A stretch of DNA of 64,000 bases from Isoetes taiwanensis (Eukaryota > Streptophyta > Lycopodiopsida > Isoetales > Isoetaceae). The DNA lies in NCBI GenBank assembly GCA_021234155.1, contig JAJEKV010000093.1:434001-498000 (forward strand), written 5' to 3'. Positions within the stretch are counted from its first letter, which is position 1. Each line of letters opens with the position of its first letter. Made by a program: the position numbers and the translations under genes. The notes beneath the pieces were generated by a model. It did not search any database. It was not told the DNA's origin and saw only the letters and a program-made list of their open reading frames with translations. Shown one piece after another: positions 1 through 64,000 of the stretch.

Positions 1-339
1 TTCTATTCCTTCAAGTAGGTTTCCTAACATTTGAATAAGAAAGATCCTCTTTCTAATCCTTCATGTTGATTACTCCAATCAAACTTGAACAAGAAAGATG
101 CCCCCCTCTTTAAAGTTAATCAACCTGATCTTCCTAGAGAGAAGCCAATCTACCTGAATTATCTTATTTGGATTTCCCTTACAGTCAGTTCTATGAAAGA
201 TGTAAGCCAATCCAAATATATCTTAGAGTTAAAACTAGGTATTTTGCATTTAAAAAAAAAAAAAATCTTCTAAGACCTATGCAATTAAATTGAGAAAAAA
301 CCACTTCCCATTTTTTAATTTAGCGGACTAACTTTAGTT

Positions 340-600
340 TGTTTTATAATTTATCTACCATTAGAGTTTAGCCGACTAAATTTGACATTATTTTTGTATA
401 ATTTGTGTGCCATTTAGAGTTTTGTATAATTTGTGTGCCATTGGAGTTTAGCGGACTAAGCTTCACTTTATGTGTGAAATAAGCCTTGCACAATTTTATA
501 TATAATTTGTGTGCCATTGGAGTTTAGAAGAATAAGCTTGGCATAGTTTTCTATAATTTGTGTGCCATTAGAGTTTAGCGGACTAAGCTTTGTATTAATC
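340..600. repeat. Short AT-rich tandem repeats
   Basis: About five degenerate copies of a 40-75 bp unit containing the core AATTTGTGTGCCATT followed by GAGTTTAGCGGACTAAG. The unit reappears at 1617-1680, so the elements at 627-1617 were inserted into this local array. No coding potential was recognised in 1-340 either. Confidence 0.7.
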
Positions 601-626
601 CCATCGATCCGAGACATCGGATCGCC

Positions 627-959
627 ATTCTAGAATGGGACGAGCATGCATGTTTTGCATGCATGCGGGCGGCGCATGCCCATTCTGGTTGGGAGTTCGC
701 TATTTTAGGCGCGATTCTGCATCAACATCTCATCGGCGCTTCCTCTTCTCTCTCAGCAGTACCTTATTCTCTTTGAATTGTTTCCCAGGCAGGGAGGGGC
801 TTCTCCCTGCTTGGTTTGGCCAATTTGGCGTTTCTTTCTTGCTGTCCTTTTCCAGCCTTTAGCCTTCGTCCTGTGACCTTCGCCCTCGATCCTAGTTTGC
901 AAGGAAGTCCTTTGGTATTCGGGCGATTTGTTGGTTTCATGCGAGTCCCATTCTAGAAT
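627..959. mobile_element. MITE-like inverted-repeat element, short copy
   Basis: The element begins with ATTCTAGAATGGGAC and ends with the exact reverse complement GTCCCATTCTAGAAT. Its first ~150 bp are nearly identical to the element at 987-1617, exactly 360 bp downstream. Just inside the left end is a 9-bp-stem hairpin (GCATGCATG, 5-nt loop, CATGCATGC). Just before it is an 8-bp-stem hairpin at 605-624. No transposase is encoded; the small open frames here are accidental. The superfamily is unresolved because no clear target duplication was found. Confidence 0.55.
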
Positions 960-986
960 CCCATCGATCCGAGACATCGGATCGCC

Positions 987-1617
987 ATTCTAGAATGGGA
1001 CGAGCATGCATGTTTTGCATGCATGCGGGCGGCGCATGCCCATTCTGGTTGGGAGTTTGCTATTTTAGGCGCAATTCTGCATCAACATCTCATCGGCTCT
1101 TCCTCTTCTCTCTCAACAGTACCTTATTCTCTTTGAACCCACCCTTCCCCCCTTCTTTGTTTTTGTGTTTTTATCGCGTGGCACGCACGTAATCAGCCCC
1201 TCCACTCTGGGAGGTTTGTTTTATCTTGTTGTTTTGTTGGTGATGTGCAGGTACAGGTTAGCGAGCGGCATCTGTTTCGACTTTTCCATTCGTGGGTTTT
1301 GGGAGCGATTTTTATGCCTTGCGTTTGTCCAAGCCCCTTGCCGAAGGCTTACCACTAGGGTTTTTCCTCGAAAACCCGAAAGGGCGGGGTTTTTAATCTT
1401 TTTGATAAGCATTCGGCAGGTACACTAGCCCAATCTCTATTAGCATTGTATTTTGTTGGGGTCCAAATGATATAATTGGATATTCCCTTTATTTTTGTGG
1501 GTAGTTCGCATGTGTGCGGCTATCCACTATCCACCATTGTAGAAATCTGCTGAGATGAATGAGAAGCAAGTCTAAGTCGGGCGGTTTGTTGGTTTCATGC
1601 GAGTCCCATTCTAGAAT
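987..1617. mobile_element. MITE-like inverted-repeat element, long copy
   Basis: It has the same 15-bp terminal inverted repeats (ATTCTAGAATGGGAC) as the 627-959 element but a longer interior. The sequence before both left ends (CCCATCGATCC and a hairpin) is duplicated as well. The pair may therefore be one element with an internal 360-bp duplication, or two related insertions. It is non-coding. Confidence 0.5.
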
Positions 1618-1826
1618 TTATGTGCCATATGAAAGACTAAGCTTTGCATTGTTCATAATTTATGTGCCATATGAAAGAAAGATCATTACTGGATTTTTTT
1701 TATTAGACTGTTTAGACGTGAACAAAAATTCCATAATACGGTTACTACAACATAAAATTCCATGATATTATAGCATGATATTATAGCAAAGTTATTACAA
1801 CATAAATCCATGTCCAAAATGACAAT

Positions 1827-2600
1827 CTAAATATTGAATGACCTCTTATCCAGAATGTCCATTACATCAGCATCATCGGGAGTTATCTTCTTCATTTCTG
1901 GAAAAGATGCTAAAGCATTCAGAAGGTTTTCTTATGCACTTACAATCTGTAACTTTGGCAACAACTCACCCATCAGATAATCATCTGTCTCATAATCCGA
2001 TACCAAATATGGTTCTACAAACCAAGAATTATTCAAGTTGTAGTAGCACTTATAAGCAAAGTTATCAACTATAAATGTATTTTCTGAGTTATATTTACCG
2101 AAATGCTTATCATAAACCTTTTCTAAGGTCTTAATAAATATAGATGTCTTTCCATAGTTTTTTAGGGTAATAGAGGATCCAACACACTCCGTCCGTGACC
2201 AAATAAAAGCAAAGGATTTTATGACTGAATCCGGAAGAACTGTAGTTAGAGCTGATCTAATACTTTCCAAATCCTGATCTGACCAAATAGCCACATCAAA
2301 AACTTTTAAACGCGCCTGGATGAAGTCAAGAACTCGAGGACGAAGAAATATATGCCTCGTTTTCGTCTCCATCGGCGTCACATAATTGATAGGCACTCGT
2401 CCTTTCTGGTACGAATAGAGAAGAACTCCATTAAGGCTTAATATCAATAGTTTCCTATAACACATGGGTTAGTAATAATACATTCTTCTTGTGTCTCTGA
2501 GTTGCTTCCATCTGGCCTATCATATTCGTATACGTATCTTCTATAACCTCAATGGGAGTATCTTCTATAACCCTAATGGGAGTATCTTCTAGAACCCTAG
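1827..2600 (-). pseudogene. Composite gene, C-terminal part: FCP1/NIF-phosphatase-like domain
   Basis: The minus-strand frame 2465-1935 resembles the NLI-interacting-factor/FCP1 phosphatase fold (HAD superfamily). It has a beta-strand-1 motif LLILSLNGVLLYSY, a central AIWSDQDLESIRSAL segment, and a C-terminal FIVDNFAYKC (usually IDDSP.K) followed by DDYL..LLPKL. In active members the first motif is DxDxT. Here both aspartates are lost (LSLNG), so the domain should be catalytically dead. A TAA at 1932-1934 interrupts a frame that then continues open to a TAG at 1827. Upstream, 2480-2600 encodes repeated acidic VIEDTPI units, resembling the acidic tail of the methyltransferase-like segment, with a frame change between. 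The domain call rests on recognised motifs; the linkage to the upstream segments is inference. Confidence 0.55.
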
Positions 2601-2654
2601 GCTGATGAAGGCCGTCCCAGTCAGTTTCTAAGGAAACAATTCATCAGTAAAATT

Positions 2655-2672
2655 TCACGGACTTGAGTCCGA
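2655..2672. repeat. Single ACGGACTTGAGTCCG palindrome
   Basis: A lone copy of the palindrome family clustered at 12.8-13.8 kb, in the variant form with TTGA at the centre. It lies between the methyltransferase-like and NIF-like segments of the composite gene. The same variant recurs at 16303-16318. Confidence 0.7.
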
Positions 2673-2843
2673 CCCATCGACTTTTCTAAAGCACTATAAC
2701 ATGAAAAGGATGCCAATTATCAAGACATGATAAAAGTAAAAGAGATGAACAAGAGAACATGAAAGAAGAAGGAGAATGAGAAAATCATATCTTACAGTAT
2801 TTGCTGCCTAGCAAGTAATATTGCCGCTGCTTTTGCACTGCTA

Positions 2844-3325
2844 TCAAGTGGCTTTGGTATGCCATTGATTAGTATCACTAACTTGGATAGCATCTTCAAT
2901 GGCTTCACTAACTTGAATAGCATCTTCAATGGCTTGCTTTTCTATAACATTTGTGTTTTGAGGATCTTCATCTTCAATTTTGCCCTTCTTTATAAAGTTT
3001 ACAACATCATATAAAAACTTATCACAAAATACTTTCTCGGACTTCCCAGCTACGATAGAGATAGCTTTATAACCAGAGCAAATAGCTGCTTGGGCCAATG
3101 TACCATGAAGGTACCACTCACATACCATAGTTTGTTTCTCACAAAAAGAGTTTATAAAATATTTTGCCACTTGAGCCCTCAATGGCACTACGTTCACTGA
3201 CCCTCCATTCATACCCACATCTGCATAAGAAGGGCTATTGGAAATATATTTTTTTTGTTCCCAATCAAGCTTCATTTTCTTGTTGATTGTGAAACACACT
3301 TCCATGGGATCTTTTCCAAGGTAAC
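2844..3325 (-). pseudogene. Composite gene: C-terminal half of methyltransferase-like fold
   Basis: The minus-strand frame from the transposon end (3325) to a stop at 2844 matches the C-terminal part of beta-class DNA N4/N6 methyltransferases, where motif order is IV-VIII-X-I. DPMEVCFTINKK occupies the position of the 'hEyil..kk' strand. PLRAQVAKYFINSFCEKQ corresponds to the KPxxLxxxLI helix. MVCEWYLHGTLAQAA sits where the AdoMet-binding DPFaGsGTt motif should be, followed by GYKAISIV. The glycine-rich FxGxG is lost, so AdoMet binding is doubtful. The segment ends in an acidic repeat (two AIEDAIQVS units). It is separated from its N-terminal half by the element at 3326-5179. Confidence 0.5.
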
Positions 3326-5179
3326 CATAGTTACCGAAAACGGCCGTTTTCGGTGTTTTTTTTGCCGTGTTCATTTTTTTTGCCCTCTGCCCTTTTCAAA
3401 TACAAAAACGCCCCTAAAAAAACGTGATGCTAAAAACGCTTATGTGGCGTTTTCTTCCACCGTTTTCTTATTAAAAAACGACCGTTTTTTGTAACATCTG
3501 TGTTTTGACCAAAAAATTTGTGGTCATCTAAGAATAGAATAGAATAGAACATGCAGGAACTAATAGGGCATCCCTGGAAAGATTGATTACAATATAATGC
3601 TACTCGGTTTGTGCTGCTCATAGCCCGAATCAATCTAAAAGCCTATTCTAACAGGTAAGTTTTTCCTTGCATTTTTGTTTTTCTTGCCTTTGAGAACAGA
3701 GCAAACCAGAATGGATTGAACCCATCGATTCAACCACGAACAAAACTTGAGCAGACTCGATTGCCCCATTCAGTATCTGCCATAGTCTACTGTATGCCCC
3801 ATTTTAAATGCATGGATGTTCTGGCTATATTCCAACCTATTTTGAATAGGAAAGTAGCAGCAACCAGAGATGCATTAGCCATTTTGTGATGCCCAAAGTA
3901 ATCTGGAAACGAAAAAAGGAGCAAGATGGGGATGAATATATAGGAAATTTGGCTTTGTAAAGCAGCAGCAGCAGATCTAGTTCTGCTCTAGCAAACATTT
4001 TAGGGCAGGAAAGATAACATGCGGCTAGCTCTGGCTCTAGAAGCCGCAATTTCTTCTAAAGAATCTTGGATTTAGAAGCTTCTTTTGTTAATGCAAATTT
4101 CTGCTCCTGCCTTGACTTTCACAGGCCTCTGTAGTTCAATAAATAGAAGGTAAGCCAAATGCTTTACATAATTTGTCATGTATAAATCTGCGTTGTGTTT
4201 TAGCCATGGCACATCGTATGCTGCTTGCAGAGGTGTTTCCCCTGACATATAAGAGCTAGGTTTCTATTTTTCCTTATTAGAAGTCTGAGAAATCACAGTG
4301 CTATGGCATTGTAACTCTCTGGTGCTGCTTATTTGGCATGGGGTTCAACTCCCCTTGGATGAATCTTATCTGCAACAGTGTTTTCTGGATTTGGATATCT
4401 GCACAGGCGCCCGGGGGATGCACTTATACATAAAGGGGGTATGGCATCTGCGTTCGGAGGGTGGCAAAAAACCCCCCTTGTATACACATTTTTAAAAGGC
4501 AATTTGACCCCTATGTGTATAGATATTGCCCCAGATTAGTGCCTAAAAACACCCCTAACCCCTAAGTATACGTACGCAAATGGTCCAAAAAACACCCCTC
4601 CGTTGAACTCTCATGGGTTATACGCTAATGAAAGGTGAATCCCCCGGGCATAGGCGAAGCTCACAAATCTTTAAGTTCTGTAAATTTAAAGGGCTAGAAA
4701 AATGATGGTGCTAAAATCACCAAGGTTCTAGCTTTCCATGCTGCAATGTGTTGCATCCATTCACATCAGACATCCTAGAAGCATATATTATAGTTGAGTT
4801 CACCTATAGAAGCTGATTCTCTTGATTATTAAAGCTAAAATTTTAGTAAAAGGCTGCCATTCTTTGATCACCAAGCTTTCACAAAACCAATAATCCTTGT
4901 TCTTTATAATTTCACCAAGATCTTATTCTTTCATAATTTCATTTAAAGCTCCAGCTGATCATTTGGATGGAGAATTTATAATTATGCCTTTCTGGACAAG
5001 CATGCTTCATATTCTACTGTTTTAAGTATGGCAAATTTATGTTATATGAGTGCATTTACATATATATGATTTATTTTTCAAATTTTCTAGAACTTTCCGT
5101 TTTTTTAGGCGTTTTTGTTTTCGTTTTCAATTCTAACTTGCCGTTTTCATTCCGTTTTCGTTTTCGGTAGGTAACACTG
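3326..5179. mobile_element. hAT-like DNA transposon, non-autonomous, inserted in composite gene
   Basis: The ends are inverted: CATAGTTACCGAAAACG on the left, and on the right the reverse complement of CAGTGTTACCTACCGAAAACG. CGTTTTT-type subterminal repeats occur on both sides. CAGTGTTACC-like termini are typical of hAT elements. No convincing 8-bp target duplication was found, so the superfamily is inference. The insertion falls between a frame ending in KPGVCGLHSK and a frame beginning GKDPMEVC, two parts of one methyltransferase-like fold. No transposase is encoded. An inner MITE sits at 4410-4648. Confidence 0.5.
4410..4648. mobile_element. Nested MITE-like element
   Basis: Terminal inverted repeats are CCCGGGGGATGCAC at 4410-4423 and GTGAATCCCCCGGG at 4635-4648, with one mismatch. 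The interior is non-coding and rich in short runs of C and A. It is nested inside the hAT-like element. Target duplication is unclear. Confidence 0.5.
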
Positions 5180-5895
5180 TTTGGAATGCAGTCCACATAC
5201 TCCAGGTTTTGAAATCATAACTATAAGAAGATAAGAGATACCACTAGAAGCTATATCTGATTTTGATATCACTTGATGTTCGTATATTGCATTCACAATT
5301 TGCTTATCACCTTCAATCGAATGAGCTGATGATATAGCAACACAACATTGAGGACCCATTGGAGACAAGATGCATACAGTATACATGTTTAATAATGTCA
5401 TATCTGAACAACTTCGCCAAAAACGCTCAAAGTCATTGGCATCCCACATTTCCTTGCTCTTACTGGAGTGCAAATCGACAAAAAATAAACTAATTGGTGC
5501 TTTTGGAAGATCCTTACCACCTATACCTTTGCAACCTATAGATAATTCAAAATATTGTACATCTTCAGGATTGAACATTCGAGATTGCATTCCCAACTTC
5601 TTTCGGAGCGAATCCTTTACCGTATCTGGCAACTTAGCGGTCTTTGTATTCTTCTGCAAAAATGTTTTAAGATACCATGATGACATGGAGATATATGTCT
5701 TGAGATCCTCATCACTTATATTGTAAGACTTTGCATGCTCCTCATAATCACTATTCAAATCTTTTACTGTGTTTATATATTGAGCAATGCCTTCTTTCAT
5801 TGCTCTCTTCCTCATTTAAGTAGTTGCACAATCAGCCACATCAACTAGATCCTTTCTTTCCTTTGGCTTTTTTAATACCACCTCACCGCTTAATA
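5180..5895 (-). pseudogene. Composite gene: N-terminal half of methyltransferase-like fold
   Basis: The minus-strand frame runs from the Helitron boundary at 5895 to the hAT-like boundary at 5180, with one in-frame TAA at about 5816-5818 just before an ATG. Recognisable parts are a K-rich start (KILSGEVVLKKPKERK), a helical region (YEEHAKSYNISDEDLKTY), then ISLFFVDLHSS at the position of methyltransferase catalytic motif IV (usually DPPY). After that come WDANDFERFWRSCSDMTLLN, typical of the helix after motif IV, a strand (YTVCILSP) and YLLIVMISKPG, which resembles the usual 'vlvW.Kpg'. The catalytic DPPY is absent. With the segment at 2844-3325 this gives the beta-class order IV...X-I. Confidence 0.55.
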
Positions 5896-5935
5896 TCTTC
5901 TTTTTTATTTTGGGAGGGCTTTGATATGTGTGCCA

Positions 5936-5971
5936 GGGAACGCCGCATGTAACGCCGCATGCGGCGTTCCC
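5936..5971. other. Perfect 14-bp-stem hairpin
   Basis: GGGAACGCCGCATG (5936-5949) and CATGCGGCGTTCCC (5958-5971) are perfect reverse complements separated by 8 nt. It lies 40 bp inside the 5' end of the Helitron and may be a subterminal structure. Confidence 0.7.
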
Positions 5972-8900
5972 TTCATCTTGCGGCCCCTGCAGGATCGAGG
6001 TTCCCTGAAAATTAAGTGCAAGTTTGAAATGGCCCGCCAGCCTTCAATGAGAAAGTCTAGAACCAGGAAGAATTCAGATGGCTTGGTTCTATACGAAATT
6101 TATGCTCAGCTTTCTCCAACGTCTCATTGAGCGCCCATCTCATTTGTCTGATTTGGTGCCCATCTCATTTGGCACTCAGCTATGTCGGCTTGGAAACGTG
6201 AGTAGAGAACCGGCAGGATCTGTAGGTATACACAGCTTTGGAATGACTTTGATGGTGGCATCCTGCTAAAAAACTAAATAACATTTTTTTCTCGGGATTT
6301 TTTGTTCTGATCTTCCTTCTGGAGCCGAGCTTGGAATGTTTCTCATTACTTTCATTTGATCATTTGTGCTTGAGCTGGGTCGGATAGTGCTAGAAGACTA
6401 ACGATAACATTTTTTTCTAAATATTTCCAGGATTTAAAGCTTCCGATTTGTTCTTCTTTCTAAATATTTCCAGGATTCAAAGCTTCCGATTTGTTCTTCT
6501 CTTGCTTCTGCAAATACAAAATAATCAAATCACTATGCATGTTCTTCTGCGATTTTAATTGGTAAGATTGCATCAGTTCAGAAACGACTGTTTTGGTCAT
6601 GTTTCTTATTTGAAAAATATTTTGGCATAAGTTGGAGTTGCTGCAGCTTGGCATCCAGTCGTACATCTGATTGAAAGCTACCCAATACAATATCTGACAT
6701 CCAGTTTATACATCCAGTCACACAATATCTGACAGAAATTATGCTGACAGAAATTCTGGTAATATGTTTATGCCTCTTCTCTTTCTTAGTGTTGGAGTAA
6801 ATCTTTATCTTCTTTACAAGAAAATGTGCATGTAAAAAAGACTGTACCAGTTTGCATGTTGTAGATAATTCCATTCAGGAAGATTATTTTCAATGAGGTC
6901 TCAATTACACTCGAATATACATGTCAATAATATCATGTAGCATACCCAGTTACTCTGATAAGTTATGCGCATCAAAACCTAAAGGAAATACCCCTTTCAT
7001 AGCTACAACAGCAAGCCTCAAAGCATCAAGGAGGAGGAGATGCAATTGAAACATGGCTCTGGCAGAAGCGATTCGAAAAACATGAGGACGTCTGCATTCT
7101 TCATCATCGAACAGAATCCAAGAAGGAAATCCAGCTTCTATTTGTGGCCAAATCCACAAGCCTTTGCTTTGAGGGGATTCCGTCGTTGTATTGAGGGGAT
7201 GTATTTTGCTAATGTTTGTTATAAGGTTGAATGTCTTTAAATATTAATTGAATTAAAATTTTGTTTTGCTTCCTCAAATTGCATATTGCTTCTGATTTTG
7301 CAGGGTTGCAGCCTTATTACTTACACTCGACCAGGGATTGTTGCTGAAGAGGTATATCTTTATTGTGGTAATATCTTTATACCTCTTCTCTTTCTTATGT
7401 TGGAGTAAATCTTTATCTTCAGTTTGCCAGTTTATCTTAAGTTTGCATGTAAATCGGGTGTACCAGTTTGCCTGTTGTAGATAATTCCATTTGTAGCACA
7501 AGCAGGGAAGAGGGATTTAGATTCATAATATGGCGCTCCTTCCATCTTTATCTCATGTCTATATCCAGTTCTTTTGCAATGGAATTGAAGTTATTGCCAT
7601 GTAACTTAAATCTATGTGCACTTTTGAAGCTGAAACATGTGAATGGAAGGACGTGCACAATTAGATTTATATGTTCATGCTTTCTTATTGACTCAGATCT
7701 GCACCAGAACCTACACCTAGCTCACGTAAGTATGAATTAACTGCAGGCCTACGCATATTTTTAAAGAAGAATAAACCATGGTACCGATGTACCAGTGTAC
7801 TGATGTGAATGGATTCGTCACTCTACTTTCTCTATCAGAAAGTTATATTTGAATCATGAGGATGGAGAGTGGCTGCGAGCAGACCTCTAAATTTAGCTAG
7901 CGCCACACCCCCATTTACATGCTTCTATTATAATCTTTAGTGTCCTGAATTTTTCTAAATTTAAAACGCATATTGCTGCAGCATCTCCTGCAATGGATAC
8001 AACTGCATGAACCTGCACATTGTGAGCATCGATTTTGTGATATGGGCAAGCAAAAGCTAGTAAGCATTTTTTTCTCTTCGCTTATGATGCTAGCTATATA
8101 GAATGCCAAGGTTCATTCTTTGTTATTCTGTTTGTAGATCCTTGCAAAAGTTGTCTAACATAACAGATTCGAGATGTGGATTTGACATGGGTCTATGAGC
8201 TTGATCACTGATTCTTACTACCAACTGGAGCACTTTCTCTAGCGACGCTACTTTGACTGTTGAAATTTCTGCACTACAAGCACCGCTAGGTATTTACAGT
8301 TCAATAACCATCTTACTTTAAATTATCATTTCGTACTTTTGTTGTATAGGAGGATTAAAATCTTTGGAGCATTGGCTTTCTAACAAGCATTGTTGTTTCA
8401 TCTCTGCAGGAACACCATGCAAGCAACTATAGCATTTGAAGATATGTCAGCAAGCAAGTGTTTTAAGCAACGCCATGCCCCTTGAATTTCTATGCATAAA
8501 TGAAACATGTGTTTTGTTTTCAAATGAAATAGGTTTTTCTGTATGCCCATGTCCAGTACATTGAATCAACATACCTTTTTCCTAGATTCTTTGTCCTCAT
8601 AACCAAACATTAGGAGGGTAAGTTTGTTTGCTTCTTTATTTTCTATGCTTTCTGATACAAATGTTTGCAGGGTGTAGGAATCACTTGGCTTAGTTCCATA
8701 TTCGTATAGAGAAGTCATAGAGCCAGGTTTCATGCAAGAATAAGTTTTAGGAACATCATCGTGAACATAGTGGTGGTTATATTTCTCCATGTGTTGGGAA
8801 TTTAAAATTTCGATTTGCAGAGCCACAATTCTGGGTGGAGACATCTTCCAAGGTAATGAATGTTCCAACAACATTTCTTTTTGAGTGGCAACATCTTTTT

Positions 8901-10020
8901 GTTAATCCTCTATGCCCCTTACAGATCTTTCTATTTTTTTTTCAAGAGCTTAGCTCCTTTTATAATTAAGCTTGCAAAATGATTGATAAGCATTTTGGCA
9001 TGATTACATGCTAGATATTTATTTTGCTGCAGGTTTCTACCTTGGTACTGTCCAGCATTACAACTGGGAGGGCTAATCTGTAGCAATATTAAATACAACA
9101 TTGAGTCCAATGTAAGATGAGCTGATTCCTTTTTGTACTTTTTTGTCCTTCATTTTGTATCAAGGATTTTGAAAACTAGATACTAAGAAATTATAGCTAA
9201 TGATTTTGTATCAAGGATTTTGAAAACTAATGTGATGTACAGGAGTGCAAAACATTCATCTATTCTTAACAATTAACTACCAAAATATGCATCCATCAAA
9301 TGCATGTCTCAACAAAATATTACTTAAGGCACATCCTACATTATATTCACAATCACTTATCACTGACATAAATATCTTGATGATCCCAACAATATAAAAC
9401 TACAGTTACTTATAACTAGACCTTTGAACTACTTTTCTAGAACGGCTGGCCACCGTTGGGATTTTGATAAATAGGAAGGCAAATAATACTCATGATAGGA
9501 TAAAATATTAAAACGTACTTCCCTTGCTAACAAGTTCAAGGAAGTAAAACGAGACGTAATTGTGCTCCTAATCCATTTATCTATTTATTAATTAATGAAA
9601 TTGAAACTTCTACTATAACACATTTAGACATACACATTTAGCATACTACAGGCCTTTACATCATATTAAATAGTGTTGCATATGATCTCTGTTTCACAAT
9701 TCCCACTTAACAATTTGTATGGGATCACTATCCGGGGAAACAATAACAAGGTTTTGCAAGAAGCTTCAATTTGACATGTTAATCTTCACGCAAGGTATCC
9801 TCATTATATTTGATAATCAAATTTCAACTTTTTGATGCTCATCATGCAATTCCGACAATTGCGCAAATCACACAATTATAGCCCATTATATGTAGTTTAT
9901 CTAACATCATAACTATTAACCTCTCAGATTACATGTAACCATTGTCATATCATTGAGCACATATTTTCTAGGGGTCTTTCAAGTTCTTGCTTCATATGTT
10001 TTAGGAATAACACCCAAGGA

Positions 10021-10180
10021 TATTTGTCAGTTTACACCATCAAAGTCATCTCGCTATATGAAGTTCGTGTATGCATCTATAATGCCCACCAAATTTGGAT
10101 TATTTGTCGGTTTACACCATCAAAGTCAACTCGCTACATGAAGTTCGCGTGCATCTATAATGCCACCAAATTTGGTATCA
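10021..10180. repeat. 80-bp direct tandem duplication
   Basis: Two copies of a unit starting ATTTGTCRGTTTACACCATC, about 80 bp apart and roughly 90% alike, with the start of a third. They are inside the Helitron and non-coding. Confidence 0.8.
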
Positions 10181-10290
10181 TTTGCCATGGACACATAACT
10201 TTATGGATATTGGAAGATCATATGGATACACATCCCCACATATACCTGACATCACATGATTTGTGTTATCCAACATGATGCTTGCATCAT

Positions 10291-10329
10291 GCTGCTGCAG
10301 CGGCGGCGGCGACGACGACGACGACGACG
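10291..10329. repeat. Compound GCT/GGC/GAC trinucleotide microsatellite
   Basis: A run of GCT units turns into GGC and then at least seven GAC units. It is GC-rich against AT-rich surroundings, inside the Helitron. Confidence 0.85.
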
Positions 10330-10950
10330 TGTTTCATGTATGTATACAACATTCAATTACCATCATGGTAATTAGTCATTATATCTACCACTTCCTACAA
10401 TTGCATGACACCTACATGGCACTTATGGTTTTGTGATGGAGGTAAGTGCCATATCCTCAATCAATGTTCTGACGTCCATATTGTGCATGCATGTGTGTTT
10501 TTTTACAAAGGTTCTAATGTTGGGCATTTATTGACCTTCTGAGTTTGTGCAAATCATATGAAGCCCTACACACCCTTCGTACCCCGGAACTTGAAAATCC
10601 GAAGCCAAGGGTGATAGGACGTTCCTAGAGTGTCTGGGATAGGTTCTTCATGATGTGGATCCATTGAGGCTGACGACCATAATCTCTATTTGCACCTTAA
10701 ATATTTTGTATTTGTGTGTAGACCCAATATATTTATGTAAGTATGTGTACATTTTAAAGGTTTGAAGATTTTGTTTGAACTTCATAGTATGTGTACATTG
10801 TTTGTTCTCCATCTATATGTGTCTATTGCACCTAAACATATAATGCCTTAAATGCATTGCGCACGTTCATGATACAACCATGACTAACACACATATATGC
10901 CTTCACACGTCCACGACCAATGCCCGGCATCGCCGGGCACACGTTTCTAG

Positions 10951-11105
10951 TTTTTTCTGTTAGTGGAAGCATGTCATCACCCAAACCTTGTGCCAGCCTC
11001 ATAAAAGGAATGTTGAAGAATGTTAGGCTTGGCGTTTTAGGAGGATTACATGTCCAGTCATTTAAATCCTTATCCATCCACCTATCCCAAATTAAATTCC
11101 AATTA
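10951..11105 (-). pseudogene. Composite gene exon directly 5' of Helitron
   Basis: The minus-strand frame includes WDRWMDKDLNDWTCNPP, FFNIPFMRLAQGLGDD and MLPLTEK, and is cut by the Helitron at 10950/10951. It is open and coding-like in composition, and continues in frame at 5895 once the Helitron is ignored. No named domain was recognised. It probably links the ParB-like and methyltransferase-like parts. The upstream splice site is uncertain (an AG near 11106). Confidence 0.45.
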
Positions 11106-11296
11106 TTCCATGCTTAGTCAGAAAGAGTAATAAATTCGTAGTGTTCATCCAGCCTTGGTTTATTTGACTCGTTCCTCTTTGCCTATTTATTTATAATGGT
11201 ATATTTTGCTAATTCTTCAAATTCCTATATTGCATCCAATGAGATTTAACACAAATCTAACAACTCCAAAGTCCAATTATAAAATATATACTTACT

Positions 11297-11400
11297 TGCC
11301 AAGCAGTGCCTTTTCCAGAATTCCCAGGTGTCCTCTCTGGTCGTCCAAGAGCAATCCATTGATTTCTAGCATGCTTCAATTGATCAACATATGGGCTTTA
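11297..11400 (-). pseudogene. Composite gene exon
   Basis: A short open minus-strand stretch containing YVDQLKHARNQWIALGRPER and a glycine-rich end, followed directly by a GTAAGT donor (around 11297). It lies between the ParB-like segment and the exon at 10951-11105, and its tryptophan/arginine-rich composition suits continuation of that protein. It was not assigned to a domain. Confidence 0.4.
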
Positions 11401-11469
11401 TTAAAACAAGAAGTAAATCGTTAGTAAATAACAAACAACAAGAAATAGAAAAAATAATAAATAGCATGA

Positions 11470-12705
11470 TTACCTTTCATAATGTGAGACAACATTAATA
11501 TTATTCTGGACATGACTGAGCAAGGCTAGAGTGCTACTTTTCGTTTCCCCTGATAATACTCTACATTTCCTCATCTCGTAAAGTTTTTTCATATCATTGG
11601 AGATTATATGAGATGGAAGCTTGAGTAATACTTGGGCAGCCATTGCTGAATGCTGTCCTTCTATAACGTAGAAGATAACATTTGGCTTACTCAAGTCCTC
11701 CTTAGATTTCCAAGTTATTGGAAATCCAGTACTCCTATCATACAGGAGAACATCTGCAGGGGCAGGTTTCCGACAAGGAAAATCCATCATAGAAGTCATA
11801 ATCTCTTCCATGTGATGCTTACTATATCCTCTGTGATTGTATTTTGCAGCTTTACCTTGACAAAGTCTTAATCTATTGACATATCTAATCCCATATGATA
11901 CCATTTTTTGTAACTTTGAAGTACTTTATCTGCTTCTTGTACCTGTTTTAACTGATCATCCTCTGAGAATTTATATGCCATTAAAGACATATCTATATTG
12001 TCATTGATGCCCTCTGTTGCATCCACTGTAACTAGTGCCTTTGCATTGTCCCACTCTCCCTCCTCTTGTCCATTTGTTGCATCAACTAAGGAGTTTGGTA
12101 CATCTTGTAAAAGGTTTGGAGGCATTGTTTGTGAGTGCTTTATGAGGTTACCTTTCATGATAGTTTTCTTCAACCTTGTAAGAAATGTAGAGGCAATGAC
12201 CTCTTGGTTGTGCATATTTCTACGTACAATAGATATTCCCTCTGCAAGTGCTTGTGTATCTTTTAGTCCACTTTCCAATAAGCTCTTGTACGAAGCTAAT
12301 TTCCAGCCAAAACCTGCACATGAAAGATCTAATCCATTTTGGCTACTTTCCATCAGTTGTGGTGCAAAGTGAACAAAATTTAAATCCCTGAAAATAACTA
12401 GCTTTTTCCTGGAATCTTCAACCAACAGATCCAAACTTGCACTTTCAATGGCATTAATGCCAAGAACAATACCACCCCTTTGTGCTTTCTCCAATTGTGT
12501 TCCTTTATATAAGAATACTAGGTCATTTTTCTGCCCACACGGTTGAACTTCCACAACCCAGCAACGAAAAAGACCACTAATAGTTTTCTCTGTTGGCTCC
12601 ATACCACAAATATCTACTTAAAACAACTTATCATCAATGATGAAGGGTTCCACCTTTTCTTTTGAAGATTTATCCCCACCTAATATACATTGTACATTAA
12701 CAAAG
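11470..12705 (-). pseudogene. Composite gene: ParB/sulfiredoxin-like segment
   Basis: Two overlapping minus-strand frames meet at a homopolymer (six A near 11900) where one base appears to be missing. A TAA near 12623 interrupts an otherwise open start (12705 onward, …EPFIIDDKLF / VDICGMEPTEK…). The second frame holds AKYNHRGYSKHHMEEIMTSM, PAPADVLLYDRST, then VIFYVIEGQHSAMAAQVLLK. The IEGQHS turn sits after a hydrophobic strand and before a helix, as does the DGxHR turn of ParB/Srx-fold domains; plant relatives I recall use GQHS. The upstream ~240 residues are not recognised. The family call is moderate. Stops and frameshift mark it as decayed, unless the errors are in the assembly. Confidence 0.5.
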
Positions 12706-12796
12706 TAAGAATGAAGCAAATTGATGTTAAGAAGAAAATTGACATTTACAGAACAAGCACCTCCACCTAATATACATAAACATGAGAAATAAACTC

Positions 12797-13796
12797 CACG
12801 GACTTAAGTCCGTGATCTTATTAAAAAAGGAGGAATAAGGTAAGCTCCACGGACTTAAGTCTGTGATCTTATTTAAAAATGAGAAATAAGCTCCACGGAC
12901 TTAAGTCCATGATCTTATTTTAAAATGAGGAATAACCCACCATATTGGCCACCTAATATACATAAACATTGGCCAATGTAAAAGCTCAAATGAGAAATAA
13001 GCTCCGCGGACTTAAGTACATGATCTTATTATGTATATATTAGGTGGCCAATATGGTGGGTTATTCTTCATTTTAAGATAAGATCATGGAGTCCGTGATC
13101 TTATCTTAAAATGAGGAATAACACACCATATTGGCCACCTAATATACGTAAACATTGGCCAATGTCAAAGCTCCACGGACTTAAGTCTGTGATCTGATTT
13201 TAGATGAGAAATAAATGAGGAATAACTTCCACGGACTTAAGTCTATGATCTCATTTAAAAATGAGGAATAAGTTTCACTAACTCCACGGACTCCATCTTA
13301 TTTTAACCTCCACGGACTTAAGTCTGTGATCTTATTTAAATGAAATTGAGGAATAACCTCCACGGACTTAATACGTGATCTTATTTAAGAAATAGGCAAT
13401 GACATTCACAGGCTTAAGTCCGTGATCTGAGGTCTGAGGTTATGTTCATGGACTTAAGTCCGTGATCTTAGTTAAAGAAGAAGAAAAACTTCCACGGACT
13501 TGCGTCTGTGATCTTATTCATAGAATCTAGAGTTATTGAACAATTTTATATAAGGCAGAAGAAAATCACGGACTTAAGTCCGTGACATTATTTAAGAAAA
13601 AAAGATGTCCATAGATATTCTTCAATATTACATAAATAAGAAAAACATCTATTTAGAGGCATAAATAAGAGTTCAACACTACATATAAAAAGAAGAATAT
13701 CCATGGAATATCCATGAACTTAAAATAATTCTTAATATCCATGAAGATAAATATTCTTAGTGATAAAGTAAAAAAGGAACACGGACTCGAGTCCGT
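12797..13796. repeat. Cluster of 18-bp palindromes (CACGGACTTAAGTCCGTG)
   Basis: Perfect or near-perfect copies start at about 12797, 12848, 12894, 13005, 13174, 13230, 13311, 13361, 13407, 13447, 13493 and 13567. A variant ACGGACTCGAGTCCGT lies at 13781. Most are followed by ATCTTATTT, spacing is irregular (40-170 bp), and intervening DNA is AT-rich and partly repeated. The consensus is a perfect palindrome. Single copies also occur at 2655 and 16303. The cluster lies in an intron-like gap of the composite gene, between 12705 and 13870. Confidence 0.9.
12914..13080. repeat. 50-bp inverted repeat inside the palindrome cluster
   Basis: Arms 12914-12963 and 13031-13080 are inverted copies containing AACCCACCATATTGGCC, at least 90% alike with a ~67-bp loop. 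A third, direct copy lies at about 13108-13160. One palindrome (13005) lies in the loop. Confidence 0.8.
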
Positions 13797-13866
13797 ATAG
13801 AAAAAATCAAATTATATAAGTCTGCAAGCAAACAAAAGCACAAGGACTATAATTTATCTCTTTGTC

Positions 13867-14200
13867 TGTATTGGTGGGTATTGGTGCTTGGCCACCTGCT
13901 TGGCCAGCCTTCAAAAGGTGTAATTATCTTTCCATTAGGTCTGTTAGCATTTTTAGAAATCCTTCTCAATGATGAAGGCCAATTATAGTTATAGACAATC
14001 TATCTATCAGTTACTTCTTAGTACAGTGGATACAATATGGTGCTTCCAGAGCCTGGTATCTCTATTGCTTTTCTCTTCTTGCTCTCCTTCAATTTGTCCG
14101 GCATCTTCTTGCTTATTGTAGAACATGGGCTTGCTACAATTTCTTCCATGACAGATTCTTGATGCTCATCCATGGCTATTGCATGGAATGTCGCATGCAA
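13867..14200 (-). pseudogene. Possible 5' exon(s) of composite gene
   Basis: On the minus strand an ATG-initiated stretch (14200-14018) encodes a polar, basic segment with KKMPDKLKESKKRKAIE, a nuclear-localisation-like run. A further coding-like stretch (about 13990-13867) reads NWPSSLRRISKNANRPNGKI. Both lie upstream of the ParB-like segment on the same strand, but no splice junction could be fixed and no domain is recognised. Confidence 0.3.
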
Positions 14201-14514
14201 AAGCTTTTCTCCCTGTTTCCTTGCTTCTTCTCTCCTCCGTGGATTCTAATTCAAAAAGCAATTCAAGAAAGCAGTTCAAGAAAAGCAATAAAAAAGCGGT
14301 GGTTTTTAATTAAGAAATAAACTAAGTTTCTAGTATTTTGTTAAAACATTAAATTTATTGGGGGGTTTGTTGGCAAGTATTATGCCGTATGGGGTATAGA
14401 CAGATGGATGGCCTAGATGAATGGCCTCTTTTGAATTCAAATTTGGTGGATTGTTTTGTTCTTGCATTGCATCTCTTGCAACTTTGAGCCTCTTCATTTT
14501 GCAAACGTCTTGAT

Positions 14515-14680
14515 TGTGCAAGCGTCTTGGGCGACATCTTGATTTTTTCTCTTGCAATCTCTTGCAAGAGTGATCTGGGCGACATCTTGATTTTTTCTTG
14601 CAGCAGTGATCTTGGCGACGTCTCAATGTCTTGATTTTTTCTCTTGCGGCAGTGATCTGATGCTAAAGGTGGGCGACGTA
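14515..14680. repeat. Tandem repeats of ~60 bp
   Basis: Three to four imperfect copies of a unit containing GGCGACATCTTGATTTTTTC and CTTGCAGCAGTGATCT. Overlapping minus-strand frames (R/S/K-rich) are a by-product of the repeat. Confidence 0.7.
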
Positions 14681-15133
14681 AAAAAGTACCTCTTGCAAAA
14701 TTGAGAAGTGGTCAATCCGGTGGAGGAAATAATCTGAGAAAAGTGCATGACGAGTTCGCAGGGCAGGGCAGAGTCTTCATAAAAATCAGGAGATTGGAAT
14801 ATTTATAGATGGACAAAGATCTTTTTTCCTGATGCCTTTTGAACTAAGAAAAGATCTATCCAAAAAAGGCTAGATATGCCTGGCTAGCGTTGATCCTGCC
14901 AGCAACTCCTGGACTATCCGGATTTCAGCCAACTTGGCATCTCCTTTAGTTGATTCTAGTGGAGCGGGTTTCGTATCTATGATGAGAAATATTTCGGGGT
15001 TGAGAAGCATGTCATGGGTTCGAATTTTTGATGCAGTTAGTTTAAAGAGGTTCTGCAAACTGCTGTTCATGAGCACTATACTTAAACTGTTCCTTTTGCG
15101 CCTTGGTCATCTAAGCTAGCACAAAAGAACTAG

Positions 15134-15340
15134 TTAGCTGTTGCAAGTAATTTCGGCCCAGCTGCATGGGTTAGAATTTAAATTCCATTCGGGATTGTTC
15201 AGTGCATTTGCAAGGTCTTGGATGGCATTCGACTCTGCTGCGCTAAGAGCCTGTGCAATTGGCAAGCAAATCAAGAGCCTGTGCGTAAACGCCATACTTA
15301 CCACCACAAAAACATATGGTGTTTGCTTATTCGCCTTCAC
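15134..15340 (-). pseudogene. Orphan first exon of an LRR receptor-like kinase
   Basis: The ATG-initiated minus-strand frame has a signal-peptide-like hydrophobic start (VFVVVSMAFTHRLLICLPIA), followed by the plant LRR N-terminal cap pattern: AIQDLANALNNPEWNLNSNP, then CSWAEITCNS. The cap cysteine pair W..…NPCSW…C is as expected. It stops at TAA directly after the cap with no GT donor, and no LRRs or kinase were found downstream. It is therefore a truncated fragment. The 68-codon frame at 14870-15076 on the same strand is not recognised. Confidence 0.6.
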
Positions 15341-15949
15341 AATAGAATTTGCTTAGAGAGCTTTGATTTCTTCAGCCCGTGGTTAAGTTTTCAAAACCCA
15401 TTCCTTTGCATGCTGTGTTAAGACAAACATCCCCAAGTGCAAACATGAGACTTGGAGCCCTCTTTCTTCTTTCTGTTCATGCTTGCTAAAAAGTCCTAAT
15501 TTGGAAGGGCTAAACGTGCCTTTGGCCAGTCAGAATTGTGTGAGAGAAGAAAGAGTATTCAATTGCATAAGAAGAAAGAGAGAAGTTCTGAGACTGACTT
15601 GCATGCCAAAATTTCTTACCGAGACTGACTGGACGGTATGGCAGCTTGCAGCTTTTTAAACGAGATTTCTTGAAATAAAATAATTTAAAGAAGAAGTTCC
15701 ATCACATAAAATCATTAGCTCTAATTGAGAAACATACTTTCTTCCTTGTTGGTATTCCGTATGGTGAGATATCCTGAGTCCTGAGGCAGGTGCAAAACTG
15801 TGATGGCGGCAAGACGAATATCCTCAAGCAGGTGCAAAATTGTTGATGGCAAACTGTTGATGGCGGAACTAGGCAAGGCGAGGGCACATCGAAAGGCTAG
15901 GCCAGACCAACTATTTTAAAACCATCTCCGTGGCATGCATGCCTGCACT

Positions 15950-16078
15950 AAAATTTGTTAAGCTATTTTTTCTCTTGCATGCTTTTTTAGTCCTTTTTTG
16001 TTTTGAATTTCTGCATGAAAATTTGGTAAGACACTTTTTCTCTTGCATGCTTTTTTAGTCTTTTTTGTTTTGAATTTT
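15950..16078. repeat. 66-bp direct tandem duplication
   Basis: Two copies of a T-rich unit containing TCTCTTGCATGCTTTTTTAG, about 66 bp apart. Non-coding. Confidence 0.8.
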
Positions 16079-16302
16079 ATAGAAATAGTAGGATGGTTGT
16101 AGTATGTTTTTAAATATATGCGTAGGCTTTTTATATCTTATATCCACTAGAATATAATCTAATGGTATAAATGTGGTTTTTATAGTTTTTACTGGAAATC
16201 ATAATCCATAGCTATGGGTAGCCCAGTTATGAATACTACGAAATGCTTGGACCCAGAGCCAGAGCCAGGTTAGTATTGTGTTATTTTTCATTCATGGACT
16301 TC

Positions 16303-16318
16303 ACGGACTTGAGTCCGT
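16303..16318. repeat. ACGGACTTGAGTCCGT palindrome
   Basis: A perfect 16-bp palindrome of the same family as the cluster at 12.8-13.8 kb. It lies just upstream of the transposase-like pseudogene. Confidence 0.8.
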
Positions 16319-16339
16319 TTGATATATATTTTTGCTTTT

Positions 16340-19265
16340 GCTGTAGAGTTTGAACTCTTGATAGAAGACAAAGTGGTTGCAAAGGGAGCAATCATAGCTA
16401 TACGAGGACTTCTCCACTCTAAAGAATTAGAAATGGGATGGGCAAAGGTAGCTCTAAAGATCGCCGTGCATGGGAGAGGCTGTAGGATCTTTTGTGGCAT
16501 GGTCTTTGAAAGACATAAAAAAAATAAACATCGTTAGTTCGTATTCTCTCTTTATATAAATCTCTCTTTTCTTAAATTTCTTATGAGATAACAAATTAGT
16601 TTGATATGGTATGCCTTATGTAGAAACAAAACACCAACGCAATACCAGGTGTAGTTCTTGAAGAGGATACAGTTGAAACTATTGAGGGGGATACAAGTCT
16701 TACTTCAAAAAGGACTGAGTGGAAGAACAAGAAGTTTAGATTAGTCCATTCATGTTCTGGAGAAACATTTGCAATTGCAATCATGTGTAATTGCGATCCT
16801 TTAGATGCAGTTGAAGATTTGCCACTTGGAGATGACACTGTCGGGGTTGCTATTACTCAGCTATTACCTAACTACAATTCAATGAGGCAGAGCAATGTGA
16901 GTAACAATTGTCGTGTATGCAAAGGCATGGTTGAGATTTCTACTCTGATGCGATGGCCAATAGAACATGTCCTTCATCTAAATGTAAGTACATTGGTTAG
17001 GGCCAATGTAGATAGTGAGCTTGTAGAACATTCTTTCTCTATGTCTCCAGAGAATGTTCTCTTATACAAGAAGAGGAAGGCTCACTTCTCGGTGAAGAAA
17101 GCAATAAAATAAAAATTTAAGAGAAAAGATGAGGGAGAAATATCTAACCCTAAGAAAAAATTGAAAAAAGCGGAACATATGTGTAACTGTTCGAAGGAGA
17201 TTGTTCAAGAAACAAGGGGAAGACCTTGTTGTCCTTCTTGGTGCACAGTTAAATTCTCAGTCGAAGAAATACAAAATATCAGGAAAAAGTTTTGGACCCA
17301 AACTTCGAGTGATAAAAAGAATATAATGTATTCTATGTTAGGATCTAGCATTAGAGATGCAAATACAGGTCACATGACATATCGGAAGAGAAGGGTATGC
17401 AGAGAAGCAGTGACATGGATGATTGGTTTTGCAGAGAGCACTTTCTATAGATACCACAATGAATATAGAGATGGTGCAAGAAAAGCAGTACATGGGAATA
17501 CATGTACTATCAAAACTAGGAGCAACACTATGATGGCAATTGAAGTGTTTGGTAACTTTGTTAAATACATGGCTGAATCAATGCCACACAAGACAAAATT
17601 AAATGAGTGGGAACAAAGAGGTGAAGCGTGTCTTGCCACCTCAATACATTCAAAAAGAGTGCTTACAAGAGGTCAACACTGTTCTAACACAAATAGGTGG
17701 ACAAGCAATCTCTCAGTCAGCTTTTAGCAGAATCTGGAATAAGCATTTTAGTGATGTGGTGGTGGCAAAGAATAATAGCTTTTCAAACTATAACACTTGC
17801 ATACAATTGCGAGAGGCTCTGAGAAGTACAATTGTACATGAGCAAAGAAATGCTTTGAGAAATGAGATGCATCGACATCAGAATGAGCAAACATCATGTA
17901 GGGCAATCTATTATCAGTGGAGGGTATTTTCTTCAATGGAACCCGATAGATATTTATGCATCATACATGATAAAATGGATCAACACAAAACTTTTTTGCC
18001 TAGATTGCAGCCAATCCCTAAAAGTTGTGCTAATGCACAACAGTTGAAGATCTCACTAGCAGGAATGTTGACCCATGGACACGGAATAGGTGTGTATGGT
18101 CATTTCTTATTAGATCTATGGGAAGATAGAACGAATTTTCATGTTGGCTCTATCTTCAAATGTCTCCAAAATATAGAAAGAGGTGTTACAAATGAGCAAA
18201 GCAGTAGCAATGCTTTGTTTGGGGCTCTTCTAAATGATGAGGCACATGTTGCAACTAAATAGATGGAAAAGAATGCAAAGTTTTCTGGAAGGGAATCAAT
18301 CACTTCGACAACTATAGATAAGACGTCTCATGGAGTAGTGGGGAGAAAGCTGCCCTTGCTTTGACAGGTCATTCCAAACCCTTACAATTCAAATTCTGGG
18401 TTAAAGAAGGTGTTCCTATAATGCAATGTAAGATGCGTTTGATAGATCAAGATTGGATCCTTATCAATGGATATGAAATGTGGAGAAGAGATAAAGATGG
18501 TAAGGTAATGATTCCTGAAGGCGAGCCTTTGTCACTCCCACCGTTCAAGAACACCAAAGATCACGAAGCATTGATGAGAGGACTTAAACAATTTATTAGC
18601 CATTGGCAAGACATTTACAACAACCAACACTGAGTGCAGCAAAGAAAGATTCTTTATAGAAGGTGATTATATATTGGGAGAAAGTGGGTGAGGCCTTGCA
18701 AAACATTGATGGAGGAGGACCCTTGAAAGATGGATTTCTTCCAATTTCTAGATGGGAGAAGAAATCCCTAGAACAAGTTGAGTTGAATGTTGGTACCTCG
18801 CAAAAAAGGAGCTTGGCTAATTGGCATGTTGGTAGCAAGTCTAGCATGCCCCAATGCCATGGCCTACCAGATTGGTCCCTTACAGAGGATGTGAAAAAGG
18901 GGTATTTTGTTCTCATTAAACCTGATAATCTAGATGTATATCCAGTTTGGTTAGGTGAGGTTAGATGTGTACCTACCAAGGATGATGATAAGCCCGGACT
19001 AGAAAACTATTGGATTGAAGTTCAATATTGGGCTCCAAAATGGAATATGAGGAAAAAGAAAAGGCCAAGTGAAAAGGAGGTTTATGAAAATTGTTGGGAC
19101 AAGACTTGGGTTTTGAATCATTCGGATCCGCCAAGGAAAGAAAAAGTAAGTTGTATTCTTTGGTCTTACGCACCACCAAGGGGAAAAGACATTACGTCCA
19201 TACGAGAACATAAGATTCCAAAAGTACACGCGAAGAAAGCAAAGTATAATTTAAGTTTAGGATGA
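16340..19265 (+). pseudogene. DDE-transposase-like gene, broken (resembles DUF7869-type family)
   Basis: Successive plus-strand pieces form one degenerate protein. 16340-16510 includes EFELLIEDKVVAKGAIIAI. After an AG at 16622-16623, 16624-17109 contains a CNCDPLDAVEDLP stretch. 17161-17640 has a Cys cluster (HMCNCSKEI…GRPCCPSWC) and a helical region. A frame change at ~17600-17650 leads to 17603-18262, with YLCIIHDKMDQHKTFLPRL (possible first acidic catalytic residue) and GHGIGVYGHFLLDLWEDRTN. A stop at 18262 and another frame lead to 18361-18633, then 18663-19265 with KKGYFVLIKPDNLDVYPVWL, an SH3/BAH-like strand pattern. Plant and animal relatives of this layout are transposase-derived. At least two frame changes and two stops indicate a dead copy. 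The family name is from memory of motif style. Confidence 0.5.
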
Positions 19266-19313
19266 TGCGACTTTTATCATGCTCAATAAGTCTATTACTT
19301 GCTAAGGTTTTTC

Positions 19314-20362
19314 CCTCAAAGACCCTTTAGGGTGAGGGTTTTTAAATCCTGGATAGTAATAGACCGACTGTTTTTTGTTTGGATAGTAATAGACTGACTA
19401 TTTTTTGTTTGTTTAAGTCCTATAGGCCGATTGGTATGTGTGGATGATAAAGTTCAATTCAATTCAGTTTAAATTTTATTTAAAGAGATGTACTATCTGT
19501 ATATTTGATTAAGAATCTACTTATTGGTCTTTTTTGTTTTCCACAATGTACTCTCCAAAGTAATTATTTATATAGATTGACTTATGCATCTGTGTTTTGG
19601 ATTTTGTACATATTCCATCTTTTTATAAATGATCAAGTTGGTTCTATTGCTTAAGATATTTAACTCCTATTTAAAATGTATTGACTAAGTTTTGCATTTG
19701 CAAAAATGTGTCATATCTCTCAAATTAATTGCATAAAGCTTTTCTCCTTGTCAGAAAAAACAATTCTCCATTCAATTTAACATCTGCAATGCTTATTCAT
19801 TCCACACATGCACGTGCAAAACAATGAGCATGTCAAGTATCCCATATCTTTATATAGTACAGCAGTAGCAGTTCGACGCCTTGTAATATGTTCTCCTTAG
19901 GTTGCTCATTACGACTCATACAAAGTATCGTAGACCATCCTATAGAGCAAAGGTTATTAATTACCATATCTTAACAGGCTCTATGTTTGGCATTTTCAAC
20001 TTAAATATACCAATACTTTGCAAAAGGATGGCGGGTAGACTATGTGGTGCTAATGCAAATAACATGCCTGATCTCTTCTTTAGTCTCATCTATGGTTACT
20101 GCAAGCCTTATCATGTGTAGTGTGTGCTGAGAATGAAGTGTGTGAGTAAGTCGCATCATGTGTATGGTATGTATGATAATTCCGAATGAATCATCATATG
20201 TCCTTTAAAGATGCTATTAATGGGATATAATGGAATTGAATTGAATTGAATTTATCCTCCATGGAGATCAATCGGCCATGGGACTCAATAAAGAAGCGCA
20301 AATGAGTTATTACTATTTGAATTATAAAACCCTCGTCCTAAAGAGTCTTTGAGGAAAAACTG
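19314..20362. repeat. Foldback element with ~130-150 bp inverted arms
   Basis: The left arm 19314-19466 is an inverted copy of the right arm 20231-20362. Shared landmarks in order are GTTTTTCC[C]TCAAAGACYCTTT, GGCCGATTG and repeated TTCAATTCAA. The ~760-bp loop has no recognised gene. The left arm begins 50 bp after the transposase-like pseudogene ends, so the foldback may be part of that element's 3' region. Tandem 33-bp units (GGATAGTAATAGACYGACT) lie at 19350-19411 in the left arm. Confidence 0.7.
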
Positions 20363-21236
20363 TTTAAGGATGTTGACAAACTGTACAAATATACAAATAT
20401 ACATCATGAAACATATGTCCATGCCAGGTGAATGTCTGAGGCCATAGCTGTGCCCACATATCTATGATCTTCTAAAGGTATGATCCCAACATCCTTACCA
20501 AAGCCGTATTCAATAGCACATGCAGCGGCTGGTCAGGCCTGACCATCTCGGCATAACATATCCGGATTTATTCATATGCTGGACATCTGTGCAGAGTGTG
20601 GCACTCATCTTCAACGACTCTCCCCTGACAGTGCTGATAAACCATGTCCTGATGTGGCTCTCCAATCCATCTGTCTATCTCAATTCAAAGACGGTGTGTG
20701 CCTGTGCAATATTTCTCCACCAGTTCGTATCCAAAATTTCCCATTGGATATTGGCCTTTTTTAGGTTATGAGGGTCGAGGCAATGAATTTGCATTTCTTC
20801 ATAGGTAGATGGATATGGCATCCCAAAGCTTGCTGAGAAAGCAAGCTTCAAGGTACTGGTTTAAGCTATGATAATCTGCTTCTGTTTGCACTTGTGTATA
20901 CCTGTGCTCCTGTACATTCCACCTGATCGACACTAAGCTTGCATTTCCCTTCAACAGGTCTTGAGGTGCTGCAACCCCATTGCTATGGTGTAAGCCAAGT
21001 TGGAGAGATGAGCGTCATCTATATTGACCACCTTTTGAAAGTAGACAATGTGGCGATCAAGGGCTGCACTCTGAAGAGGCAAGAAACCTATCTCCTACAA
21101 TAGGATTTGATATGGAACCGTGGGTTTCACTGCAAGTACCCATGCCAAGAAGGCTTTCTGCACCTGCTCTAAGTCATTTCAGGTAGTAAGGAACACTATC
21201 GGGCCCCAGATTTCGAGCCATATAGAAGGAGGGGCT

Positions 21237-21760
21237 CTACCAAGACACATCTCTCGCTTGTATCCTATTAAAAGTTCCGCAAGCATCTTCTAGACTTCCA
21301 CATTTGCTGTCCATCTTGGTAAGATCATTCCCAACTGAAACCTTAGATTCAAATCCAATGTAAACAATGAGAACATGGATCAACCTTCCCTCTGCAACTA
21401 CTAATGGATGGGTACAGGCATTCAAGATGGATACAAAGACAACACAAGTTGGATACATCCCATCTTCATGCATTTACCTAAAGAGATTCAAAGCCTCCTT
21501 TGCATGCCCATGATGAATGTATGCTGCAATTCTGGCAATCCAACTAGCTACACTCCACTCAGGCATTTCGTAAAAAATCTCCTTTAATTCCTTAAGCCCC
21601 CCATAGTGACTATACATGCTGATAATAGCATTAGCCACAAGAACATCTGACTATAGCCCTTTTTCTATAACGTGGCCATGGATTAATCTGCCTTGGCCAA
21701 AGCCTCGGGACTACAACATGCCTTCAAAATACAATAAAAACGCCCATAGATTCTAAGAAA
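21237..21760 (-). pseudogene. PPR (PLS-type) pseudogene fragment
   Basis: The minus-strand translation shows consecutive PPR motifs: ANAIISMYSHYGGLKELKEI, EWSVASWIARIAAYIHHGHA, KEALNLF, a stop codon (TAG near 21478), then MHEDGMYPTCVVFVSILNAC, GRLIHVLIVYIGFESKVSVG, KCGSLEDACGTFNRIQARD and VSW followed by a stop. The P/L/S spacing and the KCGSLEDA signature are clear. Only about five motifs remain. The flanks (20400-21236, 21761-23716) hold no recognised genes. Confidence 0.7.
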
Positions 21761-23711
21761 CAGATGTCCCGGAATTCAACTATAAAATAAAAGCTGGATT
21801 GGATATGGGAGCCAGACTTGTTGCTGAATTGGGGGATGTTGGGGGATGCAGAATTGGAATAGGGCAGAGCTTTTCCATCCTTCCATTATTTACTTTTAGT
21901 CTGTTAGATATTTTCTATGGCTTTGAAAATAAAAAAAAAAAACTCATAGAGACCTCTTTTTTATTTAAAATTTTTTCCTCAACCAAATTCTAGCAAAAAG
22001 CATTTGCAAACATAATCAGATGATGTTTGTCATTTACAAGTAATTATTAGACAATACTTGCATAAGTAAAAATACTTACGACGTTACATGCTATATCATC
22101 TATAAAGCTGCAGATGACTTGCAAATACTAAATGAGTGGGAGATAGGAGTAGAGTATGCAACATAGTTCCTGAATGGATTTAGTCTACTATGCATAAAAG
22201 GCTCAAAAGGTAAAATGGAAAACAAGATGTCCATTTACACCAGATATCAATTCTCCCTGATGTAGTTGAGAATTGGCTCATTTCTTGCTTTCAACTTGCC
22301 CTGTATGAAATTCCTAGACCATAGAAGTTCACTTCTTTCAATGGTAGATAACATATTATTGCTATCTATAACAAGAATGGTTTTAGAGTCTACAACACTA
22401 TGGAACAAAGTATCTCGAAGCAACTGACCTTTCTGAAAAGAGAGCAACTAAAAAATGTCGACACAAGAACAATTTCTACAGTTCAATTATCCAAGTGAGT
22501 TTGTGAAAACCGCATCGAGATGACATCATCTCAATCTGACAAGAGCTCGACCAAAGATGCGTTAGAACATTCTCAACAAATCTAAATTCCTATCTGTGTA
22601 TCTGATGTATAGTTGTCATTGCTTTTAGCCATAGCATTCCTTGCAAGCTGCACATTGAAGTGGAATCATTTTGATCTTCAAATGAATCGAATTTAATTGG
22701 ATTGAACTGGTTTTTAACGTCCTCAGAGATCACACTTGAATGTATATAACCTCAGAATAGATATATTACACTCCCTACATAATGTAGACACTTGTAGAAA
22801 GATACTTGAATTTTATTTTATTTTCCTAATTTCTTATTTTCCTAAATTTCATATTCTAGTTTACACCAATACATGCATATTAGGGAGGCCACATGCCGCA
22901 TTTCGCCCTTTTAAATTTGCATCAAATATGCCCAACTTCCATCACCTTTTTTTGCAAGATGGTTTTGAACACAGTAACTTATAGTGTGAGTGTTAGAACC
23001 AAGCGGGCTCTGCTCGTCAAGGGCTTTGAAATGAAAAGGCAATTGCAAAAACTAAGGAATATTGAACCACCTTCTCAGATCCTGAGGAACCTTGAGGGTA
23101 TCTAAGGAAGTTTTAGAGATCTTCAAAAATCTCAAGGGAATTTTATTAGTATCAAAGAGAATTTTGGGGTATCAAATGAAATCTTATGAAATTTAAAGGT
23201 ATCTTAGTAGAACCTTGAGCGAACTAAATCGCTCTATCCTATAATCGCTCTATCCTAGCCATCGAAATAGGACATATTCCCAAGGATATGCCCTATTCCA
23301 AAACCACAGCCGTCCAACCCAAGTCAAGATGGGGTCAAAACCCCATTTCCACATCACCCTAAGGTGCATCAGAAAGTATTCAATTGAAGTCAACTGCGTA
23401 CATACGCACAAGTAACAAACAACTCAACCTGTTTTGCAAACATACAGTTAAACCACCATATCCGCTATGAAGCAAGTAAGGCCTCCTAAATGCATGGCCG
23501 AACCTCATTCTCTTCACGAACTGCAGACCAACCTGCTGCACATGTTACAGGACCTCCATTGCTGCTGAAGAATGGGCTCCTATGCATCCACTGCCATTCT
23601 GCCAACAAAGAACATAATGAAGCACGGGGAGTTGAAATTTAGCATGGGCTGCTGCAGCATAGGAGGAAGCATGGGGATTTGAACCCCCTGCCCAAAAGGC
23701 AGTTCCGAAAA

Positions 23712-23716
23712 ACCTC
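23712..23716. other. Target-site duplication ACCTC (left)
   Basis: ACCTC immediately precedes the retrotransposon's TGTGACG start. The identical ACCTC follows its last base at 33819-33823. Confidence 0.9.
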
Positions 23717-25692
23717 TGTGACGTTCCAAGTATTTATATGGTATACGTATAAATATATTGACACGTCACCCAGTATAGATACGCCACCATGGGGTATGGT
23801 AACCTAGGGGGTTGACTTAAAAGGGATTAAATTAGCTATGCTAATTTAATTATTAAGGATAATAACCTATAATTAAGGAACTCATATTTAAAAGGCATAA
23901 TTAAGTTAATTATGGTTTGGGAAGGCGCCAAGTGGCCACCATCGATTGGCTAACATGGTAATGCTAATTGAGACCAATAAGGTGGATCACCACCCCCATA
24001 TCAGCCACAATTCACCTTGAGCAGTGGAGTGCCACCCTTGTGACCAGAGCTGAGCGCCACCTTGAGCAGTTGGACGCCACCCTTGTGACCAGAGCTGAAC
24101 ACCAAGACCGAGAAGATGGAAATCCCCAATGATAACGGGTCCAGCAGAAACACATGTGGGTGGCTAGGGTAGTTGTGAATTCTAGGATAGCGCCCCTGTT
24201 GGGCACATGTTGGGTTGGTTGTCTGTTCTCTCTGTGTTTATACTCGTAGGAACTAACCCTTGATTGTAAAGGTAAGTTCATTCTCTTTATATTCTGATTC
24301 TGGGATTGCTTTCAAAGGATGGATTGTTAGTTTCTTTGCATAGTATTACTCTTGGAAATGGGGAATTCACGGGAGGGTAAAAGCATGTTAGGGTGTCCCT
24401 TAAAAAGTATTATTTAGTGACCAAAAAAGTACCTAAAAAGGTACCCAGGACTGGGTACTGGGTACTTGTGTAATATCTCAATAAAAGGTACATTCTAGAA
24501 CTTTTATATATATTTTGGTCTCCAGTAGCATTATCTTTATCTTAACTTTGAATATTAATGCGTCCTTGACTTTTATTTTGGACTTTTGTACTAGTTTTAA
24601 TGAAAATAAAAATGAGAAAGTACCCAGTTCTGAAGTACCTAGTGTATGTACTTTTGCAGGTTCCAAAAGTGGTACACCCTAACATGCTTTTACCCGGGAG
24701 GGTAGAGACCTCTGAGCCCATTTATTGTAGTATGCTCCTAGATAAAGCCCTGTATTATCCCATTAGATGCGGCCTGTGCACAAGAGCCCACCGGGTCATA
24801 GATGCTATGGACTGGCTTAGCACCAGACAAGGAACACAGTGGTGAAGTGGGGGTGGGGTCTTGCACGAACATAAAAGGCTCCTGAGACTCTACAGTGGGC
24901 TAGGCCTAATGGCCCGGCCCTACGAGCTAGGCTGGCCGGCGGGTATGGGTCCGACACTTCACGGTGCGAGAGGTGTGACCCGCATGGGGCATCTGTACTT
25001 TGAGTAGATTTAGGGTGAGTAAATTAAGTGCGAATCGCACGGGGGTCGCTTATGCGCACGCGTATTCTCTAGCTCACCCATGGAACCCTTGTGTTTACGG
25101 AAGGGGACGCTTCCGACCTGCCTCATCGGACCGAGGCTTCATGAACCTGGAGGTAGGCTCGGCGAGGGTGATGCCTCGAGCCTAGCGTCTCGAAGGCTAT
25201 AAGCGAAGCCATGGCGTGATTTCGACCCATCGCAAAGTGTGCAATGTGGGGGCGGATGGAGTGGACAACCCTAGCCCGATGTTCTATGCCGATAGCGCCC
25301 GGGTTATACCTCATGTCGCGCTGATCTCTTGAGGCGGAGCCGTCGATCTATCCTCGCGTGAGTCTACGAACGAGGGGTAGAACACGGGGTTTGGGGTGTT
25401 TTCTTAGGTTTAGATGCATATTCTTTGCCGTTGGTATTTGGATGGATGTGCCACCCCCCGTGGTGGTTATTTATATGTGATTTATCTTTGTGTGCTAACC
25501 CTTGTATTCACGCAGCGGCGTAGAAGCCCATTGAAGGCGTGGGCGAATGACCCCTCTGTGTCCTTCACTTGGCGTCTTATTATAGGCGGCCCGAGTTAGG
25601 CGGAGGGGCCACGCTTATGGCAAGTCGGTTGCCATGGGAGGAAAGTCCCGTATGTATCACGGTAGGGTCGTATATGTTCGAGGCGCCCGCCA
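23717..25692 (+). mobile_element. 5' LTR of Ty3/gypsy-type retrotransposon
   Basis: It starts TGTGACGTTCC and ends CA at 25692. The first ~600 bp match the 3' LTR (32149-33818) almost perfectly, showing a recent insertion. Without the 325-bp insertion (element plus duplicated target) at 24376-24700 its length is ~1.65 kb, comparable to the 1.67-kb 3' LTR. The GC-rich second half differs from the 3' LTR by clustered small indels. Confidence 0.9.
24376..24694. mobile_element. 319-bp TIR element inserted in the 5' LTR
   Basis: Terminal inverted repeats are perfect over about 21 bp (GGTAAAAGCATGTTAGGG…). It is flanked by CGGGAG on both sides (24370-24375, 24695-24700). The 3' LTR has the uninterrupted site with a single CGGGAG at 32804-32809, which proves insertion after the LTRs formed. 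It is non-coding. The 6-bp duplication is unusual, so the superfamily is open. Confidence 0.9.
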
Positions 25693-25694
25693 GA

Positions 25695-25706
25695 TGGTAT
25701 CGAGCC
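25695..25706 (+). other. Primer binding site, tRNA-iMet-like
   Basis: TGGTATCGAGCC begins 2 nt after the 5' LTR end. It matches the usual plant initiator-Met site TGGTATCAGAGC apart from a small deletion. Confidence 0.8.
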
Positions 25707-26401
25707 GTGATTTGGTTTTTCGAAATCATAGCACTGACTAAACCCTAACTCGCTAGTTCGGTAGTTAGGAGAGAGAGTTTAAGCAAGAGTGATTGTTTAA
25801 GTCTTTGATGTTTGGTTTGGTGCTAGGTTAATGTAATAGACTGTAAGTCCTTAAGAAGTCTGGGCCAACTGGAAGACCCAAGTTTCGAAGAGCTATAACT
25901 TTTTGTAGGTAGCTCGGATGAAGGCGAAAACGGCTTCAATGGATCGGGCACCTCTCAAATACCCTAGGGGGCACGTCTCCCGAGGTCAAAAAGACAACAG
26001 GCCGCCGAAAAATGAAAAGGGGCGCTGCTGTACTCAGAGGTGTTTCTTTTGAAAAATTAAAGCCGCATAAGCAACGCAGCGCCCCATACGGTCGCGCGTA
26101 TTTTTATACGCGCCCGTTTAAAAATTTTTATAAAAAAATTAATATTTTTTTTGAAAAATTTAATAAAAAAGTTAAAAGTTAAAATTTGAATTTTGAGATA
26201 TATTTTTGGACGTGTGCTTTCTCTGAGCGCCCTTTTCCGCCATAACCGCCGGACTTAAGCTCCAAACTCGCCATAGCTGACCTCCACGCCTCCCTTGCAT
26301 CTGCCCTACACCTCAGCGCCCTTACTTACTCCTTAGCGCCGTCCATCCTTGCCTGGGCGCCTCACCTTCCTCCTCCCTTGCTGTTCTTTGCTAGTACAAC
26401 C

Positions 26402-27026
26402 ATGTCGCGCTTTAAGCTAACCGTGGACTTGAAGAAGTTGAGCGTATTTCAGTTATTTGCCGCGCTAGTCGAGCATCTTGCCGACGAAGACCCTATGATA
26501 GATACTATTCTTGGTCTTTTCGTCAAGCACTTTGTCGAGGACCGAAGAGTCCCCTACCCTATCTTCCATTTCAACGAGCGCTTCCTTATCAAGTTGAATG
26601 AAGCCGATCAGGCCTACACTCTCGTGGAGCAGCCGGACCATGCATGGGCTGTGGTTAAGTTTTACCCTCGCCCGGGACGGATAGCGACCTGCCGAGCTTA
26701 TTCGAAATGAAGCCCAGAGGATCATGCATCTTGCGAGAGTGGAAGACTTGCAGCAGATAGCCAGTGCTCCACCGGACATAAGGATGGACCGCTTCTATTA
26801 CTTGGGAAAGGGCCGTATACTCACATACCAAGAATACTTTAATCTTCCTACCTTTTCTTGGAATGAAGGCCTACTTGACTTCATTTTTGAAAATGTTACG
26901 CCAAGGTTTAGCCAATGCCACGGAATCCATCCAAGAAGACATGCGAACACACCGCCGGACCGGTACCATCTTGAGATTGCCCGGCGCGATACAAATGCGT
27001 CCCGGATAAAGAGGCGAGGGGGCTAA
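26402..27026 (+). CDS. Retrotransposon extra ORF, N-terminal part (unknown; may join histone-H3 part)
   Basis: An ATG at 26402 follows a ~700-bp leader after the PBS. The frame encodes a compact, mostly helical-looking segment (MSRFKLTVDLKKLSVFQLF…, LADEDPMIDTILGLFVKHFV), stops at 26710, and continues in a neighbouring frame at 26724-27026 (MDRFYYLGKGRILTYQEYF, FSWNEGLLDFIFENVTPRF). No gag, zinc-knuckle or protease motif is visible and the family is not recognised. The following 27030-27245 is basic and G-rich with broken frames. This ORF may originally have run into the histone-H3 frame at 27246. Confidence 0.45.
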
Positions 27027-27245
27027 GAGAGAGGCGGCTCAAAAGGAAGGGGAGGACCTTCATAGCCAGCCAGGCGAGAACCGGCAGGTGGATCAACAAG
27101 CAGAACCCCGATGTTGACCCAGCGGGACCTAAAAGGGCGGGCGAGCGTTAACCCCGGGAAACCCGGACATGCGGCGGCGTGAACCATCCGGCAGACCCAC
27201 GGGGAACCCCAAAGAAGAAGCGATGGGGGGCGGGGTAACCGAACA

Positions 27246-27713
27246 TTGAAGAGAAAGAAAACCAAACCCGTGAAGAGTGGGGTGCACTATAAGACCCGAC
27301 TGCAGCAGGATGCAACCATTGCTAAGAAGACATCGGCTCAGAGACGGGAGCACATCGTCCAGCGGACAAAGCATCCTTTGACAGGCGGCAAATCCATTCC
27401 GTCGCTTAAGGCGACCCTCAAGCCGCGGAAGCCCCATAGGTATCGACCCGGCACGGTAGCTCTTCGAGAGATACGTAAGTATCAGAAGACTACCGAGCCA
27501 TTGATCCGCCGGCTTCCCTTCCAGCGGCTTGTACGGGAGATCACCCAGGACTTCAAAACCGACCTAAGGTTTCAAGCTTTTGCGGTCCTCGCCTTACAGG
27601 AGGCTGCCGAGGCTTATCTCATTGAACTTTTGAGCGACGCCAACCTTTGCGCCATACACGCAAAGAGGGTCACTATTATGCCCAAGGACCTTCACTTGGC
27701 ACGAAGGATCTGA
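27246..27713 (+). CDS. Histone H3-like protein encoded inside the LTR retrotransposon
   Basis: A 155-codon ATG frame encodes a complete histone-H3 fold after an aberrant N-terminal tail. From about residue 65 it reads [20 protein letters not shown], then [20 protein letters not shown] (alpha-1 and loop 1), then [15 protein letters not shown] (alpha-2) and [20 protein letters not shown] followed by RRI and TGA. Loop 1 has the canonical H3 length, unlike CENH3. The tail keeps RTK and TGGK, as around H3 K4 and K14, but is rearranged and preceded by ~45 extra K/R-rich residues. The usual last residues after RRI are missing. Core substitutions are conservative, implying past selection. It lies between the PBS and the integrase remnant, in the element's sense direction. 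AT-rich DNA with a poly-A run follows. Confidence 0.9.
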
Positions 27714-27926
27714 GGGGATTTTAGATGATTAGGCGACCGTCTTTTTCCCTTGTAAAAATTTTTGTAACTTATCCATGTACTAGTCCCGTTTTGGGGGTTA
27801 TGAATATAAAAAAAAAAATGACTTTCTTTTTTTCCTTTTCGAAAAAAAAAGTAATAATGAAAATAAACATATTATTAATTAAATAATAATTAATAACAAT
27901 AACTTTGGGAAAACGTGCCCAAAAAG

Positions 27927-27933
27927 TATAAAA
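27927..27933 (+). promoter_or_regulatory. TATA-like box upstream of the 28012 frame
   Basis: TATAAAA lies 79 bp before the ATG at 28012, after ~200 bp of AT-rich spacer. It is a possible internal promoter for the next extra ORF; position and sequence are the only support. Confidence 0.3.
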
Positions 27934-28011
27934 CCCCTTTTTGGCCATTAGAGTTTCATTTTCCCTTCTTGCTTCTGCGCCTCCTTTCTCCTCCTTTGCG
28001 CCTTCACCCCT

Positions 28012-29397
28012 CATGGGCCGCCCAACATTGCAGCAGTGGTATTTGGACGGAGAGCATTGGGACCCTGCGGTTCCCTTTGATCTTCTTCACCCCTACCTGC
28101 TTCAGCAGGTAGATCTTATCTCCAACATGCAGGCTCATCCAGATTATGCTGTTTTCCTTAGTTCTATTGTGAGGAGATTGTACCTGCATGCGTTTACAAT
28201 GAAGACGATGAGCAGCTCTATCTTGACTTTCATACCCTGCACCAGATGTTAGGGGGTGATGAGCATGGCCGCAACGTCATCAAAGGCATCAGACGGCGAG
28301 GGACCGACCTCCCTATAGTTACAATAGATCGGGAAACTTGTTTTGAGGCCCGATTTGCACTGGCCATTATCATGGACCAGTACATAGAGAATGAGGAGAT
28401 TCCTGCTGAGCATTCTTCTACGCCTCTACCTCGACCTGGGAAGATGGCGAAGTCGTCGTGGCGCAGGATTTTTTGTAGGTGGAAGGAACTTGCCACGAAG
28501 CCCCCTGCCGGCCGACGAAAGCCCTCAAGCTCGAAGGGTTAAACCTTTTTCCTGCCGTACTCTTGAATAACCAAGAGTACCTGATCTTTGAGGATATTAT
28601 GTGGGCCTACTGGCGTTCTTCTGGGATCCGCCCGTTAAGAAAATAGAGATTCTCTATGATCTTGCGGAGTATTACAAAAGATGACTTCATTGACTTCACC
28701 ACGGTTGTGCAACCCGCACAAGTAGAGAGCCTATTGGCATATCGGCCCGGGAGAGCAAGAGCCGTTGAGACTCTTACGTCGCCGCCCAGTTCTTCTTGAA
28801 AGTGACACACCCGACCTCGGAAGAAGCGGTTTGCGGCCCGGTCGGCCTTCTCTCTCGGATCCGCCTTTGCAAATCACCATGGGAGAGGTGGATCAGGGCC
28901 GAGGAAGACCTTTGGGACACCAAGGTCAGCCTTAAGGATGACATGGAAGAAGAAGAGGAGGAGAAGCTTCCCACCAACTTCTGAGGAAAGAACCAGGAGA
29001 CCTCCACAGGCCACCAGTTAGGGCAATGGGGAACCATGTGGCCCGATTCTTTCTCTCGACCTTCCGCCAAGGAGAGGTGCTATTTTTCTCCAAGAACCTT
29101 GGGCCTTCTTACGAAGCTTCTTGATGGGCTCAGAGCCATATCCACTTCACGGGCCATAAGAAGATTGACTATCACGTCACCACCATTACTTTGGTCCGTA
29201 GAGATTTGGCTATAGCAGCATTGGGGGATGTGGCGGGCTGCGCTAACATGCGCCTCCTTGTGGCGGCACCTTTGGCTACTTGCTTACCCCCTGAGGCAGC
29301 AGCTCGAGCCGCCCTCTCTGCTAGCCCTAGCGCCGCTTTGATGCGTTACCGTCCACCTCCTCAGCCAATGGACGAAGACGAGGGACCTAGCTCCTAA
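28012..29397 (+). pseudogene. Retrotransposon extra ORF, unknown protein, frame-broken
   Basis: It starts MGRPTLQQWYLDGEHWDPAV and reads PFDLLHPYLLQQVDLI. Near 28170-28190 it shifts to the frame holding QLYLDFHTLHQMLGGDEHGR and RETCFEARFALAIIMDQYIE, which ends at 28542. Further coding-like pieces continue in shifting frames (29030-29100 FFLSTFRQGEVLFFSKN; 29150-29397 ending RPPPQPMDEDEGPSS). Not recognised as gag or pol. Several frame changes fall in GC-rich stretches. Confidence 0.35.
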
Positions 29398-29569
29398 GCA
29401 ATTGTATTATGTATTTTGCATTTGAAATAGCTGTAAAATTTTCATTGGCAATGTCTTAAGCCATGGTTATCACTCGTGATGAGTATCCTTTATGATTACT
29501 GTCTATTGTATCAATTCAATACATAATGCCAATATAAATTTGAATAATTCTCTTCCATGACGAGTCGTT

Positions 29570-30037
29570 ATGCCTCCTGGAATTGTTTGCACTATATACT
29601 CATTCCGCCGTTTTGCAGAAGAAACACTAGAGGAGTACGAAGAGAGGATCACAGACCAGATATTGAGGGATGACCAAGGACCTCCTGAACAAGATTACGG
29701 CCAAAGATACGGCGAGTATCCGGAACGAGAAAGTGACGATGAGATAGAGGAACCTGCAGAGCCAGAAGAACCTTATGACCCAGACAAGGGGATGGAAATA
29801 GTTACCCTCCTCCGGGAACGGGCTTTCGACGACCTGAAATGGACCCTTTGCCGCACTTGGGACTATTGGAATATGTCCAGACATGAAGCCTTCGAGGATG
29901 CCAATGACCACCTGTGGCAAATCTTCTACGCTCTAAGGAGGCTTTTCAATCTCCTCATTATTAGCCCCACTTGGGATTATCAACCCGTTATCATCCAGGC
30001 TTGGGCACGTTACAAGCTCGTCAGAGCTGTACGTTAG
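29570..30037 (+). CDS. Retrotransposon extra ORF, acidic unknown protein (155 aa)
   Basis: An intact ATG frame. Residues 15-75 are strongly acidic (ESDDEIEEPAEPEEPYDPD). The C-terminal half is aromatic-rich and probably helical (LKWTLCRTWDYWNMSRHEAF, LWQIFYALRRLFNLL). No known family was recognised. It lies between other extra ORFs, in the sense direction of the element. Confidence 0.5.
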   Translation: MPPGIVCTIYSFRRFAEETLEEYEERITDQILRDDQGPPEQDYGQRYGEYPERESDDEIEEPAEPEEPYDPDKGMEIVTLLRERAFDDLKWTLCRTWDYWNMSRHEAFEDANDHLWQIFYALRRLFNLLIISPTWDYQPVIIQAWARYKLVRAVR

Positions 30038-30344
30038 AGTGTGCGCTATTCGGTCATGTATTCCTTTGCAAACCCCTAAGCCGGATCTTCCAGTTTTGTG
30101 TTCCTATGCTTCAGTATGACCAAGGAAGTGGCCTGTATCAGGTCCACTTATATGTATTATATAACTATAAGCTTATAACTAATTTCAGTGTGAAGATTTC
30201 CAATGTAACAGTTACTTCGCTTATAATTAAAATCTTCAATCGTTTTTCGTGTTCACTTTGTTTTCTCGACACTACCTAAAATGATCTTGCTGTGAGACTT
30301 AATGTTACTGCAATTTTGCTTATATCGTCTTATGTTTAATATAG

Positions 30345-30688
30345 ACGGCGCACGCAACGCCGCCTGGCAGACACCCTCAAACGCCAGTCGGTTAACACCC
30401 GAACAAGAATTGATGTTGATGAAAAGACAGCTAGGCGAGTTACAGGCCTATGTGTTGCATGCTAACCCACCACAGCATGTACAAGAAGACGGACCGGAGT
30501 TACCTCCGTTGCCGCCTAGTCCACCTACACAGCAGCCGTCCCCACCAGAAACTAGCCCTGTACCTGCGCAAAAGAGGCCCCAGTCTAAACGCCGACGGAG
30601 TTCCTCTAAAGGCAGTGCCACCTCCTCGGAATCTGCCACTTCAATGTCGTCTGAGTCGTCCGCCTCATCCAGACCAAGCTTGCTATGA
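30345..30688 (+). CDS. Retrotransposon extra ORF with Pro/Ser-rich tail, truncated by integrase junction
   Basis: The frame reads RLTPEQELMLMKRQLGELQA (coiled-coil-like), a proline-rich linker, a basic QKRPQSKRRRSSSKG patch, then an SSES-type serine run. It runs out of frame exactly where integrase coding sequence begins (~30668-30675). The start codon is uncertain because the open frame reaches back to 30302. Not recognised. Confidence 0.4.
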
Positions 30689-31566
30689 GCACCGCATATC
30701 ATCCTCAGACGGATGGTCAGACAGAGCGTACCAATCGTATTATAGAGGATATGCTACAAAGTTATGTGTGGAGTAAGCAATCCCAATGGGCTGACTATAT
30801 TTATCTAGTTGAGTTTGCCTATAACAGTATGAAACAGGAGTCTATGTCTCCCTTCATGATAAATTATGGTTATCAATGCCTAACTCCCGACACATGGCAT
30901 AACCCCGTTTCCAAAGTGGAGGTTTCTCAGCAACTCCTCTTGGAAATGCAAGCTCTCGTTGAAGAAGTTCGTGGGTACTTACTAGCGGCACGCAGTCGTC
31001 AAAAGAGTGTTGCAGATAAGCACAGAACCCCACGAGTCTTCCAGGTGGGTGAATCAGTTTGGCTTAAGATTAAAGTAAAACAAGCCAAGCTTAAGATTGG
31101 TAACTGCAAGAAATTGGCACCCAGATGGGCTGGGCCGTTCAAGATCATTGAACGTGTTGGGGAACAGGCATATCGCCTCGATTTGCCACCCCGCTTGAAG
31201 ATCCACAAGGTCTTTCATGTGAGTCTTCTAAAACAGCACACCCCAGATCCAGACGAGATCTTGGATACACCCACCCTACTTGAAATGACAGAAGAGCAAT
31301 TGAATATAGTGCCTGAAGCTCTTCTTGATCGAGCATATAAGCAGACTCGAAGGACCCAGCTGCTGCAATACTTGGTCAAGTGGAAACACTTGCCAGTGGA
31401 GGATGCTACGTGGATGATGGAAACAGACCTTGAGAAACACTATCCGGACTTCATGCGCGAATCTCAAGGCCGCACCATCAACGATGCTATCAACCCCGCT
31501 CCCGGCGGTAAGCCTGAAGGCTTGATTCGCCGAGAATCAGGCAGTAGAAGGGTAGATGCATCGTAG
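30676..31566 (+). CDS. Ty3/gypsy integrase C-terminal part plus chromodomain (partial)
   Basis: The frame enters at the integrase core motif KLAMSTAYHPQTDGQTERTN, typical of plant chromovirus-type elements. It continues through the conserved GYQCLTPDT region, the GPF.I-type C-terminal domain (RWAGPFKIIERVGEQAYRL), LHKVFHVSLLK-like (IHKVFHVSLLKQHTPDP) and a chromodomain (LLQYLVKWKHLPVEDATWMM). The zinc-binding HHCC and first catalytic Asp residues are missing because upstream pol is absent. Such integrases insert retroviral-type cDNA, and the chromodomain steers site choice. This copy cannot be active alone. Confidence 0.92.
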   Translation, partial: KLAMSTAYHPQTDGQTERTNRIIEDMLQSYVWSKQSQWADYIYLVEFAYNSMKQESMSPFMINYGYQCLTPDTWHNPVSKVEVSQQLLLEMQALVEEVRGYLLAARSRQKSVADKHRTPRVFQVGESVWLKIKVKQAKLKIGNCKKLAPRWAGPFKIIERVGEQAYRLDLPPRLKIHKVFHVSLLKQHTPDPDEILDTPTLLEMTEEQLNIVPEALLDRAYKQTRRTQLLQYLVKWKHLPVEDATWMMETDLEKHYPDFMRESQGRTINDAINPAPGGKPEGLIRRESGSRRVDAS

Positions 31567-32135
31567 TTGACAACAGTTACCGATGATGGGATCACCTTCG
31601 TGTTCCTTAGGACGTCGTGTACTGTCAATGTGCACACGACCGCCAACTGCTTGTAAAGCATCTAGATGATAGCCGCATTCATCTTGGCTATAATAGGAAC
31701 TTGACCATTCCTTACGCCGCAATGAATTGTGAACCATAGGCATGATAGGTTCCTTGTAGATAAATTTTCTTTTATTTTTTTAGGGGGTGGACCCTTCAAC
31801 CACAACCTAATTATTTTATCTATACAGACTGATATATTGACATGTGCAGGCCAGTGAGCAGTACGTGACCTGCCCATGTTAGAGGGTTGCTGATGGCCCG
31901 ATTTCTTCACTTTATGTTTTCTACATGTTTTGTTTGTTGTTCCATTGATGTTGGTATTGTTGGTCCTTGAACTTTTTTTAATTATGATAATCATGTGAAC
32001 TGCACTTTGGTGCTTAAACTATTCTAAACTTTGAAGTTTTAATATATTACCTTCTGAAATAAGGAATTTCCTTCCTTCCTAATGTCATTTACTATATTTG
32101 TATCTAACCCCAATGCTGAGGACAGCATTAATTCT

Positions 32136-32148
32136 AAGGAGGGGAGAA
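32136..32148 (+). other. Polypurine tract
   Basis: AAGGAGGGGAGAA lies directly before the 3' LTR start at 32149, the standard plus-strand primer position. Confidence 0.85.
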
Positions 32149-33818
32149 TGTGACGTTCCAAGTATTTATACGGTATACGTATAAATATATTGACACGTCA
32201 CCCAGTATAGATACGCCACCATGGGGTATGGTAACCTAGGGGGTTGACTTAAAAGGGATTAAATTAGCTATGCTAATTTAATTATTAAGGATAATAACCT
32301 ATAATTAAGGAACTCATATTTAAAAGGCATAATTAAGTTAATTATGGTTTGGGAAGGCGCCACGTGGCCACCATCGATTGGCTAACATGGTAATGCTAAT
32401 TGAGACCAATAAGGTGGATCACCACCCCCTATTAGCCACAATTCACCTTGAGCAGTGGAGCGCCACCCTTGTGACCAGAGCTGAGCGCCACCTTGAGCAG
32501 TTGGACGCCACCCTTGTGACCAGAGCTGAACACCAAGACCGAGAAGATGGAAATCCCCAATGATAGCCGGGTCCGGCCAGAAACACGGGTGGGTGGCTAG
32601 GGTAGTTGTGAATTCTAGGATAAGCCCTGTTGGGCACATGTTGGGTTGGTTAATCCGTTTTCTCTACGTGTTTATACTCGTAGGAACTAACCCTTGATTG
32701 TAAAGGTAAGTTCGTTCTCTTTATATTTTGATTCTGGGATTGCTTTCAAAGGATGGATTGTTAGTTCCTTTGCATAGTATTACTCTTGGAAATGGGGAAT
32801 TCACGGGAGGGTAGAGACCTCTCGAGCCCATTTATTGTAGTATGCTCCTAGATAAAGCCCAGTATTATCCCATTAGATGCGGCACTGTGCACAAGAGCCC
32901 TAGGGTCATAGATGATATGGGTGGCTTAGCACCCGGACAAAGGAACAGTGGTGAAGTGGGGGTGGGGTCTTGCCACGAACATAAAAGGCTCTCGAGAGAC
33001 TCTGATTGGGCTAGGCCTAATATGGCCGAGCCCCGTGAGGGCTAGCCTTGGGCCGGGCGGGTATGGGTCTCGACACTTCACCGGTCTGAGAGGTGTGACC
33101 GCATGGGGCATCTGTACTTTAGTAGATTTAGGGTGAGTAAGTCGAATGCGAATGCGGGGGGTGCCGATGCGGCACGTATTCTCTAGCTCACCCATGGAAC
33201 CCATGTGATTACGGAAGGGGACGCTTCCACGACCGCCTCATCGGACCCAGGGGCTTCATGAACCACGGGTAGGCTCGGCGAGGGGGTGATGCCTCGAGCC
33301 TGCGTCTCGTGGAAGGCTATAAGCGAAGCCATGGCGTGGCTTCGACCCATCGCAAAGTGTGCACGGGGAGGGGCGGATGGAGTGGACAACCCTAGCCCGA
33401 TGTTCTATGCCCGATACGCCGGGTTATACCTCCGTCTGGCGATCTCTTGAGGCCGAGCCGCCGATCTATCCTCCTCCGTGAGTGCGAGCAGGGGTAGAAC
33501 ACGGGGTTTGGGGTGTTTTCTTAGGTTTAGATGTATATTCTTTTTGCCGTTGGTATTTGGATGGATGTGCCACCCTTCGTGGTGGTTATTTATATGTGAT
33601 TTATGCTGTGTGCTAACCCTTGTATTCACGCTTCCGCGACATAGGCGCCCATTGAAGGCGTGGGCCGAATGACCCCTCTGTGTCCTTCACTTGAGCGTCT
33701 TATTATAGACGGCCCGAGTTAGACGGAGGGCCCTGCTTATGGCAAGTCGGTTGCCATGGGAGGGGAAAGTCCCCGTATGTATACGACCGAGGGTCGTATA
33801 TGTTCAGGGAGCGTCACA
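32149..33818 (+). mobile_element. 3' LTR of Ty3/gypsy-type retrotransposon
   Basis: It begins TGTGACG, ends CGTCACA (inverted termini) and is followed by the target duplication ACCTC. The stretch 31567-32135 between integrase and PPT holds no gene. At 32804-32809 it keeps the empty site of the element inserted in the 5' LTR. Confidence 0.92.
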
Positions 33819-34481
33819 ACCTCAAAATCAAACACCACCTCTGCCAAACCACACAACACCTGCTGAAGCGAAACACAAGCACAAGAAGGAAGAGGACTTA
33901 AAAGACAAAACGAAATCATATTTCTTGCCTATGGCGGAAATCGAACATGCTTTTGGCTATGGCAGAAGGAAGGATGTCGGATTCTGCATCTGTGCCCTCT
34001 GTGCCCTGAACCCTCCCAGATTCACTCCATATTTACTGCTGCCAGAATCGATTTCAAGACGCCGGTTGCCTCTGAACCCTGCAGAATAACTCCGCCATGG
34101 CCAAGCAGCCGCCCACGGAAGAACTCCGCCATGCCCTGCCCTAACGCCCAAATTCGACACGAATCCCACTTTCCTAATACAGAAAGGAAAAAAAATGGCA
34201 CACCTTATAAAACCCACACCACATTTACTGACATCAGCATAATACTATTTTGGCATACGAATACACCCTTAAACCATGCACAATCATATGTAATACCACA
34301 CCCAAACAACATTTTGGGAACTTAAAAGGGATTTTGAGGGCACTTTGAAGGTTTCTGAAGGAATCTTAGGGAATATAAAGGGAATTTAGGGGAATCTCAA
34401 AGAATCCGAGGAATCATGGAGCATCTAAGAAGTAGAAACGCGCATTTTTTCTTCAACACCGGAGCTAAATCTTGTATAAGA

Positions 34482-36063
34482 CTAGTAACGGTGCCCAGCG
34501 TTGCTGGGCAAAAATTGGGTGTTCCATGTGAAAAAATGGGTTTTCCGCTTCCCTTTTCCTTTCAACTTTCCATTCCCTTTTCATACTTTCCCCACCCTTT
34601 TGCTTTGCGATGTTCCCTTTTTCCCTTTCCTTTCTCTTTCCCCTTCCTTTACATTTTCCCTTTCCCGTTCCCTTTCCCTTTTCATATGCCTCTTTCCATT
34701 CCCTTTTCTCAACCTTTTTTATACCCTTTTTCCTTCTTTCCCCATCCTCTTCCCCCTTTTCCCCTTTCCACTTTCTCCTTTCTTGTTTCTTTTTTCTTTT
34801 CTCTTTCCCATACTCTTTTTCCCTTTCTTTTTTCTATTTCCTCACCCTTTCCCTCTTCCCTTTTTTCTCGTGCCCTTTTCTCCTTCCTCTTTTCCTCTTT
34901 TCCTATTCCTTGCTCCCTACCCTTTGTCTATTCTACTTTCCCCCACCCTTTTCCTCCTTTTTCCATCCTTTCCCTCTTCCTTTTTCTCGATGCTCTTTTT
35001 GCTTCCATTTTTCTCTTTCTTCACCCTTTCTCTCTTCCCTTTTTTTCACGCCCTTTCATTTTTTCTTTTTTTCTCGTTCCCTTTTCCCAAGTTCTCTTTT
35101 TCCCTTTTCCCCCTCTCTTTTCCTTTTTACTTTTCTTTTTCCCATGGACTTTGCAACCTTTTCTTATTTTCCCTTACCTTTTTCTCCTTTTCTCACCCTT
35201 ACTTCTTACCCTTCTCGCGGTGCCCTTTTTCCTTTCCCTTTCCCCCTCGCCTATTCTATTCCTTTTTCTATTTCCTTTTATCTTTCCATTTTTCCTTTTC
35301 TCCTTCTCTTTCCTTTTTCCTCTTACCTTTCTTTTATTCCTTTTCCCTTTTCGCTTTTCCCTTTCATCGTTTTTCCTTTTCCCTTCCCCTTTTCCGTTTC
35401 CCTTTTCGCTTTTCCCTTTCATCGTTTTTCCTTTTCCCTTCCCCTTTTTCTTTTCCCTTTTCCCTTTCATTGTTTTTCCTTTTCCCTTCCCCTTTTTCTT
35501 TTCCCTTTTCCCTTTCATCGTTTTTCCTTTTCCCTTCCCCTTTTCCTTTTCCCTTTTCCCTTTTCCCTTTCATTGTTTTTCCTTTTTCCTTTTCCCTTTT
35601 CCCTTTTCCCTTTCATCGTTTTTCCTTTTCCCTTCCCCTTTTCCTTTTCCCTTTTTCTCTTTCATCGTTTTCCTTTTCCTTTTCCTTTTCCCTTTTCCCT
35701 TTTTTTCCTTTTTCATCGTTTTTCCTTTTCCCTTTCCCTTTTCCTTTTCCTTTTCCCTTTTCCCTTTCATCGTTTTTCCTTTTCCCTTCCCCTTTTCCTT
35801 TTTCCCTTTTCCCTTTTCCCTTTCCCCTTTCCCCTTTTCCTTTTTCCTTTTCCTTTTTCTTTTTCTTTTTCCTTTTTCCTTTCATATTGATGCCATAGTC
35901 AAGATGAAATTTTAGTTGAAGACACGCACACATCATCTCCACCATTGGTCAATCAAATCCTCGACCGTCCGATTTAGGGCTCCATTGAAGACACACGCTA
36001 TAACATTATAATATAAGATATGTTATAAAGATAAGATTAAGTTAAGATAGTTTATAACTGAGA
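34482..36063 (-). mobile_element. Small non-autonomous Helitron (1.58 kb) filled with polypyrimidine DNA
   Basis: On the minus strand the 3' end reads hairpin TGCCCAGCAACGCTGGGCA, a 6-nt spacer, CTAG (34482-34485), then host T. This is the same architecture as the Helitron ending at 10950. The proposed 5' end is TCTCAGTTATAAAC at 36063 preceded by host A. The 3' end is well supported; the 5' end is less certain. No gene is inside, and the long open frames here are low-complexity artefacts. Confidence 0.6.
34536..35886. repeat. 1.35-kb polypyrimidine tract with ~50-bp minisatellite
   Basis: The plus strand is almost only C and T (CCCTTTTCC-type runs). From 35340 to 35880 it becomes a minisatellite of about nine ~48-55 bp units marked by TTTCATCGTTTTTCC (35362, 35417, 35465, 35513, 35568, 35611, 35660, 35711, 35766). 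Phe/Ser/Pro-rich frames up to ~500 codons are consequences of composition, not genes. Long mirror-like homopurine/homopyrimidine DNA can form triplexes. Confidence 0.95.
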
Positions 36064-36103
36064 TAGGGACTGCCACAATAAAAATTAAAAACAGACTTCT
36101 TTT

Positions 36104-36127
36104 ATGAGGAGCTCTTCATGTCGATGA
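36104..36127 (+). promoter_or_regulatory. Short upstream ORF overlapping GT61 start
   Basis: ATG at 36104 opens a 7-codon frame ending TGA at 36125-36127, overlapping the main ATG at 36118 in another frame. If transcribed it could lower initiation at the main start; effect is inference. Confidence 0.35.
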
Positions 36128-38549
36128 GTCTTTGGATCCATGATCAATATCTGGCAATGAGAATAAGGAGGGCGACAGCATTTCGTCGCTTCAAAAAATG
36201 GCCCCTACCCGTTCTCCTCTTCCTCTGTATAATTTGTCCATTTTTGTTGCTTAATCTAGTAGCTCAACCTCGTTCTTTGCCGTCTGGATTTACTTCTTTT
36301 CATATTGAGCCCTCTTGCAACCATAGCGGAAATTCACCTTTTTCTCTACACCAAGATGCCGTATGCTTAGGAGCTGCATGTGGAGGTGATTGCTTTCTTC
36401 GGGTCAATTCGGGCATCTGCTTTTCTTCCTCTCAGGTATATGTTTATTTTTGCTCTTTGGGTCCTAACAATGTGCACATTTATCATCAAACTGCATCAGT
36501 CAATAGTTGTTAACTTATTTTATCTTTCGCATTTCTATTTCCATCTTGCACCTTCTGCCTAGTCTTTCATAGCAACGTACATTCCTGATCTAGACTGTAT
36601 TTCCTAGGTGACAATATGTGATCCAGACTACAAGGATTCCACGCAATCATCAGGGGGGTCTAAAATTCCTAGCATAATGAGATTCTACGGGGAAAGATTG
36701 ACACTTCCAGTTGTGCATGGAAGATGTGAGAAGAGTAAAGAATGGATGAAGGGGCTGTCTTTGGTTGCAGACCAGCGTTTTCTTCCTTACATGAAGCCAA
36801 ATCCTCACCATGAAGCTGAGAAACTTATTCCTGCCACATTGCTCATGAAGCGTCATGGTCTTAATAATGTTTCGTTGTTTTGGTTCTCTTCTAAAGATGA
36901 TGTTTCAGACTGGGGTAGAGGCTTTATAGAAGCCATGCACATAGAGCAAAGACTGCAATATGTCAATCTTCCAGCACATGGGCAGAGTGGAATGTGTTTT
37001 GAGGATGCAATTCTCTTGTCACCACCCACAAGTGTACGATACATTCCTGATTCGCATTCTAATAACTGGTTGAGGACGCAAGTGCTCCAACATTGTATGA
37101 TACCAAATGTGAGTTATTTTCCAATTATTCTGAATGATGCCTTCGTCTACTTAAGAATATGCCCATGAGCTGCCTCCTAAGGAATAGGTGTCACAGTATG
37201 GTAGGATTTGATAATAATCAGACTTGAAATCCAACTTAGTGAAAATGCTTTGGGCTGGTTCAACAAAGTACTTATTCATGGAATTGGGTACTTGTTCCTG
37301 CTTGTAGATTTTCTTAAAACCTAGGAAACTTTCTAAGTTTAAGTGGCTCACGTAATGCAGCTTTGTATTTACATATCTCCTGGATGCGTGCTCAGTAGAT
37401 GCTTTTGCGTAGGCACTTCCTTTGTGAAGACTTTGTATACAGATTGTTACAAGATGTCCGCCTCAAAGAGATCATTGGTCTTATTTAGGCAGAGTGGTAT
37501 GTTGCTTATTGCAAATTTGTAGGTCTTCTAGATGCCAACAAATGGAAGTTTTTCAAGAGTTGCTGTTTACGTTAAGTTCATTTGTCTCAGAGAAGTGCTA
37601 GTTGGCCAGTTAAAGATGCAGTTATTCTCGATCGCACAGGATCACGTCACTTGTCAAACATAAAAGAGGTGCTGGCCTTGTGGTATGTGTGTAAATATAG
37701 TATTCTATGGTCTAATAGTTATGCCATTGCTTGCAGATACAAGAGTCAATATCAGATGTGCTGAAAATTCGCGTAGGTTACCACGTAAGTGGTATCGGAT
37801 CATTTTGCGATCAAGTAAGCTCATTTTTACTTAATTGCTTTTGGCCTTGCTTATTTGTTCCTGTACGATAAGTACATAAAGTGAAAAGGAAACAGGAAAA
37901 GTTTTTTTGGGATGATTGGATTTGTGGGGAGCTGCAGTTGCCTTTATTCTTGAACTGCTACCACACACCCTGCCTCTTCTTTGTCAAACAGAATGTGAAA
38001 TTGGCACCTCCACTTTTGTGTGGATTGTTTAGTAGTTGTTTGGAAATGGCTGCAAGATTTGTGATATAACATCTAGAGCTATTGCTTGAATATCAGGGAA
38101 AATAGGATAGGTTACATTTTAGCCTATGCAGGTTCGTATGGTTGCTGGCCGAGACTTCCTTTTAGTTCCTCACGGTTCTCAAAATGTAAATCTTATTTTC
38201 GCCCGCCATGGCGCAACTGTCATAGAGGTAATCATTTACGAATTAATTAGGAACTTATTGAAATTACATCCACAATCAACTGATGTATGGTTTTCCCGTG
38301 AATGTAAAGGTGTTTCCTTATTTGTTCTTCAATACTGCTCTACGAAACTACACACATGCTGCAGGAGTGCATATTTTCCCCCTCCTTGGGACTCTACCCA
38401 AGCATAATATCGTCATGTGGGCTTTCTCATTCCTCGGATGGAATGCATGCTATGAAACAGTTCGATGGTGCAAGAATTATTCTCGTCGTCAACCAATAAA
38501 CATAGATCCTTTGGAGTTGAAAAGTCTTCTCGTATCTGCGGGTTTCTGA
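36118..38549 (+). CDS. GT61-family glycosyltransferase (type II Golgi membrane protein)
   Basis: Exons are 36118-36435, 36608-37108, 37591-37668, 37737-37814, 38132-38227 and a last exon from about 38270 to TGA at 38547-38549. The first five join in phase 0 with GT-AG introns. The acceptor of the last exon is not clear (no AG in the right phase). Residues ~25-48 (WPLPVLLFLCIICPFLLLN) form a signal anchor. The body has GT61/DUF563 features: NWLRTQVLQ, DRTGSRHLSNIKE, IRVGYHVSGIGSFCDQVRMV, and the hallmark FLLVPHGSQNVNLIFARHGA followed by TVIE. The product is ~450 residues, usual for GT61. Family members transfer xylose, arabinose or GlcNAc in the Golgi; the acceptor cannot be told here. A Helitron ends 54 bp before the ATG. 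It converges with the gene at 38788-40865. Confidence 0.88.
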
Positions 38550-38787
38550 AATGGCTGAACATCTAGACTTTTCATGTAAAAATGTGTATGTGGAGCCTGA
38601 TGTAGGCCAATGCATCCATGTGCCCTTAATGCATTTTATTTTAATCATTAATGGGAGCCAGCTGCCTCCAACGTTTATCATATCTTACTAGCTGTGTCTT
38701 CTATTATATGTGATACATATTACACTTAAAATACTCTGTCTTTTTGCCATGGGTCTAGGTGGAAGTCGAATTGGACTGAGAGATATG

Positions 38788-40865
38788 CTATTCAAACAAT
38801 AGCTGCTTATCTTCTCTGTCTATTGTGGCATTTTGAAATGCATCTATGAATTGATACTCATCTGCTAAAGCAGCATCTAGAGTTGTATTTGTGCTAATGA
38901 AGCCATCCTCAGTTAGTGCAAGTTCAGAACTGGTAGCAACATGCCTGCTTTTATCAACTAATTCCAGAAACTGCCCCTGGTCTGAACCTTTTGGAATAAT
39001 TACACAATGCCTTAATCCTTCACAAGAGACCATTTCTGCAATTCTTTTGCTTCCTGCTTGACTTGTTTCAGGGTTGAAGTCAAGGGACAAATCTTTTTCT
39101 TTGTCAGGTTGGTTATCTGGAGCCAAATAATTCAGTTTTTCATCGGTTAGTTGTTCCTCTAAAGCAATATCTTGTGTAGTACCAACTGTGCATTGCTTCT
39201 GATCCTTTGGTATTTCCATAGATTGGTGCGAGATGGAAGTTAAAGAAGTAGGCATTGAAGGAAGACTATTTTCCACACCAATGGCTGGCAAGATGGCCAA
39301 ACACAACTTCCCCTCATAAGGTATAATAGCAAGATTCTGTGCAATTAGAGTGACTGGTGGCAATGACTTGTGCTCTGCAATAGTTGCATTTGATGCATGC
39401 TGATGGGTATTCAGGTCATCTGCGATAGTATTTTGACAATTATGTGTGTCCAGCAATGTTTCACTTGCATCGTCATTCTCTAAAGTTTCTAGGTCGACAG
39501 GGCCGGGAGCAAGTGCCAGGTCCACTTCCTTATCTGCATCAATTGCGGCTACAGAAATGTCCAGCTTAGAAGGGATAGAAGCACCATATCTATGTTCATT
39601 TTGGTTTGCACCCGGTGTGAATGAGACCTGGACCGGATATTTTCTCCCATCTGCATCGCTGAAGACTGTCTTCGTTACCAGTGAGGAGAGAGACAAACAA
39701 TATCGGGCATCTGCAGACTCAGACTGCCAGCGTGATCTAGATGACCCCACATCTTCCACAAAATCAGAATACAGGTATAGCAGAAGAACTTGTAAATGTG
39801 TACAAACCCTGTTCAAGTTGTTTTTGCGAGTTCCAGAATATAGGAAGTGAAATATCCACCATTCTATAGCCATGCAACACCTAAAACATGATTATCAATT
39901 CGGGTTAAAATGTCAAGCTTCATGATGACTGAAGAAAGGATATCTTCATACCTACTGCAAGTTCGATCAGACATGGTGCTATGGATAATGGCATAAGCAA
40001 TAAGAAGAGCATAAAAGATCTGCTTAAAATTGTTGTGGTCACTTGATAACGTCTTCCCAATTTCTTGAAGTTGATCACTTATAGCATTAGCTCGTTTCCT
40101 AATCTCTTCCCATAATAATTCATTATAGGTGTCTTCTTCTAACCTAGCTTGCTGCCAGATTGCTATAGATAACATGATTGAGAGAGCCAACCAAGAAATG
40201 TCTTCACATTTTGCACGAATCTCTTCAGACAAGGTAATGGCGAACTTTGAAACATAGGCATTGCCCAATCCTTGCAGATTCTACATTAGAAAATAAAATG
40301 TGTGAAATTTTCATTTCTGAATCTATGCGGGAGAAATAGAAGAACCTGATAAAGGGAATCTAGCTGAGAAGAGTAGCTGTGAATGACGGCTTCAAAATTT
40401 GTGAAGGCATCACTAGGAACGCCTTGTGGCTCTTCATCCATGACTAAACCAAAAACGTGGTGCGACACTTTAAAAATGCATGCCTTTTATGTACATCAGG
40501 CCTCACAAACTCCTTCCGAAAGCAAAAGGTATGCGTGGTTTCGGAACTCATACCTTGAATGAACCGTCTGCTATTGTAAAGATTGTTTGGCAACTCCTGC
40601 GTCAATCCACGCCCCACATTTTTGCAAGTCGACGTCAGGTTATTTTTGGAAAAGGATGTGCAAAATTAAGGTAAACCTTGTAGAAATATAGGCTAGTTTG
40701 GTTGGTGCTACATGAAATTAACAAAAAGTTAAGGCAGGCAGGAGTTACCCTTATATTGAGTTCAAGTGCAGAGTTACTTAATACAGATGTGAAATACTTG
40801 AGAAGCCCATGTCTATCCAATGTCAATTCGTATCCATAATGAGAGCTGCTAATTTGGTCATCCAT
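38788..40865 (-). CDS. Unrecognised five-exon gene, 559 aa
   Basis: Exons (minus strand) are 40865-40749, 40596-40554, 40443-40346, 40280-39952 and 39880-38788. All introns are GT-AG and the phases agree throughout (117+43+98+329+1093 = 560 codons with TAG). An in-frame TAG lies 18 codons upstream of the ATG with no other Met between. The N-terminal ~90 residues are polar. Residues ~86-230 are helical with hydrophobic stretches (WLALSIMLSIAIW, QIFYALLIAYAII, EWWIFHFLY, VLLLYLY), possibly membrane helices. The C-terminal ~330 residues are acidic and probably disordered. No family was recognised. The consistent splicing over five exons argues for a real, intact gene. The intervals 38550-38787 and 40866-41500 hold nothing recognised. 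Confidence 0.75.
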
Positions 40866-41499
40866 CTCAGCCAGATCCGAAGGTCCAAAATTGTACGAGA
40901 TCTCGGATGTATTCTAGCCGGAATACAATTCACAAGACCCCTTGATACACTTTTGCGACCCCACATTTATATCATGATATCATGAGTATATCCCACATCT
41001 TGCTAAACCGTCCAGCTTTTGCTATGCTTACTATGACCATGAGCATGTAAATAAAGGATTTGTACTCGCTCTATGAGAAGAAGAAGAGGAAGAGAGGAAA
41101 TGATGTCGAAGGCCTATGAGTAATTTTTCAAGGATTTTCTAATTTTCTTACACTGTGGATTATGAACATTCAAGATCTACGGGTTGAAATCTGATTTGAC
41201 TTATGTGGCATGCTACGTGGACAAGCTAGAATTCAAGCAATTGTTGTAGTGGGGGTTAGGCAAGCCCGCTAATAACAGAAAAAGGGGGCAGTCGAGATAG
41301 CTAAAAAGGATAATCTTGACAGGAAGTGAAAGAGAAAGTGACAAGTATGAAAAAAAGAATAATTGCATGCGGTAAAAGAGCTTGAGAAGAAGATTAAGCG
41401 CCTTGAAATGGATGACCAAAAAAAAAAAAAAAGATTTCATTAATTGGTGAAAAAGCAGCTACATTTTGTAGAAAGAATTTGTGACACGTGGCATGTCAT

Positions 41500-41690
41500 G
41501 ATTCGTGGACACGGCAGAATCGTTGATACCTTGTTTTTACGTATACAGGAAAGGCCACATGCTTTTCCTGGCATGGAAACCTGCCGACGTGCGGTAGCGC
41601 GAAGGCAGGTTGACATGTCAGGAAAGGCATGTAACTGGCCTTCCCTGTAACGTGAAAATCAGTTAGGAGCTATTCTGTGGCTCGGCATGG
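41500..41690. repeat. Imperfect foldback, short loop
   Basis: Arms of at least 40 bp (about 41545-41585 and 41603-41648), weaker out to ~80 bp, share ACAGGAAAGGCCA, CATGC.TTTCCTG and AACCTGCC, with a 17-bp loop. A transcript would form a long hairpin resembling a young MIRNA or inverted-repeat precursor. It may also be a small foldback MITE. Confidence 0.6.
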
Positions 41691-41880
41691 AAGGTAGATC
41701 ACTGGAATGCAGTGTAGAATTTGTGGAACGGAGCTGGATCCCGGAACGCACAGCCGATTTCTCTCTCGAGAACTTCTTGGCTTTGAAACAATACAAAAAA
41801 AGTGCCGCGTGGCAAGATAGTATTGGACGGGAGGGCAGAATAGCTTTTAACTGGTTTTGACGTTGTTTTAACTTGTCTAA

Positions 41881-41911
41881 AGGAAGGAAGGAAGGAAGGA
41901 AGGAAGGAAGA
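41881..41911. repeat. (GGAA)n microsatellite at LINE 3' end
   Basis: About seven GGAA units. On the minus strand this is (TTCC)n at the apparent 3' tail of the L1-like remnant. Confidence 0.85.
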
Positions 41912-43500
41912 AATTTTTAACGTCCACGGAACCCAATCGGGTTATGGGACCAGAACAAACAAAGGGGGCATAAGCCCTAACAGAACAGAGGGCCGAAGCC
42001 CAAAAAACAGAACATAGGGTCTAAGCCCCGTTACAACACACAAGGAAACTGAACCAACCCAAAAAACAGGAAGCCCGTGGCTATGCCAAAACTGTCCAGG
42101 GATCAGCCGGCCACTGATCCCGAATGATAACTTGGCCTCCGCTATACCTTTGCGTTTAGTTGTAGAGCCTGGCGCACTTTCGACATAGCTCTTCTTTCCT
42201 TTGCAAAGGCTGTCTTTGGGGTCAAATCTTCGAGCGAGAGAAGGTGGTTCCCTTCAAATGATTGCCATGCCATAAGATGTGCAGCCTGGAAAGAGCATCC
42301 TGAAAGCAAACCAAGAGATGACGGGGGCGGTCGGGCCGTGCTGCTCCAACCCGCTGGGCCGAAAGGATGCCGTCGGCAGGTATGTGCATCACCTGACTGA
42401 AAAAAGAGGCAGCCTCATCTGTAGCAGGCGAGTTACCCGTCTCCTTCAGACCTACAATACGCAAGGTCAGGGTCGATGCATGTTCTGTGGCCCTACCAAA
42501 CTCAGAAGGCGGGACCTCGGCATGGGCAGTGGGCAACAAATCCTGGCGGAGGAGGTTGTGCGGGCTTTGATGAACCCGGTTCATCGGTCGAGGCATAGCA
42601 TCGGCCGCCGGTGCATAACACTCACATGGTGGCGAGGGCCATGCTGGAACAGTGAAACATTATTGTATCGGAGCCGGAATTGCCCGCAATTTGTATGCAA
42701 TAACTCAAGAAGTTGTACCCGACCTTCTAGGTGGCAACTGGCGAGATGTCTCGCGGAGAGTAACGGTAGAAGCCGGGGCCGGGTGGATCACGGCAAGTAT
42801 CCACGAAGGCAAACACCGGGTGAGCATCAATCATGTCCAAGGGCGGCTAAAGATGCTTCCGGGAAGATGGGTCGAGGATGGGATATTTGGGGCCCAAAGA
42901 AGGGGGTCATGCGAAGGTATGGCTCAATTGTGGGGGTCATAGGGTTTGTGGCTTGGCACGCTAATTACTGAATCGGGTTCTTTGATTTTTGGGTCTCCCC
43001 TAGCCATCACAGCTTAATCTTAGGGTCATCGACGCTTTTACTAGGCGTGAAGCGAGGACTTGGAGAGCAATCACCAAAGGTAAATCAAAGAACACGTAAA
43101 ACCAACAAAGATGAGCAAGAACAACAATTGGCGGATTTGTTGGACTAGACCGTTTGGGAGAAGAGTCGGGAATTTGTTGGACCGGGGAACTAAAATTGCC
43201 AAACCAAACTAAGTGCCATACCAGAAAAAGAGCGCAAGAGCCAGGCATGATGCGATGCTTAGATCTCATGCCAAAAAAGGCTGATGTAAATCCCGAATGG
43301 GCCGAAGGCGAGAGCATTCTGACCGGCCGGATCTTCTTGGCCGGGCGCCAAGCTTGCGAAGCCCTTACCCGGTTGTTTGAAGCTTGGCTGGAATCTGGGG
43401 TCTGGGGCCACGCTTCCCCTCTTCTGCTGCTTGCTAGGCTGGCGCCGAGGCACCTAGATGCTTAGGCGGCGCGGAGAAAGGAGGAGGAGGAGAGGGCAAC
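41912..43500 (-). mobile_element. L1-type LINE remnant with ORF1 only
   Basis: The minus strand carries an L1 ORF1-like RRM region: LTLRIVGLKETGNSPATDEA, ASFFSQVMHIPADGILSAQR, VGAARPDRPRHLLVCFQDAL and HLKGTTFS. After one frame change near 42231 it reads LEDLTPKTAFAKERRAMSKV and ends at TAG 42142. L1 ORF1p is an RNA-binding chaperone of the retrotransposition particle. About 230 bp of 3' untranslated sequence and a (TTCC)n tail follow, with no ORF2 between. The upstream region 42600-43500 is GC-rich, with a Pro/Gln/Lys-rich frame (43453-43259) that could be the ORF1 N-terminus. The left boundary is set by the tail; the 5' limit is approximate. Confidence 0.6.
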
Positions 43501-44482
43501 CCTTGTTGCCTTACCTAGCTTATTTCGTTTTGTTCAATGGTACAAATTCCCGGCGCGTTTTTGGAGTTCTTTTATTCGTTTTCCGACATTTTACGATTGG
43601 GGGACTCAATGAATAAGGAACGTTTTCAAACCTGGAAGTTCGTATTCTCAATAAGCATGAGGGCGCCCCAACCTCAGCCTTGATACCGTAACAGGGTCTT
43701 CAAGGTGAGGACATGGCCATGGCTATTGCCATGGGAACGTGCTCTAAAACTAAAATTAAGAAACTAGGAATGGATTAGCTTCAAGATGCCAGCGTGCATT
43801 CTTGAGCTTATTTTGAGCTTTGTCCATCAAGGGAAGAAAATGGGGCTAGAAATCGAGTCCAGGGATCAGGTGTTTACGGACAATTTGCCTATGGTGTTTT
43901 ACGGGCGTCGAAACACCCAATGCTCTGGAAGTGGTGTTTACGGCCAAAAAGTGGTATTTCGGCCAAAACCAAGCCAAAAACTAGCGGCGGAGCCAAAATC
44001 TTTGGTCGGATCCTTCTTACAGCTCCCTGGACGGCTTGAAATGCTTCAAAAGCCCTTCCAATCGCTTTGTCTTCCTCTTTAACACTAGTTTGATGAAGAG
44101 AGGAAGTGATTTGAGCTTCGAGATAGATGGGATCAAGCAAAAAATGACACAAAACAGATTGATTACGGGCTTAAAAACTGTGAAGTGCGATGGTTGATAA
44201 CGGTGGCCAGAAACACCACAAAAAAAGTCCGGAAACACCACATCCCGGACTCGATTTACGGGCGCCCAAGAAAATGCAGTAAATACGTTAACTTGAAAAT
44301 TCAAAACATAGGGATATATCCCCCCTTTAGCGTTTGAACTTTCGTCTACGTTACTTTTGTGCTCAACGTGTCTTTTCAAGTATGCATTGATCAGCTTGGA
44401 GATCAGTTTAATGGAAATTGGCCAGGTGATTTCTAACATATGTCGTTAGTTGTTCCTCTAATCAATTCTGGGCTCATGCTTG
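43501..44482. other. No gene recognised
   Basis: Intergenic sequence upstream of the PPR gene. No conserved frame, repeat or clear promoter motif was seen. An in-frame TAA at 44459 marks the 5' limit of the PPR reading frame. Confidence 0.5.
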
Positions 44483-47452
44483 ATGGGAAGGTTTTTGAAG
44501 GTCTATCAAGATGTGTCTAAACTGTGCCAACAGGGATTCTTAGACAAGGCCATTCATGTCGCTGAGCAAATGCAGCATCAAGGTATCCCTATAACGAGAG
44601 AGGAAGCATACCTGATTCTTCAGAATTGTGAGAAAAGAAAGAACCTCGTAATTGCAAGACGGGTTCTCTCCTTGATTAGCCATAGCGGGCTTGATTCTGT
44701 AAGTGTCTTGGGGGACCATCTTATCAGGATTTTTACCTGCCATGGGTGTCTGGATGAAGCGAATAATATATTTAAGAAGGTGACCACACCAAGTGTATAT
44801 ACATGGGCTGCAATTATCATGGCAAATGCCAAGCTTGGAGATGGTAAGGCTGCCCTTGAGTCATATAAGAGAATGCAGCACTCAGGGTTGAAGGGCAATG
44901 AGTTTATTTACATTGGTGTCCTTAAGGGATGTACTATAGAAAAGAATCTCGTGCAGGGAAGAAATATACATCGCAGGATTCTGGGAGATGGATACCTTTC
45001 AGGCATTGTAGGAAATGCAGTTGTCGACATGTATGCAAAGTGCGGAAGTCTGGAGGAAGCACATGAAGTATTTGATATGCTGCCTAGTCGAGATGTGGTA
45101 GCTTGGAATATATTGATTTCAGGGTACGTACAGCATGGAGATTATGTTCACGCAGTTGAATGTCTTGAAAAAATGCAAATGCAAGGCATCAAACCAAATG
45201 TAGTCTCTTGGAGCACAATTATTACAGGATATGCTCAGAATGGCAAAGCCCTCCTGGCTCTGGATTTTTTCAAAAGGATGCAACAAGAAGAGATTGAACC
45301 AAATGAAGTTACATTCATTAGTGTGTTGAAAGCATGTAGCAGTATTGGAGAGATTGATCAGGGCAGGCTAATTCATAAGCAGATTGTTAGTTGCAGGTTC
45401 TGTTTGGATGCTATTGTCAATAATGCATTAATTGACATGTATGCAAAATGCGGAAGTGTGGAGGAGGCCTGCAAGGTTTTCATAAGAATCCCACGTAGAG
45501 ATGTTGTATCATGGGGTTCAATGATTGCAGGATATACACAGCATGGGAAAGATAGGCTGGCAATGCAGTGCTTTGAGACAATGCAATTAGAAGGTATAAT
45601 TCCAGATGAAGTCACATTTTTGAGCATCTTGAAGGGATGTGCAATAGAGGAAGGCAGAATGATCCACGTAAGGATTATCAAAGTTGGTTTCTTTTCAGAT
45701 GTAGTGGGCACTTGTCTAGCAGATATGTATGCCAAGAGGGGCAGCTTGGAGGAGGCACAAAGAATCTTTGAGAAATTGTCTAAAGGTAATGCTGTAGTTT
45801 GGAATATAATAATTGCAGGTTATACCAACAACATGCAAGGTCTTCTGGCTCTAGAATATTTGAAGAAGATGCAGAACGAGGGCGTCAAACCTAACTTAAT
45901 TACCTTTCTCAGCACACTAAAAGCATGTACTTGCGCTGGAGCAGTGGAACATGGTAGAATGATTCATGAAATGATTATTGAAGAGGGCCTTCAGCTGGAT
46001 CTCATTGTTGCGAGTACTTTGGTTGACATGTATGCGAAATGCGGGAACCTTCAAGAGGCATGCAAAGTTTTTGAGATAGCATCAAAGCATAATGTGGTCT
46101 TATGGGGCGCAATGATTGCAGGTTATGCCCTGCATGGAGAAGGCATTATGGCTCTCGATTGTTTTGAGAGAATGCGGGAAGAACATTTAGATCCGAATTC
46201 AATAATACTATTAAGTGTCTTAAAAGCATGTGCAATCACAGGAGCGATAGAACAGGGCAGGCTTATACATGAGAAAGTTATTTGTGCTGGAATCCAATTT
46301 GATATTCTTATTGGAAGTACACTGATTGACATGTATGCGAAATGTGCGAGACTAGAAGAGGCATGCAGCCTCTTCCAAAGATTGCCAAATCGCAATGTAG
46401 TATCATGGAATGTGTTAATTGCAGGACACATTCAGCAAGGGGAAGGTGAGTTAGCTCTCCAATTGTTTGACAATATGCAGCATGAAGGTATATTAATAGA
46501 TGGAGTTGTACTTATGAGCGGATCAAAAGCATGCGCCCAGATAGAGGCTTTAGAAAAGGGCAGGTATATTCATGAAATGGCTATTGCATATAGGCTTGAA
46601 TTAGATTCTGTTCTGATCACAACCTTGGCAGACATGTACGTTAAGTGTGGAAGCATAAACGAGGCCTGCAATGTTTTAAGTGCATTGCCTAATCACGATG
46701 TGGCATCATGGGCAGCAATGATTACAGGCAATGCACAGTATGGTGAAACTCTTTTAGCTCTACATTCTTTTGAAAAGATGCAACAGGAGGGCATAAAACC
46801 AAATTTGGTTGCATTGTCAGGTGCCTTGAAAGTCAATGCTCTCTTAAGTGCACTAGAGCAGGGACGGGTTATCCATGAAGTAGTTATTGAAAGTGGTCTT
46901 CAATCGAATATCTTTGTGGGAAGCTCCTTAATTGACATGTATATCAAATGCGGAAGCCTACAAGAGGCTTGCATAGTATTTGATAAATTGGAGGATCAGG
47001 ATACCATGTCATGGGGTGCAATGATTGCAGGATATGCACAATATGGTGAAATCCAGCAAGCTATAGAATGTGTGAAGAAGATGGAGGAGCATAGATTAAT
47101 GCTGGACGGCATTGTTTTTAATAACATTCTTATTGCCTGCAGTCGTGCAGGCCTTGTGGATGAAGGACAATGGTATTTTAGATCCATGATAAAAACTTAT
47201 GATATTGAACCAAGCATTTCCCATTTTAGTTGCATTGTTGACCTTTTAAGTCGTGGAGGACTCCTTGATGAGGCAGAGACTTTACTTCTTAGTAATGAGG
47301 CTGATATTGTTGGATGGACATCTTTGTTTAGTGCTTCCAAATTGCACGGAAATGTTGACCTAGGAAGGAGGTGCTTTGATGAAATTGTTCATTTAGATTC
47401 CTGGTGCGGTGCTGGTTATGTGCTAATGTCAAACATGTATGCTGACATTTAA
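44483..47452 (+). CDS. PLS-class pentatricopeptide-repeat protein, 989 aa, no DYW domain
   Basis: An intronless frame from the first in-frame ATG (44483, 8 codons after an in-frame TAA) to TAA at 47450-47452. It holds about 25-27 PPR motifs in P-L-S order. The signature VDMYAKCGSLEEA / SRDVVAWNILISGYVQHG / GIKPNVVSWSTIITGYAQNG recurs every ~100 residues. PLS proteins bind organelle RNA in a sequence-specific way and most act in RNA editing. The C-terminus enters the E region (DIVGWTSLFSASKLHGNVDL, GAGYVLMSNMYADI) and stops before E+ and DYW, so cytidine-deaminase activity would need a partner. No obvious transit peptide precedes the first motif; a 5' exon upstream of 44459 is possible. The frame is intact, which argues for function. 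Confidence 0.93.
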   Translation: MGRFLKVYQDVSKLCQQGFLDKAIHVAEQMQHQGIPITREEAYLILQNCEKRKNLVIARRVLSLISHSGLDSVSVLGDHLIRIFTCHGCLDEANNIFKKVTTPSVYTWAAIIMANAKLGDGKAALESYKRMQHSGLKGNEFIYIGVLKGCTIEKNLVQGRNIHRRILGDGYLSGIVGNAVVDMYAKCGSLEEAHEVFDMLPSRDVVAWNILISGYVQHGDYVHAVECLEKMQMQGIKPNVVSWSTIITGYAQNGKALLALDFFKRMQQEEIEPNEVTFISVLKACSSIGEIDQGRLIHKQIVSCRFCLDAIVNNALIDMYAKCGSVEEACKVFIRIPRRDVVSWGSMIAGYTQHGKDRLAMQCFETMQLEGIIPDEVTFLSILKGCAIEEGRMIHVRIIKVGFFSDVVGTCLADMYAKRGSLEEAQRIFEKLSKGNAVVWNIIIAGYTNNMQGLLALEYLKKMQNEGVKPNLITFLSTLKACTCAGAVEHGRMIHEMIIEEGLQLDLIVASTLVDMYAKCGNLQEACKVFEIASKHNVVLWGAMIAGYALHGEGIMALDCFERMREEHLDPNSIILLSVLKACAITGAIEQGRLIHEKVICAGIQFDILIGSTLIDMYAKCARLEEACSLFQRLPNRNVVSWNVLIAGHIQQGEGELALQLFDNMQHEGILIDGVVLMSGSKACAQIEALEKGRYIHEMAIAYRLELDSVLITTLADMYVKCGSINEACNVLSALPNHDVASWAAMITGNAQYGETLLALHSFEKMQQEGIKPNLVALSGALKVNALLSALEQGRVIHEVVIESGLQSNIFVGSSLIDMYIKCGSLQEACIVFDKLEDQDTMSWGAMIAGYAQYGEIQQAIECVKKMEEHRLMLDGIVFNNILIACSRAGLVDEGQWYFRSMIKTYDIEPSISHFSCIVDLLSRGGLLDEAETLLLSNEADIVGWTSLFSASKLHGNVDLGRRCFDEIVHLDSWCGAGYVLMSNMYADI

Positions 47453-48706
47453 GCGAGGGAGTCAAAGGTCTATATTGCCCTAACAATGCCAGGTCACTGG
47501 ATGCATGAAACTAGGTGTAATATGTCACGACATGGCTTCCATGCCACTGTGCTATCTTCAAAAGAAGGCATCTGGTTTTGCCGTATTATGACGTCATAAC
47601 TTCTGACTGCCTCCATGCTACTGAATCGACAAATTCCCTTCTTCTTTGCTCTTCAAGCATGCTGCCTTGTTACCAACAGAAAGTACAGTTTCTTGGTTGG
47701 ATGATGTGCGTTTGTTCTTTCATGAATTAACATTAACCTTTCGAATTAAGTCTTACGGTATGTTCATTTGCAGGTACTGCTACTCAAGCCATGGGGTTTG
47801 AGGCATGAGTCGTGAAGGACGTACGCAACAAGGATGCTGTTTCATTCAGGTGAGCTAACATCCTATCTAGATTTACTTTTTTTTTTTTGTTATCTTTCAT
47901 TCGTTTGTCGTCATCTTTTGAATGCAAGGGCTTGTATATTGTCACACTGAGAAGTAAAATGCGAGCGATGTGAATCTAGAAACATGCATTAGGTATGTAA
48001 TATGAGCATCATTATTATGATTAGTTTATCTATTTTGTCTTACTAAAATGGGAGGATGCCTCTAAAAGAAGACATTAGAGAAGACTTTAGTAATCTGCAT
48101 GAGAGATTTTTGCATAGTTTAGGAGTTATCTAGAGGTGTGGGTTTTGTAAGTGGAACAAATCCGTCAGAATGTACTTCTGTCATGAGCAGAAATGAAGGG
48201 CTTAGGTGCACCAAGCTCCTAGTGAAAACTAATAGAGCTAAGATTATGATGATGTTTGGTCTAGTGTCCTACATTAGCAAGACCTTAGACCACAATTATT
48301 ATTTTCTACACAAATAAAAAATTCATGCAAAAAGATGCGTTAGATAACAAAAACAAAACAGTAAATACTAGATATAAAATGAAAGAGATGTTTTTGATAT
48401 TCTGTTTTATTGGACAGCAAATCTTTTATGATATTTCAATCTTATGACAGCACAGATTTTATGTACTCTAACTAACGAACTCAACCTTAACCCAAAGCAG
48501 AAAGATGTGACCGATTAGGTCTGATTGACTGAAACATAACAATAAACTACAATGTGTTCGTTATCTCTAGCCTCTATTTCTTCCATATTTTCTTTCTCTC
48601 ATTGCCCCTATCCTCTTCTTTAGTACTCGAATTGACCATTTTTGAAAGTTGGAGCTGAAGCTCTAGAATCTGTCCACCAAACACATGCCTCTGTTTATCT
48701 GTAGCA
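47453..48706. other. 3' region of PPR gene; possible spliced UTR exon
   Basis: A segment at 47774-47849 is bounded by ttgcag and gtgagc like an internal exon, and could be part of a spliced 3' UTR. At 48550-48706 the minus strand encodes a coding-like stretch (FSTKAATDKQRHVFGG, ILELQLQLSKM) that continues across the tandem-array start. No other gene was seen. Confidence 0.35.
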
Positions 48707-50408
48707 GCCTTGGTGGAAAACAGTCCCTTCATTTCAATATATGCTTGCAACTCTTCATGAATAGCTCACGAATGTTATTATCTCTACCATCTTGTTCATC
48801 AGACGATAACATCCAGCCATTAGCTCTGCCATCATTTTCCTGGCCATTTCTATATAAATGCAGACTCAATGAATGGATGGACCTAAGGACATACGAAACC
48901 CATGGGTTGCTTATCTGAATCAAGTAGATTTTGACATGGGCATGGGGCAATGAGAATTGATGGAATTAATGTTAAGTGCGCTAATGGGTATCCCATCATG
49001 CAAAGTTGAATCAGAGTTGATAGAGCATTGTTTTGTCCTCTCTAAAAATCTCTTCTCATCTGGAGAGATGTTTTCATACATGCCTCACAGGCTAGCAAAT
49101 TCTCCTCTTCTTGATCACAGATCACAGGTAGTCATGCAAAAATCACAGGTAATGCAAAAATAGCATTCAATATTTGTAGGGCTTTAGTGTGCTTGGTAGT
49201 GTGGAAGCATAGGTGCCAATTAGTTTCGAGAGGCTTGAGTACTTTTGCCGCAACTCTTTATCAAGAAGTTTGCGCAATTAGTATTTGACTTATACGTCAA
49301 GCAAAGTAGGTGAGCGTTCTTGAAATATCTTGAGCCATTCTGATCAAGAATGACAAATGGCCTTGCAGAAACCGGTAGAATCCAGTTTATCTTTGCTTGA
49401 CGTTGGAGAAGCGAGAATGTGGTCAGCCATTCTTTTGGCCCCATGACTGACGAGAATCACGGAGTCTTCGGCGGCTGACTGATTTTGCAGGTCATGGGGC
49501 AGCAAGAATGGCTTCTCCCATTCCGTTCTCCATTACATCTTGATGTTAAGGATGTGGGATCTGGGCATCCTCGTAATATTTTCTTCATTTTAATATAATC
49601 TTTTTCATCCCCTCAAAAATGATCCTTGTGTATGCATGCTAAAATGAGTATTTTTCCTGCTAAGATTTATAGTGGACCAGCTAAAAATAAAAGAGTAATA
49701 ACACTCCGGCTCTTGTTTGTTATAATAGGGCATAACACACTCATTCTAGGGTGTTATCCGTCTTAATAACCTGGGCCTGAGAGTTTTATAGTGGTTTTGT
49801 GGTGGTATAACAAGCTAGGTGTTTATAGCCATTTGGCATAACAAGATGTTTATGCACTTTTTAATGTGTTCTTGGTGGGTAACACTCTTGCAACCAACTT
49901 ATTTGAGATCGATCTTAGCCTTTAAAACTTGAGGGCGAGGTTGTTGGCAAGGAAATATTGCGAAAAAAAAAAAAAAACATTTAAATTGCTTGCTAATATG
50001 ATTTTGATTTAAGGTATTACCTGAAAAAAAGTTGACCACGATATGCCCCATGAAATGTGTTTATCTAAAAATCTAAAAAGAGAAAGAATCATAGAAAGCC
50101 TCTATTTGGGCATCAGATTGGCTGGTTATTATTGAACCCATTTTTTCACTTATTTCATCGAATTGCTGAGATCAAGATAATAAATCATATGCTGATCCAT
50201 TATTGGTAAATTTGATCCATTTTTGTATGATCTACATGGCTCATGGTCCATTATTGGTGTCCCTTTTCTACTGGTTGAGTTCAAGGCTTTTTCCTTAAGA
50301 CATTTAGGAGACAGTCATAGGAGCCCCTCTGTTTCACCGTACTGACACACGAGAGGGGCCCTGCTGCAATCTGGTCGTCCGGTGTTCCGCCGCATCCAAG
50401 CCGTCCGT

Positions 50409-51856
50409 GGTATTCCCCGCCTCCAGTAATACCAAAAAATGATTGGTAATCCTGACCTCTGGAATCACCAACATGCGATCATGGCCACTAGGATCCTCAT
50501 GCTGTAGCTGATAATGGTGTCGAAATCATCCACTATCTCGACGTCTTGGATCCCCACATCGGTCGAAAGTGATTCCCTCCTCCGGGATCATACATAGTGG
50601 GCCGATCGGCCCTCCAATATCGGCCGACTCCACCATCTGAAAACAAGGTAGTTAAAAAAAGACTTAAAATATAGTAAAATCAGAGCTTCTGATTGCACTT
50701 AGAGACTATTACCCGAATGCAATAGCGACAGCGCTGTTGGATTTGGGCAGCAATCTAGTCCTTTCCGTTACAAGACTGTCGGAAAGGGCAAAGGAATTTG
50801 GCAAACAGAGTTCAGACTTAGGGTGCATCCCCATTAGTCTGTTACCTAGCCCTGCCTTTGATTCGTGGCAAGTAGCGGCAAAAAAAAAATTGGTCGCACT
50901 ATCTCCTCTCCAGCCTTATTTCGTCCTTCGTGGCAAAGGCAACTTCAAAAAACTCGGAAGTACGAGAGGACTTCTGAATTGCTGAATTCAGAGCTGGGTT
51001 TGTCTTCTTGCTAGATTTGATTTGTCTTCTAGTGAAGAGATCGATTATGATTTGTTACTTGTTCTGATTTCAGGTTTAGGAGCACTGAACTGCAATGGGA
51101 ATGGTCTCCATGTAAATCCCTTTGCTTTGCTTACATTGCAAAGCTCTCAGAACTGGGTTCTGCGGTAATGGGGATGCACCCTTAGCCATTGCCAAATTCT
51201 ATTTCCTTCCTCTCGAATCCCCACTATGCATGTGGCAACTCCCCATTGGATGTCGTCCTTCGGTATCACCATGGTGAACGTGTCTTGCTCTGAGTGGATA
51301 GCATATGGTAAAGAGCCAGTATTTACCCATCGTAAGCATTAATTCAAACCAAAGGCTTCAATGTTACCACGTGGATGGTCAAGATATATTGTGGTAAGTG
51401 GAGATCCCAGATGTTGGATAAGGATGGCCAAAATTGCTTGAGAGCCTACTGACGGTCAACATTAATCTTCGGGGATCCGGAGTTGGGGATCTTCCCACTG
51501 GCCGATATCGTTCCCGTTATTGGCCATGCGATTGGGGATCTGGAGGAGAGGATCACCCAAAGTCATTCTTGAGAGATTCCAAAGGCTAGCATATTCCTTG
51601 GTCCCTCGGTATTAGCGGATGGTAATCACGAGAGGCAGGGGATAACGTGGCCGATATTGGCTGACCATCTGCGTGTGATCTGGAAGAGGAAATCACTTTT
51701 CGGCCGTGGGATCCCCGACGTCGGGATTATGGTGGCTGATTTTGGCATCGTTATCAGCCATATCATGGGGATCCCAGAGGCTAGGATCGCAGGTTGATAA
51801 TTCCGAAGGTCGAGATTACCAAGCATTTTTTTGGTGATGCCAGATTCGGGAATACC
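50409..51856. mobile_element. Foldback/long-TIR element in array copy 1
   Basis: The left arm 50409-50640 is a diverged inverted copy (~75%) of the right arm ~51620-51856. Both ends read GGTATTCC inward, and shared blocks include ACCAAAAAATG.TTGGTAATC, GCGATC and AATATCGGCC. A Harbinger MITE lies in the loop. No target duplication or transposase was found; long TIRs resemble Mutator-like or foldback elements. Confidence 0.6.
50821..51181. mobile_element. PIF/Harbinger (Tourist-like) MITE, complete
   Basis: A 361-bp element with TIRs GGGTGCATCCCCATTA / TAATGGGGATGCACCC, flanked by TTA on both sides (50818-50820 and 51182-51184). This is the standard 3-bp Harbinger target duplication. In array copies 2-6 only the right part with the right TIR remains. 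Confidence 0.88.
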
Positions 51857-51871
51857 ATTAACAACCCTGAT

Positions 51872-54316
51872 GCCTTGGTGGAAAACAGTCCCTTCATTTC
51901 AATATATGCTTGCAACTCTTCATGAATAGCTCACGAATGTTATTATCTCTACCATCTTGTTCATCAGAGGATAACATCCAGCCATTAGCTCTGCCATCAT
52001 TTTCCTAGCCATTTCTATATAAATGCAGACTCAATGAATGGATGGACCTAAGGACATACGAAACCCAGATTTTGACATGGGCATGGGGCAATGAGAATTG
52101 ATGGAATTAATGTTAAGTGCGCTAATGGGTATCCCATCATGCAAAGTTGAATCAGAGTTGATAGAGCATTGTTTTGTCCTCTCTAAAAATCTCTTCTCAT
52201 CTGGATAAGAGAGAGATGTTTTCATACATGCCTCCGCAGGGCTAGCAAATTCTCCTCTTCTTGATCCACGGATCACGGTAGTCATGCAAAAATCACCGAG
52301 GTAATGCAAAAATGGCATTCAATATTTGTAGGGCTTTAGTGTGCTTGGTAGTGTGGAAGCATAGGTGCCAATTAGTTTCGAGAGGCTTGAATACTTTTGC
52401 CGCAACTCTTTATCAAGAAGTTTGCGCAATTAGTATTTGACTTATACGTCAAGCAAAGTAGGTGAGCGTTCTTGAAATATCTTGAGCCATTCTGATCAGG
52501 AATGACAAATGGCCTTGCGTGAAACCCGGTAGAATCGGTTTATCTTTGCTTGGCGTTGGAGAGCGAGAATGTGGTTGACCATTCTTGCGGCCCCATGACC
52601 GAGAATCACGGAGTGCGGCGTGCCTGATTTTGCGGTCATGGGGTAGCAAGAATGGCTTCTCCCATTCCGTTCTCCATTACATCTTGATGTTAAGGATGTG
52701 GGATCTGGGCATCCTCGTAATATTTTCTTCATTTTAATATAATCTTTTTCATCCCCTCAAAAATGATCCTTGTGTATGCTTGCTAAAATGAGTATTTTTC
52801 CTGCTAAGATTTATAGTGGACCAGCTAAAAATAAAAGAGGAATAACACTCCGGCTCTTGTTTGTTATAATAGGGCATAACACACTCATTCTAGGGTGTTA
52901 TCCGTCTTAATAACCTTCTGGGCCTGAGAGTTTTATAGTGGTTTTGTGGTGGTATAACAAGCTAGGTGTTTATAGCCATTTGGCATAACAAGATGTTTAT
53001 GCACTTTTTAATGTGTTCTTGGTGGGTAACACTCTTGCAATCTTGGTGAGATCTGATCTTAGCCTTAAAACTTGAGGGCCAGGTTGTTGGCAAGGAAAGA
53101 TTGCCGAAAAAAAAAACATTTAAATTGCTTGCTAATATGATTTTGATTTAAGGTATTACCTGAAAAAAAGTTGACCACGATATGCCCCATGAAATGTGTT
53201 TATCTAAAAATCTAAAAAGAGAAAGAATCATAGAAAGCCTCTATTTGGGCATCAGATTGGCTGGTTATTATTGAACCCATTTTTTCACTTATTTCATCGA
53301 ATTGCTGAGATCAAGATAATAAATCATATGCTGATCCATTATTGGTAAATTTGATCCATTTTAGCCTTATTTAGATCTCCTTTGGCAAAGGCAACTTCAA
53401 AAACTTCGAAGTCTTGAGAGGACTTGAATTCTTTGAATCAGAGCTGGGTTTGTCTTCTTGCTAGATTTGATTTGTCTTCTAGTGAAGAGATCGATTATGA
53501 TTTGTTTCTTGTTCGATTTCGGGGTTTAGAACCTTTGAAGCGCAATGGGAATGGTCTCCATGTAAATCCCTTTGCTTTGCTTACATGGCAAAGCTCTCAG
53601 AACTGGGTTCTGCGGTAATGGGGATGCACCCTTAGCCATTGCCAAATTCTATTTCCTTCCTCTCGAATCCCCACTATGCATGTGGCAACTCCCCATTGGA
53701 TGTAGTCGCCGGTATCACCATGGTGAGCGTGTCTTGCTCACGAGTGGATAGCATATGGTAAAGAGCGGTCTTTACCCATCGTAAGCATTAATTCAAACCA
53801 AAGGCTTCAATGTTACCACGTGGATGGTCAAGATATATTGTGGTAAGTGGAGATCCCAGATGTTGGATAAGGATGGCCAAAATTGCTTGAGAGCCTACTG
53901 ACGGTCAACATTAATCTTGAGGATCGGGTTGGGGATCTTCCCACTGGCCGATATCGTTCCCGTTATTGGCCATGCAGTGGGGATCCTGGAGGAGAGGATC
54001 ACCCAAAGTCATTCGCAGAGATTCCAAAGGCTAGCATATTCCTTGGTCCCTCGGTATTCGCGGATGGTAATCCTGGAGACGGGGATAACGTGGCCGATAT
54101 TGGCGGCCATCTGCGTGTGATCCTGGAGGAGGAAATCACTTTCGGCCGGCGTGGGATCCCCGACGTCGGGATTATGGTGGCTGATTTTGGCATCGTTATC
54201 AGCCATATCATGGGGATCCCAGAGGCTAGGATCGCAGGTTGATAATTCCGAAGGTCGAGATTACCAAGCATTTTTTTGGTGATGCCAGATTCGGGAATAC
54301 CATTAACAACCCTGAT
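51872..54316. repeat. Tandem array copy 2 (2.45 kb)
   Basis: It shares with copies 3-6 the loss of the ~690-bp segment. It shares with copy 3 alone a 27-bp deletion (near 52070, just after GAAACCCA). It carries many isolated differences at CAG/CTG and CG sites relative to copies 4-6. Confidence 0.9.
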
Positions 54317-56756
54317 GCCTTGGTGGAAAACAGTCCCTTCATTTCAATATATGCTTGCAACTCTTCATGAATAGCTCACGAATGTTATTATCTCTACCAT
54401 CTTGTTCATCAGAGGATAACATCCAGCCATTAGCTCTGCCATCATTTTCCTAGCCATTTCTATATAAATGCAGACTCAATGAATGGATGGACCTAAGGAC
54501 ATACGAAACCCAGATTTTGACATGGGCATGGGGCAATGAGAATTGATGGAATTAATGTTAAGTGCGCTAATGGGTATCCCATCATGCAAAGTTGAATCAG
54601 AGTTGATAGAGCATTGTTTTGTCCTCTCTAAAAATCTCTTCTCATCTGGATAAGAGAGAGATGTTTTCATACATGCCTCACAGGCTAGCAAATTCTCCTC
54701 TTCTTGATCACAGATCACAGGTAGTCATGCAAAAATCACAGGTAATGCAAAAATGGCATTCAATATTTGTAGGGCTTTAGTGTGCTTGGTAGTGTGGAAG
54801 CATAGGTGCCAATTAGTTTCGAGAGGCTTGAATACTTTTGCATAACTGTTTATCAAGAAGTTTTGCGCAATTAGTATTTGACTTATCGTCAAGCAAAGTA
54901 GGTGGCGTTCTTGAAATATCTTGAGCCATTCGATCAAGAATGACAAATGGCCTTCGTAAACCCGGTAGAATCCGGTTTATCTTTGCTTGACGTTGGAGAA
55001 CAGAATGTGGTCAGCCATTCTTGCTGGCCCCATGACCTGCAGAATCTGGAGTGCCGGCGCGGCCTGATTTTGCAGGTCATGGGGTAGCAAGAATGGCTTC
55101 TCCCATTCCGTTCTCCATTACATCTTGATGTTAAGGATGTGGGATCTGGGCATCCTCGTAATATTTTCTTCATTTTAATATAATCTTTTTCATCCCCTCA
55201 AAAATGATCCTTGTGTATGCTTGCTAAAATGAGTATTTTTCCTGCTAAGATTTATAGTGGACCAGCTAAAAATAAAAGAGGAATAACACTCCGGCTCTTG
55301 TTTGTTATAATAGGGCATAACACACTCATTCTAGGGTGTTATCCGTCTTAATAACCTGGGCCTGAGAGTTTTATAGTGGTTTTGTGGTGGTATAACAAGC
55401 TAGGTGTTTATAGCCATTTGGCATAACAAGATGTTTATGCACTTTTTAATGTGTTACTGGTGGGTAACACTCTTGCAACCAACGGCTGAGATCTGATCTT
55501 AGCCTTAAAACTTGAGGGCCAGGTTGTTGGCAAGGAAAGATTGCCGAAAAAAAAAACATTTAAATTGCTTGCTAATATGATTTTGATTTAAGGTATTACC
55601 TGAAAAAAAGTTGACCACGATATGCCCCATGAAATGTGTTTATCTAAAAATCTAAAAAGAGAAAGAATCATAGAAAGCCTCTATTTGGGCATCAGATTGG
55701 CTGGTTATTATTGAACCCATTTTTTCACTTATTTCATCGAATTGCTGAGATCAAGATAATAAATCATATGCTGATCCATTATTGGTAAATTTGATCCATT
55801 TTAGCCTTATTTCGTCCTTCGTGGCAAAGGCAACTTCAAAAAACTCAGAAGTGCGAGAGGACTTCTGAATTGCTGAATTCAGAGCTGGGTTTGTCTTCTT
55901 GCTAGATTTGATTTGTCTTCTAGTGAAGAGATCGATTATGATTTGTTTCTTGTTCTGATTTCAGGTTTAGGAGCACTGAACTGCAATGGGAATGGTCTCC
56001 ATGTAAATCCCTTTGCTTTGCTTACATGGCAAAGCTCTCAGAACTGGGTTCTGCGGTAATGGGGATGCACCCTTAGCCATTGCCAAATTCTATTTCCTTC
56101 CTCTCGAATCCCCACTATGCATGTGGCAACTCCCCATTGGATGTCGTCCTTCGGTATCACCATGGTGAACGTGTCTTGCTCTGAGTGGATAGCATATGGT
56201 AAAGAGCCAGTCTTTACCCATCGTAAGCATTAATTCAAACCAAAGGCTTCAATGTTACCACGTGGATGGTCAAGATATATTGTGGTAAGTGGAGATCCCA
56301 GATGTTGGATAAGGATGGCCAAAATTGCTTGAGAGCCTACTGACGGTCAACATTAATCTTCGGGGATCCGGAGTTGGGGATCTTCCAGCGGGCGATATCG
56401 TTCCCGTTATTGGCCATGCAGTGGGGATCCTGGAGGAGAGGATCACCCAAAGTCATTCGCAGAGATTCCAAAGGCTAGCATATTCCTTGGTCCCTCGGTA
56501 TTCGCGGATGGTAATCCTGGAGACGGGGATAACGTGGCCGATATTGGCGGCCATCTGCGTGTGATCCTGGAGGAGGAAATCACTTTTCGACCCGGCGTGG
56601 GATCCCCGCGTCCGGGATTATGGTGGCTGATTTTGGCATCGTTATCAGCCATATCATGGGGATCGAGGCTAGGATCGTGAGGTTGATAATTCGAAGGTCG
56701 AGATTACCAAGCATTTTTTGGTGATGCGGATCGGGAATACCATTAACAACCACGAT
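54317..56756. repeat. Tandem array copy 3 (2.44 kb)
   Basis: It has the same 27-bp deletion as copy 2. In its second half (from ~55000) it becomes nearly identical to copies 4-6. Short frames present in all copies are repeated non-genic sequence. Confidence 0.9.
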
Positions 56757-59230
56757 GCCTTGGTGGAAAGCAGTCCCTTCATTTCAATATATGCTTGCAA
56801 CTCTTCATGAATAGCTCACGAATGTTATTATCTCTACCATCTTGTTCATCGAGGAGGATAACATCCAGCCATTAGCTCTGCCATCATTTTCCTAGCCATT
56901 TCTATATAAATGCAGACTCAATGAATGGATGGACCTAAGGACATACGAAACCCATGGGTTGCTTATCTGAATCAAGTAGATTTTGACATGGGCATGGGGC
57001 AATGAGAATTGATGGAATTAATGTTAAGTGCGCTAATGGGTATCCCATCATGCAAAGTTGAATCAGAGTTGATAGAGCATTGTTTTGTCCTCTCTAAAAA
57101 TCTCTTCTCATCTGGATAAGAGAGAGATGTTTTCATACATGCCTCACAGGCTAGCAAATTCTCCTCTTCTTGATCACAGATCACAGGTAGTCATGCAAAA
57201 ATCACAGGTAATGCAAAAATGGCATTCAATATTTGTAGGGCTTTAGTGTGCTTGGTAGTGTGGAAGCATAGGTGCCAATTAGTTTCGAGAGGCTTGAATA
57301 CTTTTGCCGCAACTGTTTATCAAGAAGTTTGCGCAATTAGTATTTGACTTATACGTCAAGCAAAGTAGGTGAGCGTTCTTGAAATATCTTGAGCCATTCT
57401 GATCAAGAATGACAAATGGCCTTGCAGAAACCGGTAGAATCCAGTTTATCTTTGCTTGACGTTGGAGAACAGAATGTGGTCAGCCATTCTTGCTGGCCCC
57501 ATGACCTGCAGAATCTGGAGTGCCGGCGCGGCCTGATTTTGCAGGTCATGGGGTAGCAAGAATGGCTTCTCCCATTCCGTTCTCCATTACATCTTGATGT
57601 TAAGGATGTGGGATCTGGGCATCCTCGTAATATTTTCTTCATTTTAATATAATCTTTTTCATCCCCTCAAAAATGATCCTTGTGTATGCTTGCTAAAATG
57701 AGTATTTTTCCTGCTAAGATTTATAGTGGACCAGCTAAAAATAAAAGAGGAATAACACTCCGGCTCTTGTTTGTTATAATAGGGCATAACACACTCATTC
57801 TAGGGTGTTATCCGTCTTAATAACCTGGGCCTGAGAGTTTTATAGTGGTTTTGTGGTGGTATAACAAGCTAGGTGTTTATAGCCATTTGGCATAACAAGA
57901 TGTTTATGCACTTTTTAATGTGTTACTGGTGGGTAACACTCTTGCAACCAACGGCTGAGATCTGATCTTAGCCTTAAAACTTGAGGGCCAGGTTGTTGGC
58001 AAGGAAAGATTGCCGAAAAAAAAAACATTTAAATTGCTTGCTAATATGATTTTGATTTAAGGTATTACCTGAAAAAAAGTTGACCACGATATGCCCCATG
58101 AAATGTGTTTATCTAAAAATCTAAAAAGAGAAAGAATCATAGAAAGCCTCTATTTGGGCATCAGATTGGCTGGTTATTATTGAACCCATTTTTTCACTTA
58201 TTTCATCGAATTGCTGAGATCAAGATAATAAATCATATGCTGATCCATTATTGGTAAATTTGATCCATTTTAGCCTTATTTCGTCCTTCGTGGCAAAGGC
58301 AACTTCAAAAAACTCAGAAGTGCGAGAGGACTTCTGAATTGCTGAATTCAGAGCTGGGTTTGTCTTCTTGCTAGATTTGATTTGTCTTCTAGTGAAGAGA
58401 TCGATTATGATTTGTTTCTTGTTCTGATTTCAGGTTTAGGAGCACTGAACTGCAATGGGAATGGTCTCCATGTAAATCCCTTTGCTTTGCTTACATGGCA
58501 AAGCTCTCAGAACTGGGTTCTGCGGTAATGGGGATGCACCCTTAGCCATTGCCAAATTCTATTTCCTTCCTCTCGAATCCCCACTATGCATGTGGCAACT
58601 CCCCATTGGATGTCGTCCTTCGGTATCACCATGGTGAACGTGTCTTGCTCTGAGTGGATAGCATATGGTAAAGAGCCAGTCTTTACCCATCGTAAGCATT
58701 AATTCAAACCAAAGGCTTCAATGTTACCACGTGGATGGTCAAGATATATTGTGGTAAGTGGAGATCCCAGATGTTGGATAAGGATGGCCAAAATTGCTTG
58801 AGAGCCTACTGACGGTCAACATTAATCTTCGGGGATCCGGAGTTGGGGATCTTCCCACTGGCCGATATCGTTCCCGTTATTGGCCATGCAGTGGGGATCC
58901 TGGAGGAGAGGATCACCCAAAGTCATTCGCAGAGATTCCAAAGGCTAGCATATTCCTTGGTCCCTCGGTATTCGCGGATGGTAATCCTGGAGACGGGGAT
59001 AACGTGGCCGATATTGGCGGCCATCTGCGTGTGATCCTGGAGGAGGAAATCACTTTCGACCGGCGTGGGATCCCCGACGTCGGGATTATGGTGGCTGATT
59101 TTGGCATCGTTATCAGCCATATCATGGGGATCCCAGAGGCTAGGATCGCAGGTTGATAATTCCGAAGGTCGAGATTACCAAGCATTTTTTTGGTGATGCC
59201 AGATTCGGGAATACCATTAACAACCCTGAT
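56757..59230. repeat. Tandem array copy 4 (2.47 kb)
   Basis: Nearly identical to copies 5 and 6 over its full length. It retains the 27-bp segment missing from copies 2 and 3. Confidence 0.92.
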
Positions 59231-61702
59231 GCCTTGGTGGAAAACAGTCCCTTCATTTCAATATATGCTTGCAACTCTTCATGAATAGCTCACGAATGTT
59301 ATTATCTCTACCATCTTGTTCATCAGAGGATAACATCCAGCCATTAGCTCTGCCATCATTTTCCTAGCCATTTCTATATAAATGCAGACTCAATGAATGG
59401 ATGGACCTAAGGACATACGAAACCCATGGGTTGCTTATCTGAATCAAGTAGATTTTGACATGGGCATGGGGCAATGAGAATTGATGGAATTAATGTTAAG
59501 TGCGCTAATGGGTATCCCATCATGCAAAGTTGAATCAGAGTTGATAGAGCATTGTTTTGTCCTCTCTAAAAATCTCTTCTCATCTGGATAAGAGAGAGAT
59601 GTTTTCATACATGCCTCACAGGCTAGCAAATTCTCCTCTTCTTGATCACAGATCACAGGTAGTCATGCAAAAATCACAGGTAATGCAAAAATGGCATTCA
59701 ATATTTGTAGGGCTTTAGTGTGCTTGGTAGTGTGGAAGCATAGGTGCCAATTAGTTTCGAGAGGCTTGAATACTTTTGCCGCAACTCTTTATCAAGAAGT
59801 TTGCGCAATTAGTATTTGACTTATACGTCAAGCAAAGTAGGTGAGCGTTCTTGAAATATCTTGAGCCATTCTGATCAGGAATGACAAATGGCCTTGCAGA
59901 AACCGGTAGAATCCAGTTTATCTTTGCTTGACGTTGGAGAACAGAATGTGGTCAGCCATTCTTGCTGGCCCCATGACCTGCAGAATCTGGAGTGCCGGCG
60001 CGGCCTGATTTTGCAGGTCATGGGGTAGCAAGAATGGCTTCTCCCATTCCGTTCTCCATTACATCTTGATGTTAAGGATGTGGGATCTGGGCATCCTCGT
60101 AATATTTTCTTCATTTTAATATAATCTTTTTCATCCCCTCAAAAATGATCCTTGTGTATGCTTGCTAAAATGAGTATTTTTCCTGCTAAGATTTATAGTG
60201 GACCAGCTAAAAATAAAAGAGGAATAACACTCCGGCTCTTGTTTGTTATAATAGGGCATAACACACTCATTCTAGGGTGTTATCCGTCTTAATAACCTGG
60301 GCCTGAGAGTTTTATAGTGGTTTTGTGGTGGTATAACAAGCTAGGTGTTTATAGCCATTTGGCATAACAAGATGTTTATGCACTTTTTAATGTGTTACTG
60401 GTGGGTAACACTCTTGCAACCAACGGCTGAGATCTGATCTTAGCCTTAAAACTTGAGGGCCAGGTTGTTGGCAAGGAAAGATTGCCGAAAAAAAAAACAT
60501 TTAAATTGCTTGCTAATATGATTTTGATTTAAGGTATTACCTGAAAAAAAGTTGACCACGATATGCCCCATGAAATGTGTTTATCTAAAAATCTAAAAAG
60601 AGAAAGAATCATAGAAAGCCTCTATTTGGGCATCAGATTGGCTGGTTATTATTGAACCCATTTTTTCACTTATTTCATCGAATTGCTGAGATCAAGATAA
60701 TAAATCATATGCTGATCCATTATTGGTAAATTTGATCCATTTTAGCCTTATTTCGTCCTTCGTGGCAAAGGCAACTTCAAAAAACTCAGAAGTGCGAGAG
60801 GACTTCTGAATTGCTGAATTCAGAGCTGGGTTTGTCTTCTTGCTAGATTTGATTTGTCTTCTAGTGAAGAGATCGATTATGATTTGTTTCTTGTTCTGAT
60901 TTCAGGTTTAGGAGCACTGAACTGCAATGGGAATGGTCTCCATGTAAATCCCTTTGCTTTGCTTACATGGCAAAGCTCTCAGAACTGGGTTCTGCGGTAA
61001 TGGGGATGCACCCTTAGCCATTGCCAAATTCTATTTCCTTCCTCTCGAATCCCCACTATGCATGTGGCAACTCCCCATTGGATGTCGTCCTTCGGTATCA
61101 CCATGGTGAACGTGTCTTGCTCTGAGTGGATAGCATATGGTAAAGAGCCAGTCTTTACCCATCGTAAGCATTAATTCAAACCAAAGGCTTCAATGTCACC
61201 ACGTGGATGGTCAAGATATATTGTGGTAAGTGGAGATCCCAGATGTTGGATAAGGATGGCCAAAATTGCTTGAGAGCCTACTGACGGTCAACATTAATCT
61301 TCGGGGATCCGGAGTTGGGGATCTTCCCACTGGCCGATATCGTTCCCGTTATTGGCCATGCAGTGGGGATCCTGGAGGAGAGGATCACCCAAAGTCATTC
61401 GCAGAGATTCCAAAGGCTAGCATATTCCTTGGTCCCTCGGTATTCGCGGATGGTAATCCTGGAGACGGGGATAACGTGGCCGATATTGGCGGCCATCTGC
61501 GTGTGATCCTGGAGGAGGAAATCACTTTCGGCCGGCGTGGGATCCCCGACGTCGGGATTATGGTGGCTGATTTTGGCATCGTTATCAGCCATATCATGGG
61601 GATCCCAGAGGCTAGGATCGCAGGTTGATAATTCCGAAGGTCGAGATTACCAAGCATTTTTTTGGTGATGCCAGATTCGGGAATACCATTAACAACCCTG
61701 AT
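59231..61702. repeat. Tandem array copy 5 (2.47 kb)
   Basis: Differs from copy 4 by few substitutions. No intact gene is present; each unit contains the truncated Harbinger MITE and the right arm of the foldback. Confidence 0.92.
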
Positions 61703-64000
61703 GCCTTGGTGGAAAACAGTCCCTTCATTTCAATATATGCTTGCAACTCTTCATGAATAGCTCACGAATGTTATTATCTCTACCATCTTGTTCATCAGAG
61801 GATAACATCTAGCCATTAGCTCTGCCATCATTTTCCTAGCCATTTCTATATAAATGCAGACTCAATGAATGGATGGACCTAAGGACATACGAAACCCATG
61901 GGTTGCTTATCTGAATCAAGTAGATTTTGACATGGGCATGGGGCAATGAGAATTGATGGAATTAATGTTAAGTGCGCTAATGGGTATCCCATCATGCAAA
62001 GTTGAATCAGAGTTGATAGAGCGTTGTTTTGTCCTCTCTAAAAATCTCTTCTCATCTGGATAAGAGAGAGATGTTTTCATACATGCCTCACAGGCTAGCA
62101 AATTCTCCTCTTCTTGATCACAGATCACAGGTAGTCATGCAAAAATCACAGGTAATGCAAAAATGGCATTCAATATTTGTAGGGCTTTAGTGTGCTTGGT
62201 AGTGTGGAAGCATAGGTGCCAATTAGTTTCGAGAGGCTTGAATACTTTTGCCGCAACTCTTTATCAAGAAGTTTGCGCAATTAGTATTTGACTTATACGT
62301 CAAGCAAAGTAGGTGAGCGTTCTTGAAATATCTTGAGCCATTCTGATCAGGAATGACAAATGGCCTTGCAGAAACCGGTAGAATCCAGTTTATCTTTGCT
62401 TGACGTTGGAGAACAGAATGTGGTCAGCCATTCTTGCTGGCCCCATGACCTGCAGAATCTGGAGTGCCGGCGCGGCCTGATTTTGCAGGTCATGGGGTAG
62501 CAAGAATGGCTTCTCCCATTCCGTTCTCCATTACATCTTGATGTTAAGGATGTGGGATCTGGGCATCCTCGTAATATTTTCTTCATTTTAATATAATCTT
62601 TTTCATCCCCTCAAAAATGATCCTTGTGTATGCATGCTAAAATGAGTATTTTTCCTGCTAAGATTTATAGTGGACCAGCTAAAAATAAAAGAGGAATAAC
62701 ACTCCGGCTCTTGTTTGTTATAATAGGGCATAACACACTCATTCTAGGGTGTTATCCGTCTTAATAACCTGGGCCGGAGAGTTTTATAGTGGTTTTGTGG
62801 TGGTATAACAAGCTAGGTGTTTATAGCCATTTGGCATAACAAGATGTTTATGCACTTTTTAATGTGTTACTGGTGGGTAACACTCTTGCAACCAACGGCT
62901 GAGATCTGATCTTAGCCTTAAAACTTGAGGGCCAGGTTGTTGGCAAGGAAAGATTGCCGAAAAAAAAACATTTAAATTGCTTGCTAATATGATTTTGATT
63001 TAAGGTATTACCTGAAAAAAAGTTGACCACGATATGCCCCATGAAATGTGTTTATCTAAAAATCTAAAAAGAGAAAGAATCATAGAAAGCCTCTATTTGG
63101 GCATCAGATTGGCTGGTTATTATTGAACCCATTTTTTCACTTATTTCATCGAATTGCTGAGATCAAGATAATAAATCATATGCTGATCCATTATTGGTAA
63201 ATTTGATCCATTTTAGCCTTATTTCGTCCTTCGTGGCAAAGGCAACTTCAAAAAACTCAGAAGTGCGAGAGGACTTCTGAATTGCTGAATTCAGAGCTGG
63301 GTTTGTCTTCTTGCTAGATTTGATTTGTCTTCTAGTGAAGAGATCGATTATGATTTGTTTCTTGTTCTGATTTCAGGTTTAGGAGCACTGAACTGCAATG
63401 GGAATGGTCTCCATGTAAATCCCTTTGCTTTGCTTACATGGCAAAGCTCTCAGAACTGGGTTCTGCGGTAATGGGGATGCACCCTTAGCCATTGCCAAAT
63501 TCTATTTCCTTCCTCTCGAATCCCCACTATGCATGTGGCAACTCCCCATTGGATGTCGTCCTTCGGTATCACCATGGTGAACGTGTCTTGCTCTGAGTGG
63601 ATAGCATATGGTAAAGAGCCAGTCTTTACCCATCGTAAGCATTAATTCAAACCAAAGGCTTCAATGTCACCACGTGGATGGTCAAGATATATTGTGGTAA
63701 GTGGAGATCCCAGATGTTGGATAAGGATGGCCAAAATTGCTTGAGAGCCTACTGACGGTCAACATTAATCTTCGGGGATCCGGAGTTGGGGATCTTCCCA
63801 CTGGCCGATATCGTTCCCGTTATTGGCCATGCAGTGGGGATCCTGGAGGAGAGGATCACCCAAAGTCATTCGCAGAGATTCCAAAGGCTAGCATATTCCT
63901 TGGTCCCTCGGTATTCGCGGATGGTAATCCTGGAGACGGGGATAACGTGGCCGATATTGGCGGCCATCTGCGTGTGATCCTGGAGGAGGAAATCACTTTC
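61703..64000. repeat. Tandem array copy 6 (cut by window end)
   Basis: It continues to the last base of the window with near identity to copy 5, so the array extends further. Confidence 0.92.

Follow-up and report, generated by a model that had tools for sequence, protein, structure and literature searches.

Histone H3 genes have been described as cargo of mobile elements in fungi, where hAT transposons of Pyrenophora tritici-repentis, Pseudocercospora fijiensis and relatives of the latter carry them (passages of PMC6710886 and PMC3538342). These are DNA transposons, and according to the same passages their H3 copies are nearly identical in Pyrenophora and have been inactivated by RIP in Pseudocercospora. 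Among plant LTR retrotransposons, the orchid Ty3/gypsy element Gypsy_Pa_2799 possesses an ORF for an AlkB-type m6A RNA demethylase that is enzymatically active (sections of PMC9289625). The same sections report 15 uncommon domains detected in 121 angiosperm genomes, with no histone among those named in this part of the text. Further extra ORFs in plant LTR elements (Grande, RIRE2, Retand and env-like) are conserved within a family and more often located downstream of pol, before the 3′ LTR; those in antisense show no clear similarity to known proteins (sections of PMC7264820). In the portions covered here of two reviews, an element-encoded histone is not named: the word histone is absent from PMC7264820, and PMC12786077 refers to host histones only.

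Here we describe an H3 domain encoded by an element of the lycophyte Isoetes taiwanensis, which on its domain content is classified as a Ty3/gypsy chromodomain LTR retrotransposon (chromovirus) and filed without a clade. It resembles the plant chromoviruses of the Tcn1, Galadriel, Tekay and Reina clades in gag-pol order, chromodomain, primer-binding site (PBS) and 5-bp target-site duplication, but differs from them in having three additional ORFs upstream of gag, after the 5′ LTR. The carrier is an LTR retrotransposon, not a DNA transposon of the hAT kind with terminal inverted repeats and transposase, and, in contrast to the fungal cases, belongs to a plant, with the H3 fused to another domain and kept under long-term purifying selection. 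The orchid demethylase lineage is the closest parallel in logic, as there too a domain of host type was acquired by a Ty3/gypsy element as an additional ORF and maintained through diversification, although the domain is an RNA demethylase and not a histone and the element, from an angiosperm, was compared with the Tat/Ogre group (sections of PMC9289625). Unlike the extra ORFs reviewed so far, ORF1 of the Isoetes element lies 5′ of gag, in sense orientation, and codes for a core histone chimera. We classify the gene as a new kind of accessory ORF in a Ty3/gypsy chromovirus. We found no described retrotransposon with an H3 gene, only the H3-bearing fungal hAT transposons; the search for retrotransposon-encoded histones covered titles and abstracts of the CC-licensed PMC literature, a scope that leaves subscription papers and preprints outside.

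An H3 domain in a decayed chromovirus copy

The window analyzed is a stretch of 64,000 nucleotides. The element in it is delimited by the target-site duplication ACCTC, read directly at 23712 to 23716 and at 33819 to 33823 (no strand assigned), and all the features between them are on the plus strand. The 5′ LTR (23717 to 25692, with an approximate 3′ end) starts with TGTGACG and is repeated by the 3′ LTR (32149 to 33818, TGTGACG...GCGTCACA), which is preceded by a polypurine tract (PPT) at 32136 to 32148, identical in three other copies. The PBS at 25695 to 25706 reads TGGTATCGAGCC, a decayed form of the TGGTATCAGAGC(C) found in two other copies (C908 and C1047). We take it to be of the iMet tRNA type. 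The two LTRs diverge by K2P 0.034 in the first 660 bp and by 0.088 along their full length, with 38 gap openings, so that the second half of the LTR may hold assembly errors; the frame breaks of this copy may also be assembly errors in part.

From 26286 to 30669 the window is similar at the DNA level to the copy on C908. ORF1 begins with an N-terminal domain delimited by eye against other copies, in two parts, at 26402 to 26707, where the frame breaks, and at 26685 to 27026, in the same frame as the H3. Its C-terminal part (27183 to 27713) comprises a basic pre-tail, an H3-like tail and the histone H3 core (27429 to 27710). Remnants of ORF2, which in other copies codes for an orphan protein of approximately 450 to 500 amino acids, occupy 28014 to 29397, and ORF3, coding for an orphan of approximately 160 amino acids, extends from 29561 to 30037. 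The start of gag (30296 to 30688) is truncated by an internal deletion at approximately 30666, and is followed by the C-terminus of the integrase (30655 to 31566), with an SH3-like domain (Pfam SH3_Tf2-1, 2.2e-22) and a chromodomain (Chromo, 2.6e-09). The deletion of approximately 3.5 kb, with a short common CATC at the junction, runs from the interior of gag into the integrase, and this copy lacks the gag C-terminus, protease, reverse transcriptase (RT), RNase H and most of the integrase. The initial annotation regarded the element as structurally complete. This applies to its LTRs, target-site duplication, PPT and, in decayed form, PBS, but not to its coding part, from which the deletion removed most of pol. 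The window copy is a decayed, internally deleted derivative in which ORF1 and ORF2 are frame-broken.

The histone frame, in contrast, was read correctly from the letters. The sense frame at 27183 to 27713 matched a solved histone H3 at an E value of 6.5e-49 over approximately residues 52 to 155 in an ungapped alignment, and Pfam Histone at 1.4e-42. The fold is assigned by sequence; a structure predicted for the window H3 from its sequence alone was poor (mean pLDDT of 55). The frame noted initially is real, but its H3 is only one domain of a chimeric protein: no ATG precedes the core in this frame, which forms the 3′ portion of a larger ORF, broken in this copy, that starts at the ATG at 26402. 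In fuller copies, ORF1 has approximately 420 to 460 amino acids and consists, in this order, of an orphan N-domain of approximately 200 residues, an acidic/Gln linker, a basic tail and the H3 fold. Nor is the clipped C-terminus described initially a trait of the family, since 26 of the first 30 loci continue to RRIRG(D/E)(F/L)R; an early stop was found in two (the window copy, after ...LARRI, and L008), and the remaining two end otherwise. We consider it almost certain that the H3 chimera is real, under selection and encoded by the element.

No relative of the N-domain was found at an E value of ≤1 in a set of 5.8 billion proteins (848 candidates), nor by sequence searches including Pfam, and residues 1 to 90 of the window frame had none in a protein search either (8 candidates). 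Long proteins with an H3 domain gave 4,544 matches, of which the best 120, with identities of 60 to 81%, were apparently ordinary or joined H3 gene models from plants and animals, none of them labeled Isoetes.

Outside the element, the window contains a tandem array of units of approximately 2.44 to 2.47 kb, mostly 94 to 98% alike, from 48707 to its end at 64000 and with no Rfam match; Rfam and tRNA scans of the 64-kb window as a whole also gave no matches. An uninterrupted frame of 996 amino acids with pentatricopeptide repeats (PPR_2, E value of 2.3e-102) is located at 44462 to 47452, a frame with an NLI-interacting-factor-like phosphatase domain (Pfam NIF, 5.1e-15) on the minus strand at 1932 to 2468, and a long pyrimidine-rich low-complexity tract, giving rise to long ORFs in several frames, at 34359 to 35915.

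Fuller copies and recurrence of the H3 domain

Three fuller copies were examined as native contig stretches (L031+L032 on C908, L033+L034, and L035+L036). All three have the order ORF1(H3)-ORF2-ORF3-gag-pol, with an ORF1 of approximately 440 to 450 amino acids whose final 100 residues or so are the H3. ORF2 (approximately 450 amino acids) is a single open frame in L031 and broken in the other two, and ORF3 (approximately 160 amino acids) was seen in L031 and L033. Pfam detected Ty3_capsid, Retrotrans_gag, a CCHC knuckle (below the cutoff), protease and RT in L031, and RT, RNase H, integrase, SH3_Tf2-1 and Chromo (2.4e-08) in L036. The order gag-protease-RT-RNase H-integrase derives from these Pfam matches and, for L033/L034, from ORFs and shared 30-mers. 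Group I chromodomains possess an H3K9me-binding cage of three aromatic residues; judged by eye, the first and third of these seem to be missing here, as in group II (sections of PMC3350952). LTRs with TG...CA ends, a 5-bp target-site duplication, PBS and PPT were found in the window copy and in the C930 copy, the latter with a matching LTR pair and a GTGAC duplication. Gag-pol is interrupted in all three fuller copies, with no single open frame, and 29 of 150 scored H3 matches contain a stop (counted by hand; the other 121 have none inside the H3), from which we consider much of the family decayed.

Some arrangements depart from this scheme. The C908 copy (C908:23023053-23041052) is flanked by another, diverged LTR pair (joined coordinates 1 to 2345 and 15662 to 18000) and has a stretch of the window LTR type internally, at approximately 12888 to 14334, which may reflect either a nested insertion or a template-switch recombinant. 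The C1047 copy has approximately 3.5 kb of extra sequence between ORF3 and gag. ORF2 and ORF3 are conserved orphan proteins (28014 to 30037 in the window; L031, L033 and L035). ORF2 matched no Pfam family, and a PDB sequence search returned only two annexin entries (E values of 0.66 to 0.68); a diverged second histone fold suspected by eye at its C-terminus had support from neither Pfam nor PDB. ORF3 likewise matched no Pfam family, and its PDB matches to poxvirus entry-fusion proteins (E values of 0.09 to 0.2) were taken as chance.

When the genome was queried with the window H3, the 150 matches scored, out of 8,689 first-look candidates, had identities of 81 to 100% (100% being the window itself), and the longest open frame among them had 485 amino acids. 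A query with canonical H3 (150 scored of 9,031 candidates) gave 15 host-like sequences at 97 to 99% over positions 1 to 136, i.e., at least 15 full-length host-like H3 genes among the scored matches, and 135 H3-like loci at 72 to 87%. No positions of the two lists were within 1.5 kb of each other (contigs up to C967). Core pieces of 4 of the 135 H3-like loci were examined and revealed a second group with a different tail. A 32-mer from the group 1 H3 with up to three mismatches was found at 204 sites and one from group 2 at 545, both with 0 in the control, adding up to 749 element-type sites counted by pattern, for part of which the element context was shown. The patterns do not cross-match: 50 group 1 sequences were at least seven mismatches away from the group 2 pattern, as were four group 2 and two host sequences from the group 1 pattern.

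The association of the H3 with the element was evaluated from both sides. Searching with ORF2 alone (150 scored of 3,887 candidates), 30 loci were fetched, several of them identical to copies already found via H3. Similarity to H3 appeared approximately 270 to 320 bp upstream of the ORF2 match in all 30, and in 20 of them the core was open and had the expected motif. An RT 35-mer common to the three fuller copies occurred at 1,367 sites (control, 0). With 100 listed of these, and H3 sites restricted to contigs up to C967, RT was located 2.5 to 5.5 kb downstream on the same strand in at least 14 of 39 group 1 sites (controls of 0, 0 and 0) and in at least 12 of 79 group 2 sites (controls of 0, 1 and 0). 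Since RT is found downstream of group 2 H3 sites above controls, this group also appears to be carried by the same kind of element. The spacing between H3 and RT falls into two classes, of approximately 4.3 to 5.5 kb and 2.5 to 3.5 kb (pairs on C201, C712, C907, C908, C941 and C952), and the short one may correspond to elements without ORF2 and ORF3. The proposed check, recurrence of the H3 frame at the same position in other copies, was thus borne out by the 30 ORF2-anchored loci and hundreds of pattern sites. An isolated host pseudogene, the refuting case, is ruled out by this recurrence together with a dN/dS far below 1 (see below).

Selection on the H3 core and its relation to host H3

Pairwise dN/dS values were obtained from Nei-Gojobori counts with Jukes-Cantor correction, considering only pairs with a pS of 0.05 to 0.70, and are given as medians. 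In 29 loci (the first 30 minus one of other length), dN/dS was 0.083 for the whole frame and 0.044 for the H3 core (389 of 406 pairs kept). Eight copies with an open ORF1 gave 0.073 for the N-domain, 0.309 for the linker, 0.118 for the pre-tail, 0.085 for the tail and 0.037 for the core (28 of 28 core pairs). The corresponding values in 23 ORF1 copies were 0.108 (145 of 253 N-domain pairs), 0.269, 0.132, 0.136 and 0.041 (251 of 253 core pairs); this set combines seven of the first 30 loci, C1047, and 15 of 20 copies picked with open frames of 417 to 485 amino acids, the other five having no recognized ORF1 start. The core is therefore slower than the rest of ORF1, and the acidic/Gln linker evolves fastest. 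The first 200 codons of ORF2 had a dN/dS of 0.113 (29 copies).

The choice of copies for the first sets relied on similarity or an open frame, which biases dN/dS downwards, yet this does not explain the result, as neutrality cannot give such a ratio. Pooled core pN/pS was 0.067, whereas no run out of 10,000 simulated under neutrality (25 substitutions) fell below 0.18, and differences at the three codon positions of the core were 0.051, 0.007 and 0.212. In the ORF2-anchored set, which was not chosen on H3, the core dN/dS was 0.050 in 20 copies (188 of 190 pairs), after exclusion of the 10 of 30 loci with no open core of the expected motif. With medians of 0.04 to 0.05, far below 1, the selection suspected from the letters is confirmed: the H3 core is held under purifying selection.

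At 83 of 99 core positions the host residue is the majority state in the 23 copies, and 64 of these are invariant. R49, K56, K79, R83, K115, R116, K122, D123, L126 and R129 show no change in any of the 23 copies, H113 and C110 are kept in 22, and R63 in 21, while changed residues cluster at 57 to 64, 86 to 89, and 101 to 107. The conserved residues include what we assume to be the H3-H3′, H4 and DNA contacts, and since these are conserved the domain should still be able to pair with H4 and wrap DNA. The tail is a different matter. ARK motifs (K9 and K27) are absent from the tails of all 23 copies, and there is no canonical N-terminal tail with K4, K9, K14, K27 and K36. Position 36 is Arg in 22 of the 23 copies (Gln in L047) and in all four group 2 cores, and Trp in the locus L003. 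The principal targets of silencing and of PRC2 have therefore been lost from the tail. Group 1 tails remain partly H3-tail-like (RTK, TGGK), with RTKH/RAKH in 22 of 23 and GGK in all copies; those of the four group 2 copies do not. The 75 residues preceding the core have a net charge of +11 to +19 in the 23 copies.

The origin of the domain was examined with 22 of the 23 ORF1 copies (one filtered out), four group 2 sequences and 2 of the 15 host-like sequences. Core proteins differ by 15% between group 1 and host, 12% between group 2 and host, and 14% between the two groups, so that element cores are on average 85 to 88% identical to the two host H3 genes. Silent differences among the three are near saturation (0.80 to 0.94; pS against the two host genes of 0.89 for group 1 and 0.94 for group 2). 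An IQ-TREE phylogeny separated host, group 1 and group 2 with supports of 100, 93 and 100, and on these comparisons the element H3 sequences form two diverged groups. As the tree is unrooted with three clusters, no sister pair can be named. The H3/CENH3 tree suggested at the outset was realized in part, placing the core as H3-like and apart from the two host genes in a data set without CENH3. CENH3 has a divergent core and a longer loop 1; CENH3 identity is disfavored by the ungapped match to canonical H3 and the 85 to 88% identity to the two host genes, with no CENH3 in the comparison.

K36R, H87F, V89I, T107A and I124L are majority states in both element groups and absent from both host genes, and a similar basic extension precedes the core in both (by eye). 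Residue differences of 12 to 15% with near-saturated silent change indicate an old capture that was not refreshed, and the data suggest that an H3 of host type was acquired once, long ago, rather than recaptured repeatedly.

Possible roles of the element-encoded histone

Purifying selection does not by itself separate anti-silencing from tethering or packaging. The most likely mechanism, which we advance tentatively, is that the chimera pairs with H4 and forms chromatin on the element that is refractory to H3K9/K27 silencing. The ORF1 chimera would be expressed, its H3 domain would pair with host H4, and nucleosomes or tetrasomes containing it would assemble on element DNA and at target chromatin, leaving the N-domain accessible. 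With no K9/K27 sites in the H3 tail and mostly Arg at 36, this chromatin would respond poorly to H3K9/H3K27 silencing, to the benefit of the element. The presence, architecture, recurrence and selection of the domain and the missing sites are observed; the steps just given would have to follow. Against this mechanism, the H3 tail lies inside the polypeptide chain as long as the protein is not cleaved, and, as group 2 tails are unlike an H3 tail, K9/K27 may have disappeared simply because the tail was replaced, without selection for evasion. In a stronger version, possible but less probable, an "unsilenceable" H3 without the K9, K27 and K36 methylation sites would let the element write a silencing-resistant state on itself, a counter-defense at the nucleosome level.

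A rival to the anti-silencing mechanism, somewhat less probable, is that the H3 domain serves as a tether or targeting module. It would enter host chromatin with H4 and chaperones while the N-domain holds the particle, RNA or preintegration complex, steering nuclear import or integration, perhaps together with the integrase chromodomain. That the N-domain is also under purifying selection (0.073 in 8 copies, 0.108 in 23) on the far side of the fastest-evolving segment, the acidic/Gln linker (0.309 and 0.269), and that the element carries a chromodomain as well, are consistent with such a role, but tethering gives no specific reason to expect modification sites to be lost from the tail, and the N-domain has no relative in sequence searches.

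Viral histones and nucleocapsids condense or protect nucleic acid, and the chimera, perhaps with host H4, could likewise condense element RNA or cDNA in particles or protect the cDNA. The basic tail, with its net charge of +11 to +19 as noted above, and the retained basic core residues would suit this function. We consider it rather improbable, as the element already encodes a gag with a CCHC knuckle, and conservation of the whole fold goes beyond the needs of nucleic acid condensation.

Two further explanations have very little in their favor. Passive hitchhiking, in which one element happened to pick up a host H3 that then multiplied along with it without any function, has a precedent in the hAT amplification of H3 in fungi, with inactivated copies in Pseudocercospora (passages of PMC6710886 and PMC3538342), but is contradicted by a core protein at least 88% identical between copies whose silent sites differ by approximately 31 to 45% on average, by a pooled ratio reached in none of the 10,000 neutral simulations, and by the stop-free H3 core kept in all four group 2 copies examined. 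That the similarity is maintained by conversion with host H3 genes, or by recapturing them repeatedly, is just as implausible: we found no evidence supporting it, and both the near-saturated silent sites (pS of 0.89 and 0.94 against two host genes) and the shared derived residues absent from those two (of 15 host-like) speak against it.

Irrespective of how the domain acts, element-type H3 sites number in the hundreds, in striking contrast to the 15 full-length host-like genes among the scored matches. This is relevant for histone annotation in Isoetes and for the interpretation of chromatin data from that genome. Plants silence retrotransposons largely via DNA methylation and histone H3 marks. 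If the anti-silencing mechanism is true, an element-borne H3 without the marked lysines would be a direct countermove against silencing, and it raises a testable general question: can a mobile element alter the histone with which its host silences it?
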